DNA of 38,311 nucleotides from Ruminococcus sp. (lineage in GTDB: Bacteria; Bacillota; Clostridia; Oscillospirales; Acutalibacteraceae): contig JALELS010000022.1 of NCBI GenBank assembly GCA_022768065.1, positions 1 to 38,311 on the forward strand, given 5' to 3'. This document shows positions 1 through 38,311 of the stretch, in pieces. Within the stretch, counting starts at the first letter, position 1, and each line of letters opens with the position of its first letter. The notes under the pieces are model-generated. The model was not told the origin of the DNA. It saw only the letters and a program-made list of their open reading frames with translations, and did no database searches. A program made the translations under genes and the position numbers.

Positions 1-1
1 C

Positions 2-184
2 GATATAAAAAATTGCGACGCCGTAATACTTGCCGTTGCTCATGAGCAGTTTAAGTCATTAACAATGAATGACTTTGAAGCAATGTTCAAGCATAACGAA
101 AACAAGAATGTCCTTGTTGATATAAAAGGACTGCTTGACCGCAAGGAATATGAGAACGCAGGATATATTTATTGGAGACTATAA
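2..184 (+). CDS. Nucleotide-sugar dehydrogenase, C-terminal fragment (UDP-HexNAcA dehydrogenase type)
   Basis: The window opens inside a reading frame of 60 codons ending with TAA at 182-184. The visible peptide runs from a DIKNCDAVILAVAHEQF segment to a VLVDIKGLLDRKEYENAGYIYWRL-type tail (broken here only for length). This matches the last part of the UDP-binding domain of UDP-glucose/UDP-HexNAc dehydrogenases of the TviB/WbpO/VipA kind, which typically end in 'G.. YWRL'. These enzymes oxidise C6 of UDP-GlcNAc or UDP-GalNAc to the uronic acid with two NAD+. The 5' part, including the NAD-binding Rossmann fold and catalytic Cys, lies outside the window, so substrate cannot be judged directly. 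A WbpP/TviC-like epimerase two genes downstream fits the TviB/TviC pairing known from Vi antigen and O-antigen clusters. Confidence 0.85.
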   Translation, partial: DIKNCDAVILAVAHEQFKSLTMNDFEAMFKHNENKNVLVDIKGLLDRKEYENAGYIYWRL

Positions 185-245
185 TTTAGCTGAAGCTACC
201 GCTATTTATCAAAACTCTTATTTTTCTAAAAAAGGAAACGTTAAA

Positions 246-1847
246 ATGAATTACGAGTCATTCAAAAATGCTGCTGTTATAAAAGATATACTTGAAAAAA
301 AGCCACAATACCGTGAATGTCTGTTTTCGAGGGGATATTTAATAACCAAAGACGAGAATATAAGTCTTTCTGATTATCCGTTCTATTCGCTTTGGAACAG
401 TGAAAAGGTCTGCGGCTTCGATGTAATTGTACATAAGGATCAGGATTATACCGTTTATTCCGAAAAAGAGGAAAAACTTGTTTTGATAGGTCATGCGTAC
501 AATCCGTTTAACGGAGTTTATGACGAAAAGGAGCTGCTCAAGCAAGCAGCCGAGGCGTATGAAAAAAGCAGGGATGAATTTTTTGAATGTATAAATGATT
601 GGACAGGAATTTTTGTTGTTTTTGTCTTTGATGGCGACAGAGTAATAGGAGTACAGGACTGTTCGGGCATAAAGGCTCTTTATTACGGTAATATCGAGGG
701 TAATGTATGCTTTACCTCTCACCCTCAATTGGTTGCAGACATTTATTCGCTTAAAATGGATCCATTCGTTAAAAAGCTGGTAACAAATCGCTTTTATAAT
801 ATAGGAAATCGCTATTTGCCGGGTGATTTGTCGCCGTTTAGCGAGCTTAAAAGGATAGGCGCAAATGTTTATCTTGAATACTTCGCAGATAATTTTGAAA
901 TAAAACGTTTTTATCCCGTAAAGCCTTTGGAGCTTTGCAAAACACAGGAGGAATACGAGCTTGGCATTAAAAAAGCTTATGAAATTTTACATAAGAACAT
1001 AGAGCTTGCTTCTGAAAAATGGGAAAGCTGTGCCATTTCTCTTTCCGGCGGTACGGACAGCAAAACAACCCTTGCTTGTGCGAACGGACTTTATGACAGA
1101 TTTCAATTTTTTAGCTTCCAGTCCAAAGATACCGAGATTACGGATTCCGAAGCTGCTCATGCCATTTGTGAAAAGTTAGGCTTGAAGCACAATGTTTATC
1201 CCATTCCCGCAGAAAACAGCGAGATTGAGGATTTCGATGAGCTTAAAGCAATAATTATACATTCATACGGATATGTGCGTGGACTTGCTGACAATGAGAT
1301 AAGAAAGCATATTTGTATGTATAGATGGCACTATTTTGACACAGAAATTAAGTCGTGGATTTCGGAGATAGTAAGGGTCTTTTTTGAGAGAAAATACGGT
1401 ATGAAATTTCCTGACAGGCTTACGCCGAGGCATTTCAGTATCCTTCAGACAAGATATTTTGCTTCGCCGTCTCTGCTTAGAAAATCTGACAAAATCTACG
1501 GCGAATACATGAAAAAATTTGACTTGGAAGAGCCAAAATTCAACTTTGAGCACACTGACTTGTATTATTGGGAAGTAAGAATGAGCGGTTGGGGTATGAT
1601 GGTAACTCAAAGTCTGGATCTTTGCCACAGAATAACATTTCCCTTTAACAACAGGCGGCTTGTGGAGCTTATGCTCACACTTCCGAGGGAATATAGAAAA
1701 AGCGACAAGGCGCATCAGGACATTATTAAATATGCCAACAAAGAAATATACGACGCTGACATCCATATTCTCAATAATTATTTCCATTCGGGCAGGATAA
1801 TGCTTGAAAAAATTTACTTTAAGTATCGTACTTTCTTAAAAAAATAG
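246..1847 (+). CDS. Asparagine synthase-like (AsnB C-terminal family) amidating enzyme in polysaccharide cluster
   Basis: This encodes a 533-residue protein. The reading frame is open from a TTG at 135, but that would overlap the upstream dehydrogenase. ATG 246 sits 8-10 bases after AAAGGA and is preferred. Residues about 267-272 are SGGTDS, the PP-loop pyrophosphate motif of the AsnB/ATP-pyrophosphatase fold. This fold adenylates a carboxylate before attack by an amine. The first ~200 residues resemble the Ntn glutaminase fold (GHAYNPFNG, DCSGIKALYY, FTSHPQL blocks), but there is no Cys after Met1, so glutamine hydrolysis looks lost. In Pseudomonas O6 a related enzyme (WbpS) is assigned to amidation of a GalNAc uronic acid. 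Sitting between a UDP-HexNAcA dehydrogenase and a UDP-HexNAc 4-epimerase, this gene may likewise modify a uronic acid. That role is inference. Confidence 0.85.
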   Translation: MNYESFKNAAVIKDILEKKPQYRECLFSRGYLITKDENISLSDYPFYSLWNSEKVCGFDVIVHKDQDYTVYSEKEEKLVLIGHAYNPFNGVYDEKELLKQAAEAYEKSRDEFFECINDWTGIFVVFVFDGDRVIGVQDCSGIKALYYGNIEGNVCFTSHPQLVADIYSLKMDPFVKKLVTNRFYNIGNRYLPGDLSPFSELKRIGANVYLEYFADNFEIKRFYPVKPLELCKTQEEYELGIKKAYEILHKNIELASEKWESCAISLSGGTDSKTTLACANGLYDRFQFFSFQSKDTEITDSEAAHAICEKLGLKHNVYPIPAENSEIEDFDELKAIIIHSYGYVRGLADNEIRKHICMYRWHYFDTEIKSWISEIVRVFFERKYGMKFPDRLTPRHFSILQTRYFASPSLLRKSDKIYGEYMKKFDLEEPKFNFEHTDLYYWEVRMSGWGMMVTQSLDLCHRITFPFNNRRLVELMLTLPREYRKSDKAHQDIIKYANKEIYDADIHILNNYFHSGRIMLEKIYFKYRTFLKK

Positions 1848-1867
1848 AAAAGAAGGAGAAAATCTAA

Positions 1868-2842
1868 ATGGGGTTTACCGAAATAAAATTTCCGTCGGAT
1901 ACATTGTTTCTTGTAACGGGTGCGGCGGGCTTTGTCGGCTCTAATCTTTGTGAAGCGATACTCAATATGGGCTATAAGGTCAGAGCGCTTGACGACCTAT
2001 CGACCGGCAAGCAGGAAAACGTCGATATGTTTCTCGGCAATCCGAACTATGAGTTTATAAAAGGCGACATAAAAGACCTTGACACCTGTATGAAGGCATG
2101 CGAGGGCGTGGACTATGTGCTTAATCAGGCGGCGTGGGGAAGCGTTCCGAGAAGTCTTGAAATGCCGCTGTTTTATTGCAAAAACAATATTGAGGGAACG
2201 CTCAATATGCTCGAAGCGGCAAGACAATGCGGTGTTAAAAAGTTTGTATATGCATCTTCTTCGTCCGTATACGGCGACGAGCCGCACCTACCCAAAACCG
2301 AGGGCAGAGAGGGCAATTTGCTGTCTCCTTACGCTCTTACAAAGCGATGCGACGAGGAATGGGCAAAGCTTTATACCATGCACTACGGACTTGATACATA
2401 CGGAATGAGATATTTTAACGTATTCGGCAGACGTCAGGATCCGGACGGCGCGTATGCGGCGGTAATTCCGAAATTTTTAAAACAGCTTATGCACGGCGAG
2501 GTGCCGACAATCAACGGCGACGGTAAGCAGAGCCGAGACTTTACTTATATCGACAATGTTATTGAAGCGAACCTCAAAGCTTGTCTTGCTTCTCACGAGG
2601 CGGCAGGCAACGCGTTTAATATCGCCTACGGCGGCAGAGAGTACCTTATAGACATTTATTACGGTCTTACAAAGGCACTCGGCGTTGACGTCGAACCGAA
2701 TTTCGGCCCGGACAGAAAGGGCGACATAAAGCACTCAAACGCCGATATTTCAAAAGCGAGAAAACTCCTCGGCTACGATCCCGATTACAGCTTCCAGGAC
2801 GGCATCAAACTTGCTATCGAGTGGTATAAGGAGAATTTGTAA
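1868..2842 (+). CDS. UDP-N-acetylglucosamine 4-epimerase, extended SDR (WbpP/TviC type)
   Basis: A 324-residue NAD-dependent epimerase/dehydratase. The Rossmann motif GAAGFVG lies at residues 18-24. The catalytic Ser stretch SSSSVYG is near 130-136, and the Tyr-x3-Lys pair is Y155/K159. The ending (YDPDYSFQDGI.. IEWY) and the overall sequence are of the WbpP/TviC/Gne2 group, which interconverts UDP-GlcNAc and UDP-GalNAc or their uronic acids in the cytoplasm. A good ribosome site (AGAAGGAGAA) precedes ATG 1868. The stop overlaps the next start by one base (TAATG), so the gene is co-transcribed with its neighbours. With the upstream dehydrogenase it should supply UDP-GalNAc(A) for the repeat unit. 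Exact substrate preference (GlcNAc versus GlcNAcA) is not readable from sequence. Confidence 0.9.
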   Translation: MGFTEIKFPSDTLFLVTGAAGFVGSNLCEAILNMGYKVRALDDLSTGKQENVDMFLGNPNYEFIKGDIKDLDTCMKACEGVDYVLNQAAWGSVPRSLEMPLFYCKNNIEGTLNMLEAARQCGVKKFVYASSSSVYGDEPHLPKTEGREGNLLSPYALTKRCDEEWAKLYTMHYGLDTYGMRYFNVFGRRQDPDGAYAAVIPKFLKQLMHGEVPTINGDGKQSRDFTYIDNVIEANLKACLASHEAAGNAFNIAYGGREYLIDIYYGLTKALGVDVEPNFGPDRKGDIKHSNADISKARKLLGYDPDYSFQDGIKLAIEWYKENL

Positions 2843-3744
2843 TGGCGACATTAAAAAGTGTGGTAAAGTCAAGAGATACTCGTAATTTTATAATGAGAGT
2901 ATTGAGATTTTTTCCGACACCGATATATATAAGCTTATACTATTGGGCTGCAACGGGCAAGTGGCCGGATTTAAAGCACCCCACGTATTTTAACGAGAAG
3001 CTTCAATGGATGAAAATACATGAAGATTATACAAAATACCGTGATTATGCGGACAAGATAAAGGTGCGCGACATAATAGAAGAGAAAATCGGCGACGGAT
3101 ATATGTTCCCGATGCTCGGTAAATGGAAAAGCTTTGACGAAATAGACTTCGACTCTCTCCCCGAAGAATTTGTGCTTAAATGTAATCACGATTCGGGCAG
3201 CGTCAAGGTAATTCGTAACAAGTCCGCACTTACCGACAAGGATATTGAGTCCTTGCGTAAGTTCTACAATTCAAGATTGAAACAGGATTTTTATGGGTAC
3301 GGCAGAGAACCCTGCTACAAGGGTATCGACAGATATGTTTTTGCCGAGAAATTTATGAAAGACCCGTCCGGAGACGAGGGCGGAATAAAAGACTATAAGT
3401 TTTTCTGCTTCAACGGAAAGCCCGAAATAATGTTTATTGCGACAGACCGCGCAACGGATGTGAAATTCGACTTTTTCGATATGGACTTCAACCACCTCGA
3501 TATAACAAACATTCATCCTCAATCCGGAAAAGTAATTGAGAAGCCGGAAAAATTCGACGAAATGAAGGCGCTGGCGGAAAAACTGTCTGAAGGCATTAAA
3601 TTTGTCAGAATCGATTTGTTTGAGTTGGGCGGAAAAATTTATTTCAGCGAGTTCACATTTTTCCACGGCGGAGGATTTAACCGTTTTTATCCCGTGGAAT
3701 GGGAGACAAAACTCGGTAATCTTATCGATATAAATACAAAGTAA
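2842..3744 (+). CDS. TupA-like ATP-grasp protein
   Basis: A 300-residue cytoplasmic protein. The order of segments is an N-terminal 'YYWAATGKWPDLKHPTYFNEKLQW' type block, a KVRDII/IGDGY block, VLKCNHDSGSV, an acidic DYKFFCFNGKPE strand, and FVRIDLFE..GKIYFSEFTF. This matches the TupA-like ATP-grasp family common in Firmicute capsule and teichuronic acid loci. ATP-grasp enzymes join a carboxylate to an amine or similar nucleophile through an acyl phosphate. The acceptor in this family is not established to my knowledge, although an amide link between a uronic acid and an amino compound would suit the neighbouring dehydrogenase. Start ATG 2842 overlaps the previous TAA, with AAGGAG 9 bases upstream. 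Family assignment is from recognised sequence pattern, the role is inferred. Confidence 0.82.
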   Translation: MATLKSVVKSRDTRNFIMRVLRFFPTPIYISLYYWAATGKWPDLKHPTYFNEKLQWMKIHEDYTKYRDYADKIKVRDIIEEKIGDGYMFPMLGKWKSFDEIDFDSLPEEFVLKCNHDSGSVKVIRNKSALTDKDIESLRKFYNSRLKQDFYGYGREPCYKGIDRYVFAEKFMKDPSGDEGGIKDYKFFCFNGKPEIMFIATDRATDVKFDFFDMDFNHLDITNIHPQSGKVIEKPEKFDEMKALAEKLSEGIKFVRIDLFELGGKIYFSEFTFFHGGGFNRFYPVEWETKLGNLIDINTK

Positions 3745-3756
3745 CGAGGAACAAGG

Positions 3757-5016
3757 ATGAGAGTATTATTTGTTTCGTCTTCGCCTATTAACACGCAAAC
3801 AAGTATCGGAAATACGTTTTTGAATTTATTTGACGGCTTTGACGCGGAGCTTTACAGTGTTTACAGCAGAACCGGTTATCCCGACAAAAAAATCAAAAGC
3901 GCTTTTCGCATTGCCGAAACTCAGCTTGTTAAAAACATATTTAACAGCAAAAAAATCGGCAAAAAGGTCGAGAATTACGAAGAAACTTCGTCGGAGGACA
4001 AGAGCGCTCAAAAATTAGAGACCTCGATTAAACTCAATCCGTCGCCGCTTAAATATATTGCAAGGGATATGGTTTGGAAGCTTGCGCCGTGGAAAAACAA
4101 AAATCTGAAAGCTTACATAGAAGAAGTAAATCCCGATTTGATTTTTTCCGTCCTCAGCAGCAATTCCGCGGTTAACGAGATGATAGCTTATGCCGCTAAG
4201 GTTTCGGGTGCAAAAGTGATTTTGTATGCTTGGGACGATAATTACAGCTATCCTTATTCAAAATCTCCGTTTTTACGTGCGGTGCACTTTTTTTGGCGTA
4301 AAATGATGAGGAAAACCGCGGCATTGGCGTCGGATTTATTTGTAATATCGGATATTCAAAAACGTGATTACGAAAAGATTTTTTCAATGGAGTGTAAGGT
4401 AATTACAAAGGGCGCGGATTTTTCAAAGCGTGAAGAAAAGCCCGTTTTGCACAATAACCCGCTAAAAATTTTGTATGCCGGAAACCTTGCCTTGGGTCGT
4501 GCGGAAACAATTTCGAATATTACAAAGGCACTTGAAAAAATCAATCGTGACGGCAAAAAGGCGGAACTCATGATATATTCGGCGACTCAGCTAACCGACG
4601 AGCAGAAAAAGACGATGGCGGATTCGAGTAATTCGTTTTTTATGGGAAGTGTTTCTGCTCTCGAAGTACAGAAGCTTCAAAGCGAAGCCGATATACTGGT
4701 TCACGCCGAAAGCTTTAAAGAGGAGTATTTTAATTTAATCCATTACTCTTTTTCGACAAAGCTCGTTGACTGTTTTCACAGTGCCAAATGTATTTTTGCC
4801 GTCGGACCCGAAAAAGCGGCTTCAATTGACTGCCTTATAAAAAATGACGCCGCGGTCGTTGCAAAAAGCAACGATGAAATATACGAAAAATTAAATTTGC
4901 TTATAAACGACAAGGAACTGATTGACGCATATGCTGAAAAATCATGGCAGTATGGTAAAAAGTCCTTCGATATAAAAGATATTCAAGAATTACTTTTAGA
5001 GAGTATGGAAAAGTAA
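3757..5016 (+). CDS. GT-B glycosyltransferase (GT4-like)
   Basis: A 419-residue protein, soluble or peripheral, with a two-Rossmann GT-B plan. The N-terminal half starts MRVLFVSSSP and contains PDLIFSVLSSNSAVN. The C-terminal half starts near KILYAGNLALGRAETI and continues to FFMGSVSALEVQKLQSEAD, then a donor-site region around the YSFSTKLVDCF stretch. The classical E-x7-E motif is weak or replaced, so this is a divergent GT4 member. It probably adds one sugar to the lipid-linked repeat unit. It follows the ATP-grasp gene by 12 bases behind a GAGG ribosome site. Base composition is closer to the upstream genes than to the AT-rich block that follows. Donor and acceptor sugars cannot be read. 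Confidence 0.8.
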   Translation: MRVLFVSSSPINTQTSIGNTFLNLFDGFDAELYSVYSRTGYPDKKIKSAFRIAETQLVKNIFNSKKIGKKVENYEETSSEDKSAQKLETSIKLNPSPLKYIARDMVWKLAPWKNKNLKAYIEEVNPDLIFSVLSSNSAVNEMIAYAAKVSGAKVILYAWDDNYSYPYSKSPFLRAVHFFWRKMMRKTAALASDLFVISDIQKRDYEKIFSMECKVITKGADFSKREEKPVLHNNPLKILYAGNLALGRAETISNITKALEKINRDGKKAELMIYSATQLTDEQKKTMADSSNSFFMGSVSALEVQKLQSEADILVHAESFKEEYFNLIHYSFSTKLVDCFHSAKCIFAVGPEKAASIDCLIKNDAAVVAKSNDEIYEKLNLLINDKELIDAYAEKSWQYGKKSFDIKDIQELLLESMEK

Positions 5017-5070
5017 TATTAAAAATTCAGTAAATATTTAATTATTTATCTAAACGGGAAAGAAAGATTT

Positions 5071-6282
5071 ATGAAAGTATTACAGATAAATGCAGTTTAT
5101 AATCTAAGCAGTACAGGCAGAAATGTAACAGAATCACATCTTTTAATGCTTGAAAAGGGCATTGATTCTTATGTTGCGTATTCAAAGACTAATAAACCTG
5201 ACGACCCGAATTTATATCATATCGGTTCGGCTCTTGATGTTAAACTTCATGGGTTGCTTTCAAGAATTTCAGGAAAACAAGGATATTTTTCTCATTTAGC
5301 AACACGGAATTTAGTTAAATACATAGAGAAGATTAAACCTGATGTTGTCCATTTGCATAATTTGCACGGGAACTATATAAATTTACCGATGCTTATGAAA
5401 TATCTTGACGATAAAAAAGTCCCTGTTGTTATAACTTTTCATGATTTTTGGTTTATAACGGGAAAATGTATGTACTTTACGACTTCAAATTGTGAAAAAT
5501 GGCAGGAACAATGTGGCAACTGTCCTAATTTGCAGGACGGTAACAGAACATGGTTTTTTGACAAAACAGAAGAACTGCTTAAAGATAAAACGCAAATGTT
5601 CTCAAAAACAGATAAACTTGCTTTGGTCGGAGTTTCTAAATGGGCAACCGATGAGGTTTGTAAATCACCTATAGCTCGTTATGCGGACATTGTTAAGCCG
5701 ATATATAATTGGGTGGATATTAGCAAGTTTTATCCGAGAGATATAAAAAAAGCTCGTGATAAGTATGGTATCAATGGGTTTATGGCGATAGGCGTTTCTT
5801 CGATTTGGTCTGAAAGAAAGGGCTTGAAAAGCTTTATAGAACTTGCGGAGAAAATGCCCGAAATAACAGTTGTTCTTGTTGGAACAATAAACGAAGGTAT
5901 CGAATTGCCAAAGAATATTATAACTGTTCCAAGCACTTCTTCTATTGACGAACTTGCTGAACTTTACTCATCCGCAGATGTATTTATAACATTTTCCCTT
6001 GAAGAAACTTTTGGCAAAGTATCGGCGGAAGCGCTTTCTTGCGGTACACCGGTTATATGCTATAACTCTACCGCCAATCCGGAAATAGTGGGCGAAGGTT
6101 GTGGCTATGTCTGTGAAAAAAGAAATTTAAATCAAGTTGTTGAGTCAATAAAAAAGATTGAAAATAACGGAAAAGATTTTTACCGAGACAACTGCTTGAA
6201 ATATGTATATGACAATTTTGAAAAAGAGAAAAAAATCGGTGAATATATAGATTTGTACAAAGAGATTTCCGATAAAAATTAG
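5071..6282 (+). CDS. Glycosyltransferase family 4
   Basis: A 403-residue GT4 retaining transferase. The N-terminal domain has the MKVLQINAVYNLSSTGR start and PDVVHLHNLHGNYINLP, with FHDFWFITGKCMYF typical of the WcaC-like group. A Cys-containing insert (CEKWQEQCGNCPNL) may hold metal or a disulfide. The C-terminal nucleotide-sugar domain contains GVSSIWSERKGL and the EETFGKVSAE stretch, which is the E-x7-E donor-binding motif. It acts at the cytoplasmic face of the membrane on undecaprenyl-linked intermediates. From here to about 10106 the DNA is visibly more AT-rich than the genes on either side, suggesting a separate origin for this serotype-specific core. Sugar specificity is unknown. Confidence 0.9.
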   Translation: MKVLQINAVYNLSSTGRNVTESHLLMLEKGIDSYVAYSKTNKPDDPNLYHIGSALDVKLHGLLSRISGKQGYFSHLATRNLVKYIEKIKPDVVHLHNLHGNYINLPMLMKYLDDKKVPVVITFHDFWFITGKCMYFTTSNCEKWQEQCGNCPNLQDGNRTWFFDKTEELLKDKTQMFSKTDKLALVGVSKWATDEVCKSPIARYADIVKPIYNWVDISKFYPRDIKKARDKYGINGFMAIGVSSIWSERKGLKSFIELAEKMPEITVVLVGTINEGIELPKNIITVPSTSSIDELAELYSSADVFITFSLEETFGKVSAEALSCGTPVICYNSTANPEIVGEGCGYVCEKRNLNQVVESIKKIENNGKDFYRDNCLKYVYDNFEKEKKIGEYIDLYKEISDKN

Positions 6283-6299
6283 TATTAAAAGGGTATATT

Positions 6300-7358
6300 A
6301 TGAACGCTTATGTAATTAACATTTTATTGATAATGTTTTGGGCAATGGCACTATTGCTGTTCAATCCTAATAAATTGAAGAAAAAAGCATTTATAGCCAT
6401 TGCTACAATACAATGGATTTTCGTTTCGGGATTGCGCAATATTACTTCAGGCGCCGACCCGGATACAATAGAGTATCTTCGTCATTTTAATAGTGTTAAG
6501 AATATGCCTTGGAGTAAAATTCCTGTGTTATTTTATAATACATATGTAAAAGGCGTCGGAAAAGACCCCGGATACACTGTTTTAGTAAAGCTTGTTCAGG
6601 TTTTTACAAAGAATTATCAATGCTATCTTGTAATTGTGGCGATAATTTTGTTCTCAAGTCTTGCTGTATGGGTTTATAAAAACTCAAAAATGCCCTGTTT
6701 TAGTTATATCCTTTTCTCAACATTGTTTTACAGTTTTTTTGCTGTAACGGGTATAAGGCAGACTATTGCAACTGCATTGGTTGTATTTATAGGCACAGAA
6801 CTAATTAAAAAAAGAAAATTTTTCCCGTTTTTATTGATATGCTTAATTGCATTTACAATACATAAATCGTCAATGTGTTTATTGCCATTTTACTTTATCT
6901 CACAAAAGAAAATAACTCGTAAATATATACTGTTTGTACTTGCTCTCTTCCCGATAGTTGCCGTGTTTAGAAATCAATTTCTTGATTTATTGAATTTTAT
7001 TTCGGGATATGAATATGAAGAGCTTTCAACAAGCGGAGCAAAAAGCTTTACATTCTTTTATTTTGTAATTGTAATTGTATCGTTAATTTTGCTTAGGTAT
7101 GTCAGAGAAAATTCCAAAAACTATAAAATGTATTACAATGCATTGTTTTTAGGTATGCTGTTTATTCCATTGGTTTTTGTTAACCCGTCATTGATGCGAG
7201 TAGTACAGTACTTTTCCGTTTATCTAATGTTATTGGTACCCGAACTTATTATGTGTGTTCAAAAGAAGTATAGAAACCTTGTATATATTGCAATAGTTAT
7301 TGTGTTGATGATTATTACCAATATATATACATCAAATTATTCATTCTTCTGGCAATAA
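6300..7358 (+). CDS. EpsG/Wzy-type polysaccharide polymerase, multi-pass membrane protein
   Basis: A 352-residue, very hydrophobic protein with about 9-10 predicted membrane spans, starting with an uncleaved hydrophobic segment. Family marks are SGLRNITSGADPDTIEYL after the second span, a GIRQTIATAL span start, and FTIHKSSMCLLPFYF. Together these are the pattern of EpsG-family proteins, which take the place of Wzy polymerase in Firmicute EPS clusters. It should join flipped repeat units on the outer face of the membrane. The ribosome site AAAAGGG precedes ATG 6300, 17 bases after the upstream stop, and the next gene starts 9 bases after its end, so it is within the operon. It is strongly AT-rich. 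No second polymerase is seen in this first cluster. Confidence 0.87.
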   Translation: MNAYVINILLIMFWAMALLLFNPNKLKKKAFIAIATIQWIFVSGLRNITSGADPDTIEYLRHFNSVKNMPWSKIPVLFYNTYVKGVGKDPGYTVLVKLVQVFTKNYQCYLVIVAIILFSSLAVWVYKNSKMPCFSYILFSTLFYSFFAVTGIRQTIATALVVFIGTELIKKRKFFPFLLICLIAFTIHKSSMCLLPFYFISQKKITRKYILFVLALFPIVAVFRNQFLDLLNFISGYEYEELSTSGAKSFTFFYFVIVIVSLILLRYVRENSKNYKMYYNALFLGMLFIPLVFVNPSLMRVVQYFSVYLMLLVPELIMCVQKKYRNLVYIAIVIVLMIITNIYTSNYSFFWQ

Positions 7359-7367
7359 GGTGGTAAA

Positions 7368-8504
7368 ATGAAAAAAATATTTTATATGGCATATTATAAT
7401 TCGACAAATAGCAGCGAAAGACGAAATGCAGTTTTATCTTCTGTTAATAAAATGAATTATATATGCGAAGCTCTTGAGAATAACGGTTATAACACAGAAA
7501 TCGTTTCTGCATCAGGAACAACAGAGAAAAAGTTTTGCAAATCAAAAAAAGTTAAACTTACAGACAAAACTACACTCAAACTTTTTTCATCATTACCAAG
7601 ATTAAACAGAATAGTCTCGGTTATAGACAGAGTGATCTTGAAAACAAAGCTGTTTTTGTATATGATTAAGAATACAAACAAAGACAGCATAGTTATGGTT
7701 TACCATTCACTCGGATATATGTCCCTCGTGAAAAGACTTAAAAAGCTAAAAGGTTTTAAGTTGATTATCGAAGCGGAAGAGATTTACGGCGATGTTATCG
7801 GCGATGAAAAAACATCGCAAAAAGAATATGAATTTTTCAAAATCGCCGACGCTTTTATTTTCCCGACAGAGCTTTTATCCGAAAAAGTAAATACAGAAAA
7901 AAAGCCGGAAGCGATAATTTACGGTACATATCATATTGAAAAAGAAATGCCTAAAATCTTTTCGGACGGTAAAATTCACTGCGTTTACGCAGGAACATTT
8001 GATCCGAGAAAAGGTGGGGCAATAGCGTCGGCGGAGTCTGCTATGTTTCTTGATGAAAATTATCATGTTCATATTTTAGGCTTTGGCAATGAAAAAGAAA
8101 AAGCTGAAATGCTTAATACCATAGATAATATTTCAAAAAAATCCAAAGCCGATATAACTTATGACGGACTGTTATCCGGAGAAGAGTATATTAAATTTAT
8201 TCAAAGTTGTGATATCGGATTAAGCACTCAAAATCCAAATGGTAAATACAATGACACTTCATTTCCGTCTAAAATTCTTTCCTATATGGCAAACGGACTT
8301 AGAGTTGTAAGTATCCGAATTCCTGCCATAGAAAAATCCGCTGTCGGAAAATTTATGTATTATTACGATGAACAAACTCCGGAAAACATAGCAAAAGCTA
8401 TAAAGTCCATTGATTTTTCAGAGGAATATGACAGCAGAAAAGCAATCGGTATGCTTGATAAAGATTTTATTTGTGACTTAAAGAAAATGCTATCATTTAT
8501 GTAA
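7368..8504 (+). CDS. GT-B glycosyltransferase (GT4-like)
   Basis: A 378-residue protein starting MKKIFYMAYYN with two Rossmann-like halves. A linker lies near AIIYGTYHIEKEMPK, and a nucleotide-binding half begins HCVYAGTFDPRKGG. The donor-site region carries LSTQNPNGKYNDTSFPSKILSYMANGLRVVS, in which the usual acidic residue before the helix is shifted. This pattern is seen in GT4-like rhamnosyl-/galactosyl-type transferases of EPS loci, but specificity is not known. The ribosome site AAGGTGG lies just upstream of ATG 7368. The gene is part of the AT-rich core between the polymerase and the flippase. It probably adds one residue of the repeat unit on the cytoplasmic side. Confidence 0.82.
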   Translation: MKKIFYMAYYNSTNSSERRNAVLSSVNKMNYICEALENNGYNTEIVSASGTTEKKFCKSKKVKLTDKTTLKLFSSLPRLNRIVSVIDRVILKTKLFLYMIKNTNKDSIVMVYHSLGYMSLVKRLKKLKGFKLIIEAEEIYGDVIGDEKTSQKEYEFFKIADAFIFPTELLSEKVNTEKKPEAIIYGTYHIEKEMPKIFSDGKIHCVYAGTFDPRKGGAIASAESAMFLDENYHVHILGFGNEKEKAEMLNTIDNISKKSKADITYDGLLSGEEYIKFIQSCDIGLSTQNPNGKYNDTSFPSKILSYMANGLRVVSIRIPAIEKSAVGKFMYYYDEQTPENIAKAIKSIDFSEEYDSRKAIGMLDKDFICDLKKMLSFM

Positions 8505-8561
8505 TACAGGCTAAAGTGAAAGGCATTGCTTAAATAATTTTTCTGTGGGAAGTGATAAATA

Positions 8562-10106
8562 TTGAATAGAAAAATCGGAGTAATTTACTCCTATATGCTG
8601 ATGATTGTTGAGGTCGTTTCAGCAATGCTCTTTACACCTTTTTTAATAAGGATGTTGGGGCAATCGCAATATGCGGTTTATCAATTAACCTCGCAGATTT
8701 CGGCATATCTTATGCTTCTTGATTTGGGCATAGGCAATGCGGTAATTCGTTATATGGCTAAATTCAGAGCCGATAATGATAAAAATAAACAAGAAGAGTT
8801 TTTGGGAATAGCAACTGTTTTTTATTTGATAATTGCAGTAATTACAGTGATAATAGGCATTGTGCTTGTTGTAATTTTTCCGAGTGCTTTCGCAAAAGGA
8901 TTGACATTAGAAGAAATTGAGCTTTCACAGAAAATGTTGAGCGTTACAATGCTCACTTGCGCTGTTACTCTCGGTACATCAAGCTTTGCCACAACTCTTA
9001 TGGCTTATGAACGCTTTTCGTTTTCAAAGGGTATGGCTATAATTTTTTCCGTACTAAAAGTCGGCGTTTCGTTCATAGCTTTGCTTATGGGCATAAAGGC
9101 TCTTGGCGTAGTGATAATCTATTTTGTGCTTACTCTTTTAACAAGAATAGCATATGTATTCTATGTCCTTTTCAAATTAAAAATAAAACCCAAGTTCAAA
9201 AATCCGGATATTTCATTTATAAAGGAAACTGTTACATATTCGGCATTTGTTTTTTTGCAGATGATAGCAACGCAGATAAATTCAATGACAGATACCATTT
9301 TACTCGGTATTTTAGCAAAAAATGCATCGGCAATCATTGCGATTTACGGAGTCGGTTCGCAGATAATTCAGTATTTTAAAACAATCGGCGGTCATTTCAA
9401 CGGAGTGCTTATGGCGGGCGTTGTGCGTATGGTTGAAAACGGTGCAAAAGTTAAGGATCTTCAAAATGAAATGGTTCGTATCGGCAGAATAATACTTATG
9501 ATGCTTGGTATGATTTTTGTTGTGTTTATCGCTTTCGGTAAACATTTTATGATATTGTGGGCGGGAAATGCTTATGAGCAATCATACTATGTTGCGATTG
9601 CAATTATGCTGCCTACTATGTTTACGCTTGTTCAGTCAATAGGCTCTCAAATTCTTTGGGCTATGAACAGACACAAGGGGCAGGCTATAATACAGATTAT
9701 TTCCGCATTGATAAACATTGTCTTAACAGCCGTTTTGATAAGCTGGAAACCTCTTGAGGGTGCGGTTATAGGTTCTGTGATTGCATTGACTGTGGGCGAT
9801 GTATTGTGTATGAATGTAATGTTTAAGAAAGAAATCGGAATAAAGCTCGGCGAGTATTATTATGGACTGCTTAAAGGTGTACTGCCGTCATTGTTGATTT
9901 GCTTTGTCGGCGGAAAATTGTTCTCACTTATTGGTCTTGAAAAATACGGCTGGCTTGGACTTGTTGTAAATTGCGTGGTTATGATTGTAATTTACGGTAT
10001 ATGTATGTTGGTGTTCGGTATGAATAAATCTGAAAAGGCTTTAGCCTTTGGATTGTTAAATAAATTATTGAGAAAAACAAATCTTGTAAAAGATAAAGGA
10101 GTATAA
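8562..10106 (+). CDS. Wzx-type oligosaccharide flippase (MOP superfamily)
   Basis: A 514-residue membrane protein with about 12-14 hydrophobic spans, the size and layout of the polysaccharide transport branch of the MOP exporters. The N-terminus (YSYMLMIVEVVSAMLFTPFLIRMLG) and LLDLGIGNAVIRYMAKFRA are characteristic of Wzx/RfbX-like flippases. It should move undecaprenyl-diphosphate-linked repeat units to the outer face for the EpsG-like polymerase. The start is TTG 8562, chosen because GGGAAGTG lies 7-8 bases upstream. The 57 bases before it have no other gene and no clear terminator. It ends the AT-rich block, and capE begins 6 bases after its stop behind AAAGGAG. It is the only flippase seen in the window. 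Confidence 0.93.
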   Translation: MNRKIGVIYSYMLMIVEVVSAMLFTPFLIRMLGQSQYAVYQLTSQISAYLMLLDLGIGNAVIRYMAKFRADNDKNKQEEFLGIATVFYLIIAVITVIIGIVLVVIFPSAFAKGLTLEEIELSQKMLSVTMLTCAVTLGTSSFATTLMAYERFSFSKGMAIIFSVLKVGVSFIALLMGIKALGVVIIYFVLTLLTRIAYVFYVLFKLKIKPKFKNPDISFIKETVTYSAFVFLQMIATQINSMTDTILLGILAKNASAIIAIYGVGSQIIQYFKTIGGHFNGVLMAGVVRMVENGAKVKDLQNEMVRIGRIILMMLGMIFVVFIAFGKHFMILWAGNAYEQSYYVAIAIMLPTMFTLVQSIGSQILWAMNRHKGQAIIQIISALINIVLTAVLISWKPLEGAVIGSVIALTVGDVLCMNVMFKKEIGIKLGEYYYGLLKGVLPSLLICFVGGKLFSLIGLEKYGWLGLVVNCVVMIVIYGICMLVFGMNKSEKALAFGLLNKLLRKTNLVKDKGV

Positions 10107-10112
10107 ACGGTA

Positions 10113-11156
10113 ATGTCAGTATTCAACGGAAAAACACTTATGATTACGGGCGGAACGGGCTCTTTCGGCAATGCGGTGCTCAACAGATTTTTAGAGACCG
10201 ACATCGGCGAAATCCGCATTTTCTCAAGAGATGAAAAAAAGCAGGACGATATGCGCCATGAGTTTCAGGCGAAAATGCCCGAGGTCAGCGATAAAATAAA
10301 GTTCTTTATCGGTGATGTCAGAGACCTTGCAAGCGTCAAAAACGCAATACACGGCGTTGACTATATTTTTCATGCGGCGGCTTTAAAACAGGTTCCGTCG
10401 TGTGAGTTCTTCCCGATAGAGGCGGTCAAGACCAACGTTCTCGGCACCGATAACGTGCTCACCGCGGCAATAGACGAGGGAGTTAAAACCGTAATTTGCC
10501 TTTCGACCGATAAGGCGGCGTACCCGGTTAACGCAATGGGTACTTCAAAGGCGATGATGGAAAAGGTAATAGTTGCAAAATCACGGACGGTAAGCCCGGA
10601 AAAAACAAAAATCTGCTGCACGCGTTACGGAAACGTAATGTGCTCTCGCGGCTCTGTAATTCCGCTTTGGATAGAGCAGATGAAAGAGGACAAACCGATA
10701 ACCGTAACCGAGCCTAATATGACGCGCTTTATAATGAGCCTTGACGAGGCGGTAGACCTTGTTCTTTTTGCCTTTGAAAGCGGCGTTTCGGGCGATATAC
10801 TCGTTCAAAAAGCGCCTGCCTGCACCATTGAGACTTTGGCAAGAGCGGTTAAAGAGCTTTTCGGTTCGGACGATGATATAAAGGTTATCGGCATACGCCA
10901 CGGCGAAAAAATGTATGAGACGCTTCTCACTAACGAGGAATGCGCACACGCCGTTGATATGGGCGAGTTTTACCGCGTACCTGCGGACAAGCGTTCGCTC
11001 AATTACGACAAGTACTTTAAAACGGGCGATATAAAACGCAACCCATTAACCGAGTTCAATTCAAACAATACCGAGCTTTTAAATGTTGAGCAGGTAAAGG
11101 AAAAGCTCCTCTCGCTGAGCTATATCAGAGAAGAATTAGCCGAATTCAAGAAGTAA
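10113..11156 (+). CDS. capE: UDP-GlcNAc C5-inverting 4,6-dehydratase (CapE/FnlA/WbjB)
   Basis: A 347-residue SDR of the inverting 4,6-dehydratase type. The NAD(P) motif GGTGSFG lies at residues 13-19. The key segment STDKAAYPVNAMGTSK (131-146) carries Met142 and Lys146, where most SDRs have Tyr-x3-Lys. This M-x3-K arrangement is the mark of CapE/FnlA. The enzyme converts UDP-GlcNAc to the UDP-2-acetamido-2,6-dideoxy-4-keto-hexoses that start UDP-L-FucNAc synthesis. The next two genes are the matching CapF and CapG, so the complete three-step route is present. ATG 10113 follows AAAGGAG by about 9 bases. DNA composition returns here to that of the flanking genome, unlike the preceding AT-rich genes. 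Confidence 0.95.
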   Translation: MSVFNGKTLMITGGTGSFGNAVLNRFLETDIGEIRIFSRDEKKQDDMRHEFQAKMPEVSDKIKFFIGDVRDLASVKNAIHGVDYIFHAAALKQVPSCEFFPIEAVKTNVLGTDNVLTAAIDEGVKTVICLSTDKAAYPVNAMGTSKAMMEKVIVAKSRTVSPEKTKICCTRYGNVMCSRGSVIPLWIEQMKEDKPITVTEPNMTRFIMSLDEAVDLVLFAFESGVSGDILVQKAPACTIETLARAVKELFGSDDDIKVIGIRHGEKMYETLLTNEECAHAVDMGEFYRVPADKRSLNYDKYFKTGDIKRNPLTEFNSNNTELLNVEQVKEKLLSLSYIREELAEFKK

Positions 11157-11180
11157 TCGGTATTCCGAAAGGCAGATTTT

Positions 11181-12380
11181 ATGAAAATACTTGTTACGGG
11201 TTCAGCCGGATTTGTAGGTAAAAATTTTACAGAGGCGCTTAAAAATCTGCGCGACGGCAAGGACCGCACCCGTCCGTCGCTCTCGATTGACGAAATATTT
11301 GAATATGATGTTGATACGGACAAGTCACGGCTCTCGGAATTTTGCAGGGAGTGCGATTTTGTTTTCAACTTTGCGGGCGTCAACAGACCTAAAGACGACA
11401 GCGAGTTTATGAAGGGCAACTTCGGGTTCGCCTCGGAGCTTTTGGATACGCTCAAAAAGTACGGCAACCGTTGCCCCGTTATGCTCTCAAGCTCCATACA
11501 GGCGACGCTTGTCGGCAGATATGCAAATTCCGTTTACGGAGAGTCAAAGCTGCGCGGAGAAGAGCTGTTTTTTGACTATGCCGCAAAAACCGGAGCAAAG
11601 GTGTTCGTTTACCGTTTCCCGAATCTTTTCGGAAAATGGTGCAGACCGAATTACAACAGCGCCGTTGCGACTTTTTGCAATAACATCGCAAATGATTTGC
11701 CCATAAGAGTCGATAATGAAAAAACGGAACTTGAGCTTTTGTATATAGATGATCTTGTAAACGAAATGCTCGACTTACTTGAGGGGAAAGAGCATCACTG
11801 CGAATTTTCGGGTGCGGACGCTGTGCCGAAAAGCGACGGCAGATATTGTGTCGTTCCGGTAACATATCGCGTTACGCTCGGCGAAATCGTGTCGTTGCTT
11901 CACAAATTCGATGACCAGCGAAAGACTCTTATTATGCCGGAAATTCCGAACGGCAGTTTTGCGAAGAAGCTTTACAGCACGTATCTTTCATATCTTCCGA
12001 AAGAAAAAACCGCATTTGAGTTTAAGACAAATTCGGACGCACGCGGCAGCTTTACAGAGCTTTTAAAAACGAAAAACTGCGGTCAGTTCAGCGTTAATGT
12101 GTCGCTGCCGGGCATAACCAAAGGCGAGCATTGGCATAACAGCAAGTGGGAGCAGTTTATAGTCGTTTCGGGAAAAGGTCTTATACGCGAACGCAAAATA
12201 GGCACCGACAGCGTTATGGAATTTTATGTTTCCGGTGATAAGCCCGAATGTGTGCAGATGCTCCCCGGCTACACTCACAGCATAGTTAATTTAAGCGACA
12301 CGCAGCCGCTTGTCACATTGATGTGGGCAAATGAAATTTTTGACGCCGAACACCCCGATACATTCGGAGAAAAGGTTTAA
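11181..12380 (+). CDS. capF: CapF/FnlB/WbjC: SDR reductase with C-terminal cupin domain, UDP-L-FucNAc pathway
   Basis: A 399-residue two-domain protein. Residues 1 to about 280 are an extended SDR with GSAGFVG at 7-13 and the active-site segment VMLSSSIQATL..YANSVYGESKLRGE (Tyr-x3-Lys). Residues about 285-399 are a small cupin domain with the metal-binding GEHWHNSKWEQF motif. This fusion is diagnostic for CapF, in which the cupin part acts first as epimerase and the SDR part then reduces the 4-keto sugar with NADPH to UDP-L-6-deoxy-TalNAc. The gene lies 24 bases after capE and 29 bases before capG. Length and domain order match the family, and no defect is seen. Confidence 0.95.
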   Translation: MKILVTGSAGFVGKNFTEALKNLRDGKDRTRPSLSIDEIFEYDVDTDKSRLSEFCRECDFVFNFAGVNRPKDDSEFMKGNFGFASELLDTLKKYGNRCPVMLSSSIQATLVGRYANSVYGESKLRGEELFFDYAAKTGAKVFVYRFPNLFGKWCRPNYNSAVATFCNNIANDLPIRVDNEKTELELLYIDDLVNEMLDLLEGKEHHCEFSGADAVPKSDGRYCVVPVTYRVTLGEIVSLLHKFDDQRKTLIMPEIPNGSFAKKLYSTYLSYLPKEKTAFEFKTNSDARGSFTELLKTKNCGQFSVNVSLPGITKGEHWHNSKWEQFIVVSGKGLIRERKIGTDSVMEFYVSGDKPECVQMLPGYTHSIVNLSDTQPLVTLMWANEIFDAEHPDTFGEKV

Positions 12381-12409
12381 TACTGTCACACACGGCGGAG
12401 GTAATATAT

Positions 12410-13588
12410 ATGAAAAACGATTACAGGGATATTAAATTTAAGGATAACGGAAAATTAAAGCTCCTTATTATTGTAGGCACGCGTCCCGAAATAATAAGAC
12501 TTGCCGCGGTTATCGATAAGTGCAGAGAGTATTTTGACTGTATTCTCGCGCATACCGGTCAGAATTATGATTATAATCTGAACGGCGTGTTCTTTAAGGA
12601 TTTGGAGCTTTCCGACCCCGAGGTGTATATGGACGCCGTGGGGGCCGATCTCGGCGAGACGGTCGGAAATATCATAAACTGCTCGTACAAGCTGATGCAT
12701 GATATTCGCCCCGAGGCCCTTTTGATTCTCGGCGACACAAATTCCTGCCTTTCCGCAATAGCGGCGAAAAGGCTTCATATACCGATATTCCATATGGAGG
12801 CAGGCAACCGCTGCAAGGACGAGTGTCTGCCGGAGGAGACAAACCGCCGTATAGTAGATATTATTTCGGACGTGAATATGGCGTATTCCGAGCACGCGCG
12901 CCGCTATTTGCACGAGTGCGGTCTGCCGAAGGAGCGCACTTACGTAACGGGCTCACCCATGGCGGAGGTGCTTCACAGGAATTTGGAAAAAATCGAAAAC
13001 AGCGATATTTTAACAAAGCTCGGTCTTAAAAAGAAAAATTATATTCTTTTGTCGGCTCACCGCGAAGAAAACATTGATACCGAAAAGAATTTTATAAGCC
13101 TGTTTTCCGCAATAAACCGTCTTGCCGAAAAATATGATATGCCGATACTCTATTCGTGCCATCCGCGTTCAAAAAAACGCCTTGAGGAGAGCGGCTTCGA
13201 GCTTGATAAGAGGGTTATACGCCATGAGCCGCTCGGCTTCCATGATTATAACAGTCTTCAGATGAACGCCTTTGCCGTGGTTTCGGACAGCGGAACGCTG
13301 CCTGAGGAGAGCAGCTTCTTTACCTCCGTCGGAAAGAGCTTCCCCGCGGTGTGCATAAGGACTTCCACAGAGCGCCCCGAGGCTCTTGATAAAGGCTGTT
13401 TTGTGCTTGCCGGAATTGACGAAAAAAGCCTTCTCAGAGCGGTTACGCTTGCCGTGGATATGAATGAAAACGGCGATACGGGCATTCCCGTACCCGATTA
13501 TACCGACGAAAACGTAAGCTCAAAGGTAGTTAAGATTATCCAGTCTTACACAGGCATAGTAGACAAGATGGTCTGGAGAAAGTACTGA
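12410..13588 (+). CDS. capG: CapG/FnlC: UDP-L-FucNAc-forming 2-epimerase (WecB fold)
   Basis: A 392-residue non-hydrolysing UDP-N-acetylglucosamine 2-epimerase family enzyme. Signature stretches are GTRPEIIRLA near the start, HTGQNYD, LGDTNS, HMEAGNRC, LPEETNRR, LSAHREEN and SDSGTLPEESSFF, with RTSTERPEALDKG near the end. Its order after capE and capF shows it is the FnlC/CapG version, converting UDP-L-6-deoxy-TalNAc to UDP-L-FucNAc, not the UDP-ManNAc enzyme. Start ATG 12410 is preceded by a strong GGAGGTAA site. It is the last gene of the first polysaccharide cluster. Only weak inverted sequence follows, and the nrdR promoter begins 23 bases after the stop. Confidence 0.93.
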   Translation: MKNDYRDIKFKDNGKLKLLIIVGTRPEIIRLAAVIDKCREYFDCILAHTGQNYDYNLNGVFFKDLELSDPEVYMDAVGADLGETVGNIINCSYKLMHDIRPEALLILGDTNSCLSAIAAKRLHIPIFHMEAGNRCKDECLPEETNRRIVDIISDVNMAYSEHARRYLHECGLPKERTYVTGSPMAEVLHRNLEKIENSDILTKLGLKKKNYILLSAHREENIDTEKNFISLFSAINRLAEKYDMPILYSCHPRSKKRLEESGFELDKRVIRHEPLGFHDYNSLQMNAFAVVSDSGTLPEESSFFTSVGKSFPAVCIRTSTERPEALDKGCFVLAGIDEKSLLRAVTLAVDMNENGDTGIPVPDYTDENVSSKVVKIIQSYTGIVDKMVWRKY

Positions 13589-13611
13589 TAAAGCGCCGCG
13601 TCAAAATACGC

Positions 13612-13640
13612 TTTACATTGTAAATTTTGTTTGTTATAAT
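13612..13640 (+). promoter_or_regulatory. Sigma-A promoter of nrdR
   Basis: TTTACA (13612-13617) is separated by exactly 17 bases from TATAAT (13635-13640). It stands between the capG stop and the nrdR start, giving nrdR its own transcript. Confidence 0.75.
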
Positions 13641-13678
13641 ATTCGTAGATTAAAAATAACTATTGGATGTGATTTGCC

Positions 13679-14134
13679 GTGAAGTGCCCTTACTGCGGAT
13701 ACGAAGAGAGCAAGGTAATAGATTCGAGACCCACCGACGAGGGCGAGAGAATACGCCGCCGCCGCGAGTGCATCAAGTGCGGTAAGCGCTTTACTACATA
13801 CGAAGTTATTGAAAGCGTGCCGATACTTGTCGTTAAAAAGGACAAGTCGCGCGAGGTGTTTGACCGAAATAAGCTTTTGGGCGGTATGATGCGCGCCTGC
13901 GAAAAACGTCAGGTTTCTATGGACACGCTGGAGCGCGCCGTTGACGATATTGAGGCAAATCTTCAAAATTCGCTCGACCGTGAGGTTTCGTCTATGCACA
14001 TAGGCGAGCTTGCCATGCAGAAGCTTAAAGATATCGACGAGGTTGCGTATGTCAGGTTCGCTTCGGTTTACAGGCAGTTTAAAGATATAAACGCCTTTAT
14101 GGACGAGCTGTCGCAGCTTCTCAGAAAAAGATAA
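13679..14134 (+). CDS. nrdR: Transcriptional repressor NrdR
   Basis: A 151-residue protein of normal NrdR length. The N-terminal zinc ribbon has Cys pairs C3/C6 and C31/C34 (CPYC ... CIKC) with the RRRR basic patch between them. Residues about 49-139 form the ATP-cone domain ([13 protein letters not shown] ... [13 protein letters not shown]). NrdR senses ATP/dATP and represses ribonucleotide reductase genes through NrdR boxes. The start is GTG 13679, because the peptide begins MKCPYCG as in all family members. A GGATGTGAT site lies 7 bases upstream. The gene has its own promoter and a following terminator, so it is a single-gene unit unrelated to the capsule cluster. No ribonucleotide reductase genes are in the window. 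Confidence 0.98.
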
Positions 14135-14170
14135 AATCCGTTTTACGGCAACAGTATACGTGCTTTTTCG

Positions 14171-14205
14171 GCAGAGACTTCGTTTTTCGGGGTCTCTGCT
14201 TTTTT
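14171..14205 (+). terminator. Rho-independent terminator after nrdR
   Basis: An 8-bp perfect stem GCAGAGAC/GTCTCTGC (14171-14178 with 14192-14199) is followed by six T residues. Confidence 0.9.
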
Positions 14206-14211
14206 ATGCGG

Positions 14212-14241
14212 TTGACAAGCCGAGACATTTTAATATATTAT
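14212..14241 (+). promoter_or_regulatory. Sigma-A promoter of the secreted transglutaminase-like gene
   Basis: A perfect TTGACA (14212-14217) has an 18-base spacer to TATTAT (14236-14241). TATATT two bases further upstream is an alternative -10 with 16-base spacing. It begins directly after the nrdR terminator. Confidence 0.75.
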
Positions 14242-14273
14242 AAAAGTGACAATTCGAGAATAAGGTGATTGTA

Positions 14274-15722
14274 TTGAAAAAAGCATTAAGTGTAGTTTTG
14301 GCGGTCATTTTGACCGTGCCGTTTTTGTCGCTCGTGTCGGGCGCGCTGAATGAAAAAACGCTTTATGCCGATATGCCGGCAGAGTGGGCTGTAAGCTACG
14401 ACCCGAGAACGGATGTTTCCGATTTGGTTCGGGAGGGAGAAAACAAAGCATTGCCGTTTTTGTCGGACGGAGCGGATACTCCGTATACATTTTACACATT
14501 CCTGAATTCAAATCAGAAAGCGGTTTATAACGCGCTTAAAGAAAAGCTGTTTGAAAGCTCGGTTGAGGTTACCTTGCCGTCGCCTCTTACGTGGAGCGGC
14601 ACCGACACAAGCGTGCCGAGCGACATAAAGTCCGCTCTGTCGGAGGCTGTTTCGGGCGGAATATCCGCACTTTGCGACGATTTCCCGATGATCTTCTGGA
14701 TAAACGGATACAGTATAAGCTACGGTTATTCTTACCGTCACGGTGACAGCGGCTACATTTTTACAATTACTTCGGTTACGGTAAAACCAAGAATAAATAC
14801 AAACGCCTATGCCGATATGAATAAGGTAAAGCAGGATTACAATGATATGGCGGCTGTTGTTGCCGACGTCGAAATAAAGGGCGCAACGCGTTACGAAAAG
14901 GTGAAGTTCATACACGACTTTATCTGCAAACGAGTCGAGTATGATGAAAATTTTGAAATACCTACGGCGCACGAACCGACAAGTGTATTTTTGTCTCCGT
15001 ACAAAACCGTGTGCGAGGGATACAGCGAAGCTTTTAAAATTCTCTGCGACAAAGCCGAAATACCGTGTGTAATAGCGGTGGGCACTTCAAACGGCGGAGG
15101 TCACGCTTGGAATTACGTTAAAATGGAGGACGGCAAGTGGTACGGCGTAGACTGCACATTTGATGATCAGGGCAGTATTCTGTATGACTATTTTCTCGTG
15201 GGAACAGCCAGCGGAAATAAGTATTTCAATACGTCCGAGGCCTTCGGCAGCAGCCATACCGAGACGGGAAAACGTTACGGCGGCAACTTTACGCTGACAT
15301 ATCCCACCGTATCGGAAAATGCCTATTCGCCTGTTGTACCGGGAATAAACTCCGGTGCAACGGTGAACGAAAAGTCAAAGCTTTTATATATCACAAACGG
15401 CGCGAGCGTAAATTCGGCGGTTTATATGCAGAGCGGTTACAGCTTTGTTTCCGGCGGCAATAAAACCGGCTCGCTCTTCACGGTCAAAAATACTTCGTCG
15501 GGTGCAAGCACGGGCTACACCGTAATTATGCGCGGAGATGTTGTGCCGAGCGGCAAGGTGGACGGCTCCGATTTTGACGCCGTAATTAAGCACTCGGTGG
15601 AAGAGCAAAAACTCGAAAACGGTTCAAACGAATATTTGGCTGCCGATGTAAACGGCGACGGAGTTGTGGATTTGTTTGACGCCGCCGAAATAGATTTGAT
15701 AAAAGCGGGTAAGGCTTCATAA
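14274..15722 (+). CDS. Secreted transglutaminase-like protein with dockerin-like C-terminus
   Basis: A 482-residue exported protein. TTG 14274 is chosen because AAGGTGAT lies just upstream and the product then starts MKKALSVVLAVIL, a normal signal peptide (residues 1 to about 24). Another start, GTG 14265, would lie inside the ribosome site. Residues about 205-300 are a transglutaminase-like cysteine protease fold with the triad C247 (VCEGYS), H277 (GHAWN) and D293 (GVDCTFDD). Residues about 415-480 hold two dockerin-like EF-hand repeats, one degenerate (KVDGSDFDAVIKHS) and one good (DVNGDGVVDLFDAAEIDLI). Related domains occur in ruminococcal extracellular proteins. The dockerin may bind a cohesin scaffold or simply calcium, and no cohesin is visible here. 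The gene is monocistronic with its own promoter and terminator. Substrate is unknown. Confidence 0.88.
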   Translation: MKKALSVVLAVILTVPFLSLVSGALNEKTLYADMPAEWAVSYDPRTDVSDLVREGENKALPFLSDGADTPYTFYTFLNSNQKAVYNALKEKLFESSVEVTLPSPLTWSGTDTSVPSDIKSALSEAVSGGISALCDDFPMIFWINGYSISYGYSYRHGDSGYIFTITSVTVKPRINTNAYADMNKVKQDYNDMAAVVADVEIKGATRYEKVKFIHDFICKRVEYDENFEIPTAHEPTSVFLSPYKTVCEGYSEAFKILCDKAEIPCVIAVGTSNGGGHAWNYVKMEDGKWYGVDCTFDDQGSILYDYFLVGTASGNKYFNTSEAFGSSHTETGKRYGGNFTLTYPTVSENAYSPVVPGINSGATVNEKSKLLYITNGASVNSAVYMQSGYSFVSGGNKTGSLFTVKNTSSGASTGYTVIMRGDVVPSGKVDGSDFDAVIKHSVEEQKLENGSNEYLAADVNGDGVVDLFDAAEIDLIKAGKAS

Positions 15723-15778
15723 AGCCGTAACCCGAAAAGACAAGATGTAAAAACCGACACCGAAAAATCGCATAAAGC

Positions 15779-15818
15779 GGGGGCGCCCAAAGGCTTTAGA
15801 CCTAAAGCGCCCCTTTTT
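15779..15818 (+). terminator. Rho-independent terminator after the transglutaminase-like gene
   Basis: The outer stem GGGGCGC/GCGCCCC (15780-15786 with 15807-15813) continues in an inner CTTTA/TAAAG pairing with a bulge. Five T residues follow. Confidence 0.88.
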
Positions 15819-15831
15819 CTTTAATAAACAC

Positions 15832-15863
15832 TTGACAAGTCCCGTTTTTGGGACTAATATTAT
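15832..15863 (+). promoter_or_regulatory. Promoter of the phage-like lysis cassette, with palindrome in the spacer
   Basis: A perfect TTGACA lies at 15832-15837. A -10 candidate TAATAT (15855-15860) has 17-base spacing. TATTAT (15858-15863) matches the consensus better but at 20 bases. Between the two elements lies a perfect inverted repeat, AGTCCC-GTTTTT-GGGACT (15838-15855), an unusual place for a palindrome and a plausible operator for a second regulator. Confidence 0.7.
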
Positions 15864-15872
15864 ACGAGTAAG

Positions 15873-15886
15873 CGAACAAATGTTCT
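15873..15886. promoter_or_regulatory. LexA/SOS box (GAAC-N4-GTTC)
   Basis: CGAACAAATGTTCT fits the Gram-positive LexA (DinR) consensus CGAAC-RNRY-GTTYC at all but the last base. The core GAAC/GTTC half-sites are perfect (15874-15877 and 15882-15885). It lies 10-15 bases downstream of the -10 region, where bound LexA would block transcription. This suggests the lysis cassette is induced by DNA damage. Confidence 0.8.
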
Positions 15887-15888
15887 AC

Positions 15889-15927
15889 AAATCAACGCCC
15901 GAAATCTGTTTTTTCGGGTGTTGATTT
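15889..15927 (+). promoter_or_regulatory. Structured leader hairpin upstream of the sigma-like gene
   Basis: Two 16-base arms (15889-15904 and 15912-15927) pair over their whole length with one G-U pair and a 7-base loop. No U tract follows, so it is not a plain terminator. A second, weaker pairing of GGATGAC with GTCGTCC encloses the rest of the leader up to the ribosome site at 15978. The 5' leader is therefore folded and could attenuate or protect the transcript. Confidence 0.6.
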
Positions 15928-15989
15928 GGTTTTGGGATGACGGTTTCGGTGCGGCTTACCGATAATGTCGGTCGTCCGAAAGGAGAGTT

Positions 15990-16376
15990 ATGGACGAAAA
16001 AATACTTGCGGAATTAAGCCTTGACGAGTACATCTATCTCACGGAAAATCTTGAGGTCATAGAGCACGGCGGAGACAAAAATGCGGCGGCATATATTTTG
16101 GCGCGCAAAAATTCCGTCGTTAAGAAGCTTGTCGGGCTTGTACTTCAAACCGAGCTGACGCAGGAGGAACGCGATTTTTTGCTTGCACGGCATATTAAAG
16201 GACTTAACAAATCCGAAATCGCGCGACACAACAATGCTTCGCGCAAATATGTTGACAGAGTGCTTTTGAGTGCCGAAAAAAAGCTCTATGCCTACCTTAA
16301 ATATCCCGTGATGATGCGTTTCTCGCTCATATGCCCACCAGAAAATATATTTGACGAAATAAAGGAGTATTTATGA
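15990..16376 (+). CDS. Small sigma-70 region 4-like HTH regulator (phage late activator type)
   Basis: A 128-residue basic protein. The middle part, from about LTQEERDFLLARHIKGLNKSEIA to RKYVDRVLLSAEKKL, has the shape of sigma-70 region 4 (helix-turn-helix recognising -35 DNA). No region 2 is present. Proteins like this (ArpU, Xpf or PBSX sigma-like factors) drive late genes of Gram-positive prophages. AAAGGAG lies 5 bases before ATG 15990. The gene is the first of five in the cassette, and its stop overlaps the start of the next (ATGA). It may turn on a second promoter or act elsewhere on the chromosome. Family naming is by pattern, with no catalytic residues to check. Confidence 0.75.
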   Translation: MDEKILAELSLDEYIYLTENLEVIEHGGDKNAAAYILARKNSVVKKLVGLVLQTELTQEERDFLLARHIKGLNKSEIARHNNASRKYVDRVLLSAEKKLYAYLKYPVMMRFSLICPPENIFDEIKEYL

Positions 16377-17701
16377 CGAAAATCATTTCCATCTATATTT
16401 TTTTAGAGGACGAGCCGTCCGTTGAGTGCATAACGGCAGGGAACAGCGCCGAGCATAACGCGACTACGCTCAAATTCATTCTCGAGAGCACCTTTACCGA
16501 CGAATTTAAATATTATCTCGACTTCGTACTGCCGAACGGGAAAATCTTACGCACGGATTATCTTCCGCTTAATAAGGAAGATGAAAATTCCGTGTCGTTT
16601 GATGTGCCAGCGTCAGTCACAAAATACGGTACGGCAGAATGTTGTCTGAACGCCGTTAAAATCGACGAAAACGGCCTCACAACCGAGGTTATGAAGCCGA
16701 AAAACGTCATATTGTATTTTAACACACTTGCCGACGCCGACGGGGCTCTTCTCGCCGAATACGATTTCTCGGTAAATACGATGCTTGAAAATATAAAGAA
16801 CGGCGTGTTTAAGGGCGAGAAAGGCGACAAGGGTGACAGCGGAAAAGACGGCAGCAACTATGTTTTGACAAAAGAGGATAAGCAAGAGATTGCGGCTCTG
16901 ATAAATAAGAGCACATACGGTCTTCCGTATACGCGCAGAGCTTCGGGAGAAAACACGCTGACGCTTACGGATTCTCTTGCCATGCCGTTTAAGGGCTTTA
17001 CGGTATACGGCAAAACTTCGGTTACGGGTTCCGTCACAGGTACTGCGGAGCCTGCCTCTTCCGTAAAAATAAGCGGTGTGTCATCCGTAAAAATCGGAAT
17101 AAACGGCGCGGAGCAAACGGTAAATACGGGCAGCGAGCTTTTTTCTGCCGGAGACTACGCGGACAAAGCCGATGTCATAAGCGGAATTTTCACAAGAAAA
17201 ATCGGCAAATATGCTCTTACGGGAACCGCCCAGGCGGTACTTGCAAAATCATATACAAGCGGCGGCGTGACTTTAAACAGGATATATACTCCGACCCCCG
17301 TCGGTGCAAAAATGGTTCGCGGAACCTGCCTTCCCGGTTACTGTACGCATTTTGAGGTGTTCTCGGATAATATCACAAGCGACGAAGAGCTCGGAGCACG
17401 CATTTCGGCGGGTAAAAATTATATCGGCGTAATATACGGTTACAGCAACGACGTAATATATTTTTTGACTACGCTTTCCGTAGACGGGCTCAAATCGTAT
17501 CTTCAGTCGCAGTATGCCGCAGGAACGCCCGTTACGGTATATTACCCGTTGGCGTCCGAATCGGAGGAAAAGATTACGCCGGTGACGCTGAATTCTGTTT
17601 TTCCGACCACCGAAATTTCGGTTTCGGAGCCGGGCGGTAAATTCGATGTATGCTATTGCGCAGATATATCCGAGGCTGTAAAGCGACTTGAAGAAAAGTA
17701 A
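16373..17701 (+). CDS. Phage baseplate/tail-fibre-like protein with collagen-like stretch
   Basis: A 442-residue protein. Residues 1 to about 135 look like a beta-sandwich domain (ATTLKFILEST ... YYLDFVLPNGKILRTD ... SVSFDVPASVTKYG), similar in style to the N-terminal domain of BppU-like baseplate proteins. A short Gly-x-x collagen-like run (GEKGDKGDSGKDGS) follows near 145-160. The rest is beta-rich, Gly/Ser/Thr-rich sequence typical of trimeric fibre tips, ending in a Cys-containing tail. It lacks a signal peptide. In phages such a protein would sit at the tail tip and contact the host surface. Here it stands without other tail genes, directly ahead of the lysis genes. AAGGAG precedes ATG 16373, and the 4-base overlap with the sigma-like gene implies coupled translation. 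Confidence 0.7.
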   Translation: MTKIISIYIFLEDEPSVECITAGNSAEHNATTLKFILESTFTDEFKYYLDFVLPNGKILRTDYLPLNKEDENSVSFDVPASVTKYGTAECCLNAVKIDENGLTTEVMKPKNVILYFNTLADADGALLAEYDFSVNTMLENIKNGVFKGEKGDKGDSGKDGSNYVLTKEDKQEIAALINKSTYGLPYTRRASGENTLTLTDSLAMPFKGFTVYGKTSVTGSVTGTAEPASSVKISGVSSVKIGINGAEQTVNTGSELFSAGDYADKADVISGIFTRKIGKYALTGTAQAVLAKSYTSGGVTLNRIYTPTPVGAKMVRGTCLPGYCTHFEVFSDNITSDEELGARISAGKNYIGVIYGYSNDVIYFLTTLSVDGLKSYLQSQYAAGTPVTVYYPLASESEEKITPVTLNSVFPTTEISVSEPGGKFDVCYCADISEAVKRLEEK

Positions 17702-17722
17702 AAATAACGAAAGGAAAATTAT

Positions 17723-18603
17723 ATGGAAGCTAAATATAAGGGAATAGACGTGTCAAAGTGGCAGGGCGATATAAATTGGGAAAAGGTCCGTGCTTCGGGC
17801 GTTGAATTCGCCATGTTGCGCGCAGGCTTCGGCAGATGCCAAGGTCAAAACGATACCTCGTTTGAAAGAAATTACCGCGAGGCAAAGAAAAACGGCATAC
17901 TTGTGGGCGCATACCATTACAGTTATGCAAAAACCGCTTCGGACGCGGAAAAAGAGGCTGAGTATTTTCTCTCGCTTATATCGGGAAAAAGCTTTGAATT
18001 TCCCGTGGCATTCGACATTGAGGACAACTCGCAGAAAAATCTGTCACGCGAAGAAATAAGCAATATTATTGAGGCTTTTTGCGGCAGTCGGAAAAAGCCG
18101 GATATTTTGTTTCGGTTTATGCAAATTTGTGGTGGCTCAATAATAAAATCTCGGACAGAGTAAAGGAACGCTATGACATCTGGCTCGCACAGTGGGCGGA
18201 TACCCCGTCTTACGGCGGAAAATACGGTATGTGGCAGTATACGTCCTCGGGTAAAACGGACGGCATATCGGGAAATACGGATATGGACTTATCCTTTAAA
18301 GATTATCCGAATATAATGAGAGTGAACGGACTTAACGGCTTTTCAAAGGACGCCGCAAAAAATACCGAAGCCGTAAAAAGCGGCGGATTTTCACCGCGTC
18401 AGACCGTGGCGCTTTGCAATACGCCCGTATTTTCTTCGGCTTATTCGCAGTCGCCGTCGGTAAAGAAGTCCGGAACCTATTACATCTACGACGGAATCGA
18501 GATAAACGGCAGGTATCGCATCACATCTTCCGCAAGTTTGGCTCTTAAAAAGCCCGTCGGAAAAAACGTCACGGGATTTGTAAACGTCGGGGATATAAGG
18601 TGA
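17723..18603 (+). pseudogene. GH25 muramidase (phage-type endolysin), frameshifted at a T5 run
   Basis: Two overlapping frames together encode one lysozyme. Frame A (17723-18163) gives the N-terminal GH25 barrel: GIDVSKWQGDINW, then catalytic D98/E100 in VAFDIED. Frame B, readable from 18079, gives the rest: EKAGYFVSVYANLWW, WLAQWADTPS, MWQYTSSG and NTDMDLSF. It ends in a Ser/Lys-rich SH3-like wall-binding tail (TYYIYDGIEINGRYRITSS). One added T in the run 18076-18080 joins them as ...EAFLRQSEKAGYF... into a normal protein of 293 residues. The gene would cleave peptidoglycan beta-1,4 bonds. Either the copy is inactivated or the base is missing through assembly error. No slippery heptamer is present, so programmed frameshifting is unlikely. 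Confidence 0.88.
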
Positions 18604-18612
18604 GGCGCCGTT

Positions 18613-18879
18613 ATGAGTGAAAACGAGCTTTTTGAGCACCGAATCAAAACTCTTGAAAACGACGTCAAAATACTGTACGGAAAGGTGAATACCTTTGCGA
18701 TAAATCAGGCGGAAGAAAATACAAAGCTCGATAATTTGCTTTTGTCCGTCGGCGAACTGAAAGAGAGCATAAGCGAAATTAAACGCAGACCTTCGGCATT
18801 TTGGGATAAGCTCATATTTGCGCTTATCGGTGCGGTCGGGACTGCGATAGGCTATGCGGTTATCGGTTTTATAAATTAA
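18613..18879 (+). CDS. XhlA-like membrane protein of phage lysis module
   Basis: An 88-residue protein with a long charged coiled coil (residues about 5-60, ENELFEHRIKTLENDVKILYGKV ... ELKESISEIKRR when read in parts). One C-terminal transmembrane segment follows (FALIGAVGTAIGYAVIGFI). This is the layout of haemolysin XhlA from PBSX-type prophages, which works with a holin and an endolysin at the membrane during lysis. The ribosome site AGGTGAGG precedes ATG 18613, and the spacing to both neighbours is about 10 bases. Its place between the muramidase and the holin matches the xhlA-xhlB-endolysin order of Bacillus phages in reversed form. Confidence 0.82.
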   Translation: MSENELFEHRIKTLENDVKILYGKVNTFAINQAEENTKLDNLLLSVGELKESISEIKRRPSAFWDKLIFALIGAVGTAIGYAVIGFIN

Positions 18880-18889
18880 AGGGGGAAAT

Positions 18890-19141
18890 ATGGACGTATT
18901 GTCATATATAATAAACCGCGCGCTGGTTTTGATACCGGTGCTCAATATATTAGGGATGATTTTAAAGACGCTCGAAAAAATACCGGATAAGTTTATACCG
19001 CTTATACTTTTGGCGGCAGGTATTTTGGGGAGCATCGCTCTGATGGGTGTTTCGGCGGATTCCGTGATACAGGGAGTGCTCGTTACGGGAGCTGCCGTTT
19101 ACGGCAATCAGGTGGTAAAGCAGTTAAAAAAGGATAATTGA
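18890..19141 (+). CDS. Phage holin (Hol44-like, small two- to three-span)
   Basis: An 83-residue hydrophobic protein. Spans lie at about 4-26 and 34-52, with a third, weaker hydrophobic stretch at 58-75, and the C-terminus is basic (VVKQLKKDN). The pattern 'PVLNILGMILK...IPDKFIPLILLAAGILG' is typical of small Firmicute holins of the Hol44/phage_holin_5 kind. Holins open the membrane so the muramidase reaches the wall. AAAGGGGG lies 5 bases before ATG 18890. It ends the cassette, and a strong hairpin follows its stop by 10 bases. Confidence 0.85.
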   Translation: MDVLSYIINRALVLIPVLNILGMILKTLEKIPDKFIPLILLAAGILGSIALMGVSADSVIQGVLVTGAAVYGNQVVKQLKKDN

Positions 19142-19150
19142 TTTTTAAAA

Positions 19151-19181
19151 GGGGCTGTAAAAACTTGTGTTTTACAGCCCC
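19151..19181. terminator. Bidirectional terminator between the lysis cassette and the ATPase gene
   Basis: A perfect 12-bp stem GGGGCTGTAAAA/TTTTACAGCCCC (19151-19162 with 19170-19181) has a 7-base loop. The U tract is better on the minus strand (TTTTAAAAAT beyond 19151), so it serves the ATPase gene ending at 19197 and probably also stops plus-strand transcripts. Confidence 0.88.
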
Positions 19182-19196
19182 CGTATTTATGTGTGG

Positions 19197-20264
19197 TTAT
19201 CCGAGCATTTCTTTTATCAGGTCGTCTGTCAGCCTGTTAAGAGCGCCGAAATCCATTTCGCTTATATAGCAGGTTTCAAGCTCATCGTGTATATCCTTTG
19301 CCTCTTTAAGTATGTCAACGCATTTAGGCAGCAGCAGTTTAATATTTTCTTTATAGAAACACAGCTCGCTGTCATATTCGCGCAAAATATTTTTATCGCA
19401 GTATTTATCTGCGGAAAGGCGCTTTGCACCTTTGATGTTTACCGGGAATGCGTCACAGGTGGTCACATAGGCAAGGCGTTTTTCGGGGATTAAAACGTGC
19501 GCGGTCTTTTCGGGAAAGAGCACATCTCGGCAAACAATGACGTCATACCCGATAGAAGCCGAGTAACGGGCAATGTCGGTAAGCATTTTTTCGGTTATTC
19601 CCGATTCGTCGCGTATAACGGTTATGTCGTCGGCGAGATTTTTTACGGTATTTGTAAATGTTATAATCCCTTTCGGAGTAACTCCCGAGAGGAAACGGTT
19701 TTCGATTCTTCCTTTTTTATCGGGAACAGGCTCAAATTGTAAAAGAATATCACCCGTAAGCTCGTGAAGTTTTTTCTTTTTTAATGCCGTTTTATATATT
19801 TCCGACATATTTTGCTTTAATGCGGTTGCGGCACAAAGAAGCGATGAAACCCTCTTGTGGCAAAAGCCGTTTTCGTTTGTCAGGCGTATAATGTCTTTGC
19901 TTTTCCTTTTGAGATTTTCTCTGTTCCAAAGCGCGGCAACATTAACTATCTGCTCCGCGGTGCCGGCAAATACGGGCTCAACCACGTGCGGAGCGGTTCC
20001 GTCGCAAATCGAGCAATACTTTTCCGGAATGAATACACCGTCAAGCGAATCGGGGTCCGATGAGCACCAAAGCTTTTCGCAGAAAATGCCGCGTTTCAAG
20101 GCTTCGTCCGCGGCCTTTTTCATAAGTCCGGATTTTCCCGTGCCGGGACCGCCCTTTATTATAAAAGTGCTGTACGGCGTTGTGTGCTCGGTAAGGTCAT
20201 AAAAAAGCGAGTAAAAACCGTTTCTGGTATTTGTGCCGAGAAAAAAGGATATGTCGTTTTTCAT
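19197..20264 (-). CDS. P-loop ATPase of the PRK06851 type, function unknown
   Basis: A 355-residue cytoplasmic protein. A Walker A motif GGPGTGKSG lies at residues 38-46. A second, partial nucleotide-binding half probably begins near 180-215, as in the two-domain PRK06851 ATPases of Firmicutes. Several Cys residues (CEKLWCSS, YCSICDG) are conserved-looking but form no clear zinc site. No membrane segments or DNA-binding domain are visible. Start ATG is confirmed by AGGAGGG 7 bases upstream. It stands alone between two terminators, so it is a single-gene unit. A hallmark of its family is a link to spore-forming Firmicutes, but its job is not established. Confidence 0.78.
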   Translation of the reverse strand: MKNDISFFLGTNTRNGFYSLFYDLTEHTTPYSTFIIKGGPGTGKSGLMKKAADEALKRGIFCEKLWCSSDPDSLDGVFIPEKYCSICDGTAPHVVEPVFAGTAEQIVNVAALWNRENLKRKSKDIIRLTNENGFCHKRVSSLLCAATALKQNMSEIYKTALKKKKLHELTGDILLQFEPVPDKKGRIENRFLSGVTPKGIITFTNTVKNLADDITVIRDESGITEKMLTDIARYSASIGYDVIVCRDVLFPEKTAHVLIPEKRLAYVTTCDAFPVNIKGAKRLSADKYCDKNILREYDSELCFYKENIKLLLPKCVDILKEAKDIHDELETCYISEMDFGALNRLTDDLIKEMLG

Positions 20265-20327
20265 TTTTTGCCCTCCTAATAATTTATCCGTGTTATTATA
20301 TGCGGCAAAACGAAAAATGATAAATAA

Positions 20328-20366
20328 AAAAACAAGGGTTGTAAATTTTTTACAATCCTTGTTTTT
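20328..20366 (-). terminator. Terminator after the plsC-like gene
   Basis: Seventeen-base arms (20328-20344 with 20350-20366), reading AAAAACAAGG.. and ..CCTTGTTTTT, pair with one G-T pair and a short loop. On the minus strand this ends in a U tract, after the acyltransferase stop at 20398 and before the ATPase gene. Confidence 0.88.
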
Positions 20367-20397
20367 GCGTAATTTTATATGGCGACGTCAAGTCGGT

Positions 20398-21663
20398 TTA
20401 CAGGTATTCGCGGCCCGTAAGCACTCTGTAAAGCGCAAAGTATTTTACCGATGAACGGCGTATGTGACTTCCGACCTCATAGTAAAAACCGTTGGACGTT
20501 GTGAAATAGAGCTTTGTTTCGCCGCCCATCGACATTTTAACTATATCCGAGAGCAAAAAGACTTTTTTGCCTTTCTTTTCGTCGGTAAATTCGAGCCTGT
20601 CGGAGTAAAGACTCAGCGTGCAGTTATCCGAGAACAGCTCTTTCGTCTCGTTTTCCTCTATGCAATTGAGTATCTGCTTTTCGTCGGTGGTTATGGGTTT
20701 TTCCTTAAATGAACGCCATAATTCGAGATTTTCTTTTACATAGCTTTTTTGCCATTTGTCCCAGTCGAGAACATTGTCAAATACGAGAGAGTCGCCCTCA
20801 AAAAATCCGTATTCGTTAATGTGCATTTTATAGCCGCATTCACATGAAAATTCGTTGCCGTGTGAATGGGTTTTTCCGATTGTATGGCACTTGGGGCAAA
20901 GGTAGAGGATAGTCTCAAGATCCTCTGCGAGAGCGCGTCCTTTATATCTGTGCGGTTCCTTTCTCTGCCGGTCGTAGGCGTTTATGTATATATCGCGTCT
21001 TATCGCCTCGTTGATTTCGTCTACGGACATCTTTTGAAGCTCTTCCGGCATATATTCGCGAACCACGCTGCCGCGCATTCTTCCGCGGCGCGAGTGCTTT
21101 GCCCATCTCGGATCCTTAAAGTATCCGCCGACGGTGCGGAACGTGATAAGACCCGCGCCGCTGTCTTTGACGAGCTTTCCGGTACGCGGAGAGACAAATC
21201 CCGTTTCGCCGTTTATGGAGCAGTACCCCTCGGCGTGTATACAAACGCTGACGCCGTTTCTTACGGATTCCGCCATCATTTCCATCGTCTTTTCGGAATC
21301 GGCGCCGCGTCTTTTCGGAATGGGATTAACGCAAAATTTTATAAACTTTCCCCATGCGCCCATTCTGAGAAGATGGTCGCTCGTCACGAAGCGCAGATAC
21401 GGTTTAAACGTAAGCGCTTCGTAAACGGGGTCAAGCATGGTGGTGTGATTTGATATGAGGATAAAACTCTTGTTTTTCGGTTTATATACCTTGCCTCTGT
21501 AATTCGAGACAAGCTTTACTATCCAGCCGAATAAAAATTTTACGGTGAAATAAATGCCGTGGGCGCGTTTAATATGAGCCAGCGCTTCGGGAGTTTCGTT
21601 ATTTGCTTTCTCCGTCGCTCTTTTGCTGCTCTGATTTTTGCTGCTCTGATTTTTGCTGCTCAT
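20398..21663 (-). CDS. PlsC-like 1-acylglycerol-3-phosphate acyltransferase with zinc-ribbon tail
   Basis: A 421-residue protein. ATG at 21663 is preferred to the upstream in-frame ATG at 21687, since AGGAGG lies 9 bases before it. The acyltransferase block I motif is NHTTMLD (H-x4-D), and a block III-like HAEGYCS follows. Block III normally reads PEGTR, so this is a divergent member. Near residues 255-280 a zinc-ribbon is visible (CPKC ... CECG), not part of classic PlsC. A beta-rich PH-like C-terminal region ends in GREYL. It should transfer acyl chains to lysophospholipid at the membrane. The first 65 bases overlap the end of the acyl-CoA ligase gene in another frame, so the two are translationally linked. 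Confidence 0.85.
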   Translation of the reverse strand: MSSKNQSSKNQSSKRATEKANNETPEALAHIKRAHGIYFTVKFLFGWIVKLVSNYRGKVYKPKNKSFILISNHTTMLDPVYEALTFKPYLRFVTSDHLLRMGAWGKFIKFCVNPIPKRRGADSEKTMEMMAESVRNGVSVCIHAEGYCSINGETGFVSPRTGKLVKDSGAGLITFRTVGGYFKDPRWAKHSRRGRMRGSVVREYMPEELQKMSVDEINEAIRRDIYINAYDRQRKEPHRYKGRALAEDLETILYLCPKCHTIGKTHSHGNEFSCECGYKMHINEYGFFEGDSLVFDNVLDWDKWQKSYVKENLELWRSFKEKPITTDEKQILNCIEENETKELFSDNCTLSLYSDRLEFTDEKKGKKVFLLSDIVKMSMGGETKLYFTTSNGFYYEVGSHIRRSSVKYFALYRVLTGREYL

Positions 21664-23362
21664 ATTTTGCGGCCTCCTCTTCTTCAAGCTTCCTGTACGC
21701 TACCTTGCCTACAAGAGTCTTGGGAAGCTCCGTGCGGAATTCTATTTCGCGCGGCATGGCGTATTTGGATATATTTTTGCGGCAGTGCTCAAGTATTTCT
21801 TCTTTAATCTTTTCGCTCGGTTCAACTCCGGGGCGCAAAACGACAAACGCTTTGACCTTATGCATCTTGTACGGGTCCGGAATGCCTATGGCGCATGAGA
21901 GCAGTACGTCGGGATGAGCGTCTATGGTGTTTTCAACCTGCGACGGATATACGTTTATGCCCGAAACTATGATAAGACGTTTAAGTCTCTGCTTGAAGTA
22001 GATAAATCCGTCCTTATCCATGGTGCCTATATCGCCCGTGTGAAGCCATACTCTGCCGTCGGCGTGTGTACGCAGCGTTGCGGCGGTCTCGGCGGCGTTG
22101 TTGAGATAGCCTTTCATAACGGTAGGACCGCTTATGCAAATTTCACCCTCTGTGTCGGGCGGAAGCTCGCTGTCGTCCTTCGGGTCAACTATCTGATAGT
22201 AAACGTCCGGGTAAGGTATTCCTATGCTGCCCTCGCGGAAGAAGTCGCGCGGGGTAAGGCAGGACGCCGTAACACATTCGGTAGTGCCGTAGCCCTCTCT
22301 TATCTGTACCTTTGCGTTGTGATCCTTTAAAAATGCGTCGACTTTCTTTTTAAGCTCAACCGAAAGAGAGTCGCCGCCGCAGAATACACCGCGCAAAAAT
22401 GAGAGGTCAACTCCGTCGAGACCCTCCGTGCGAAGCAGTGCCTCAAAGAGCGTGGGAACGCCGGGGATTGCATTGGGCTTGTTTTTCTTTATCATTTTCG
22501 CATATGTCTTAACGGTGAACTGCGGAACGAGTATGCAGGTACCTCCGTTAATAAGCGGCGTGTGAATTCCTACGCCGAGACCGAAGCCGTGGAACAAGGG
22601 CATAACCGAGAGCATACGAAGACCCTCCATGGTAAAGCCGGCCGCCGCGGCAACCTCCATACCGAGTGCGTTCATATTGAGGTTTGTGAGGAGTATTCCC
22701 TTTGTGGTTCCGGTTGTGCCGCCGCTGAAAAGTATAGCCGCGGTGTCGTCGGCTTTGGGGAATTCATCGGGCAGAGTTTCGTTTTTGCCTGCCGCTATAA
22801 AATCATTCCAACGAACGACGTTTTCGCTGTCGGGAAGCTCCGGCGGCTTTTTCTTCAGCGTGAGCGGATACAAAATATTAAGCGGAAAGCGTAATTCATC
22901 CTGTATTCTCGCTACGATTATTTTAACGGGTCTGCCGAGATCTTTTACCGCCTGCTCAACCTTGTCGTAAAACATATCCACAACAAGTATGGCTTTGCTG
23001 TCGGTGTTTTTGAGATAAAACGTAATTTCGCCCGCCGCCGAGAGAGGATGTATCATAGTGGGAATTGCGCCTATGCGGTTGAGCGCGTAAAAGCTGTCAA
23101 CGCCCTGCGGAGTATTTGGCATACAAATGGTTACCGTTTCTCCCTTTTTTATACCGAGCGCCTTAAAAGCCTTTGCGGTTCTGTCGATTTTTTCTATGAA
23201 TTTTTCATAGGTCGTTCCTTTTCCCTGGAACTCGTAGGCATTTACCTGCGGATGGGTCTTACCTGCGTTTACAACAGCTTCATACATTGAAATTTGGGGG
23301 TATTCGAGCGTTTTCGGAATGTCCCCGTAGAATTTCAGCCATGGTGCATTAGGTGTATTCAT
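21599..23362 (-). CDS. AMP-binding acyl-CoA (fatty acid) ligase, FadD-like
   Basis: A 587-residue adenylate-forming enzyme. The phosphate-binding loop LFSGGTTGTTKG lies at residues about 211-222. Further motifs are GYGTTE (A5), WLHTGDIG (A7), KQRLKRLIIVSG (A8) and GKVAYRK with the A10 lysine near the end. The substrate is probably a long-chain fatty acid, judged by the FadD-like length and motifs. The C-terminus ends in EQQKS repeats encoded by a 15-bp tandem repeat that also encodes the start of the acyltransferase. AAGGA precedes ATG 23362. With the following acyltransferase it may recycle or scavenge fatty acids into phospholipid. The AraC-type gene upstream is the likely regulator. Confidence 0.92.
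   Translation of the reverse strand: MNTPNAPWLKFYGDIPKTLEYPQISMYEAVVNAGKTHPQVNAYEFQGKGTTYEKFIEKIDRTAKAFKALGIKKGETVTICMPNTPQGVDSFYALNRIGAIPTMIHPLSAAGEITFYLKNTDSKAILVVDMFYDKVEQAVKDLGRPVKIIVARIQDELRFPLNILYPLTLKKKPPELPDSENVVRWNDFIAAGKNETLPDEFPKADDTAAILFSGGTTGTTKGILLTNLNMNALGMEVAAAAGFTMEGLRMLSVMPLFHGFGLGVGIHTPLINGGTCILVPQFTVKTYAKMIKKNKPNAIPGVPTLFEALLRTEGLDGVDLSFLRGVFCGGDSLSVELKKKVDAFLKDHNAKVQIREGYGTTECVTASCLTPRDFFREGSIGIPYPDVYYQIVDPKDDSELPPDTEGEICISGPTVMKGYLNNAAETAATLRTHADGRVWLHTGDIGTMDKDGFIYFKQRLKRLIIVSGINVYPSQVENTIDAHPDVLLSCAIGIPDPYKMHKVKAFVVLRPGVEPSEKIKEEILEHCRKNISKYAMPREIEFRTELPKTLVGKVAYRKLEEEEAAKYEQQKSEQQKSEQQKSDGESK
21625..21660. repeat. 15-bp tandem repeat in the ligase/acyltransferase overlap
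   Basis: GCTGCTCTGATTTTT occurs twice in full (21625-21639 and 21640-21654), and a third unit starts at 21655 before diverging. It is read in two frames, as EQQKS in the acyl-CoA ligase tail and as SSKNQ in the acyltransferase head. The unit is a multiple of three, so both frames survive copy-number change. Confidence 0.9.
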
Positions 23363-23409
23363 ATTAAGTCCTTTCCGTGTTTTATGTATTATTATTTTTT
23401 ATATGGATT

Positions 23410-24195
23410 TTATATACTGCGGAACTTTTTCGGTGTGGTTCCGTAGAAGCCTTTGAATGTGCGTATAAAATTATTTATATCCGAAAAGCCTATTTTGCGG
23501 CAGATTTCGTTTATGCTGAGGTTTGTGGTCATTAAAAGCCTGTTGGCGTTTACAAGACGTACCGCGGTGAGATACTGCTTCGGACTGAAGCCCGAAAAGC
23601 TCTTAAACGAGTGGCTCAGATACGGCGGCGACAAAAAAGCGCTTTCGGCGAGCTTTTCAACGGTTATTTCTTCGCCGTAGTGCACGTCGATATACTCGCG
23701 TATTTTTTGCATAGACTTGTTTTGACGCTGTGCGTTTCCGAACGGCGATGGGTTCAGCTTATATATTTCAAGCATAAGCAGTTTAAAAAGTACCGCGGCG
23801 GTGTTGCCGACCGTGCCGTAAGGACTTCGGCACTCTTTTTCAAGCTGTGCGCACACTTCCTCCGCAACCCTGCTTTCCGAAAAATCAAAAATGTGATATG
23901 AGCTTTTGAACTTCTTTACAAAAAACGACGAAATGCTTGAAGTTCCGAGAATTTTTTTGACCTCCTCGCTTGCGAGAGAAAAAGAGTAATATTTAAAAGG
24001 TGCTTTTGTTACAGACATTGTTTTGCCGCCGACGGAAGATATGATGAGCATTTGACCGCCCGACAGAATAAAGTCCGTATCTCCGCTTTTTATTACGGCT
24101 TCGCCGTCTTTTGCATATATAAAATCGAATACCGATTCGGGCAAAAGCTGTGAAGGCGTTATGTCTTTTTTTTGCGAGGATGATAATACCTGCAT
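23410..24195 (-). CDS. AraC/XylS family transcriptional regulator
   Basis: A 261-residue regulator. The N-terminal ~150 residues form a cupin-like effector domain (FIYAKDGEAVIKSGDTDFILSGGQMLII when read in parts). The last ~95 residues hold the two AraC helix-turn-helix units: EEITVEKLAESAFLSPPYLSHSF and NLSINEICRKIGFSDINNFIRTF, followed by GTTPKKFR. The C-terminal copy is close to the consensus 'GF.D..YF.R.FK...G.TP'. A strong AAGGAGG lies 6 bases before ATG 24195. It sits 47 bases upstream of the acyl-CoA ligase on the same strand, so it is probably co-transcribed and controls that unit. The ligand is unknown, and a fatty acid derivative is a guess from context. Confidence 0.93.
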   Translation of the reverse strand: MQVLSSSQKKDITPSQLLPESVFDFIYAKDGEAVIKSGDTDFILSGGQMLIISSVGGKTMSVTKAPFKYYSFSLASEEVKKILGTSSISSFFVKKFKSSYHIFDFSESRVAEEVCAQLEKECRSPYGTVGNTAAVLFKLLMLEIYKLNPSPFGNAQRQNKSMQKIREYIDVHYGEEITVEKLAESAFLSPPYLSHSFKSFSGFSPKQYLTAVRLVNANRLLMTTNLSINEICRKIGFSDINNFIRTFKGFYGTTPKKFRSI

Positions 24196-24482
24196 TGTTT
24201 ACCTCCTTTCCGCAGATTAAAAAGCAAATTTTACATATTTTTTGCCCAGACATAATATATCATATAAAATCGCAAAATGCTACTGTTTTTTTAAAATATT
24301 ATAATTTAGTATAATTCCGTATACTGCGTTCCCCGCAGCGAAGCCGCAAAACGGGCGTTTGTGTGGAACAAAACACTTTGAAATAAGTTTGTCCCCATAG
24401 TGTGAGGCTTTGCATTTCGGAACATAAAAAATATGAAAATCGACGAAAACGCCCTTTTTCGCCGTTATAGCGCCAAATCCGA
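24196..24482. other. Intergenic region between divergent AraC and LCP genes, no gene seen
   Basis: This is the upstream half of the longest gene-free stretch (24196-24617). It is AT-rich near 24200-24310, where the minus-strand promoter of the AraC gene must lie, although no clean -35/-10 pair stands out. At about 24350-24465 an imperfect inverted repeat is visible (GGGCGTTT near 24353 with AAACGCCC near 24447). No RNA gene or coding potential with a ribosome site was recognised. Confidence 0.55.
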
Positions 24483-24511
24483 TTGACACTACTTAGTTTT
24501 TGTTGTAAAAT
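24483..24511 (+). promoter_or_regulatory. Sigma-A promoter of the LCP/glf operon
   Basis: A perfect TTGACA (24483-24488) has a 17-base spacer to TAAAAT (24506-24511). The LCP start at 24618 leaves a leader of about 100 bases. An apparent open frame from TTG 24483 would begin on the -35 box and has no ribosome site, so it is not the true start. Confidence 0.82.
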
Positions 24512-24617
24512 AAATAAAATTATAAGGGGCAGAATATACTTGCCCGACATTCGGTATTTTTTAAAAACCGGCACTTACGCACAAACGACATTTTTAATCT
24601 GTTGCATAGGGGTAGTT

Positions 24618-26003
24618 ATGAAAAAAGAAGATAAGGATATAGAAATACGTTTTGAAAACGGTCACGTACCGCGAAGACAAAATCAGAACAATATTGCAAA
24701 TACCGCCGAGCGCACGGCTCGCGGAAAGAAAAAATCCAAGGACGCAAAGGAACCCGGAAAGTTTAAGAGAAAATGGAAAAATCTGAAAAAATGGCAGCGC
24801 GTTTTAATAATAGTTGTTGCCGTTATTCTCTTACTCGCTATTGTCTCCTGCGCCCTTGTTTTCGGTATATGGGGCGGTTTTAAAAAGAACGTAAACAAAA
24901 ACAACCTCGGCGTATCCGACGACATTGCAAACAAATACGGCAAGACCGATATTGTAAACATAGCGCTTTTCGGTGTCGATACAAGAGACAAAAATTCTTT
25001 CTCCGGCCGTTCCGACTCTATCATGATAGTAAGCATCGACAAGGCAAACAACGACGTAAAGCTGATTTCCGTACTCCGCGACAGCTATGTTGCGATAGAC
25101 GGTCACGGCAATCAGAAAATAACTCACGCTTACGCTTACGGCGGAGCGGAGCTTGCCATTAAAACGCTCAACCAGAATTTCAATATGAATATTACCGATT
25201 ATGCTACGATAAACTTCTATAAGCTTGCCGAGGCAATCGATATTCTCGGCGGCATAGATCTTGAAATAACCGAGGACGAGCGTCTGGAGCTTAACAATAT
25301 CGGCGACGACGATAATCCGAATTTCCAATACGTTGAAAAGTCGGGAATGGTGCACCTGACGGGCGAGCAGGCGTCGGTTTATTCGCGTATCAGAAAGCGC
25401 GATTCCGATAACGCCCGTGTAGACAGGCAGAAAAAGGTTATTGAGTGCCTTATCGACAAGGCGAGAAACATCAGCCCCACAAAGTATGCCGATTTGGTAA
25501 AGGCGGGCATGGCTCTTTGCGAAACGTCGATGTCGGTTTCCGAGGTTCTCTCTTTCGCTCCGATGCTTTCAAATGATATAACCATAGAGACTATGGTCGT
25601 TCCCGGCGACGAGGATAACGCAATAGGCGGTATTTACGACGGCGCATGGGTATGGAGATATGACCTCGCGGCGGCTGCCGACAGAATACACCTCTTCATT
25701 TACGGTGAAGTTCCCGAAACCACGGCTTCGTCAAAGAAAAAGCCCGAGTCGCAGTCAACAACCAAGAGCTCAAAATCCTCTTCGTCCACAACAAAGAGCA
25801 GCGGCTCTTCAAACGGCGGCTCAAAAAACAACAACTCCGCCGCGACAACAACTAAGCACAACGGCGGCAACAGCCAGTCCGGCGCGACGACAAAGCCGCA
25901 AACAACCGCCGAGGCAACCGTAAACAACGAGACTACAAAAGAGCATACTACGGCTGAAAACAAGACAACGGCGGCGTCCGACGAAACCAAGTCGGCGGCG
26001 TGA
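24618..26003 (+). CDS. LytR-CpsA-Psr (LCP) family glycopolymer-peptidoglycan ligase
   Basis: A 461-residue type II membrane protein. There is a basic cytoplasmic head (about 1-60), one membrane span (about 61-85, RVLIIVVAVILLLAIVSCA), then the LCP domain (about 115-260). Motifs include NIALFGVDTRD, GRSDSIMIVS, LISVLRDSYV and LLGGID-like ILGGIDLEI, with YSRIRKRDSDNARVDRQ carrying the Arg residues that bind the pyrophosphate lipid. The last ~95 residues are a low-complexity Ser/Thr/Lys/Asn tail, probably spanning the wall. LCP enzymes move glycopolymers from undecaprenyl-diphosphate to peptidoglycan. It starts the second polysaccharide operon, 52 bases ahead of glf. ATG 24618 is used because the family begins with a short basic head. 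Confidence 0.93.
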   Translation: MKKEDKDIEIRFENGHVPRRQNQNNIANTAERTARGKKKSKDAKEPGKFKRKWKNLKKWQRVLIIVVAVILLLAIVSCALVFGIWGGFKKNVNKNNLGVSDDIANKYGKTDIVNIALFGVDTRDKNSFSGRSDSIMIVSIDKANNDVKLISVLRDSYVAIDGHGNQKITHAYAYGGAELAIKTLNQNFNMNITDYATINFYKLAEAIDILGGIDLEITEDERLELNNIGDDDNPNFQYVEKSGMVHLTGEQASVYSRIRKRDSDNARVDRQKKVIECLIDKARNISPTKYADLVKAGMALCETSMSVSEVLSFAPMLSNDITIETMVVPGDEDNAIGGIYDGAWVWRYDLAAAADRIHLFIYGEVPETTASSKKKPESQSTTKSSKSSSSTTKSSGSSNGGSKNNNSAATTTKHNGGNSQSGATTKPQTTAEATVNNETTKEHTTAENKTTAASDETKSAA

Positions 26004-26055
26004 TAAATTCAAATAATACATTTTTTAAGTGCGTTTCGGCGCAGGAGGAAAAATT

Positions 26056-27153
26056 ATGAAACAGTACGATTATCTTATCGTAGGCAGCGGACTTTTCGGA
26101 AGCGTTTTTGCCCACGAAGCAACAAAACACGGCAAAAAATGCCTTGTTATCGACAAAAGAAGTCACCTCGGCGGAAATATTTATTGCGAGGATATAGAGG
26201 GCATAACCGTTCACAAATACGGCGCTCACATATTCCATACAAACGACAAGAGAGTGTGGACTTATGTAAACGACCTCGTTGAATTCAACCGCTATACAAA
26301 TTCACCGGTTGCGAATTATTACGGTGAGCTTTACAACCTGCCGTTCAATATGAACACCTTTAATAAGATGTGGGGCGTAGTAACTCCCGAGGAGGCAAAA
26401 GCCAAAATCGAGGAGCAGAAAAAGCAGATAACCGGCGAGCCCAAAAATCTTGAGGAGCAGGCAATAAGCCTTATCGGATACGATATTTACAAAAAGCTCA
26501 TAAAGGGCTATACCGAAAAACAGTGGGGCAGAGAGTGTAAGGATCTGCCTGCGTTTATCATCAAGCGTCTGCCGGTAAGATTTACCTATGACAACAACTA
26601 TTTTAACGACAGATACCAGGGTATACCGATAGGCGGCTACAACAAGCTTATAGAAAAACTGCTTGAGGGAATCGAAACGCGCCTTGATACCGACTTCTTA
26701 AAAGACAGAGAAGCTCTCAGCGCGCTCGCCGACAAGGTAGTTTATACGGGCCCCATCGATCAGTATTACGACTATCGTTTCGGAAAGCTCGAATACCGCA
26801 GTCTTCGTTTTGAAAACGAGCTTCTTGACTGTGCAAACTATCAGGGTGTAGCCGTTATGAACTATACCGACGAAAAGACTAAATTCACGAGAATCATAGA
26901 GCACAAGCATTTTGAATTCGGAACTCAGGCAAAGACTTATATCACAAGAGAGTACCCGTCCGAGTGGCAGGAGGGCATGGAGCCGTATTACCCCGTAAAC
27001 GACGAAAAGAATCAGTCGCTTTACAGCAAATACAGCGACCTTTCAAAGAGTGAGGACAATATAATCTTCGGCGGCAGACTTGCCGAGTACAAATACTACG
27101 ATATGGATAAGGTCATAGCTTCGGCTTTGGCGGTAACAGATAAATTATTTTGA
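26056..27153 (+). CDS. glf: UDP-galactopyranose mutase
   Basis: A 365-residue FAD flavoenzyme of normal Glf length. The dinucleotide motif GSGLFGSVFA is near residues 10-20. HLGGNIYCED and HKYGAHIFHT contain family residues of the flavin site. The segment YTEKQWGRECKDLPAFIIKRLPVRFTYDNNYFNDRYQG (read in pieces) and the late REYP motif complete the signature. It interconverts UDP-galactopyranose and UDP-galactofuranose in the cytoplasm. ATG 26056 is chosen for AGGAGG 8 bases upstream over an in-frame upstream start at 26029. Its presence indicates that the polymer from this operon contains galactofuranose. Confidence 0.97.
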   Translation: MKQYDYLIVGSGLFGSVFAHEATKHGKKCLVIDKRSHLGGNIYCEDIEGITVHKYGAHIFHTNDKRVWTYVNDLVEFNRYTNSPVANYYGELYNLPFNMNTFNKMWGVVTPEEAKAKIEEQKKQITGEPKNLEEQAISLIGYDIYKKLIKGYTEKQWGRECKDLPAFIIKRLPVRFTYDNNYFNDRYQGIPIGGYNKLIEKLLEGIETRLDTDFLKDREALSALADKVVYTGPIDQYYDYRFGKLEYRSLRFENELLDCANYQGVAVMNYTDEKTKFTRIIEHKHFEFGTQAKTYITREYPSEWQEGMEPYYPVNDEKNQSLYSKYSDLSKSEDNIIFGGRLAEYKYYDMDKVIASALAVTDKLF

Positions 27154-27173
27154 GCGAGGAACGGTCAAAGGCT

Positions 27174-28232
27174 ATGAATGATGTAAAAGTTAGTGTTATA
27201 ATGCCTGTTTACAACGTCGAAAATTACGTTGGCAGGGCTATCGAGAGTATACAAAATCAGACCCTTACCGATTGGGAATTTTTTGCCGTAGACGACGGAA
27301 CTCCCGATAACAGCGGTAAAATCTGCGATGAATACGCCGCAAAGGACCCGCGTATAAAGGTTATCCATAAGGAAAACGGCGGCGCTCCCTCGGCGAGAAA
27401 CGTTGCAATAGATAAGGCTGTCGGAAAATATATGTATTTTATGGACTCCGACGACTGGGCTGAAAAAACCATGCTTCAGGATATGGTCGATTTGGCCGAG
27501 AAAAACGATTTGCAACTCGTTGTTTCGGGTTACTATATCGACACATATTACAGTGACACCGAAAAATTCACGCAGGAGCAGGTCTACAAGGATAAGATAT
27601 ACAAAACTCAGGCTGAATTCAGAGCCGACGCACACAACCTTTTTGACCGCAATCTTCTCTACACCCCGTGGAATAAGCTCTTCTCGGGCGATTATATCAG
27701 AGATAACAAGCTCTATTTCCCGCAGACCTTCTGGGATGATTTCCCCTTTAACCTCTCCGTTGTGCGCGACGTTGAGAGAGTCGGCGTGACGTCAAAGAAG
27801 TATTACCACTTTATCCGTCAAAGAGCCGAGTCCGAAACCGCCAAGTACAGAAGCGATATGTACGAAAAGCGCGAGGAGGAGAACGAGTGGATGAGAGAGC
27901 TCTATGAGCACTGGGGAATTATGACTCCGGAGATAGAGGAATTTCTCTCGAGAAGATATATTGAGCGCATAGTCGGATGCGTTGAAAACGTTACAAACAA
28001 AAACTGCACCTTGCCTGCCGGCGAAAAAAAGGCGCAGATAAGAAAGATGATAAACGACCCCAAGGCGCGCGCGGCGGTTTCGGCGGCTGTGCCGAAGTCA
28101 AAGTATATGAAGCTTATGCTTATACCGATTAAGATGAAGAGCACCGCGCTCACATATCTTGAGGGTAAGGTCATTTCTTCCGTAAAGTCCGGCAATACCA
28201 AGCTTTTTGCAAAGCTTAAAGCAGGAAGATAA
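27174..28232 (+). CDS. GT2 family glycosyltransferase
   Basis: A 352-residue transferase. An N-terminal GT-A domain has VSVIMPVYNVE at the start, FFAVDDGTPDNSG, HKENGGAPSARN and the DSDD metal motif (YMYFMDSDDWAE). These are typical for GT2 enzymes of capsular clusters. A basic C-terminal region follows without membrane spans. The frame is also open from TTG 27150, overlapping the glf stop, but no ribosome site supports it. ATG 27174 is preferred with moderate certainty. It probably adds a sugar to the lipid-linked repeat unit next to the galactofuranose-producing gene. The next gene is a near relative, so the two may be old duplicates with different acceptors. Confidence 0.88.
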   Translation: MNDVKVSVIMPVYNVENYVGRAIESIQNQTLTDWEFFAVDDGTPDNSGKICDEYAAKDPRIKVIHKENGGAPSARNVAIDKAVGKYMYFMDSDDWAEKTMLQDMVDLAEKNDLQLVVSGYYIDTYYSDTEKFTQEQVYKDKIYKTQAEFRADAHNLFDRNLLYTPWNKLFSGDYIRDNKLYFPQTFWDDFPFNLSVVRDVERVGVTSKKYYHFIRQRAESETAKYRSDMYEKREEENEWMRELYEHWGIMTPEIEEFLSRRYIERIVGCVENVTNKNCTLPAGEKKAQIRKMINDPKARAAVSAAVPKSKYMKLMLIPIKMKSTALTYLEGKVISSVKSGNTKLFAKLKAGR

Positions 28233-28261
28233 AAAAATAAATCCGAAAGGCTGTGAAAAAT

Positions 28262-29329
28262 ATGAGCGCACCGTATTTCAGCGTTGTTATGCCGGTTTAC
28301 GGCGTCGAAAAATATCTCAAAGACACGCTTGACAGCGTTCTGCGGCAAACCTTTGCCGACTTTGAGCTTATACTCGTCGACGACTGTTCCAAAGACGGCA
28401 GCGGCAAGATATGCGATGAAGTCGCAGCCTCCGACGGCAGAGTTCGGGTAATCCATAAAGAAAAAAACGGCGGAGCGAGCAGCGCGAGAATTCTCGGCAC
28501 AAAGTCCGCTTCGGGCAAATACCTTTATTATATGGATTCCGACGATAAAATCGACAGCGATATATTTGAAAAGATGTATTCGGCTTCGCGTGACGCTTCT
28601 CCCACGGTCGTGATGTTCGGCGCGGTAGAGGAGTATTACGACAAGACCGGTAAGCTGTATATGACAAATCCCGTGTCATATGAGAGCAAAATACTCTCGG
28701 GCAGAGAAAATGTGGCAAAAGAAGTTATTAAAATCGAAAATACCACGCTTTTCGGCTACCTTTGGAATAAAATTTATCTCAGGGAAGCGGTGCTCTCTTC
28801 GGGCGTTACGTTTTGCGATATGCCGCTTAACGAGGATTTTAAATTCAACATAGATTTTTTCAGATATGTCGATTCTCTGGTAATTCTTGACGATACGGCA
28901 TACCACTATGCCAAGAGAGATAATCAAAGCCTTACCTGCCGCTTTGTCAAAAATTACTTTGAGCTTCAGAAAATGCGTATAAATGAGCTTCTTGAGTTTT
29001 ACCGCGAAAACAATCTGTGCGACAGCAGCATACTCAAAAATCTCGCGGGTATATATGTAAGAAGCGTTTTTTCGGCTCTCGAAAAAAATAACGACAAGCG
29101 CTCCGGAATGTCGGGCAAAGACAGAAAAAACTGGCTGAAATCGCAGTATGGCAGCGAGCTTTATAAGGAGCTTATGCCTTACGCCGAACCCGACAGCAGG
29201 CTTGTCAGGATTATGGCGAAGCAGCTTAAAAGCGGAAATACAGGTGTTCTGCTCTCTATGGGCAGGTTTATTTCGGCAGTCAAAAAGAGCTTCCCGTCGC
29301 TGTTTTCGGGGCTTAAATTAAAAAAATAA
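28262..29329 (+). CDS. GT2 family glycosyltransferase
   Basis: A 355-residue protein with the same plan as its upstream neighbour: FSVVMPVYGVEKYL, LILVDDCSKDGSG, HKEKNGGASSARI and the metal-binding YMDSDDKID. ATG 28262 is preferred to GTG 28253, since AAAGG lies 11 bases before it and the GTG is too close. The C-terminal half (FRYVDSLVILDDTAYHYAKR onward) is of the type found in capsular transferases. No membrane spans are seen. The two tandem GT2 genes differ mainly in their C-terminal halves, which usually determine acceptor. The donor sugar is unknown. Confidence 0.88.
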   Translation: MSAPYFSVVMPVYGVEKYLKDTLDSVLRQTFADFELILVDDCSKDGSGKICDEVAASDGRVRVIHKEKNGGASSARILGTKSASGKYLYYMDSDDKIDSDIFEKMYSASRDASPTVVMFGAVEEYYDKTGKLYMTNPVSYESKILSGRENVAKEVIKIENTTLFGYLWNKIYLREAVLSSGVTFCDMPLNEDFKFNIDFFRYVDSLVILDDTAYHYAKRDNQSLTCRFVKNYFELQKMRINELLEFYRENNLCDSSILKNLAGIYVRSVFSALEKNNDKRSGMSGKDRKNWLKSQYGSELYKELMPYAEPDSRLVRIMAKQLKSGNTGVLLSMGRFISAVKKSFPSLFSGLKLKK

Positions 29330-29345
29330 TGTGGAGGGCAAACAG

Positions 29346-30446
29346 TTGAAAAAGGTACTTTTCGGCTATATTATGAACGGAAAAGCCGGCGGAATTGACA
29401 AGTATATGCTCAACTTTTTTGAGCGCTTTTCTCCGGATGAGGTGCATTTTGACTTTCTCACAACGCAGATAGACGAGGAGCTTCGCGATAAGCTCAAAAG
29501 CAAGGGCGCAGGGCTTTTTGAAATCCCGACTCTTAAAAATCCGCGCGCTCAGTATAAGGCGATTTGCGATATAATAAAGAAAAACGGATATGATACCGCA
29601 TATTTCAATATCTCTACCGCGATATGCTATCCGGGACCCAAAGCGGCGCACGACTGCGGAGTAAAAAAGGTTATCATACATTCGCACAATACGTGGTATG
29701 ATTGCCCGAATCCCCAAAAGCGCGCGCTTATGATAAAGCTCAACAACATTTGCCGCAAGTTCCTTTATAAATATGGAACCGACTTTTACGGATGCTCGGT
29801 ACTCGCAGGAAAATGGATGTTCCCGGAAAAAATAGTCGAGTCCGATAAATTCCGCGTTATAAAGAACGCAATAGACCTTACAAACTTTGTGTATTCCCCC
29901 GAAAAGCGCGAAAAAATGCGATCCGAGTTAAATTTGGACGATAAGTTTGTAATAGGAAACGTCGGCAATTTTCTCTATCAGAAAAACCACGATTTTATGG
30001 TTCGGGTATTTGCCGAGCTGTGCAAAATTGACAAGGACGCGCACCTTTTGCTCGTCGGTGACGGCTTGCTTTTTGACAATGTAAAAGAGCAGGTAAAGAG
30101 CCTCGGCTTAGCGGACAGGGTTACATTTACCGGCAGGCAGACCAATGCGTATGACTATATGATGGCTATGGATATATATCTTATGCCGTCGCATTTCGAG
30201 GGCTTCGGCATAGCTGCTATTGAGGCCGAGGCAACCGGGCTTATGTGCTATTTAAGCGACCATATACCGTCCGACGCCGTGATAACGGAAAACTGTGTTA
30301 CCCTTTCCGTTGACAACGATAAGGACGCAAAGGTCTGGGCGGAAAAAATCGAAAAAGCCAAGGGCTATAAGCGATTTGACCGCACAGATGAGATACGAAA
30401 AGAAGGCTATGACCTTTCTGCACAGAATTTTTATGAATTGGTGTGA
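29346..30446 (+). CDS. GT4 family glycosyltransferase (EpsF-like)
   Basis: A 366-residue retaining GT-B enzyme. TTG 29346 is chosen since GGAGGG lies 7 bases upstream and the product starts MKKVLFGYIMNGKAGGIDKY, a normal start for this group. The C-terminal donor domain has GNVGNFLYQKNHDFMVR, LLLVGDG, VTFTGRQTNAYDYM and PSHFEGFGIAAIEAEATG, which holds the E-x7-E motif of GT4 enzymes. The family includes EpsF and related EPS transferases. Position between GT2 enzymes and the polymerase-like gene fits repeat-unit assembly. Specificity is unknown. Confidence 0.9.
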   Translation: MKKVLFGYIMNGKAGGIDKYMLNFFERFSPDEVHFDFLTTQIDEELRDKLKSKGAGLFEIPTLKNPRAQYKAICDIIKKNGYDTAYFNISTAICYPGPKAAHDCGVKKVIIHSHNTWYDCPNPQKRALMIKLNNICRKFLYKYGTDFYGCSVLAGKWMFPEKIVESDKFRVIKNAIDLTNFVYSPEKREKMRSELNLDDKFVIGNVGNFLYQKNHDFMVRVFAELCKIDKDAHLLLVGDGLLFDNVKEQVKSLGLADRVTFTGRQTNAYDYMMAMDIYLMPSHFEGFGIAAIEAEATGLMCYLSDHIPSDAVITENCVTLSVDNDKDAKVWAEKIEKAKGYKRFDRTDEIRKEGYDLSAQNFYELV

Positions 30447-30455
30447 GGAGTCAAA

Positions 30456-31886
30456 ATGAAAGAAAATTTACTTAGGAAGGGGTCGCAGGCGACCGGGTTT
30501 AAGCTGCTTTTTCTTGCGCTTACGCTGCTTTCGTTTAACGGCCTTATGGCAAACCGCACGGCGCTTACGTGGATTGCATATGCGGTAACGGCGGTAGGAA
30601 TCGCGGTACTCGTAATAAGAGTTGTCTGCTTCAAAAAATACTTGCATGCAAAAGGCTTGTTTTTGCTGATTGCATTTTGCGGAAGTTATGCGCTGTCGGC
30701 ACTGCTTACAAGGCAGTACGGGCTGTCGGAAAACGCAAAAGCGCTCGTTTGGATGGCGTTTCAGTATTTTATACTGTACACTTATGATACCACGTCGGAC
30801 GGCACCGCGGAAAAAAAGGAATTTTACATAATTTCGCACTTCTTTATGGCATATACATTCTTGGCGGTTGCCGCCGGAACGGTTATGCTCTTTACGGATT
30901 ACTATTCGTATACCGAGGTAAACGGAGTAGTCGTAATTCTCGGCTTCCTTTGGAACAGGCTTTGGGGCGTGTATTCCGACCCCAACTACGGCGCCGTATT
31001 CTCGGCTGTAACCGTTATAATGAGTCTGTATTTTTACAAGGACGCCAAGAAGCCGTTAAAGGTTTTGTATATCATAAACATTGTTTTGCAGATATGCTAT
31101 ATTGCTTTTTCGGATTCGCGAACCGGTATGGTATCGCTGTTCTGCGCGCTTTTGGTCTATGTGTATCTCACCGCGCTCAGAAGCAAAAAACTCGAAGCCA
31201 AAAAGGCGTTTGCAAAGGGAGCAATATGCATTTTGCTTGCGATTGCCACAATAGTTGTCTCTTTCGGCGCAATAAAGGTTGTATCGGTTTCAACCTCCGC
31301 GTTCAAAAAATGGCAGTATGAGCACATCGTAAAAAGCGATAAGGATAAAACCGAGGCTCAGAAAGAAAAAGACAAGCAAAAGCTTGAAATCGGCCGTCAA
31401 AGCGACGATATTAACGGTGACGTGAGTAACCGCCGCTTTGCTATATGGAGCAGCGGATTTGAAATATTCAAGTCGAAACCGTTAACGGGCGTAACATTCA
31501 GAAACTATGTTCCCTACGCCGAGGATAAGCTCCCCAACACCTATATAGTCCACAATGATTTCGATAAATTCCGCAGTATGCACAACAGCTTTGTTGACAT
31601 ACTCGTAAGCCAGGGAATTTTGGGCGTCGTGATTATCGCGGCATACATAATATTGGTGCTTGTGCTTATATTTAAGAATTTCTTTAAATTCAAGGGTGAA
31701 AAATATAAATATCACACCGTCCTGCTCAGCATTATAGCTCCGATATTTGCCTCTATGATGTTCTATTCGGAGACATTCTATATGAATACCGGCGGAGCGT
31801 TCCTCTTCTGGCTTACACTCGGATATCTCGTACAGTCCGTCACGATGAAACCTTCCGACGTTAAGGAAATTTCGCAGGGTAAATAA
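30456..31886 (+). CDS. O-antigen polymerase/ligase-like membrane protein (Wzy_C family)
   Basis: A 476-residue protein with about 10-12 membrane spans. There is a large hydrophilic outer loop between the late spans, from about residue 285 to 370. That loop holds the highly charged stretch KSDKDKTEAQKEKDKQKLE, then SNRRFAIWSSGFEIFKSKPLTGVT and a MHNSFVDILVSQGILG block. This is the arrangement of the Wzy_C (O-antigen ligase/polymerase) fold. It would join repeat units or attach the chain on the outer face. GTGAGGAGT precedes ATG 30456. No flippase gene is visible in this second operon, so either the first cluster's Wzx serves it or one lies outside the window. Confidence 0.85.
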   Translation: MKENLLRKGSQATGFKLLFLALTLLSFNGLMANRTALTWIAYAVTAVGIAVLVIRVVCFKKYLHAKGLFLLIAFCGSYALSALLTRQYGLSENAKALVWMAFQYFILYTYDTTSDGTAEKKEFYIISHFFMAYTFLAVAAGTVMLFTDYYSYTEVNGVVVILGFLWNRLWGVYSDPNYGAVFSAVTVIMSLYFYKDAKKPLKVLYIINIVLQICYIAFSDSRTGMVSLFCALLVYVYLTALRSKKLEAKKAFAKGAICILLAIATIVVSFGAIKVVSVSTSAFKKWQYEHIVKSDKDKTEAQKEKDKQKLEIGRQSDDINGDVSNRRFAIWSSGFEIFKSKPLTGVTFRNYVPYAEDKLPNTYIVHNDFDKFRSMHNSFVDILVSQGILGVVIIAAYIILVLVLIFKNFFKFKGEKYKYHTVLLSIIAPIFASMMFYSETFYMNTGGAFLFWLTLGYLVQSVTMKPSDVKEISQGK

Positions 31887-31952
31887 ATTTTAAATCATTT
31901 TGTTTCGGAAAGAATAATACCGGTTCGCTGAACTTATTATTGAGGTGAAATT

Positions 31953-32969
31953 ATGGATAAACTTCTCACGGTAGTTATACCGTCATATAATGTCGAAAAA
32001 TTTTTGAATCAGACTCTCGACTCGTTTATATGCGATTTGGAGACAATGAAAAAATTTGAAGTTATCGTGGTTGATGACGGCTCAAAGGATAACACCGCCA
32101 AGATAGGCAAGGAGTACGCCGATAAGTACCCCGAAACTTTCAGAGTCATCTCAAAGGAAAACGGCGGCCACGGCTCCACCATAAACTGCGGCATACGAAA
32201 TGCCGTCGGCAAATACTTTAAAGTGGTTGACGGCGATGACTGGGTTAACACCACCGATTTTGTAAAGCTTGTAAACAAGCTTGAAAACACGGAATCCGAA
32301 TATGTGTTTACAAACTACTATGAGTATTATGACGACGTAAACCGCCAAAAGGCTGTTGATTTTCCGCAGTTCAAAAACGATACGGAATATGACTTTGCCG
32401 ATGTTGCAAAGGAAATATGCATTCCTATGCACGCCCTTACAATAAAGACAAGCGTGCTTAAAGATAATAACATTGTTATTGACGAAAAGTGCTTTTATGT
32501 GGATGTCGAATATGTTATGTTCCCGGTGCCATTTGTAAACAAGGTAACATTCTTCGATCTGCACGTTTATATGTACAGACTTGCGCTCTCAACTCAGAGC
32601 GTAAGTATTCTCGGTTTCCAAAAGCATATAAATGACCATCTCAGGGTTACGTTCCATATGTTTGACTTTTACAGGGACTATATTTCCTCGGATAAGGCAG
32701 ACAGCGCAAAAGCGGATTATATGAAAAACTGCATAGCGGATCTCATAATTACGCAGGGCGCAATATATTCGAGCTATCCCGACAGCGATATGGAAAACAG
32801 AAAACGCTTTATGGAATTTGACCGCAAGGCAAAGGAATTAAGTCCGGAAATATATGAGCTCAGCTCTGTTAAGAGCGGAAAATTGCGTTTGCTTCGCAAA
32901 TATAATTTCAAGCATTACAGGCTCATACAGTCGCTCAGCCGCCTGCACTTCAAAATGACAAATAAATAA
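31953..32969 (+). CDS. GT2 family glycosyltransferase
   Basis: A 338-residue GT-A transferase. It contains LTVVIPSYNVEKFL, FEVIVVDDGSKDNT, SKENGGHGSTINCGIR and the VVDGDDW metal motif, which replaces the DSDD form of the other two GT2 enzymes here. The 'GGHGSTIN' variant marks a distinct subgroup. GAGGTGA lies 6 bases before ATG 31953. The 66 bases from the previous stop hold no terminator. It is the last gene of the second polysaccharide operon, and a strong bidirectional terminator follows. Sugar specificity is unknown. Confidence 0.88.
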   Translation: MDKLLTVVIPSYNVEKFLNQTLDSFICDLETMKKFEVIVVDDGSKDNTAKIGKEYADKYPETFRVISKENGGHGSTINCGIRNAVGKYFKVVDGDDWVNTTDFVKLVNKLENTESEYVFTNYYEYYDDVNRQKAVDFPQFKNDTEYDFADVAKEICIPMHALTIKTSVLKDNNIVIDEKCFYVDVEYVMFPVPFVNKVTFFDLHVYMYRLALSTQSVSILGFQKHINDHLRVTFHMFDFYRDYISSDKADSAKADYMKNCIADLIITQGAIYSSYPDSDMENRKRFMEFDRKAKELSPEIYELSSVKSGKLRLLRKYNFKHYRLIQSLSRLHFKMTNK

Positions 32970-32985
32970 TAATGCATCTTGCTTT

Positions 32986-33032
32986 AAAAGCCGTTCGCAC
33001 TCGTGGTTTTGCCCAAAGTGCGGACGGCTTTT
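32986..33032. terminator. Bidirectional terminator between the second polysaccharide operon and the GH25-LysM gene
   Basis: Sixteen-base arms AAAAGCCGTTCGCACT (32986-33001) and AGTGCGGACGGCTTTT (33017-33032) pair with one G-T pair. The flanking A and T runs give a U tract in both directions for the convergent genes. Confidence 0.9.
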
Positions 33033-33037
33033 GTCTG

Positions 33038-34234
33038 TCAGCCGATTATCAGCTTTTCCCCGACATATATGAGATTCGGATTTTTAACGGAGTTCAGTTT
33101 TACCAGATTGTCAACGGTTGTGCCGAATTTTCTCGATATTCCCCAAAGCGTGTCGCCGCGCTTTACCGTGTAAATTACGGTTTGTTCTGAGCGCGCAGAG
33201 GGTATTTTAAATACTTCGCCCGCATATATGAGGTCCGGATTTTCAATGCCGTTAAGCGCGGCTATACGATTTATGCTTGTGCCGAATTTTTTTGCAATGC
33301 CCCAAAGAGTATCGCCGCGTCTTACCGTGTAAAGCGTATATCCGTAGCTTTCCGCGGACGTCATATGGGGGATTATAAACACTTCGCCGACGTATATGAG
33401 ATTGGGATTCCTGATATTATTTGCGTTTACGACAGCCGACACCGTAACGCCGAATTTCTTTGCAATCCCCCAAAGTGTGTCACCGCGCTTTACCGTATAT
33501 CTTACGGGTTCGGGCGCCTTTGTGGGCGTAACTTCGTTTGCACCGTTCAAAAATACCGACGAAGTAAACCTGTCAAGGTCAACATTGCCGTAAATCCCCG
33601 GTATTTCGCCGCGGTCGCTGTACTGAAATCCCGCATAGCTCTGCCAAATATTACTCGTAACATACGGTTCCTCCGCGTCATAATCGGCAACCCAGAGCGG
33701 AAACTGCGCAAAATTCCAGTCCCAGGTTTCCGAGGCGTTGTATGCGTCGGTGTAAAGAAGCGGCACTATTCCCGTAAGTTCTTTGAGCTTTTGCATAAAT
33801 GCAAGCCCCACAAGATTTATGCCGTTTTTTCCGAGACTGCCGAATTCCTCGAAATCCATGGCAGGTCTTGCCGCAAAAGATTTTCCGCTTATAAGCTCGG
33901 CAAAGCGCGTCGCCTGCAAGTATGCCTGCTCGGTATTTCGTGCAGTCACAAAATAGTACGCGCCGCATTTAAGTCCGGCTTTTGTCGCGTTGGTGTAATT
34001 TTCCTCAAATTTCGGGTCGGTTACGGAAAAACCGTATCCCGCTCTTATATATACAACTTCGATTCCGCTGTTTTTAACCCGGTCAAAATCTATATCTCCC
34101 TGATAAACGCTCACATCTATTCCCGAAAATACTTCGTCGGTGTCGGCAGAAAGTGCCGAAACGTGCAGCGCTGATGCCGAAATCGCAACAAGGAGCACTA
34201 AAAGAAAAGATAGTATTCGTTTTGCCCGCTTCAT
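33038..34234 (-). CDS. Secreted GH25 lysozyme with three LysM repeats
   Basis: A 398-residue exported wall hydrolase. The signal peptide (about 1-30) reads [22 protein letters not shown]. The GH25 domain spans about 36-230 with [13 protein letters not shown], catalytic D127/E129 (AMDFEEF) and NVDLDRF. The last part is three LysM repeats, each starting [13 protein letters not shown] (about 237, 295 and 352) and each ending in a VGE/AGE..I-P-like strand, with the final repeat closing the protein. It should bind and cleave peptidoglycan outside the cell, in growth or turnover. It is not the phage-type relative seen at 17723, having a signal peptide and LysM in place of the SH3-like tail. Divergently transcribed from the ATP-grasp gene. 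Confidence 0.96.
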
Positions 34235-34275
34235 AAAAAATCACAGCCTTTCTCTTATTTAAAAGCGCTCAATGC

Positions 34276-34305
34276 ATTATATTTTAAACAGCACGCGAGT
34301 GTGAC
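34276..34305 (-). promoter_or_regulatory. Possible promoter of the GH25-LysM gene
   Basis: On the minus strand a perfect TATAAT (34276-34281 in plus coordinates) lies about 42 bases before the start codon. The -35 candidate TCACAC/GTCACA near 34300-34306 is weak, so this rests on the -10 element. Confidence 0.45.
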
Positions 34306-34333
34306 TTACTTGCCTGCCGTAAGGACGATTCTC

Positions 34334-34362
34334 TTGAAAATCTGCGGTATTTGCGATAAAAT
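34334..34362 (+). promoter_or_regulatory. Sigma-A promoter of the ATP-grasp gene
   Basis: TTGAAA (34334-34339) has an exact 17-base spacer to TAAAAT (34357-34362), 33 bases before the start at 34396. Confidence 0.72.
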
Positions 34363-34395
34363 AACGCTGAAATAAAAAATTCGGAAGCGAGAAAA

Positions 34396-35373
34396 ATGAA
34401 ACTTGCGATTTTGTATCAACAAAGCGAACCGCCTGCAAAAGACGGCATAAGAAAACCGATGAAGCCGGGCGGATACAGCGACAGCGGAACGGATATAGCA
34501 TATTGTCTGAAATCCGACGGCGAAGAAGTGATAACACCGGTAGAAAATCCCGATGTATACCGAGACACCGATTGGGTGTTCCCGGATACAAAAGAGGGGA
34601 TAGAACTGGCAATTTCACTCGGTGCGGATACATTGTGGCTGAATACGGTTCTGTTCGCGACGCACCCCATAACGCTTTTTAAAGGTATAGACGTAGTGGG
34701 GCAGGAACCGTCCTGCGCCGAAAAGCTCGACGATAAATTCGGCACGAATAAATTTTTAAAAGACCGTAATTTATCGGTTATAGATGAAGTCCGCATAGGG
34801 AAAAACGATTTATACGAGGGCTTGTATCCGTGTGTTATAAAGCCGATAAGAGGACGCGGAAGTCAGGGCGTTGTAAAATGCGATACGGCCGGGGAATTTC
34901 GCAGAGTACGCGATGACGAGCTTAAAAAGAAAATATACGGCGATACCCTTATGGGGGAAGAATTCCGCTGTGGGAGGGAAATAACAATTTCCGTGTTCCC
35001 CGACGGCGAAGCTCTGCCGACTGTGGAGCGTGTGGCGCACAAAAACGGAATAGCGCCTTATAACGGCGATGTGCCCGTAACGCAAAACAGCTTCGCGATA
35101 AAAGACGACACAAAGGAGCTTGTTAAAATTAAAGAGGATTGTGTTGCCGCGTCACAGGCTTTAAAAATAAAAGGGCTTGTACGCATCGACTGCCGCGAGG
35201 ATAAAAACGGGGTGTTTAAAATATTTGATTTTAACGCGAAGCCGAATATCACCGGCGGTGTTCGTCCGCACAGAAAAAATCAGGATTGCCTCACCATGAT
35301 AGCGGCGCGTGCCGCAGGACTTACGTACCGCGACCTGCTTTTGAAAATGCTCGGAACCGCATGGACCGTGTAA
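34396..35373 (+). CDS. ATP-grasp ligase, Ddl-like, substrate unknown
   Basis: A 325-residue protein of the D-alanine-D-alanine ligase-like ATP-grasp fold. Visible elements are the preATP-grasp start MKLAILYQQSE, PCVIKPIRGRGSQGVVKC (ATP-binding lysine and glycine loop) and GREITISVFPDG. The metal-binding end is IKGLVRIDCRE..FKIFDFNAKPNITGG. The ending differs from true Ddl, where an E-V-N-x-x-PG motif is expected, and the length is near Ddl. It probably ligates a carboxylate and an amine, but it is not a clear Ddl, MurD or RimK. It has its own promoter and a strong terminator and does not belong to a larger operon. Confidence 0.8.
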   Translation: MKLAILYQQSEPPAKDGIRKPMKPGGYSDSGTDIAYCLKSDGEEVITPVENPDVYRDTDWVFPDTKEGIELAISLGADTLWLNTVLFATHPITLFKGIDVVGQEPSCAEKLDDKFGTNKFLKDRNLSVIDEVRIGKNDLYEGLYPCVIKPIRGRGSQGVVKCDTAGEFRRVRDDELKKKIYGDTLMGEEFRCGREITISVFPDGEALPTVERVAHKNGIAPYNGDVPVTQNSFAIKDDTKELVKIKEDCVAASQALKIKGLVRIDCREDKNGVFKIFDFNAKPNITGGVRPHRKNQDCLTMIAARAAGLTYRDLLLKMLGTAWTV

Positions 35374-35420
35374 GCCGAAACGCCACCGTTTTATGCACCG
35401 CCGGAGTGCGCTTCATTTGA

Positions 35421-35453
35421 AAAAAGCACTTAGCATAACGCTAAGTGCTTTTT
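35421..35453 (+). terminator. Terminator after the ATP-grasp gene
   Basis: A perfect 14-bp stem with arms AAAAAGCACTTAGC (35421-35434) and GCTAAGTGCTTTTT (35440-35453) has a 5-base loop. It is functional in both directions. Confidence 0.92.
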
Positions 35454-35499
35454 ATGGTCACAGGGTGTATGACGGAAGTGAGAGCAACACCCCGAAACA

Positions 35500-35540
35500 C
35501 ATTGAAAACACTACATTTTTACGGCATGGACGCACGGGTT
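35500..35540. repeat. Direct repeat copy 1 at one end of the AbiE-like island
   Basis: Forty-one bases starting CATTGAAAACACTACATTT and ending GGACGCACGGGTT. It is nearly identical to 38217-38258, differing by one A/G and one T in a T run. Weaker similarity (ACGGAAGTG...AACAC) extends about 30 bases further upstream in both copies. Confidence 0.92.
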
Positions 35541-35546
35541 AGATAA

Positions 35547-35580
35547 AGCGCGGAACAGATTATACAATTTGTTCCGCGCT
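35547..35580 (-). terminator. Terminator of the three-gene AbiE-like operon
   Basis: A perfect 11-bp stem AGCGCGGAACA/TGTTCCGCGCT (35547-35557 with 35570-35580) lies 4 bases beyond the last stop on the minus strand. The U tract is short (TTTAT). Confidence 0.75.
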
Positions 35581-35584
35581 ATAC

Positions 35585-36087
35585 TTATTTTTCTTTTATA
35601 CTGCTTCGCCGTATACGAACTGAATATTCGACTCTGCCAGTTATGACATCATAGTGACTTCCAAAACCTGTTGATGTTGCCATGACCCATCCAAGCTGTT
35701 TATTCAGGTCATTTGCGATACGTTTAATATTGCTTGAATCAAGTTTGCAGCCACACTTAAATTCAAGATCAATGTTTGCATACATGGATTTGCCGTCATC
35801 AATATCACTCATCCGGTATTTAATTTCGTGTATATGCTGCTCTTGTGGTTCAATGCAAAATGCGTTTGCCAAGGCATGCGGATCATCAATAATAAACAGG
35901 TCACTTCTGTACTTTCCCGGCCATACGGCATACAGAATTGCTGTTCCGCTTACAATTTTTTATATGCCGAAATCATGTCTTCTTTTGCGCAATGAACTTG
36001 ATTTACATTGCCGTCTTTTCCCACTTCAATGTAACACAATGTATTAGATGTGTATGGAAAAAACTCAGTTTCTTTTGCACTTCTCAT
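35585..36087 (-). pseudogene. Third gene of the AbiE-like operon, unrecognised, frameshifted at an A6 run
   Basis: ATG at 36087 overlaps the upstream stop (ATGA) and has AAGGAGA 6 bases before it. The frame runs 45 codons (MRSAKETEFFPY ... EDMISAYKKL) and stops at 35950. The adjacent frame carries on with SGTAILYAVWPGKYRSDLF and FIIDDPHALANAF to the stop at 35585. Adding one A in the run 35956-35961 joins them into a 167-residue product with no break. The part after the join is well-folded-looking (YANIDLEFKCGCKLDSSN, SVRIRRSS) and has no recognised domain. The coupling suggests it belongs to the operon's function. If the frameshift is real, only a 45-residue product or an internal TTG start (about 35872) would be made. 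Confidence 0.75.
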
Positions 36088-36944
36088 GTTATTTCTCCTT
36101 GTTTACGGATTCGTTCTAGCAAATATTTGACCTTTTGATAAGCATCTTGCTTAACACGCAGCACTTCATCTTCTCCCTCAATTTCGAGAAAAGATACAAT
36201 GTCTGCAGGTCCGGCATGCTTGGGAGATGCAAACTTTTCCTCAAGTTTTTGACACATTTCTTGGATAAGAGTCCTATCGGAATACGGTAAAAACTCTTTT
36301 ACCAATTCTCTGACCCCACCGGGATAATAATTGATTGTGCAATAGATATCGTATGCATCTTTGGGCTTTCCTCTGCTAAGTGCGGATGATTTCATAACAA
36401 GAAACGGCACTATTGAAATGACATGGACGTTGCCAAAATCCAATGCTCCGTCTGGACGCTGGTATTCGATTTTAATATCCTTCGGAGGAAAATCAAAAGC
36501 GAAGTTGCCTCCCGTTGCAGGAAGTACTTTTATTCCGTCAACATGCTTGCTGACGTTTCCCTCGTCTCCACCGTATTTCCCAGACAAGAAATCAACATCG
36601 ACATCATAAGAGATTCCATCTATTGTAACAGTTTTTATAAACGTAAAGTATTTTTCCGGGTGCCTTCTATATCCGTTTCTTGTTAGAATTCGTTTAATGT
36701 TTTCGTAGCTTTCCGCTTTGTGAATTTTCAGCTGGTTCAACAATACATCAACATCAATAGAACCAATGTGCTCTTTATCCGGATATAATAAAGAAGGGAC
36801 CCAACCACCTATGATTCGGATATTATCTGAATATTCACTCAATATATTTGTTATTTCGCCAAGTACGGAATATGCAGCATCTTTTTGGCCTTTGGAATAG
36901 TCAGTGGCTTTCCTTAAATCTTCATCTTTTATCATAGTTATCAC
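36084..36944 (-). CDS. AbiEii-like nucleotidyltransferase (putative toxin of type IV TA/abortive infection system)
   Basis: A 286-residue protein with the nucleotidyltransferase fold: RIIGGWVPSLL (GGW at 46-48) followed by the acidic pair D64/D66 in GSIDVDVLL. A later third Asp in YDVDVDFLSG (near 114-118) completes the metal site. The rest is helical, with a YDIYCTI segment of the kind seen in AbiEii/AbiGii toxins. Such enzymes add nucleotides to tRNA or protein targets in known relatives, but this one's target is unknown. ATG 36944 overlaps the stop of the regulator gene (ATGA), and its own stop overlaps the next start. The DNA is AT-rich relative to the neighbours, consistent with acquired DNA. 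Confidence 0.85.
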   Translation of the reverse strand: MITMIKDEDLRKATDYSKGQKDAAYSVLGEITNILSEYSDNIRIIGGWVPSLLYPDKEHIGSIDVDVLLNQLKIHKAESYENIKRILTRNGYRRHPEKYFTFIKTVTIDGISYDVDVDFLSGKYGGDEGNVSKHVDGIKVLPATGGNFAFDFPPKDIKIEYQRPDGALDFGNVHVISIVPFLVMKSSALSRGKPKDAYDIYCTINYYPGGVRELVKEFLPYSDRTLIQEMCQKLEEKFASPKHAGPADIVSFLEIEGEDEVLRVKQDAYQKVKYLLERIRKQGEIT

Positions 36945-38005
36945 CTATTAAACATCTTTTCTATTATTGCATTGGCTGCTTCTTCGCCGCGATTAGGCAA
37001 ATTTAATAAGTCAATTACAGTTTGAACTGGAGAGCTTACGATTGAATCATTAATGACCTGTTTAAACATGCAAGGTGTTTCATCGTGCGGAATAGTAACA
37101 ACAATATTGCCACCGGATTGAACCTGCTCAAGGTCAAGGTCTTTGATAAATTCGAACAAACTTTGCTCTTCTACATAAACATTGATTTTATTGTATCGTA
37201 CGGTAGGCGCATATCTTGCAGCCGCAGAAAAACCGGAAAGTACTGCGCTTTTATCGTGCGAAAAGCTCCATTCCGATATGCGTTTTTCAAGCTCCGGTAT
37301 TGCATCTAAGGAATAAAACTGCTTTTCAATTGAATCCTTTTTGTGATAATCTTTACTCCATTCATGAAGTAATTCTTTGATGTTTTTCAGGCCAAACGAG
37401 TATATCTGATCATTTACCCAGTCTTTTTCAGTCAAAAAGGCTTTGACGTTTGATACTGTTCCAATTGCCTTGCCAGAAATATCAGATAGTTCTTTTACCT
37501 TCCAAAGTCTATCGGGCTGATCCAACATTGTACGCAATATTGTTGATGCAGCTGAAGAGGATTTTGATAAGTAATTCTTTTTCTCCCGTTTTTCAATATA
37601 TTGATTTGGTTTTCCACTGACATGGAAAATAATGCGTTTTGTTAATATATAGCAATTTCCGCTTAAATCCATGAAACTCAGATTTTTATCACGCAGCATT
37701 TCTGCAGTTGCTTCGGAGATATAGGGAGCCATAAAAAGATAACAAGCGTTATTGTTGAATTGCTGTGCTTCCCTCATAAACATTGTAGCAAATCGCTTTT
37801 CTCCATTTGCTTTTACTTCAACGAAAAAGTTCTGTGAAGAATCGGAATCGGAAAAGTGGACTATAGCGTGAAAATCTCCGAATCCACGCTGTAAACCTGT
37901 GTTTTCAATTTCAATATCTGAAACAAATGGCACTTCATTCAGTGCGTGAGTTAAAGTTTCTTTAGCAATTTGTACGTATTGCATTTCGGTTAGATTTTGT
38001 TTCAT
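36941..38005 (-). CDS. AbiEi-like transcriptional regulator/antitoxin with nuclease-like N-terminal domain
   Basis: A 354-residue protein. Residues about 25-130 show a PD-(D/E)xK-like pattern: GFGDFHAIVHF with D44, then FFVEVKANG with E63 and K65, then an Arg/Gln-containing helix (MFMREAQQF) and FMDLSGNCYI. Residues about 150-200 are a winged helix-turn-helix (WKVKELSDISGKAIGTVSNVKAFL in parts). The C-terminal half resembles the AbiEi antitoxin region. AbiEi proteins repress their own operon and counter the nucleotidyltransferase without contact. The gene is first in the operon, behind a consensus promoter and a palindromic operator. Start ATG 38005 follows AAAGG by 10 bases. Whether the N-terminal fold cuts DNA is not known. 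Confidence 0.83.
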   Translation of the reverse strand: MKQNLTEMQYVQIAKETLTHALNEVPFVSDIEIENTGLQRGFGDFHAIVHFSDSDSSQNFFVEVKANGEKRFATMFMREAQQFNNNACYLFMAPYISEATAEMLRDKNLSFMDLSGNCYILTKRIIFHVSGKPNQYIEKREKKNYLSKSSSAASTILRTMLDQPDRLWKVKELSDISGKAIGTVSNVKAFLTEKDWVNDQIYSFGLKNIKELLHEWSKDYHKKDSIEKQFYSLDAIPELEKRISEWSFSHDKSAVLSGFSAAARYAPTVRYNKINVYVEEQSLFEFIKDLDLEQVQSGGNIVVTIPHDETPCMFKQVINDSIVSSPVQTVIDLLNLPNRGEEAANAIIEKMFNR

Positions 38006-38017
38006 TGCATATCAGCC

Positions 38018-38036
38018 TTTCACCGGTTCGGTGAAA
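38018..38036. promoter_or_regulatory. 19-bp palindromic operator of the AbiE-like operon
   Basis: TTTCACCG-GTT-CGGTGAAA is a perfect 8-bp inverted repeat with a 3-base centre. It lies just downstream of the -10 box and covers the expected transcription start. It is a likely site for autorepression by the AbiEi-like regulator. Confidence 0.8.
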
Positions 38037-38038
38037 TA

Positions 38039-38067
38039 ATTATATTCGATGAAATGCAGTTTGTCAA
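38039..38067 (-). promoter_or_regulatory. Consensus sigma-A promoter of the AbiE-like operon
   Basis: On the minus strand a perfect TTGACA (38062-38067) is followed by a 17-base spacer and a perfect TATAAT (38039-38044). It is the strongest promoter match in the window. Confidence 0.9.
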
Positions 38068-38113
38068 TATATTATGAGAAAATAATCTTATGAAATTTTA
38101 AATGAGATGATCT

Positions 38114-38163
38114 TTCCCGTAAGTTCCCATATCTTCCCGTAATCTCCCGTAAGTTCCCATAAT
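38114..38163. repeat. Five tandem 10-bp repeats upstream of the AbiE-like promoter
   Basis: Units of about TTCCCGTAAG: TTCCCGTAAG, TTCCCATATC, TTCCCGTAAT, CTCCCGTAAG and TTCCCATAAT. The spacing of one DNA turn puts each unit on the same helix face. It lies about 47 bases upstream of the -35 box. Confidence 0.85.
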
Positions 38164-38216
38164 TAATTATATGGTCCCGCAGAGTGATACGGAAGTGTGG
38201 GAACACGAACAAAAAC

Positions 38217-38258
38217 CATTGAAAACGCTACATTTTTTACGGCATGGACGCACGGGTT
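38217..38258. repeat. Direct repeat copy 2 at the other end of the AbiE-like island
   Basis: Forty-two bases matching 35500-35540 in the same orientation, with one substitution and one extra T. It lies 2717 bp from copy 1 and directly precedes the ribosome site of the CDS at 38286. Confidence 0.92.
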
Positions 38259-38285
38259 TCTCAATAAATCAAAGGAGAAACTGCC

Positions 38286-38311
38286 ATGAATAGTTTTATC
38301 GAAGAGTTTTA
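38286..38311 (+). CDS. Start of a small hypothetical protein (partial)
   Basis: ATG 38286 has AAAGGAG 8 bases upstream. The first eight residues are MNSFIEEF, after which the window ends. Small Clostridia proteins starting in this way (MNSF.EE.YYG) are common accessory genes in mobile elements, but only this head is visible, so the match is tentative. Confidence 0.45.

What the first reader, a model, noticed from the sequence alone, without database searches (positions are those of the whole stretch)
15832..19181. SOS-linked, stand-alone phage lysis cassette with a fibre-like protein
A perfect GAAC-N4-GTTC box sits at a TTGACA promoter ahead of five tightly spaced genes: sigma-like regulator, baseplate/fibre-like protein, GH25 muramidase, XhlA-like protein and holin. 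The set is closed by a terminator on both sides and has no capsid, portal, terminase, integrase or sheath. This could be a prophage remnant, or a domesticated unit for damage-induced lysis that releases vesicles or toxins. The inclusion of a receptor-binding-type protein in a lysis unit is the unusual part.
Basis: partly seen in the sequence, partly recalled or inferred. Interest (0 to 1): 0.78.

Follow-up and report, generated by a model that had tools for sequence, protein, structure and literature searches.

The report
Damage-linked release unit for domesticated capsids
A gut bacterium carries phage-derived genes for bursting the cell behind what looks like a DNA-damage switch, and elsewhere on its chromosome a conserved set of phage-derived genes for building shells and packing DNA, so the two together look like a home-made system for releasing packaged bacterial DNA.

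Summary
In detail: LexA-type box, promoter, sigma-like regulator (SIG), fibre-like protein (FIB), GH25 lysin, XhlA-like protein and holin, 15832-19181. In this genome the lysin is frameshifted; a sister species has it intact. The unit is no stray prophage remnant. In the genus (taken to contain Candidatus Fimenecus) full-length SIG occurs once in 38 of 39 genomes, each time followed by a GH25 lysin, at recurring chromosomal sites. A LexA-type box lies 5' of SIG in 31 of 38; the same box type lies at recA in 30 of 30 loci examined and at dinB. FIB is in 28 of 39: conserved N-terminus, variable C-terminus. The missing capsid is in trans: a stand-alone head/packaging module (TerS, TerL, portal, protease, capsid, three connector-like genes) whose capsid gene is in 36 of 39 genomes of the genus and 229 of 398 of the family. 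The two loci diverge in step. Best reading: the regulator/fibre/lysis locus of a dispersed gene-transfer-agent-like system, wired to SOS. A two-locus GTA was published in January 2026 for Faecalibacterium (PMC12946183), so this is a new variant of a known kind. Particles, DNA packing and transfer are inferred, not shown.

The parts
15832..15860 (+). sigma-70-like promoter TTGACA-N17-TAATAT; a palindrome AGTCCC-N5-GGGACT lies in the spacer
   Evidence: TTGACA and a -10-like stretch stand in the same place before the box in most relatives (by eye)
15874..15885 (.). LexA-type box GAACAAATGTTC
   Evidence: conserved 5' of SIG in 31 of 38 units; same box type at 30 of 30 recA loci and at dinB of this genome
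15888..15928 (+). 17-pair leader hairpin, attenuator-like
   Evidence: leader z -5.73; 22 of 23 leaders folded have z below -1.5
15990..16376 (+). SIG, 128 aa, sigma-region-4/Q-like regulator
   Evidence: weak profile matches; full-length in 38 of 39 genomes of the genus
16373..17701 (+). FIB, 442 aa, fibre-like (receptor-binding-type) protein
   Evidence: no family match; relatives in 28 of 39 genomes with conserved N-terminus, collagen-like linker in many, variable C-terminus
17723..18603 (+). GH25 lysin gene, frameshifted here (pieces 17723-18163 and 18079-18603)
   Evidence: PF01183 on both pieces; intact 293-aa copy in MT835647
18613..18879 (+). XhlA-like protein, 88 aa
   Evidence: PHROG hemolysin 1.1e-7
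18890..19141 (+). holin, 83 aa
   Evidence: PF16079 2.3e-20; phrog_1129 4.1e-24
19151..19181 (+). terminator-like hairpin closing the unit

Best explanation
The block is the regulator/fibre/lysis locus (locus II) of a dispersed, vertically inherited gene-transfer-agent-like system of the window's genus. Locus I, elsewhere in the same chromosome (G000:C25, about 42.4-48.4 kb), holds TerS, TerL, portal, prohead protease, major capsid and three connector-like genes. Proposed working: DNA damage inactivates LexA; the promoter at 15832 fires; some transcripts pass the leader hairpin and make SIG, which raises expression of its own operon and perhaps of locus I; locus I makes small heads that pack chromosomal DNA; FIB sits on the particle as receptor-binding protein; XhlA, holin and GH25 lyse the cell and free the particles. 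Shown here by sequence: both loci, their conservation, their joint divergence, the LexA-type operator. Inferred: that LexA acts there, SIG's targets, DNA packing, FIB's place, lysis, any DNA transfer.
For: Capsid gene in 36 of 39 genomes of the genus, 26 of 27 of the more complete ones; SIG in 38 of 39; GH25 after SIG in all 38 units, holin matched in 34 and XhlA-like in 27. Head module gene order conserved; 17 of 38 pieces fetched (36 genomes) match all eight genes, the others being cut by contig ends or having small genes too divergent to match. Distances between capsid/TerL/protease and SIG/FIB-N/GH25/holin: seven pairs tested, r 0.72-0.90, and 0.27-0.75 after allowing for RecA, n 16-17. 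LexA-type box in 31 of 38, at 30 of 30 recA loci. Purifying selection on the cassette. Published two-locus Faecalibacterium GTA with lysis and fibre genes on locus II.
Against: No particle, DNA or transfer data for this genus. Locus I has no LexA box (best 3-5 mismatches in 31 leaders) and its leader motif is not shared by the cassettes, so common control is unproved. 7 of 38 units lack a good box. FIB is missing in 11 of 39 genomes that all have the capsid. G204, G207 and G226 have the cassette but no capsid hit (G207 is 96% complete). In the wider family FIB-domain hits do not follow the capsid (18 of 38 against 229 of 398 overall; counted). In this genome the lysin is frameshifted, and TerS was read without a usual start codon at the place where relatives have one, so this copy may be failing or misassembled. 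Mantel tests overstate significance.
Confidence: 0.7

Rival explanations
1. A domesticated SOS autolysis unit that works alone: damaged cells burst to free DNA, vesicles or proteins; the head module is a separate domesticated relic with its own role.
For: SIG-lysis is more constant than FIB (38 against 28 of 39); no shared control motif with the head module; three genomes with cassette but without capsid hit.
Against: A conserved receptor-binding-type protein has no use in plain autolysis; the two loci diverge in step beyond RecA; the published two-locus GTA precedent.
Confidence: 0.17
2. A tailocin-like killing particle: heads or necks with FIB kill relatives, as suggested for PBSX-type particles.
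For: PBSX-family TerL and XkdF-like protease; variable fibre tails.
Against: Baseplate J found in only 2 of 39 genomes and Dit in 1 of 39; intact-looking packaging genes point to DNA. Sheath and tube families were not searched.
Confidence: 0.07
3. A prophage remnant, or the late end of a resident prophage or satellite that uses a helper phage.
For: All parts are phage-derived; three genomes have portal hits over the curated cut-off, possibly prophages.
Against: Single, recurring chromosomal sites within subclades, beside named host genes where tested; 38 of 39 genomes; low dN/dS. I did not scan every flank for phage genes.
Confidence: 0.06

Closest known systems
FpGTA of Faecalibacterium prausnitzii (PMC12946183; abstract, sections 9, 10, 26 and passages read)
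   Same: Two separate chromosomal operons: one for terminase, portal and capsid, one for fibre/receptor-binding and lysis proteins; no tail seen; widespread in its genus.
   Different: There locus II also has baseplate genes, and locus I ten ORFs in 10.5 kb; here locus I has eight genes in about 6 kb, Baseplate J is absent in 37 of 39 genomes, and locus II starts with a sigma-like regulator behind a LexA-type box. The words LexA and promoter do not occur in that main text, though it says in passing that GTAs are SOS-inducible. Homology to FpGTA proteins could not be tested: no sequence held.
RcGTA, DsGTA and CcGTA of Alphaproteobacteria (passages of PMC9638019, PMC6473078, PMC9632790)
   Same: Dispersed loci with separate lysis and fibre genes; GafA, a direct activator with short sigma-like regions; LexA required for RcGTA (indirectly) and in silico LexA sites at the DsGTA cluster; CcGTA helps recipients survive DNA damage.
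   Different: Unrelated host group; those have tail genes; here activator-like gene, fibre and lysis share one operon with a LexA-type box at its promoter. I tested no homology between SIG and GafA.
PBSX of Bacillus subtilis (recalled, and as mentioned in PMC12946183)
   Same: PBSX-family TerL (TIGR01547, 2.4e-60), XkdF-like protease (weak).
   Different: PBSX is one cluster with a contractile tail (recalled); here head and lysis are apart and no baseplate was found in most genomes.

Membership tests
Gene transfer agent | Encoded by the cell's chromosome and inherited vertically | tested here: met
   36 and 38 of 39 genomes for capsid and SIG; distances follow RecA (r 0.49-0.82); recurring chromosomal sites
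Gene transfer agent | Capsid, portal and terminase genes | tested here: met
Gene transfer agent | No replication or integration genes with the structural genes | tested here: inconclusive
   none seen among the module genes or the named neighbours; flanks were not all scanned
Gene transfer agent | Lysis module for release | tested here: met
   lysis genes with SIG in 38 of 39 genomes; their activity is not shown
Gene transfer agent | Packs random host DNA and can transfer it | not testable with these tools
   needs particles from a culture
FpGTA (Faecalibacterium) | Two separate operons, one with fibre and lysis genes | tested here: met
   window block and G000:C25
FpGTA (Faecalibacterium) | Baseplate genes | tested here: not met
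   Baseplate J (A1) in 2 of 39 genomes, not in G000
FpGTA (Faecalibacterium) | Sequence homology to FpGTA capsid and portal | not testable with these tools
   FpGTA sequences not held under a name
LexA (SOS) regulon | Operator as at recA of the same genus | tested here: met
   31 of 38 units; 30 of 30 recA loci
LexA (SOS) regulon | LexA binding and induction by damage | not testable with these tools
   bench test needed
Prophage | Inserted element with phage genes around the block | tested here: not met
   recurring sites by McsB/Clp-ATPase, IF-2/NusA, leucine-tRNA ligase or glycogen genes, ten representative flank proteins named
Tailocin / contractile particle | Sheath, tube and baseplate | tested here: inconclusive
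   Baseplate J 2 of 39, Dit 1 of 39; sheath and tube not searched in the genus

The most novel reading that the evidence does not exclude
A core-genome gene transfer agent of gut Clostridia placed directly under LexA: badly damaged cells lyse through a two-lock switch (LexA box, then a leader terminator that a sigma/Q-like regulator helps its own operon to pass) and hand packaged chromosome pieces, on particles with clade-specific fibres, to kin as repair templates; the capsid half of the system is spread over most genera of the family.
Probability: 0.35. Interest if true: 0.9.

Novelty: new variant of a known kind. Interest (0 to 1): 0.74.

Why it matters
If right, it ties DNA damage directly to release of DNA-carrying particles in common, mostly uncultured gut bacteria, and offers candidate genes for GTA-like packaging that PMC12946183 saw in several gut families but traced to genes only in Faecalibacterium. 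It makes testable, outside Alphaproteobacteria, the idea that GTAs donate repair templates after damage (shown for Caulobacter, PMC9632790). It also warns that some 'phage' records and 10-kb 'viral' contigs are host modules: MT835647, filed as a bacteriophage, is host chromosome.

Tried and rejected
Prophage remnant: rejected on distribution and sites. Shared control motif: a CTATGGGTGAAAGG-like motif stands 5' of TerS in 25 of 31 leaders by score, but not consistently at cassettes. LexA box at locus I: best 3-5 mismatches. Tail genes in the genus: Dit (PF05709) 1 of 39, Baseplate J 2 of 39. PDB profile searches: FIB N-terminus best 0.046 (coagulation factor XIII), not believed; capsid none at 0.1. 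PHROG 'tail fiber' matches of FIB relatives (up to 15 of 29 for one family, none for the window's own FIB) may come from collagen repeats (Pfam Collagen at E up to 1 in 15 of 28; at 0.001 in 1 of 29). Rfam: nothing over threshold. Pattern scans with FIB and SIG in IMG/VR and with SIG in GTDB contigs gave no relative. Leader covariation on an automatic alignment of 18 chosen leaders: five pairs only. MT835647: the paper likely behind it, PMC8361208, does not show that accession, so its origin from purified particles is not confirmed. Search mixed five terms, needed any two, and listed 15 of 1,076 papers, so it is a weak test of absence.

Papers: PMC12946183 abstract, sections 9, 10, 26 whole, and passages; PMC6473078, PMC8361208, PMC9632790, PMC9638019 passages; all others search listings only.

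Full report
CHECK. The block reads as described, with two amendments. The lysin gene is split by a frameshift into two overlapping pieces; the same gene is one 293-aa frame in MT835647. Both halves are under strong constraint (dN/dS 0.015 and 0.063), so the break is recent or an assembly error. The fibre-like protein has no family match of its own; its nature is inferred from relatives.

WHERE IT COMES FROM. The window is a whole contig (C19) of a 1.92-Mb assembly, 96.8% complete. Its genus, 'g1', has 39 genomes here. One of them, G200, has a 30,962-base contig with a capsid gene, the length of DVGI01000035.1, Candidatus Fimenecus excrementavium, also found by capsid; I therefore take g1 to be the genus containing that species (inference). 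MT835647, filed as 'UNVERIFIED: Bacteriophage sp.' from human faeces, is chromosomal DNA of a sister species: 18.8 kb aligns with window 15630-34450 at 89% identity.

DISTRIBUTION. FIB relatives occur in 28 of 39 genomes. All 28 loci have SIG before and GH25 after FIB; holin was matched in 26 and XhlA-like protein in 19 (L066 and L068 lack a match to both). A SIG profile finds a full-length copy (E at most 1.9e-30) once in 38 of 39 genomes; G225, 85% complete, has only a weak generic hit. The 10 FIB-less genomes with SIG have GH25 after it in 10, XhlA-like and holin in 8 each, and in 8 a 77-88-aa gene between SIG and GH25. The 11 FIB-less genomes are those with the more distant capsid (52-66% identity to ours; 68% or more in FIB-bearing genomes that have it), so FIB marks one part of the genus.

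SITES. Flanking genes put the 28 FIB-bearing units in groups: 11 share a left flank with McsB and a Clp ATPase, five share IF-2 and NusA (L070 shares one further gene with these), three leucine-tRNA ligase, two glycogen genes, two (L066, L068) another left flank with the right flank of the first group; the window and L078 stand alone, L067 and L074 are on short contigs. Names come from NCBIfam for ten representative proteins. I did not scan every flank for phage genes.

SOS BOX. A box with at most one mismatch to CGAACAAATGTTCG lies 5' of SIG in 21 of 28 FIB-bearing and 10 of 10 FIB-less units (distance to SIG read from the map). Of the 7 without, four have nothing (L066, L068, L072, L077) and three a degenerate site with four mismatches (L073, L075, L079). 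Of 37 strong recA loci, 30 were fetched, and 30 of 30 carry a one-mismatch box near the start of recA; dinB of the own genome has one over its promoter. In two other genera an exact or near box stands within about 130 bp of a SIG-type gene (L052, L377; distances by my reading); in L051 the nearest is about 0.8 kb away, and in L043 and L049 none.

LEADER. Of 23 leaders between box and SIG, 22 fold with z below -1.5 against 100 dinucleotide shuffles each; most show one long stem followed by a T-rich stretch, as an attenuator would. An automatic alignment of 18 chosen leaders supports only five pairs, four with a change on both sides. SIG's weak likeness to phage Q antiterminators (E 0.0015, below the curated score) suggests, but does not show, that it helps its own operon past the hairpin.

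FIB. Across 29 proteins (28 plus MT835647) the first ~145 residues align, with 13 invariant columns, then collagen-like repeats in many, then unlike tails; total lengths 249-712 aa as read. Two relatives end in GDSL-lipase-type domains and one in a phosphodiester glycosidase domain. That is the build of a receptor-binding protein.

CAPSID IN TRANS. A Pfam portal search hit 21 of 39 genomes, 3 over the cut-off, and led to G000:C25. There lie TerS (PF03592, 2.2e-11), TerL (TIGR01547, 2.4e-60), portal (phrog_30703, 2.6e-116), a protease-like protein (XkdF-type, weak, 0.0016), capsid (PF25209, 3.7e-17) and three small genes in neck position without family match. The capsid gene is in 36 of 39 genomes; G204, G207 and G226 lack it; G205 and G218 give two partial hits at contig ends, G235 two hits. 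Of 38 pieces fetched from these 36 genomes, 17 match all eight genes, and the order is the same throughout; 15 of 38 lack a match to the last gene, several with an unmatched frame of like size in its place, others at contig ends. After it come other genes on either strand; no further module gene was recognised. In the family, 229 of 398 genomes (82 of 135 genera) have the capsid, all but three with one match by my reading. IMG/VR holds 38 relatives, 35 on contigs under 19 kb; the two read in full besides L184 (L154, L182) add LysM, gp25-like, Baseplate J and gp48-like baseplate genes (Pfam on L182), which our genus mostly lacks.

LINK. Seven cross-locus pairs were tested: r 0.72-0.90 and, allowing for RecA, 0.61 (capsid-FIB), 0.72 (TerL-FIB), 0.75 (protease-FIB), 0.57 (capsid-SIG), 0.51 (capsid-GH25), 0.45 (TerL-GH25), 0.27 (capsid-holin), n 16-17. 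Without that correction the lowest cross-locus value was 0.53 (TerL-holin). In G206 and G219 the two loci seem to flank the same glycogen genes. Against: in the wider family, FIB-domain hits at 1e-4 do not follow the capsid (18 of 38, against 229 of 398 overall); of six hits outside the genus at 2e-20 or better, five do (counted).

MECHANISM AND NOVELTY. I favour an SOS-released GTA-like particle. The Faecalibacterium work shows that a two-locus system of this layout makes ~40-nm particles without visible tails, with about 9 kb of DNA (PMC12946183). It saw GTA-like packaging in Ruminococcaceae, Oscillospiraceae and Christensenellaceae but found the genes in Faecalibacterium only; 'Fimenecus', 'LexA' and 'promoter' do not occur in its main text, though it notes that GTAs are SOS-inducible. 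LexA links to GTAs are known from Alphaproteobacteria (passages). My print searches listed no other report of such a system in these bacteria; subscription papers and preprints are not held. New here: a LexA-type operator and sigma-like regulator on the fibre/lysis operon, the reduced head module, and the family-wide capsid. Not shown: particles, DNA content, transfer, SIG's targets.

Noticed in passing
L052 4974-5639; L377 5741-6490; L043 11204-12022: Lysins of the related units in other genera end in dockerin domains (Pfam for L052 and L377; by eye for L043), an odd fusion for a lysis enzyme.
   Followed up: partly
window 14265-15722: Transglutaminase-dockerin gene beside the unit; relatives of it also adjoin the cassette in L073, L075 and L079.
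   Followed up: no
L012 (MT835647.1) 1-18777: Public 'Bacteriophage sp.' record that is host chromosome, collinear with the window.
   Followed up: yes
window 15838-15855: Palindrome AGTCCC-N5-GGGACT inside the promoter spacer, also in MT835647; could be a second operator.
   Followed up: no
window 33038-34234: Second GH25-type gene (398 aa, minus strand), outside the unit.
   Followed up: no
L226 (G000:C25) upstream of TerS: Conserved CTATGGGTGAAAGG-like leader motif before the head module in 25 of 31 leaders by score; its reader is unknown.
   Followed up: partly
L111 (G000:C31:54666) and L109 (G000:C25:102511): Two further exact LexA-type boxes of the own genome, one near an integrase-like gene (by eye), one with no clear SOS gene.
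   Followed up: no
L154, L182: Compact virus-like clusters with capsid and baseplate genes but no sheath or tape-measure gene recognised.
   Followed up: partly
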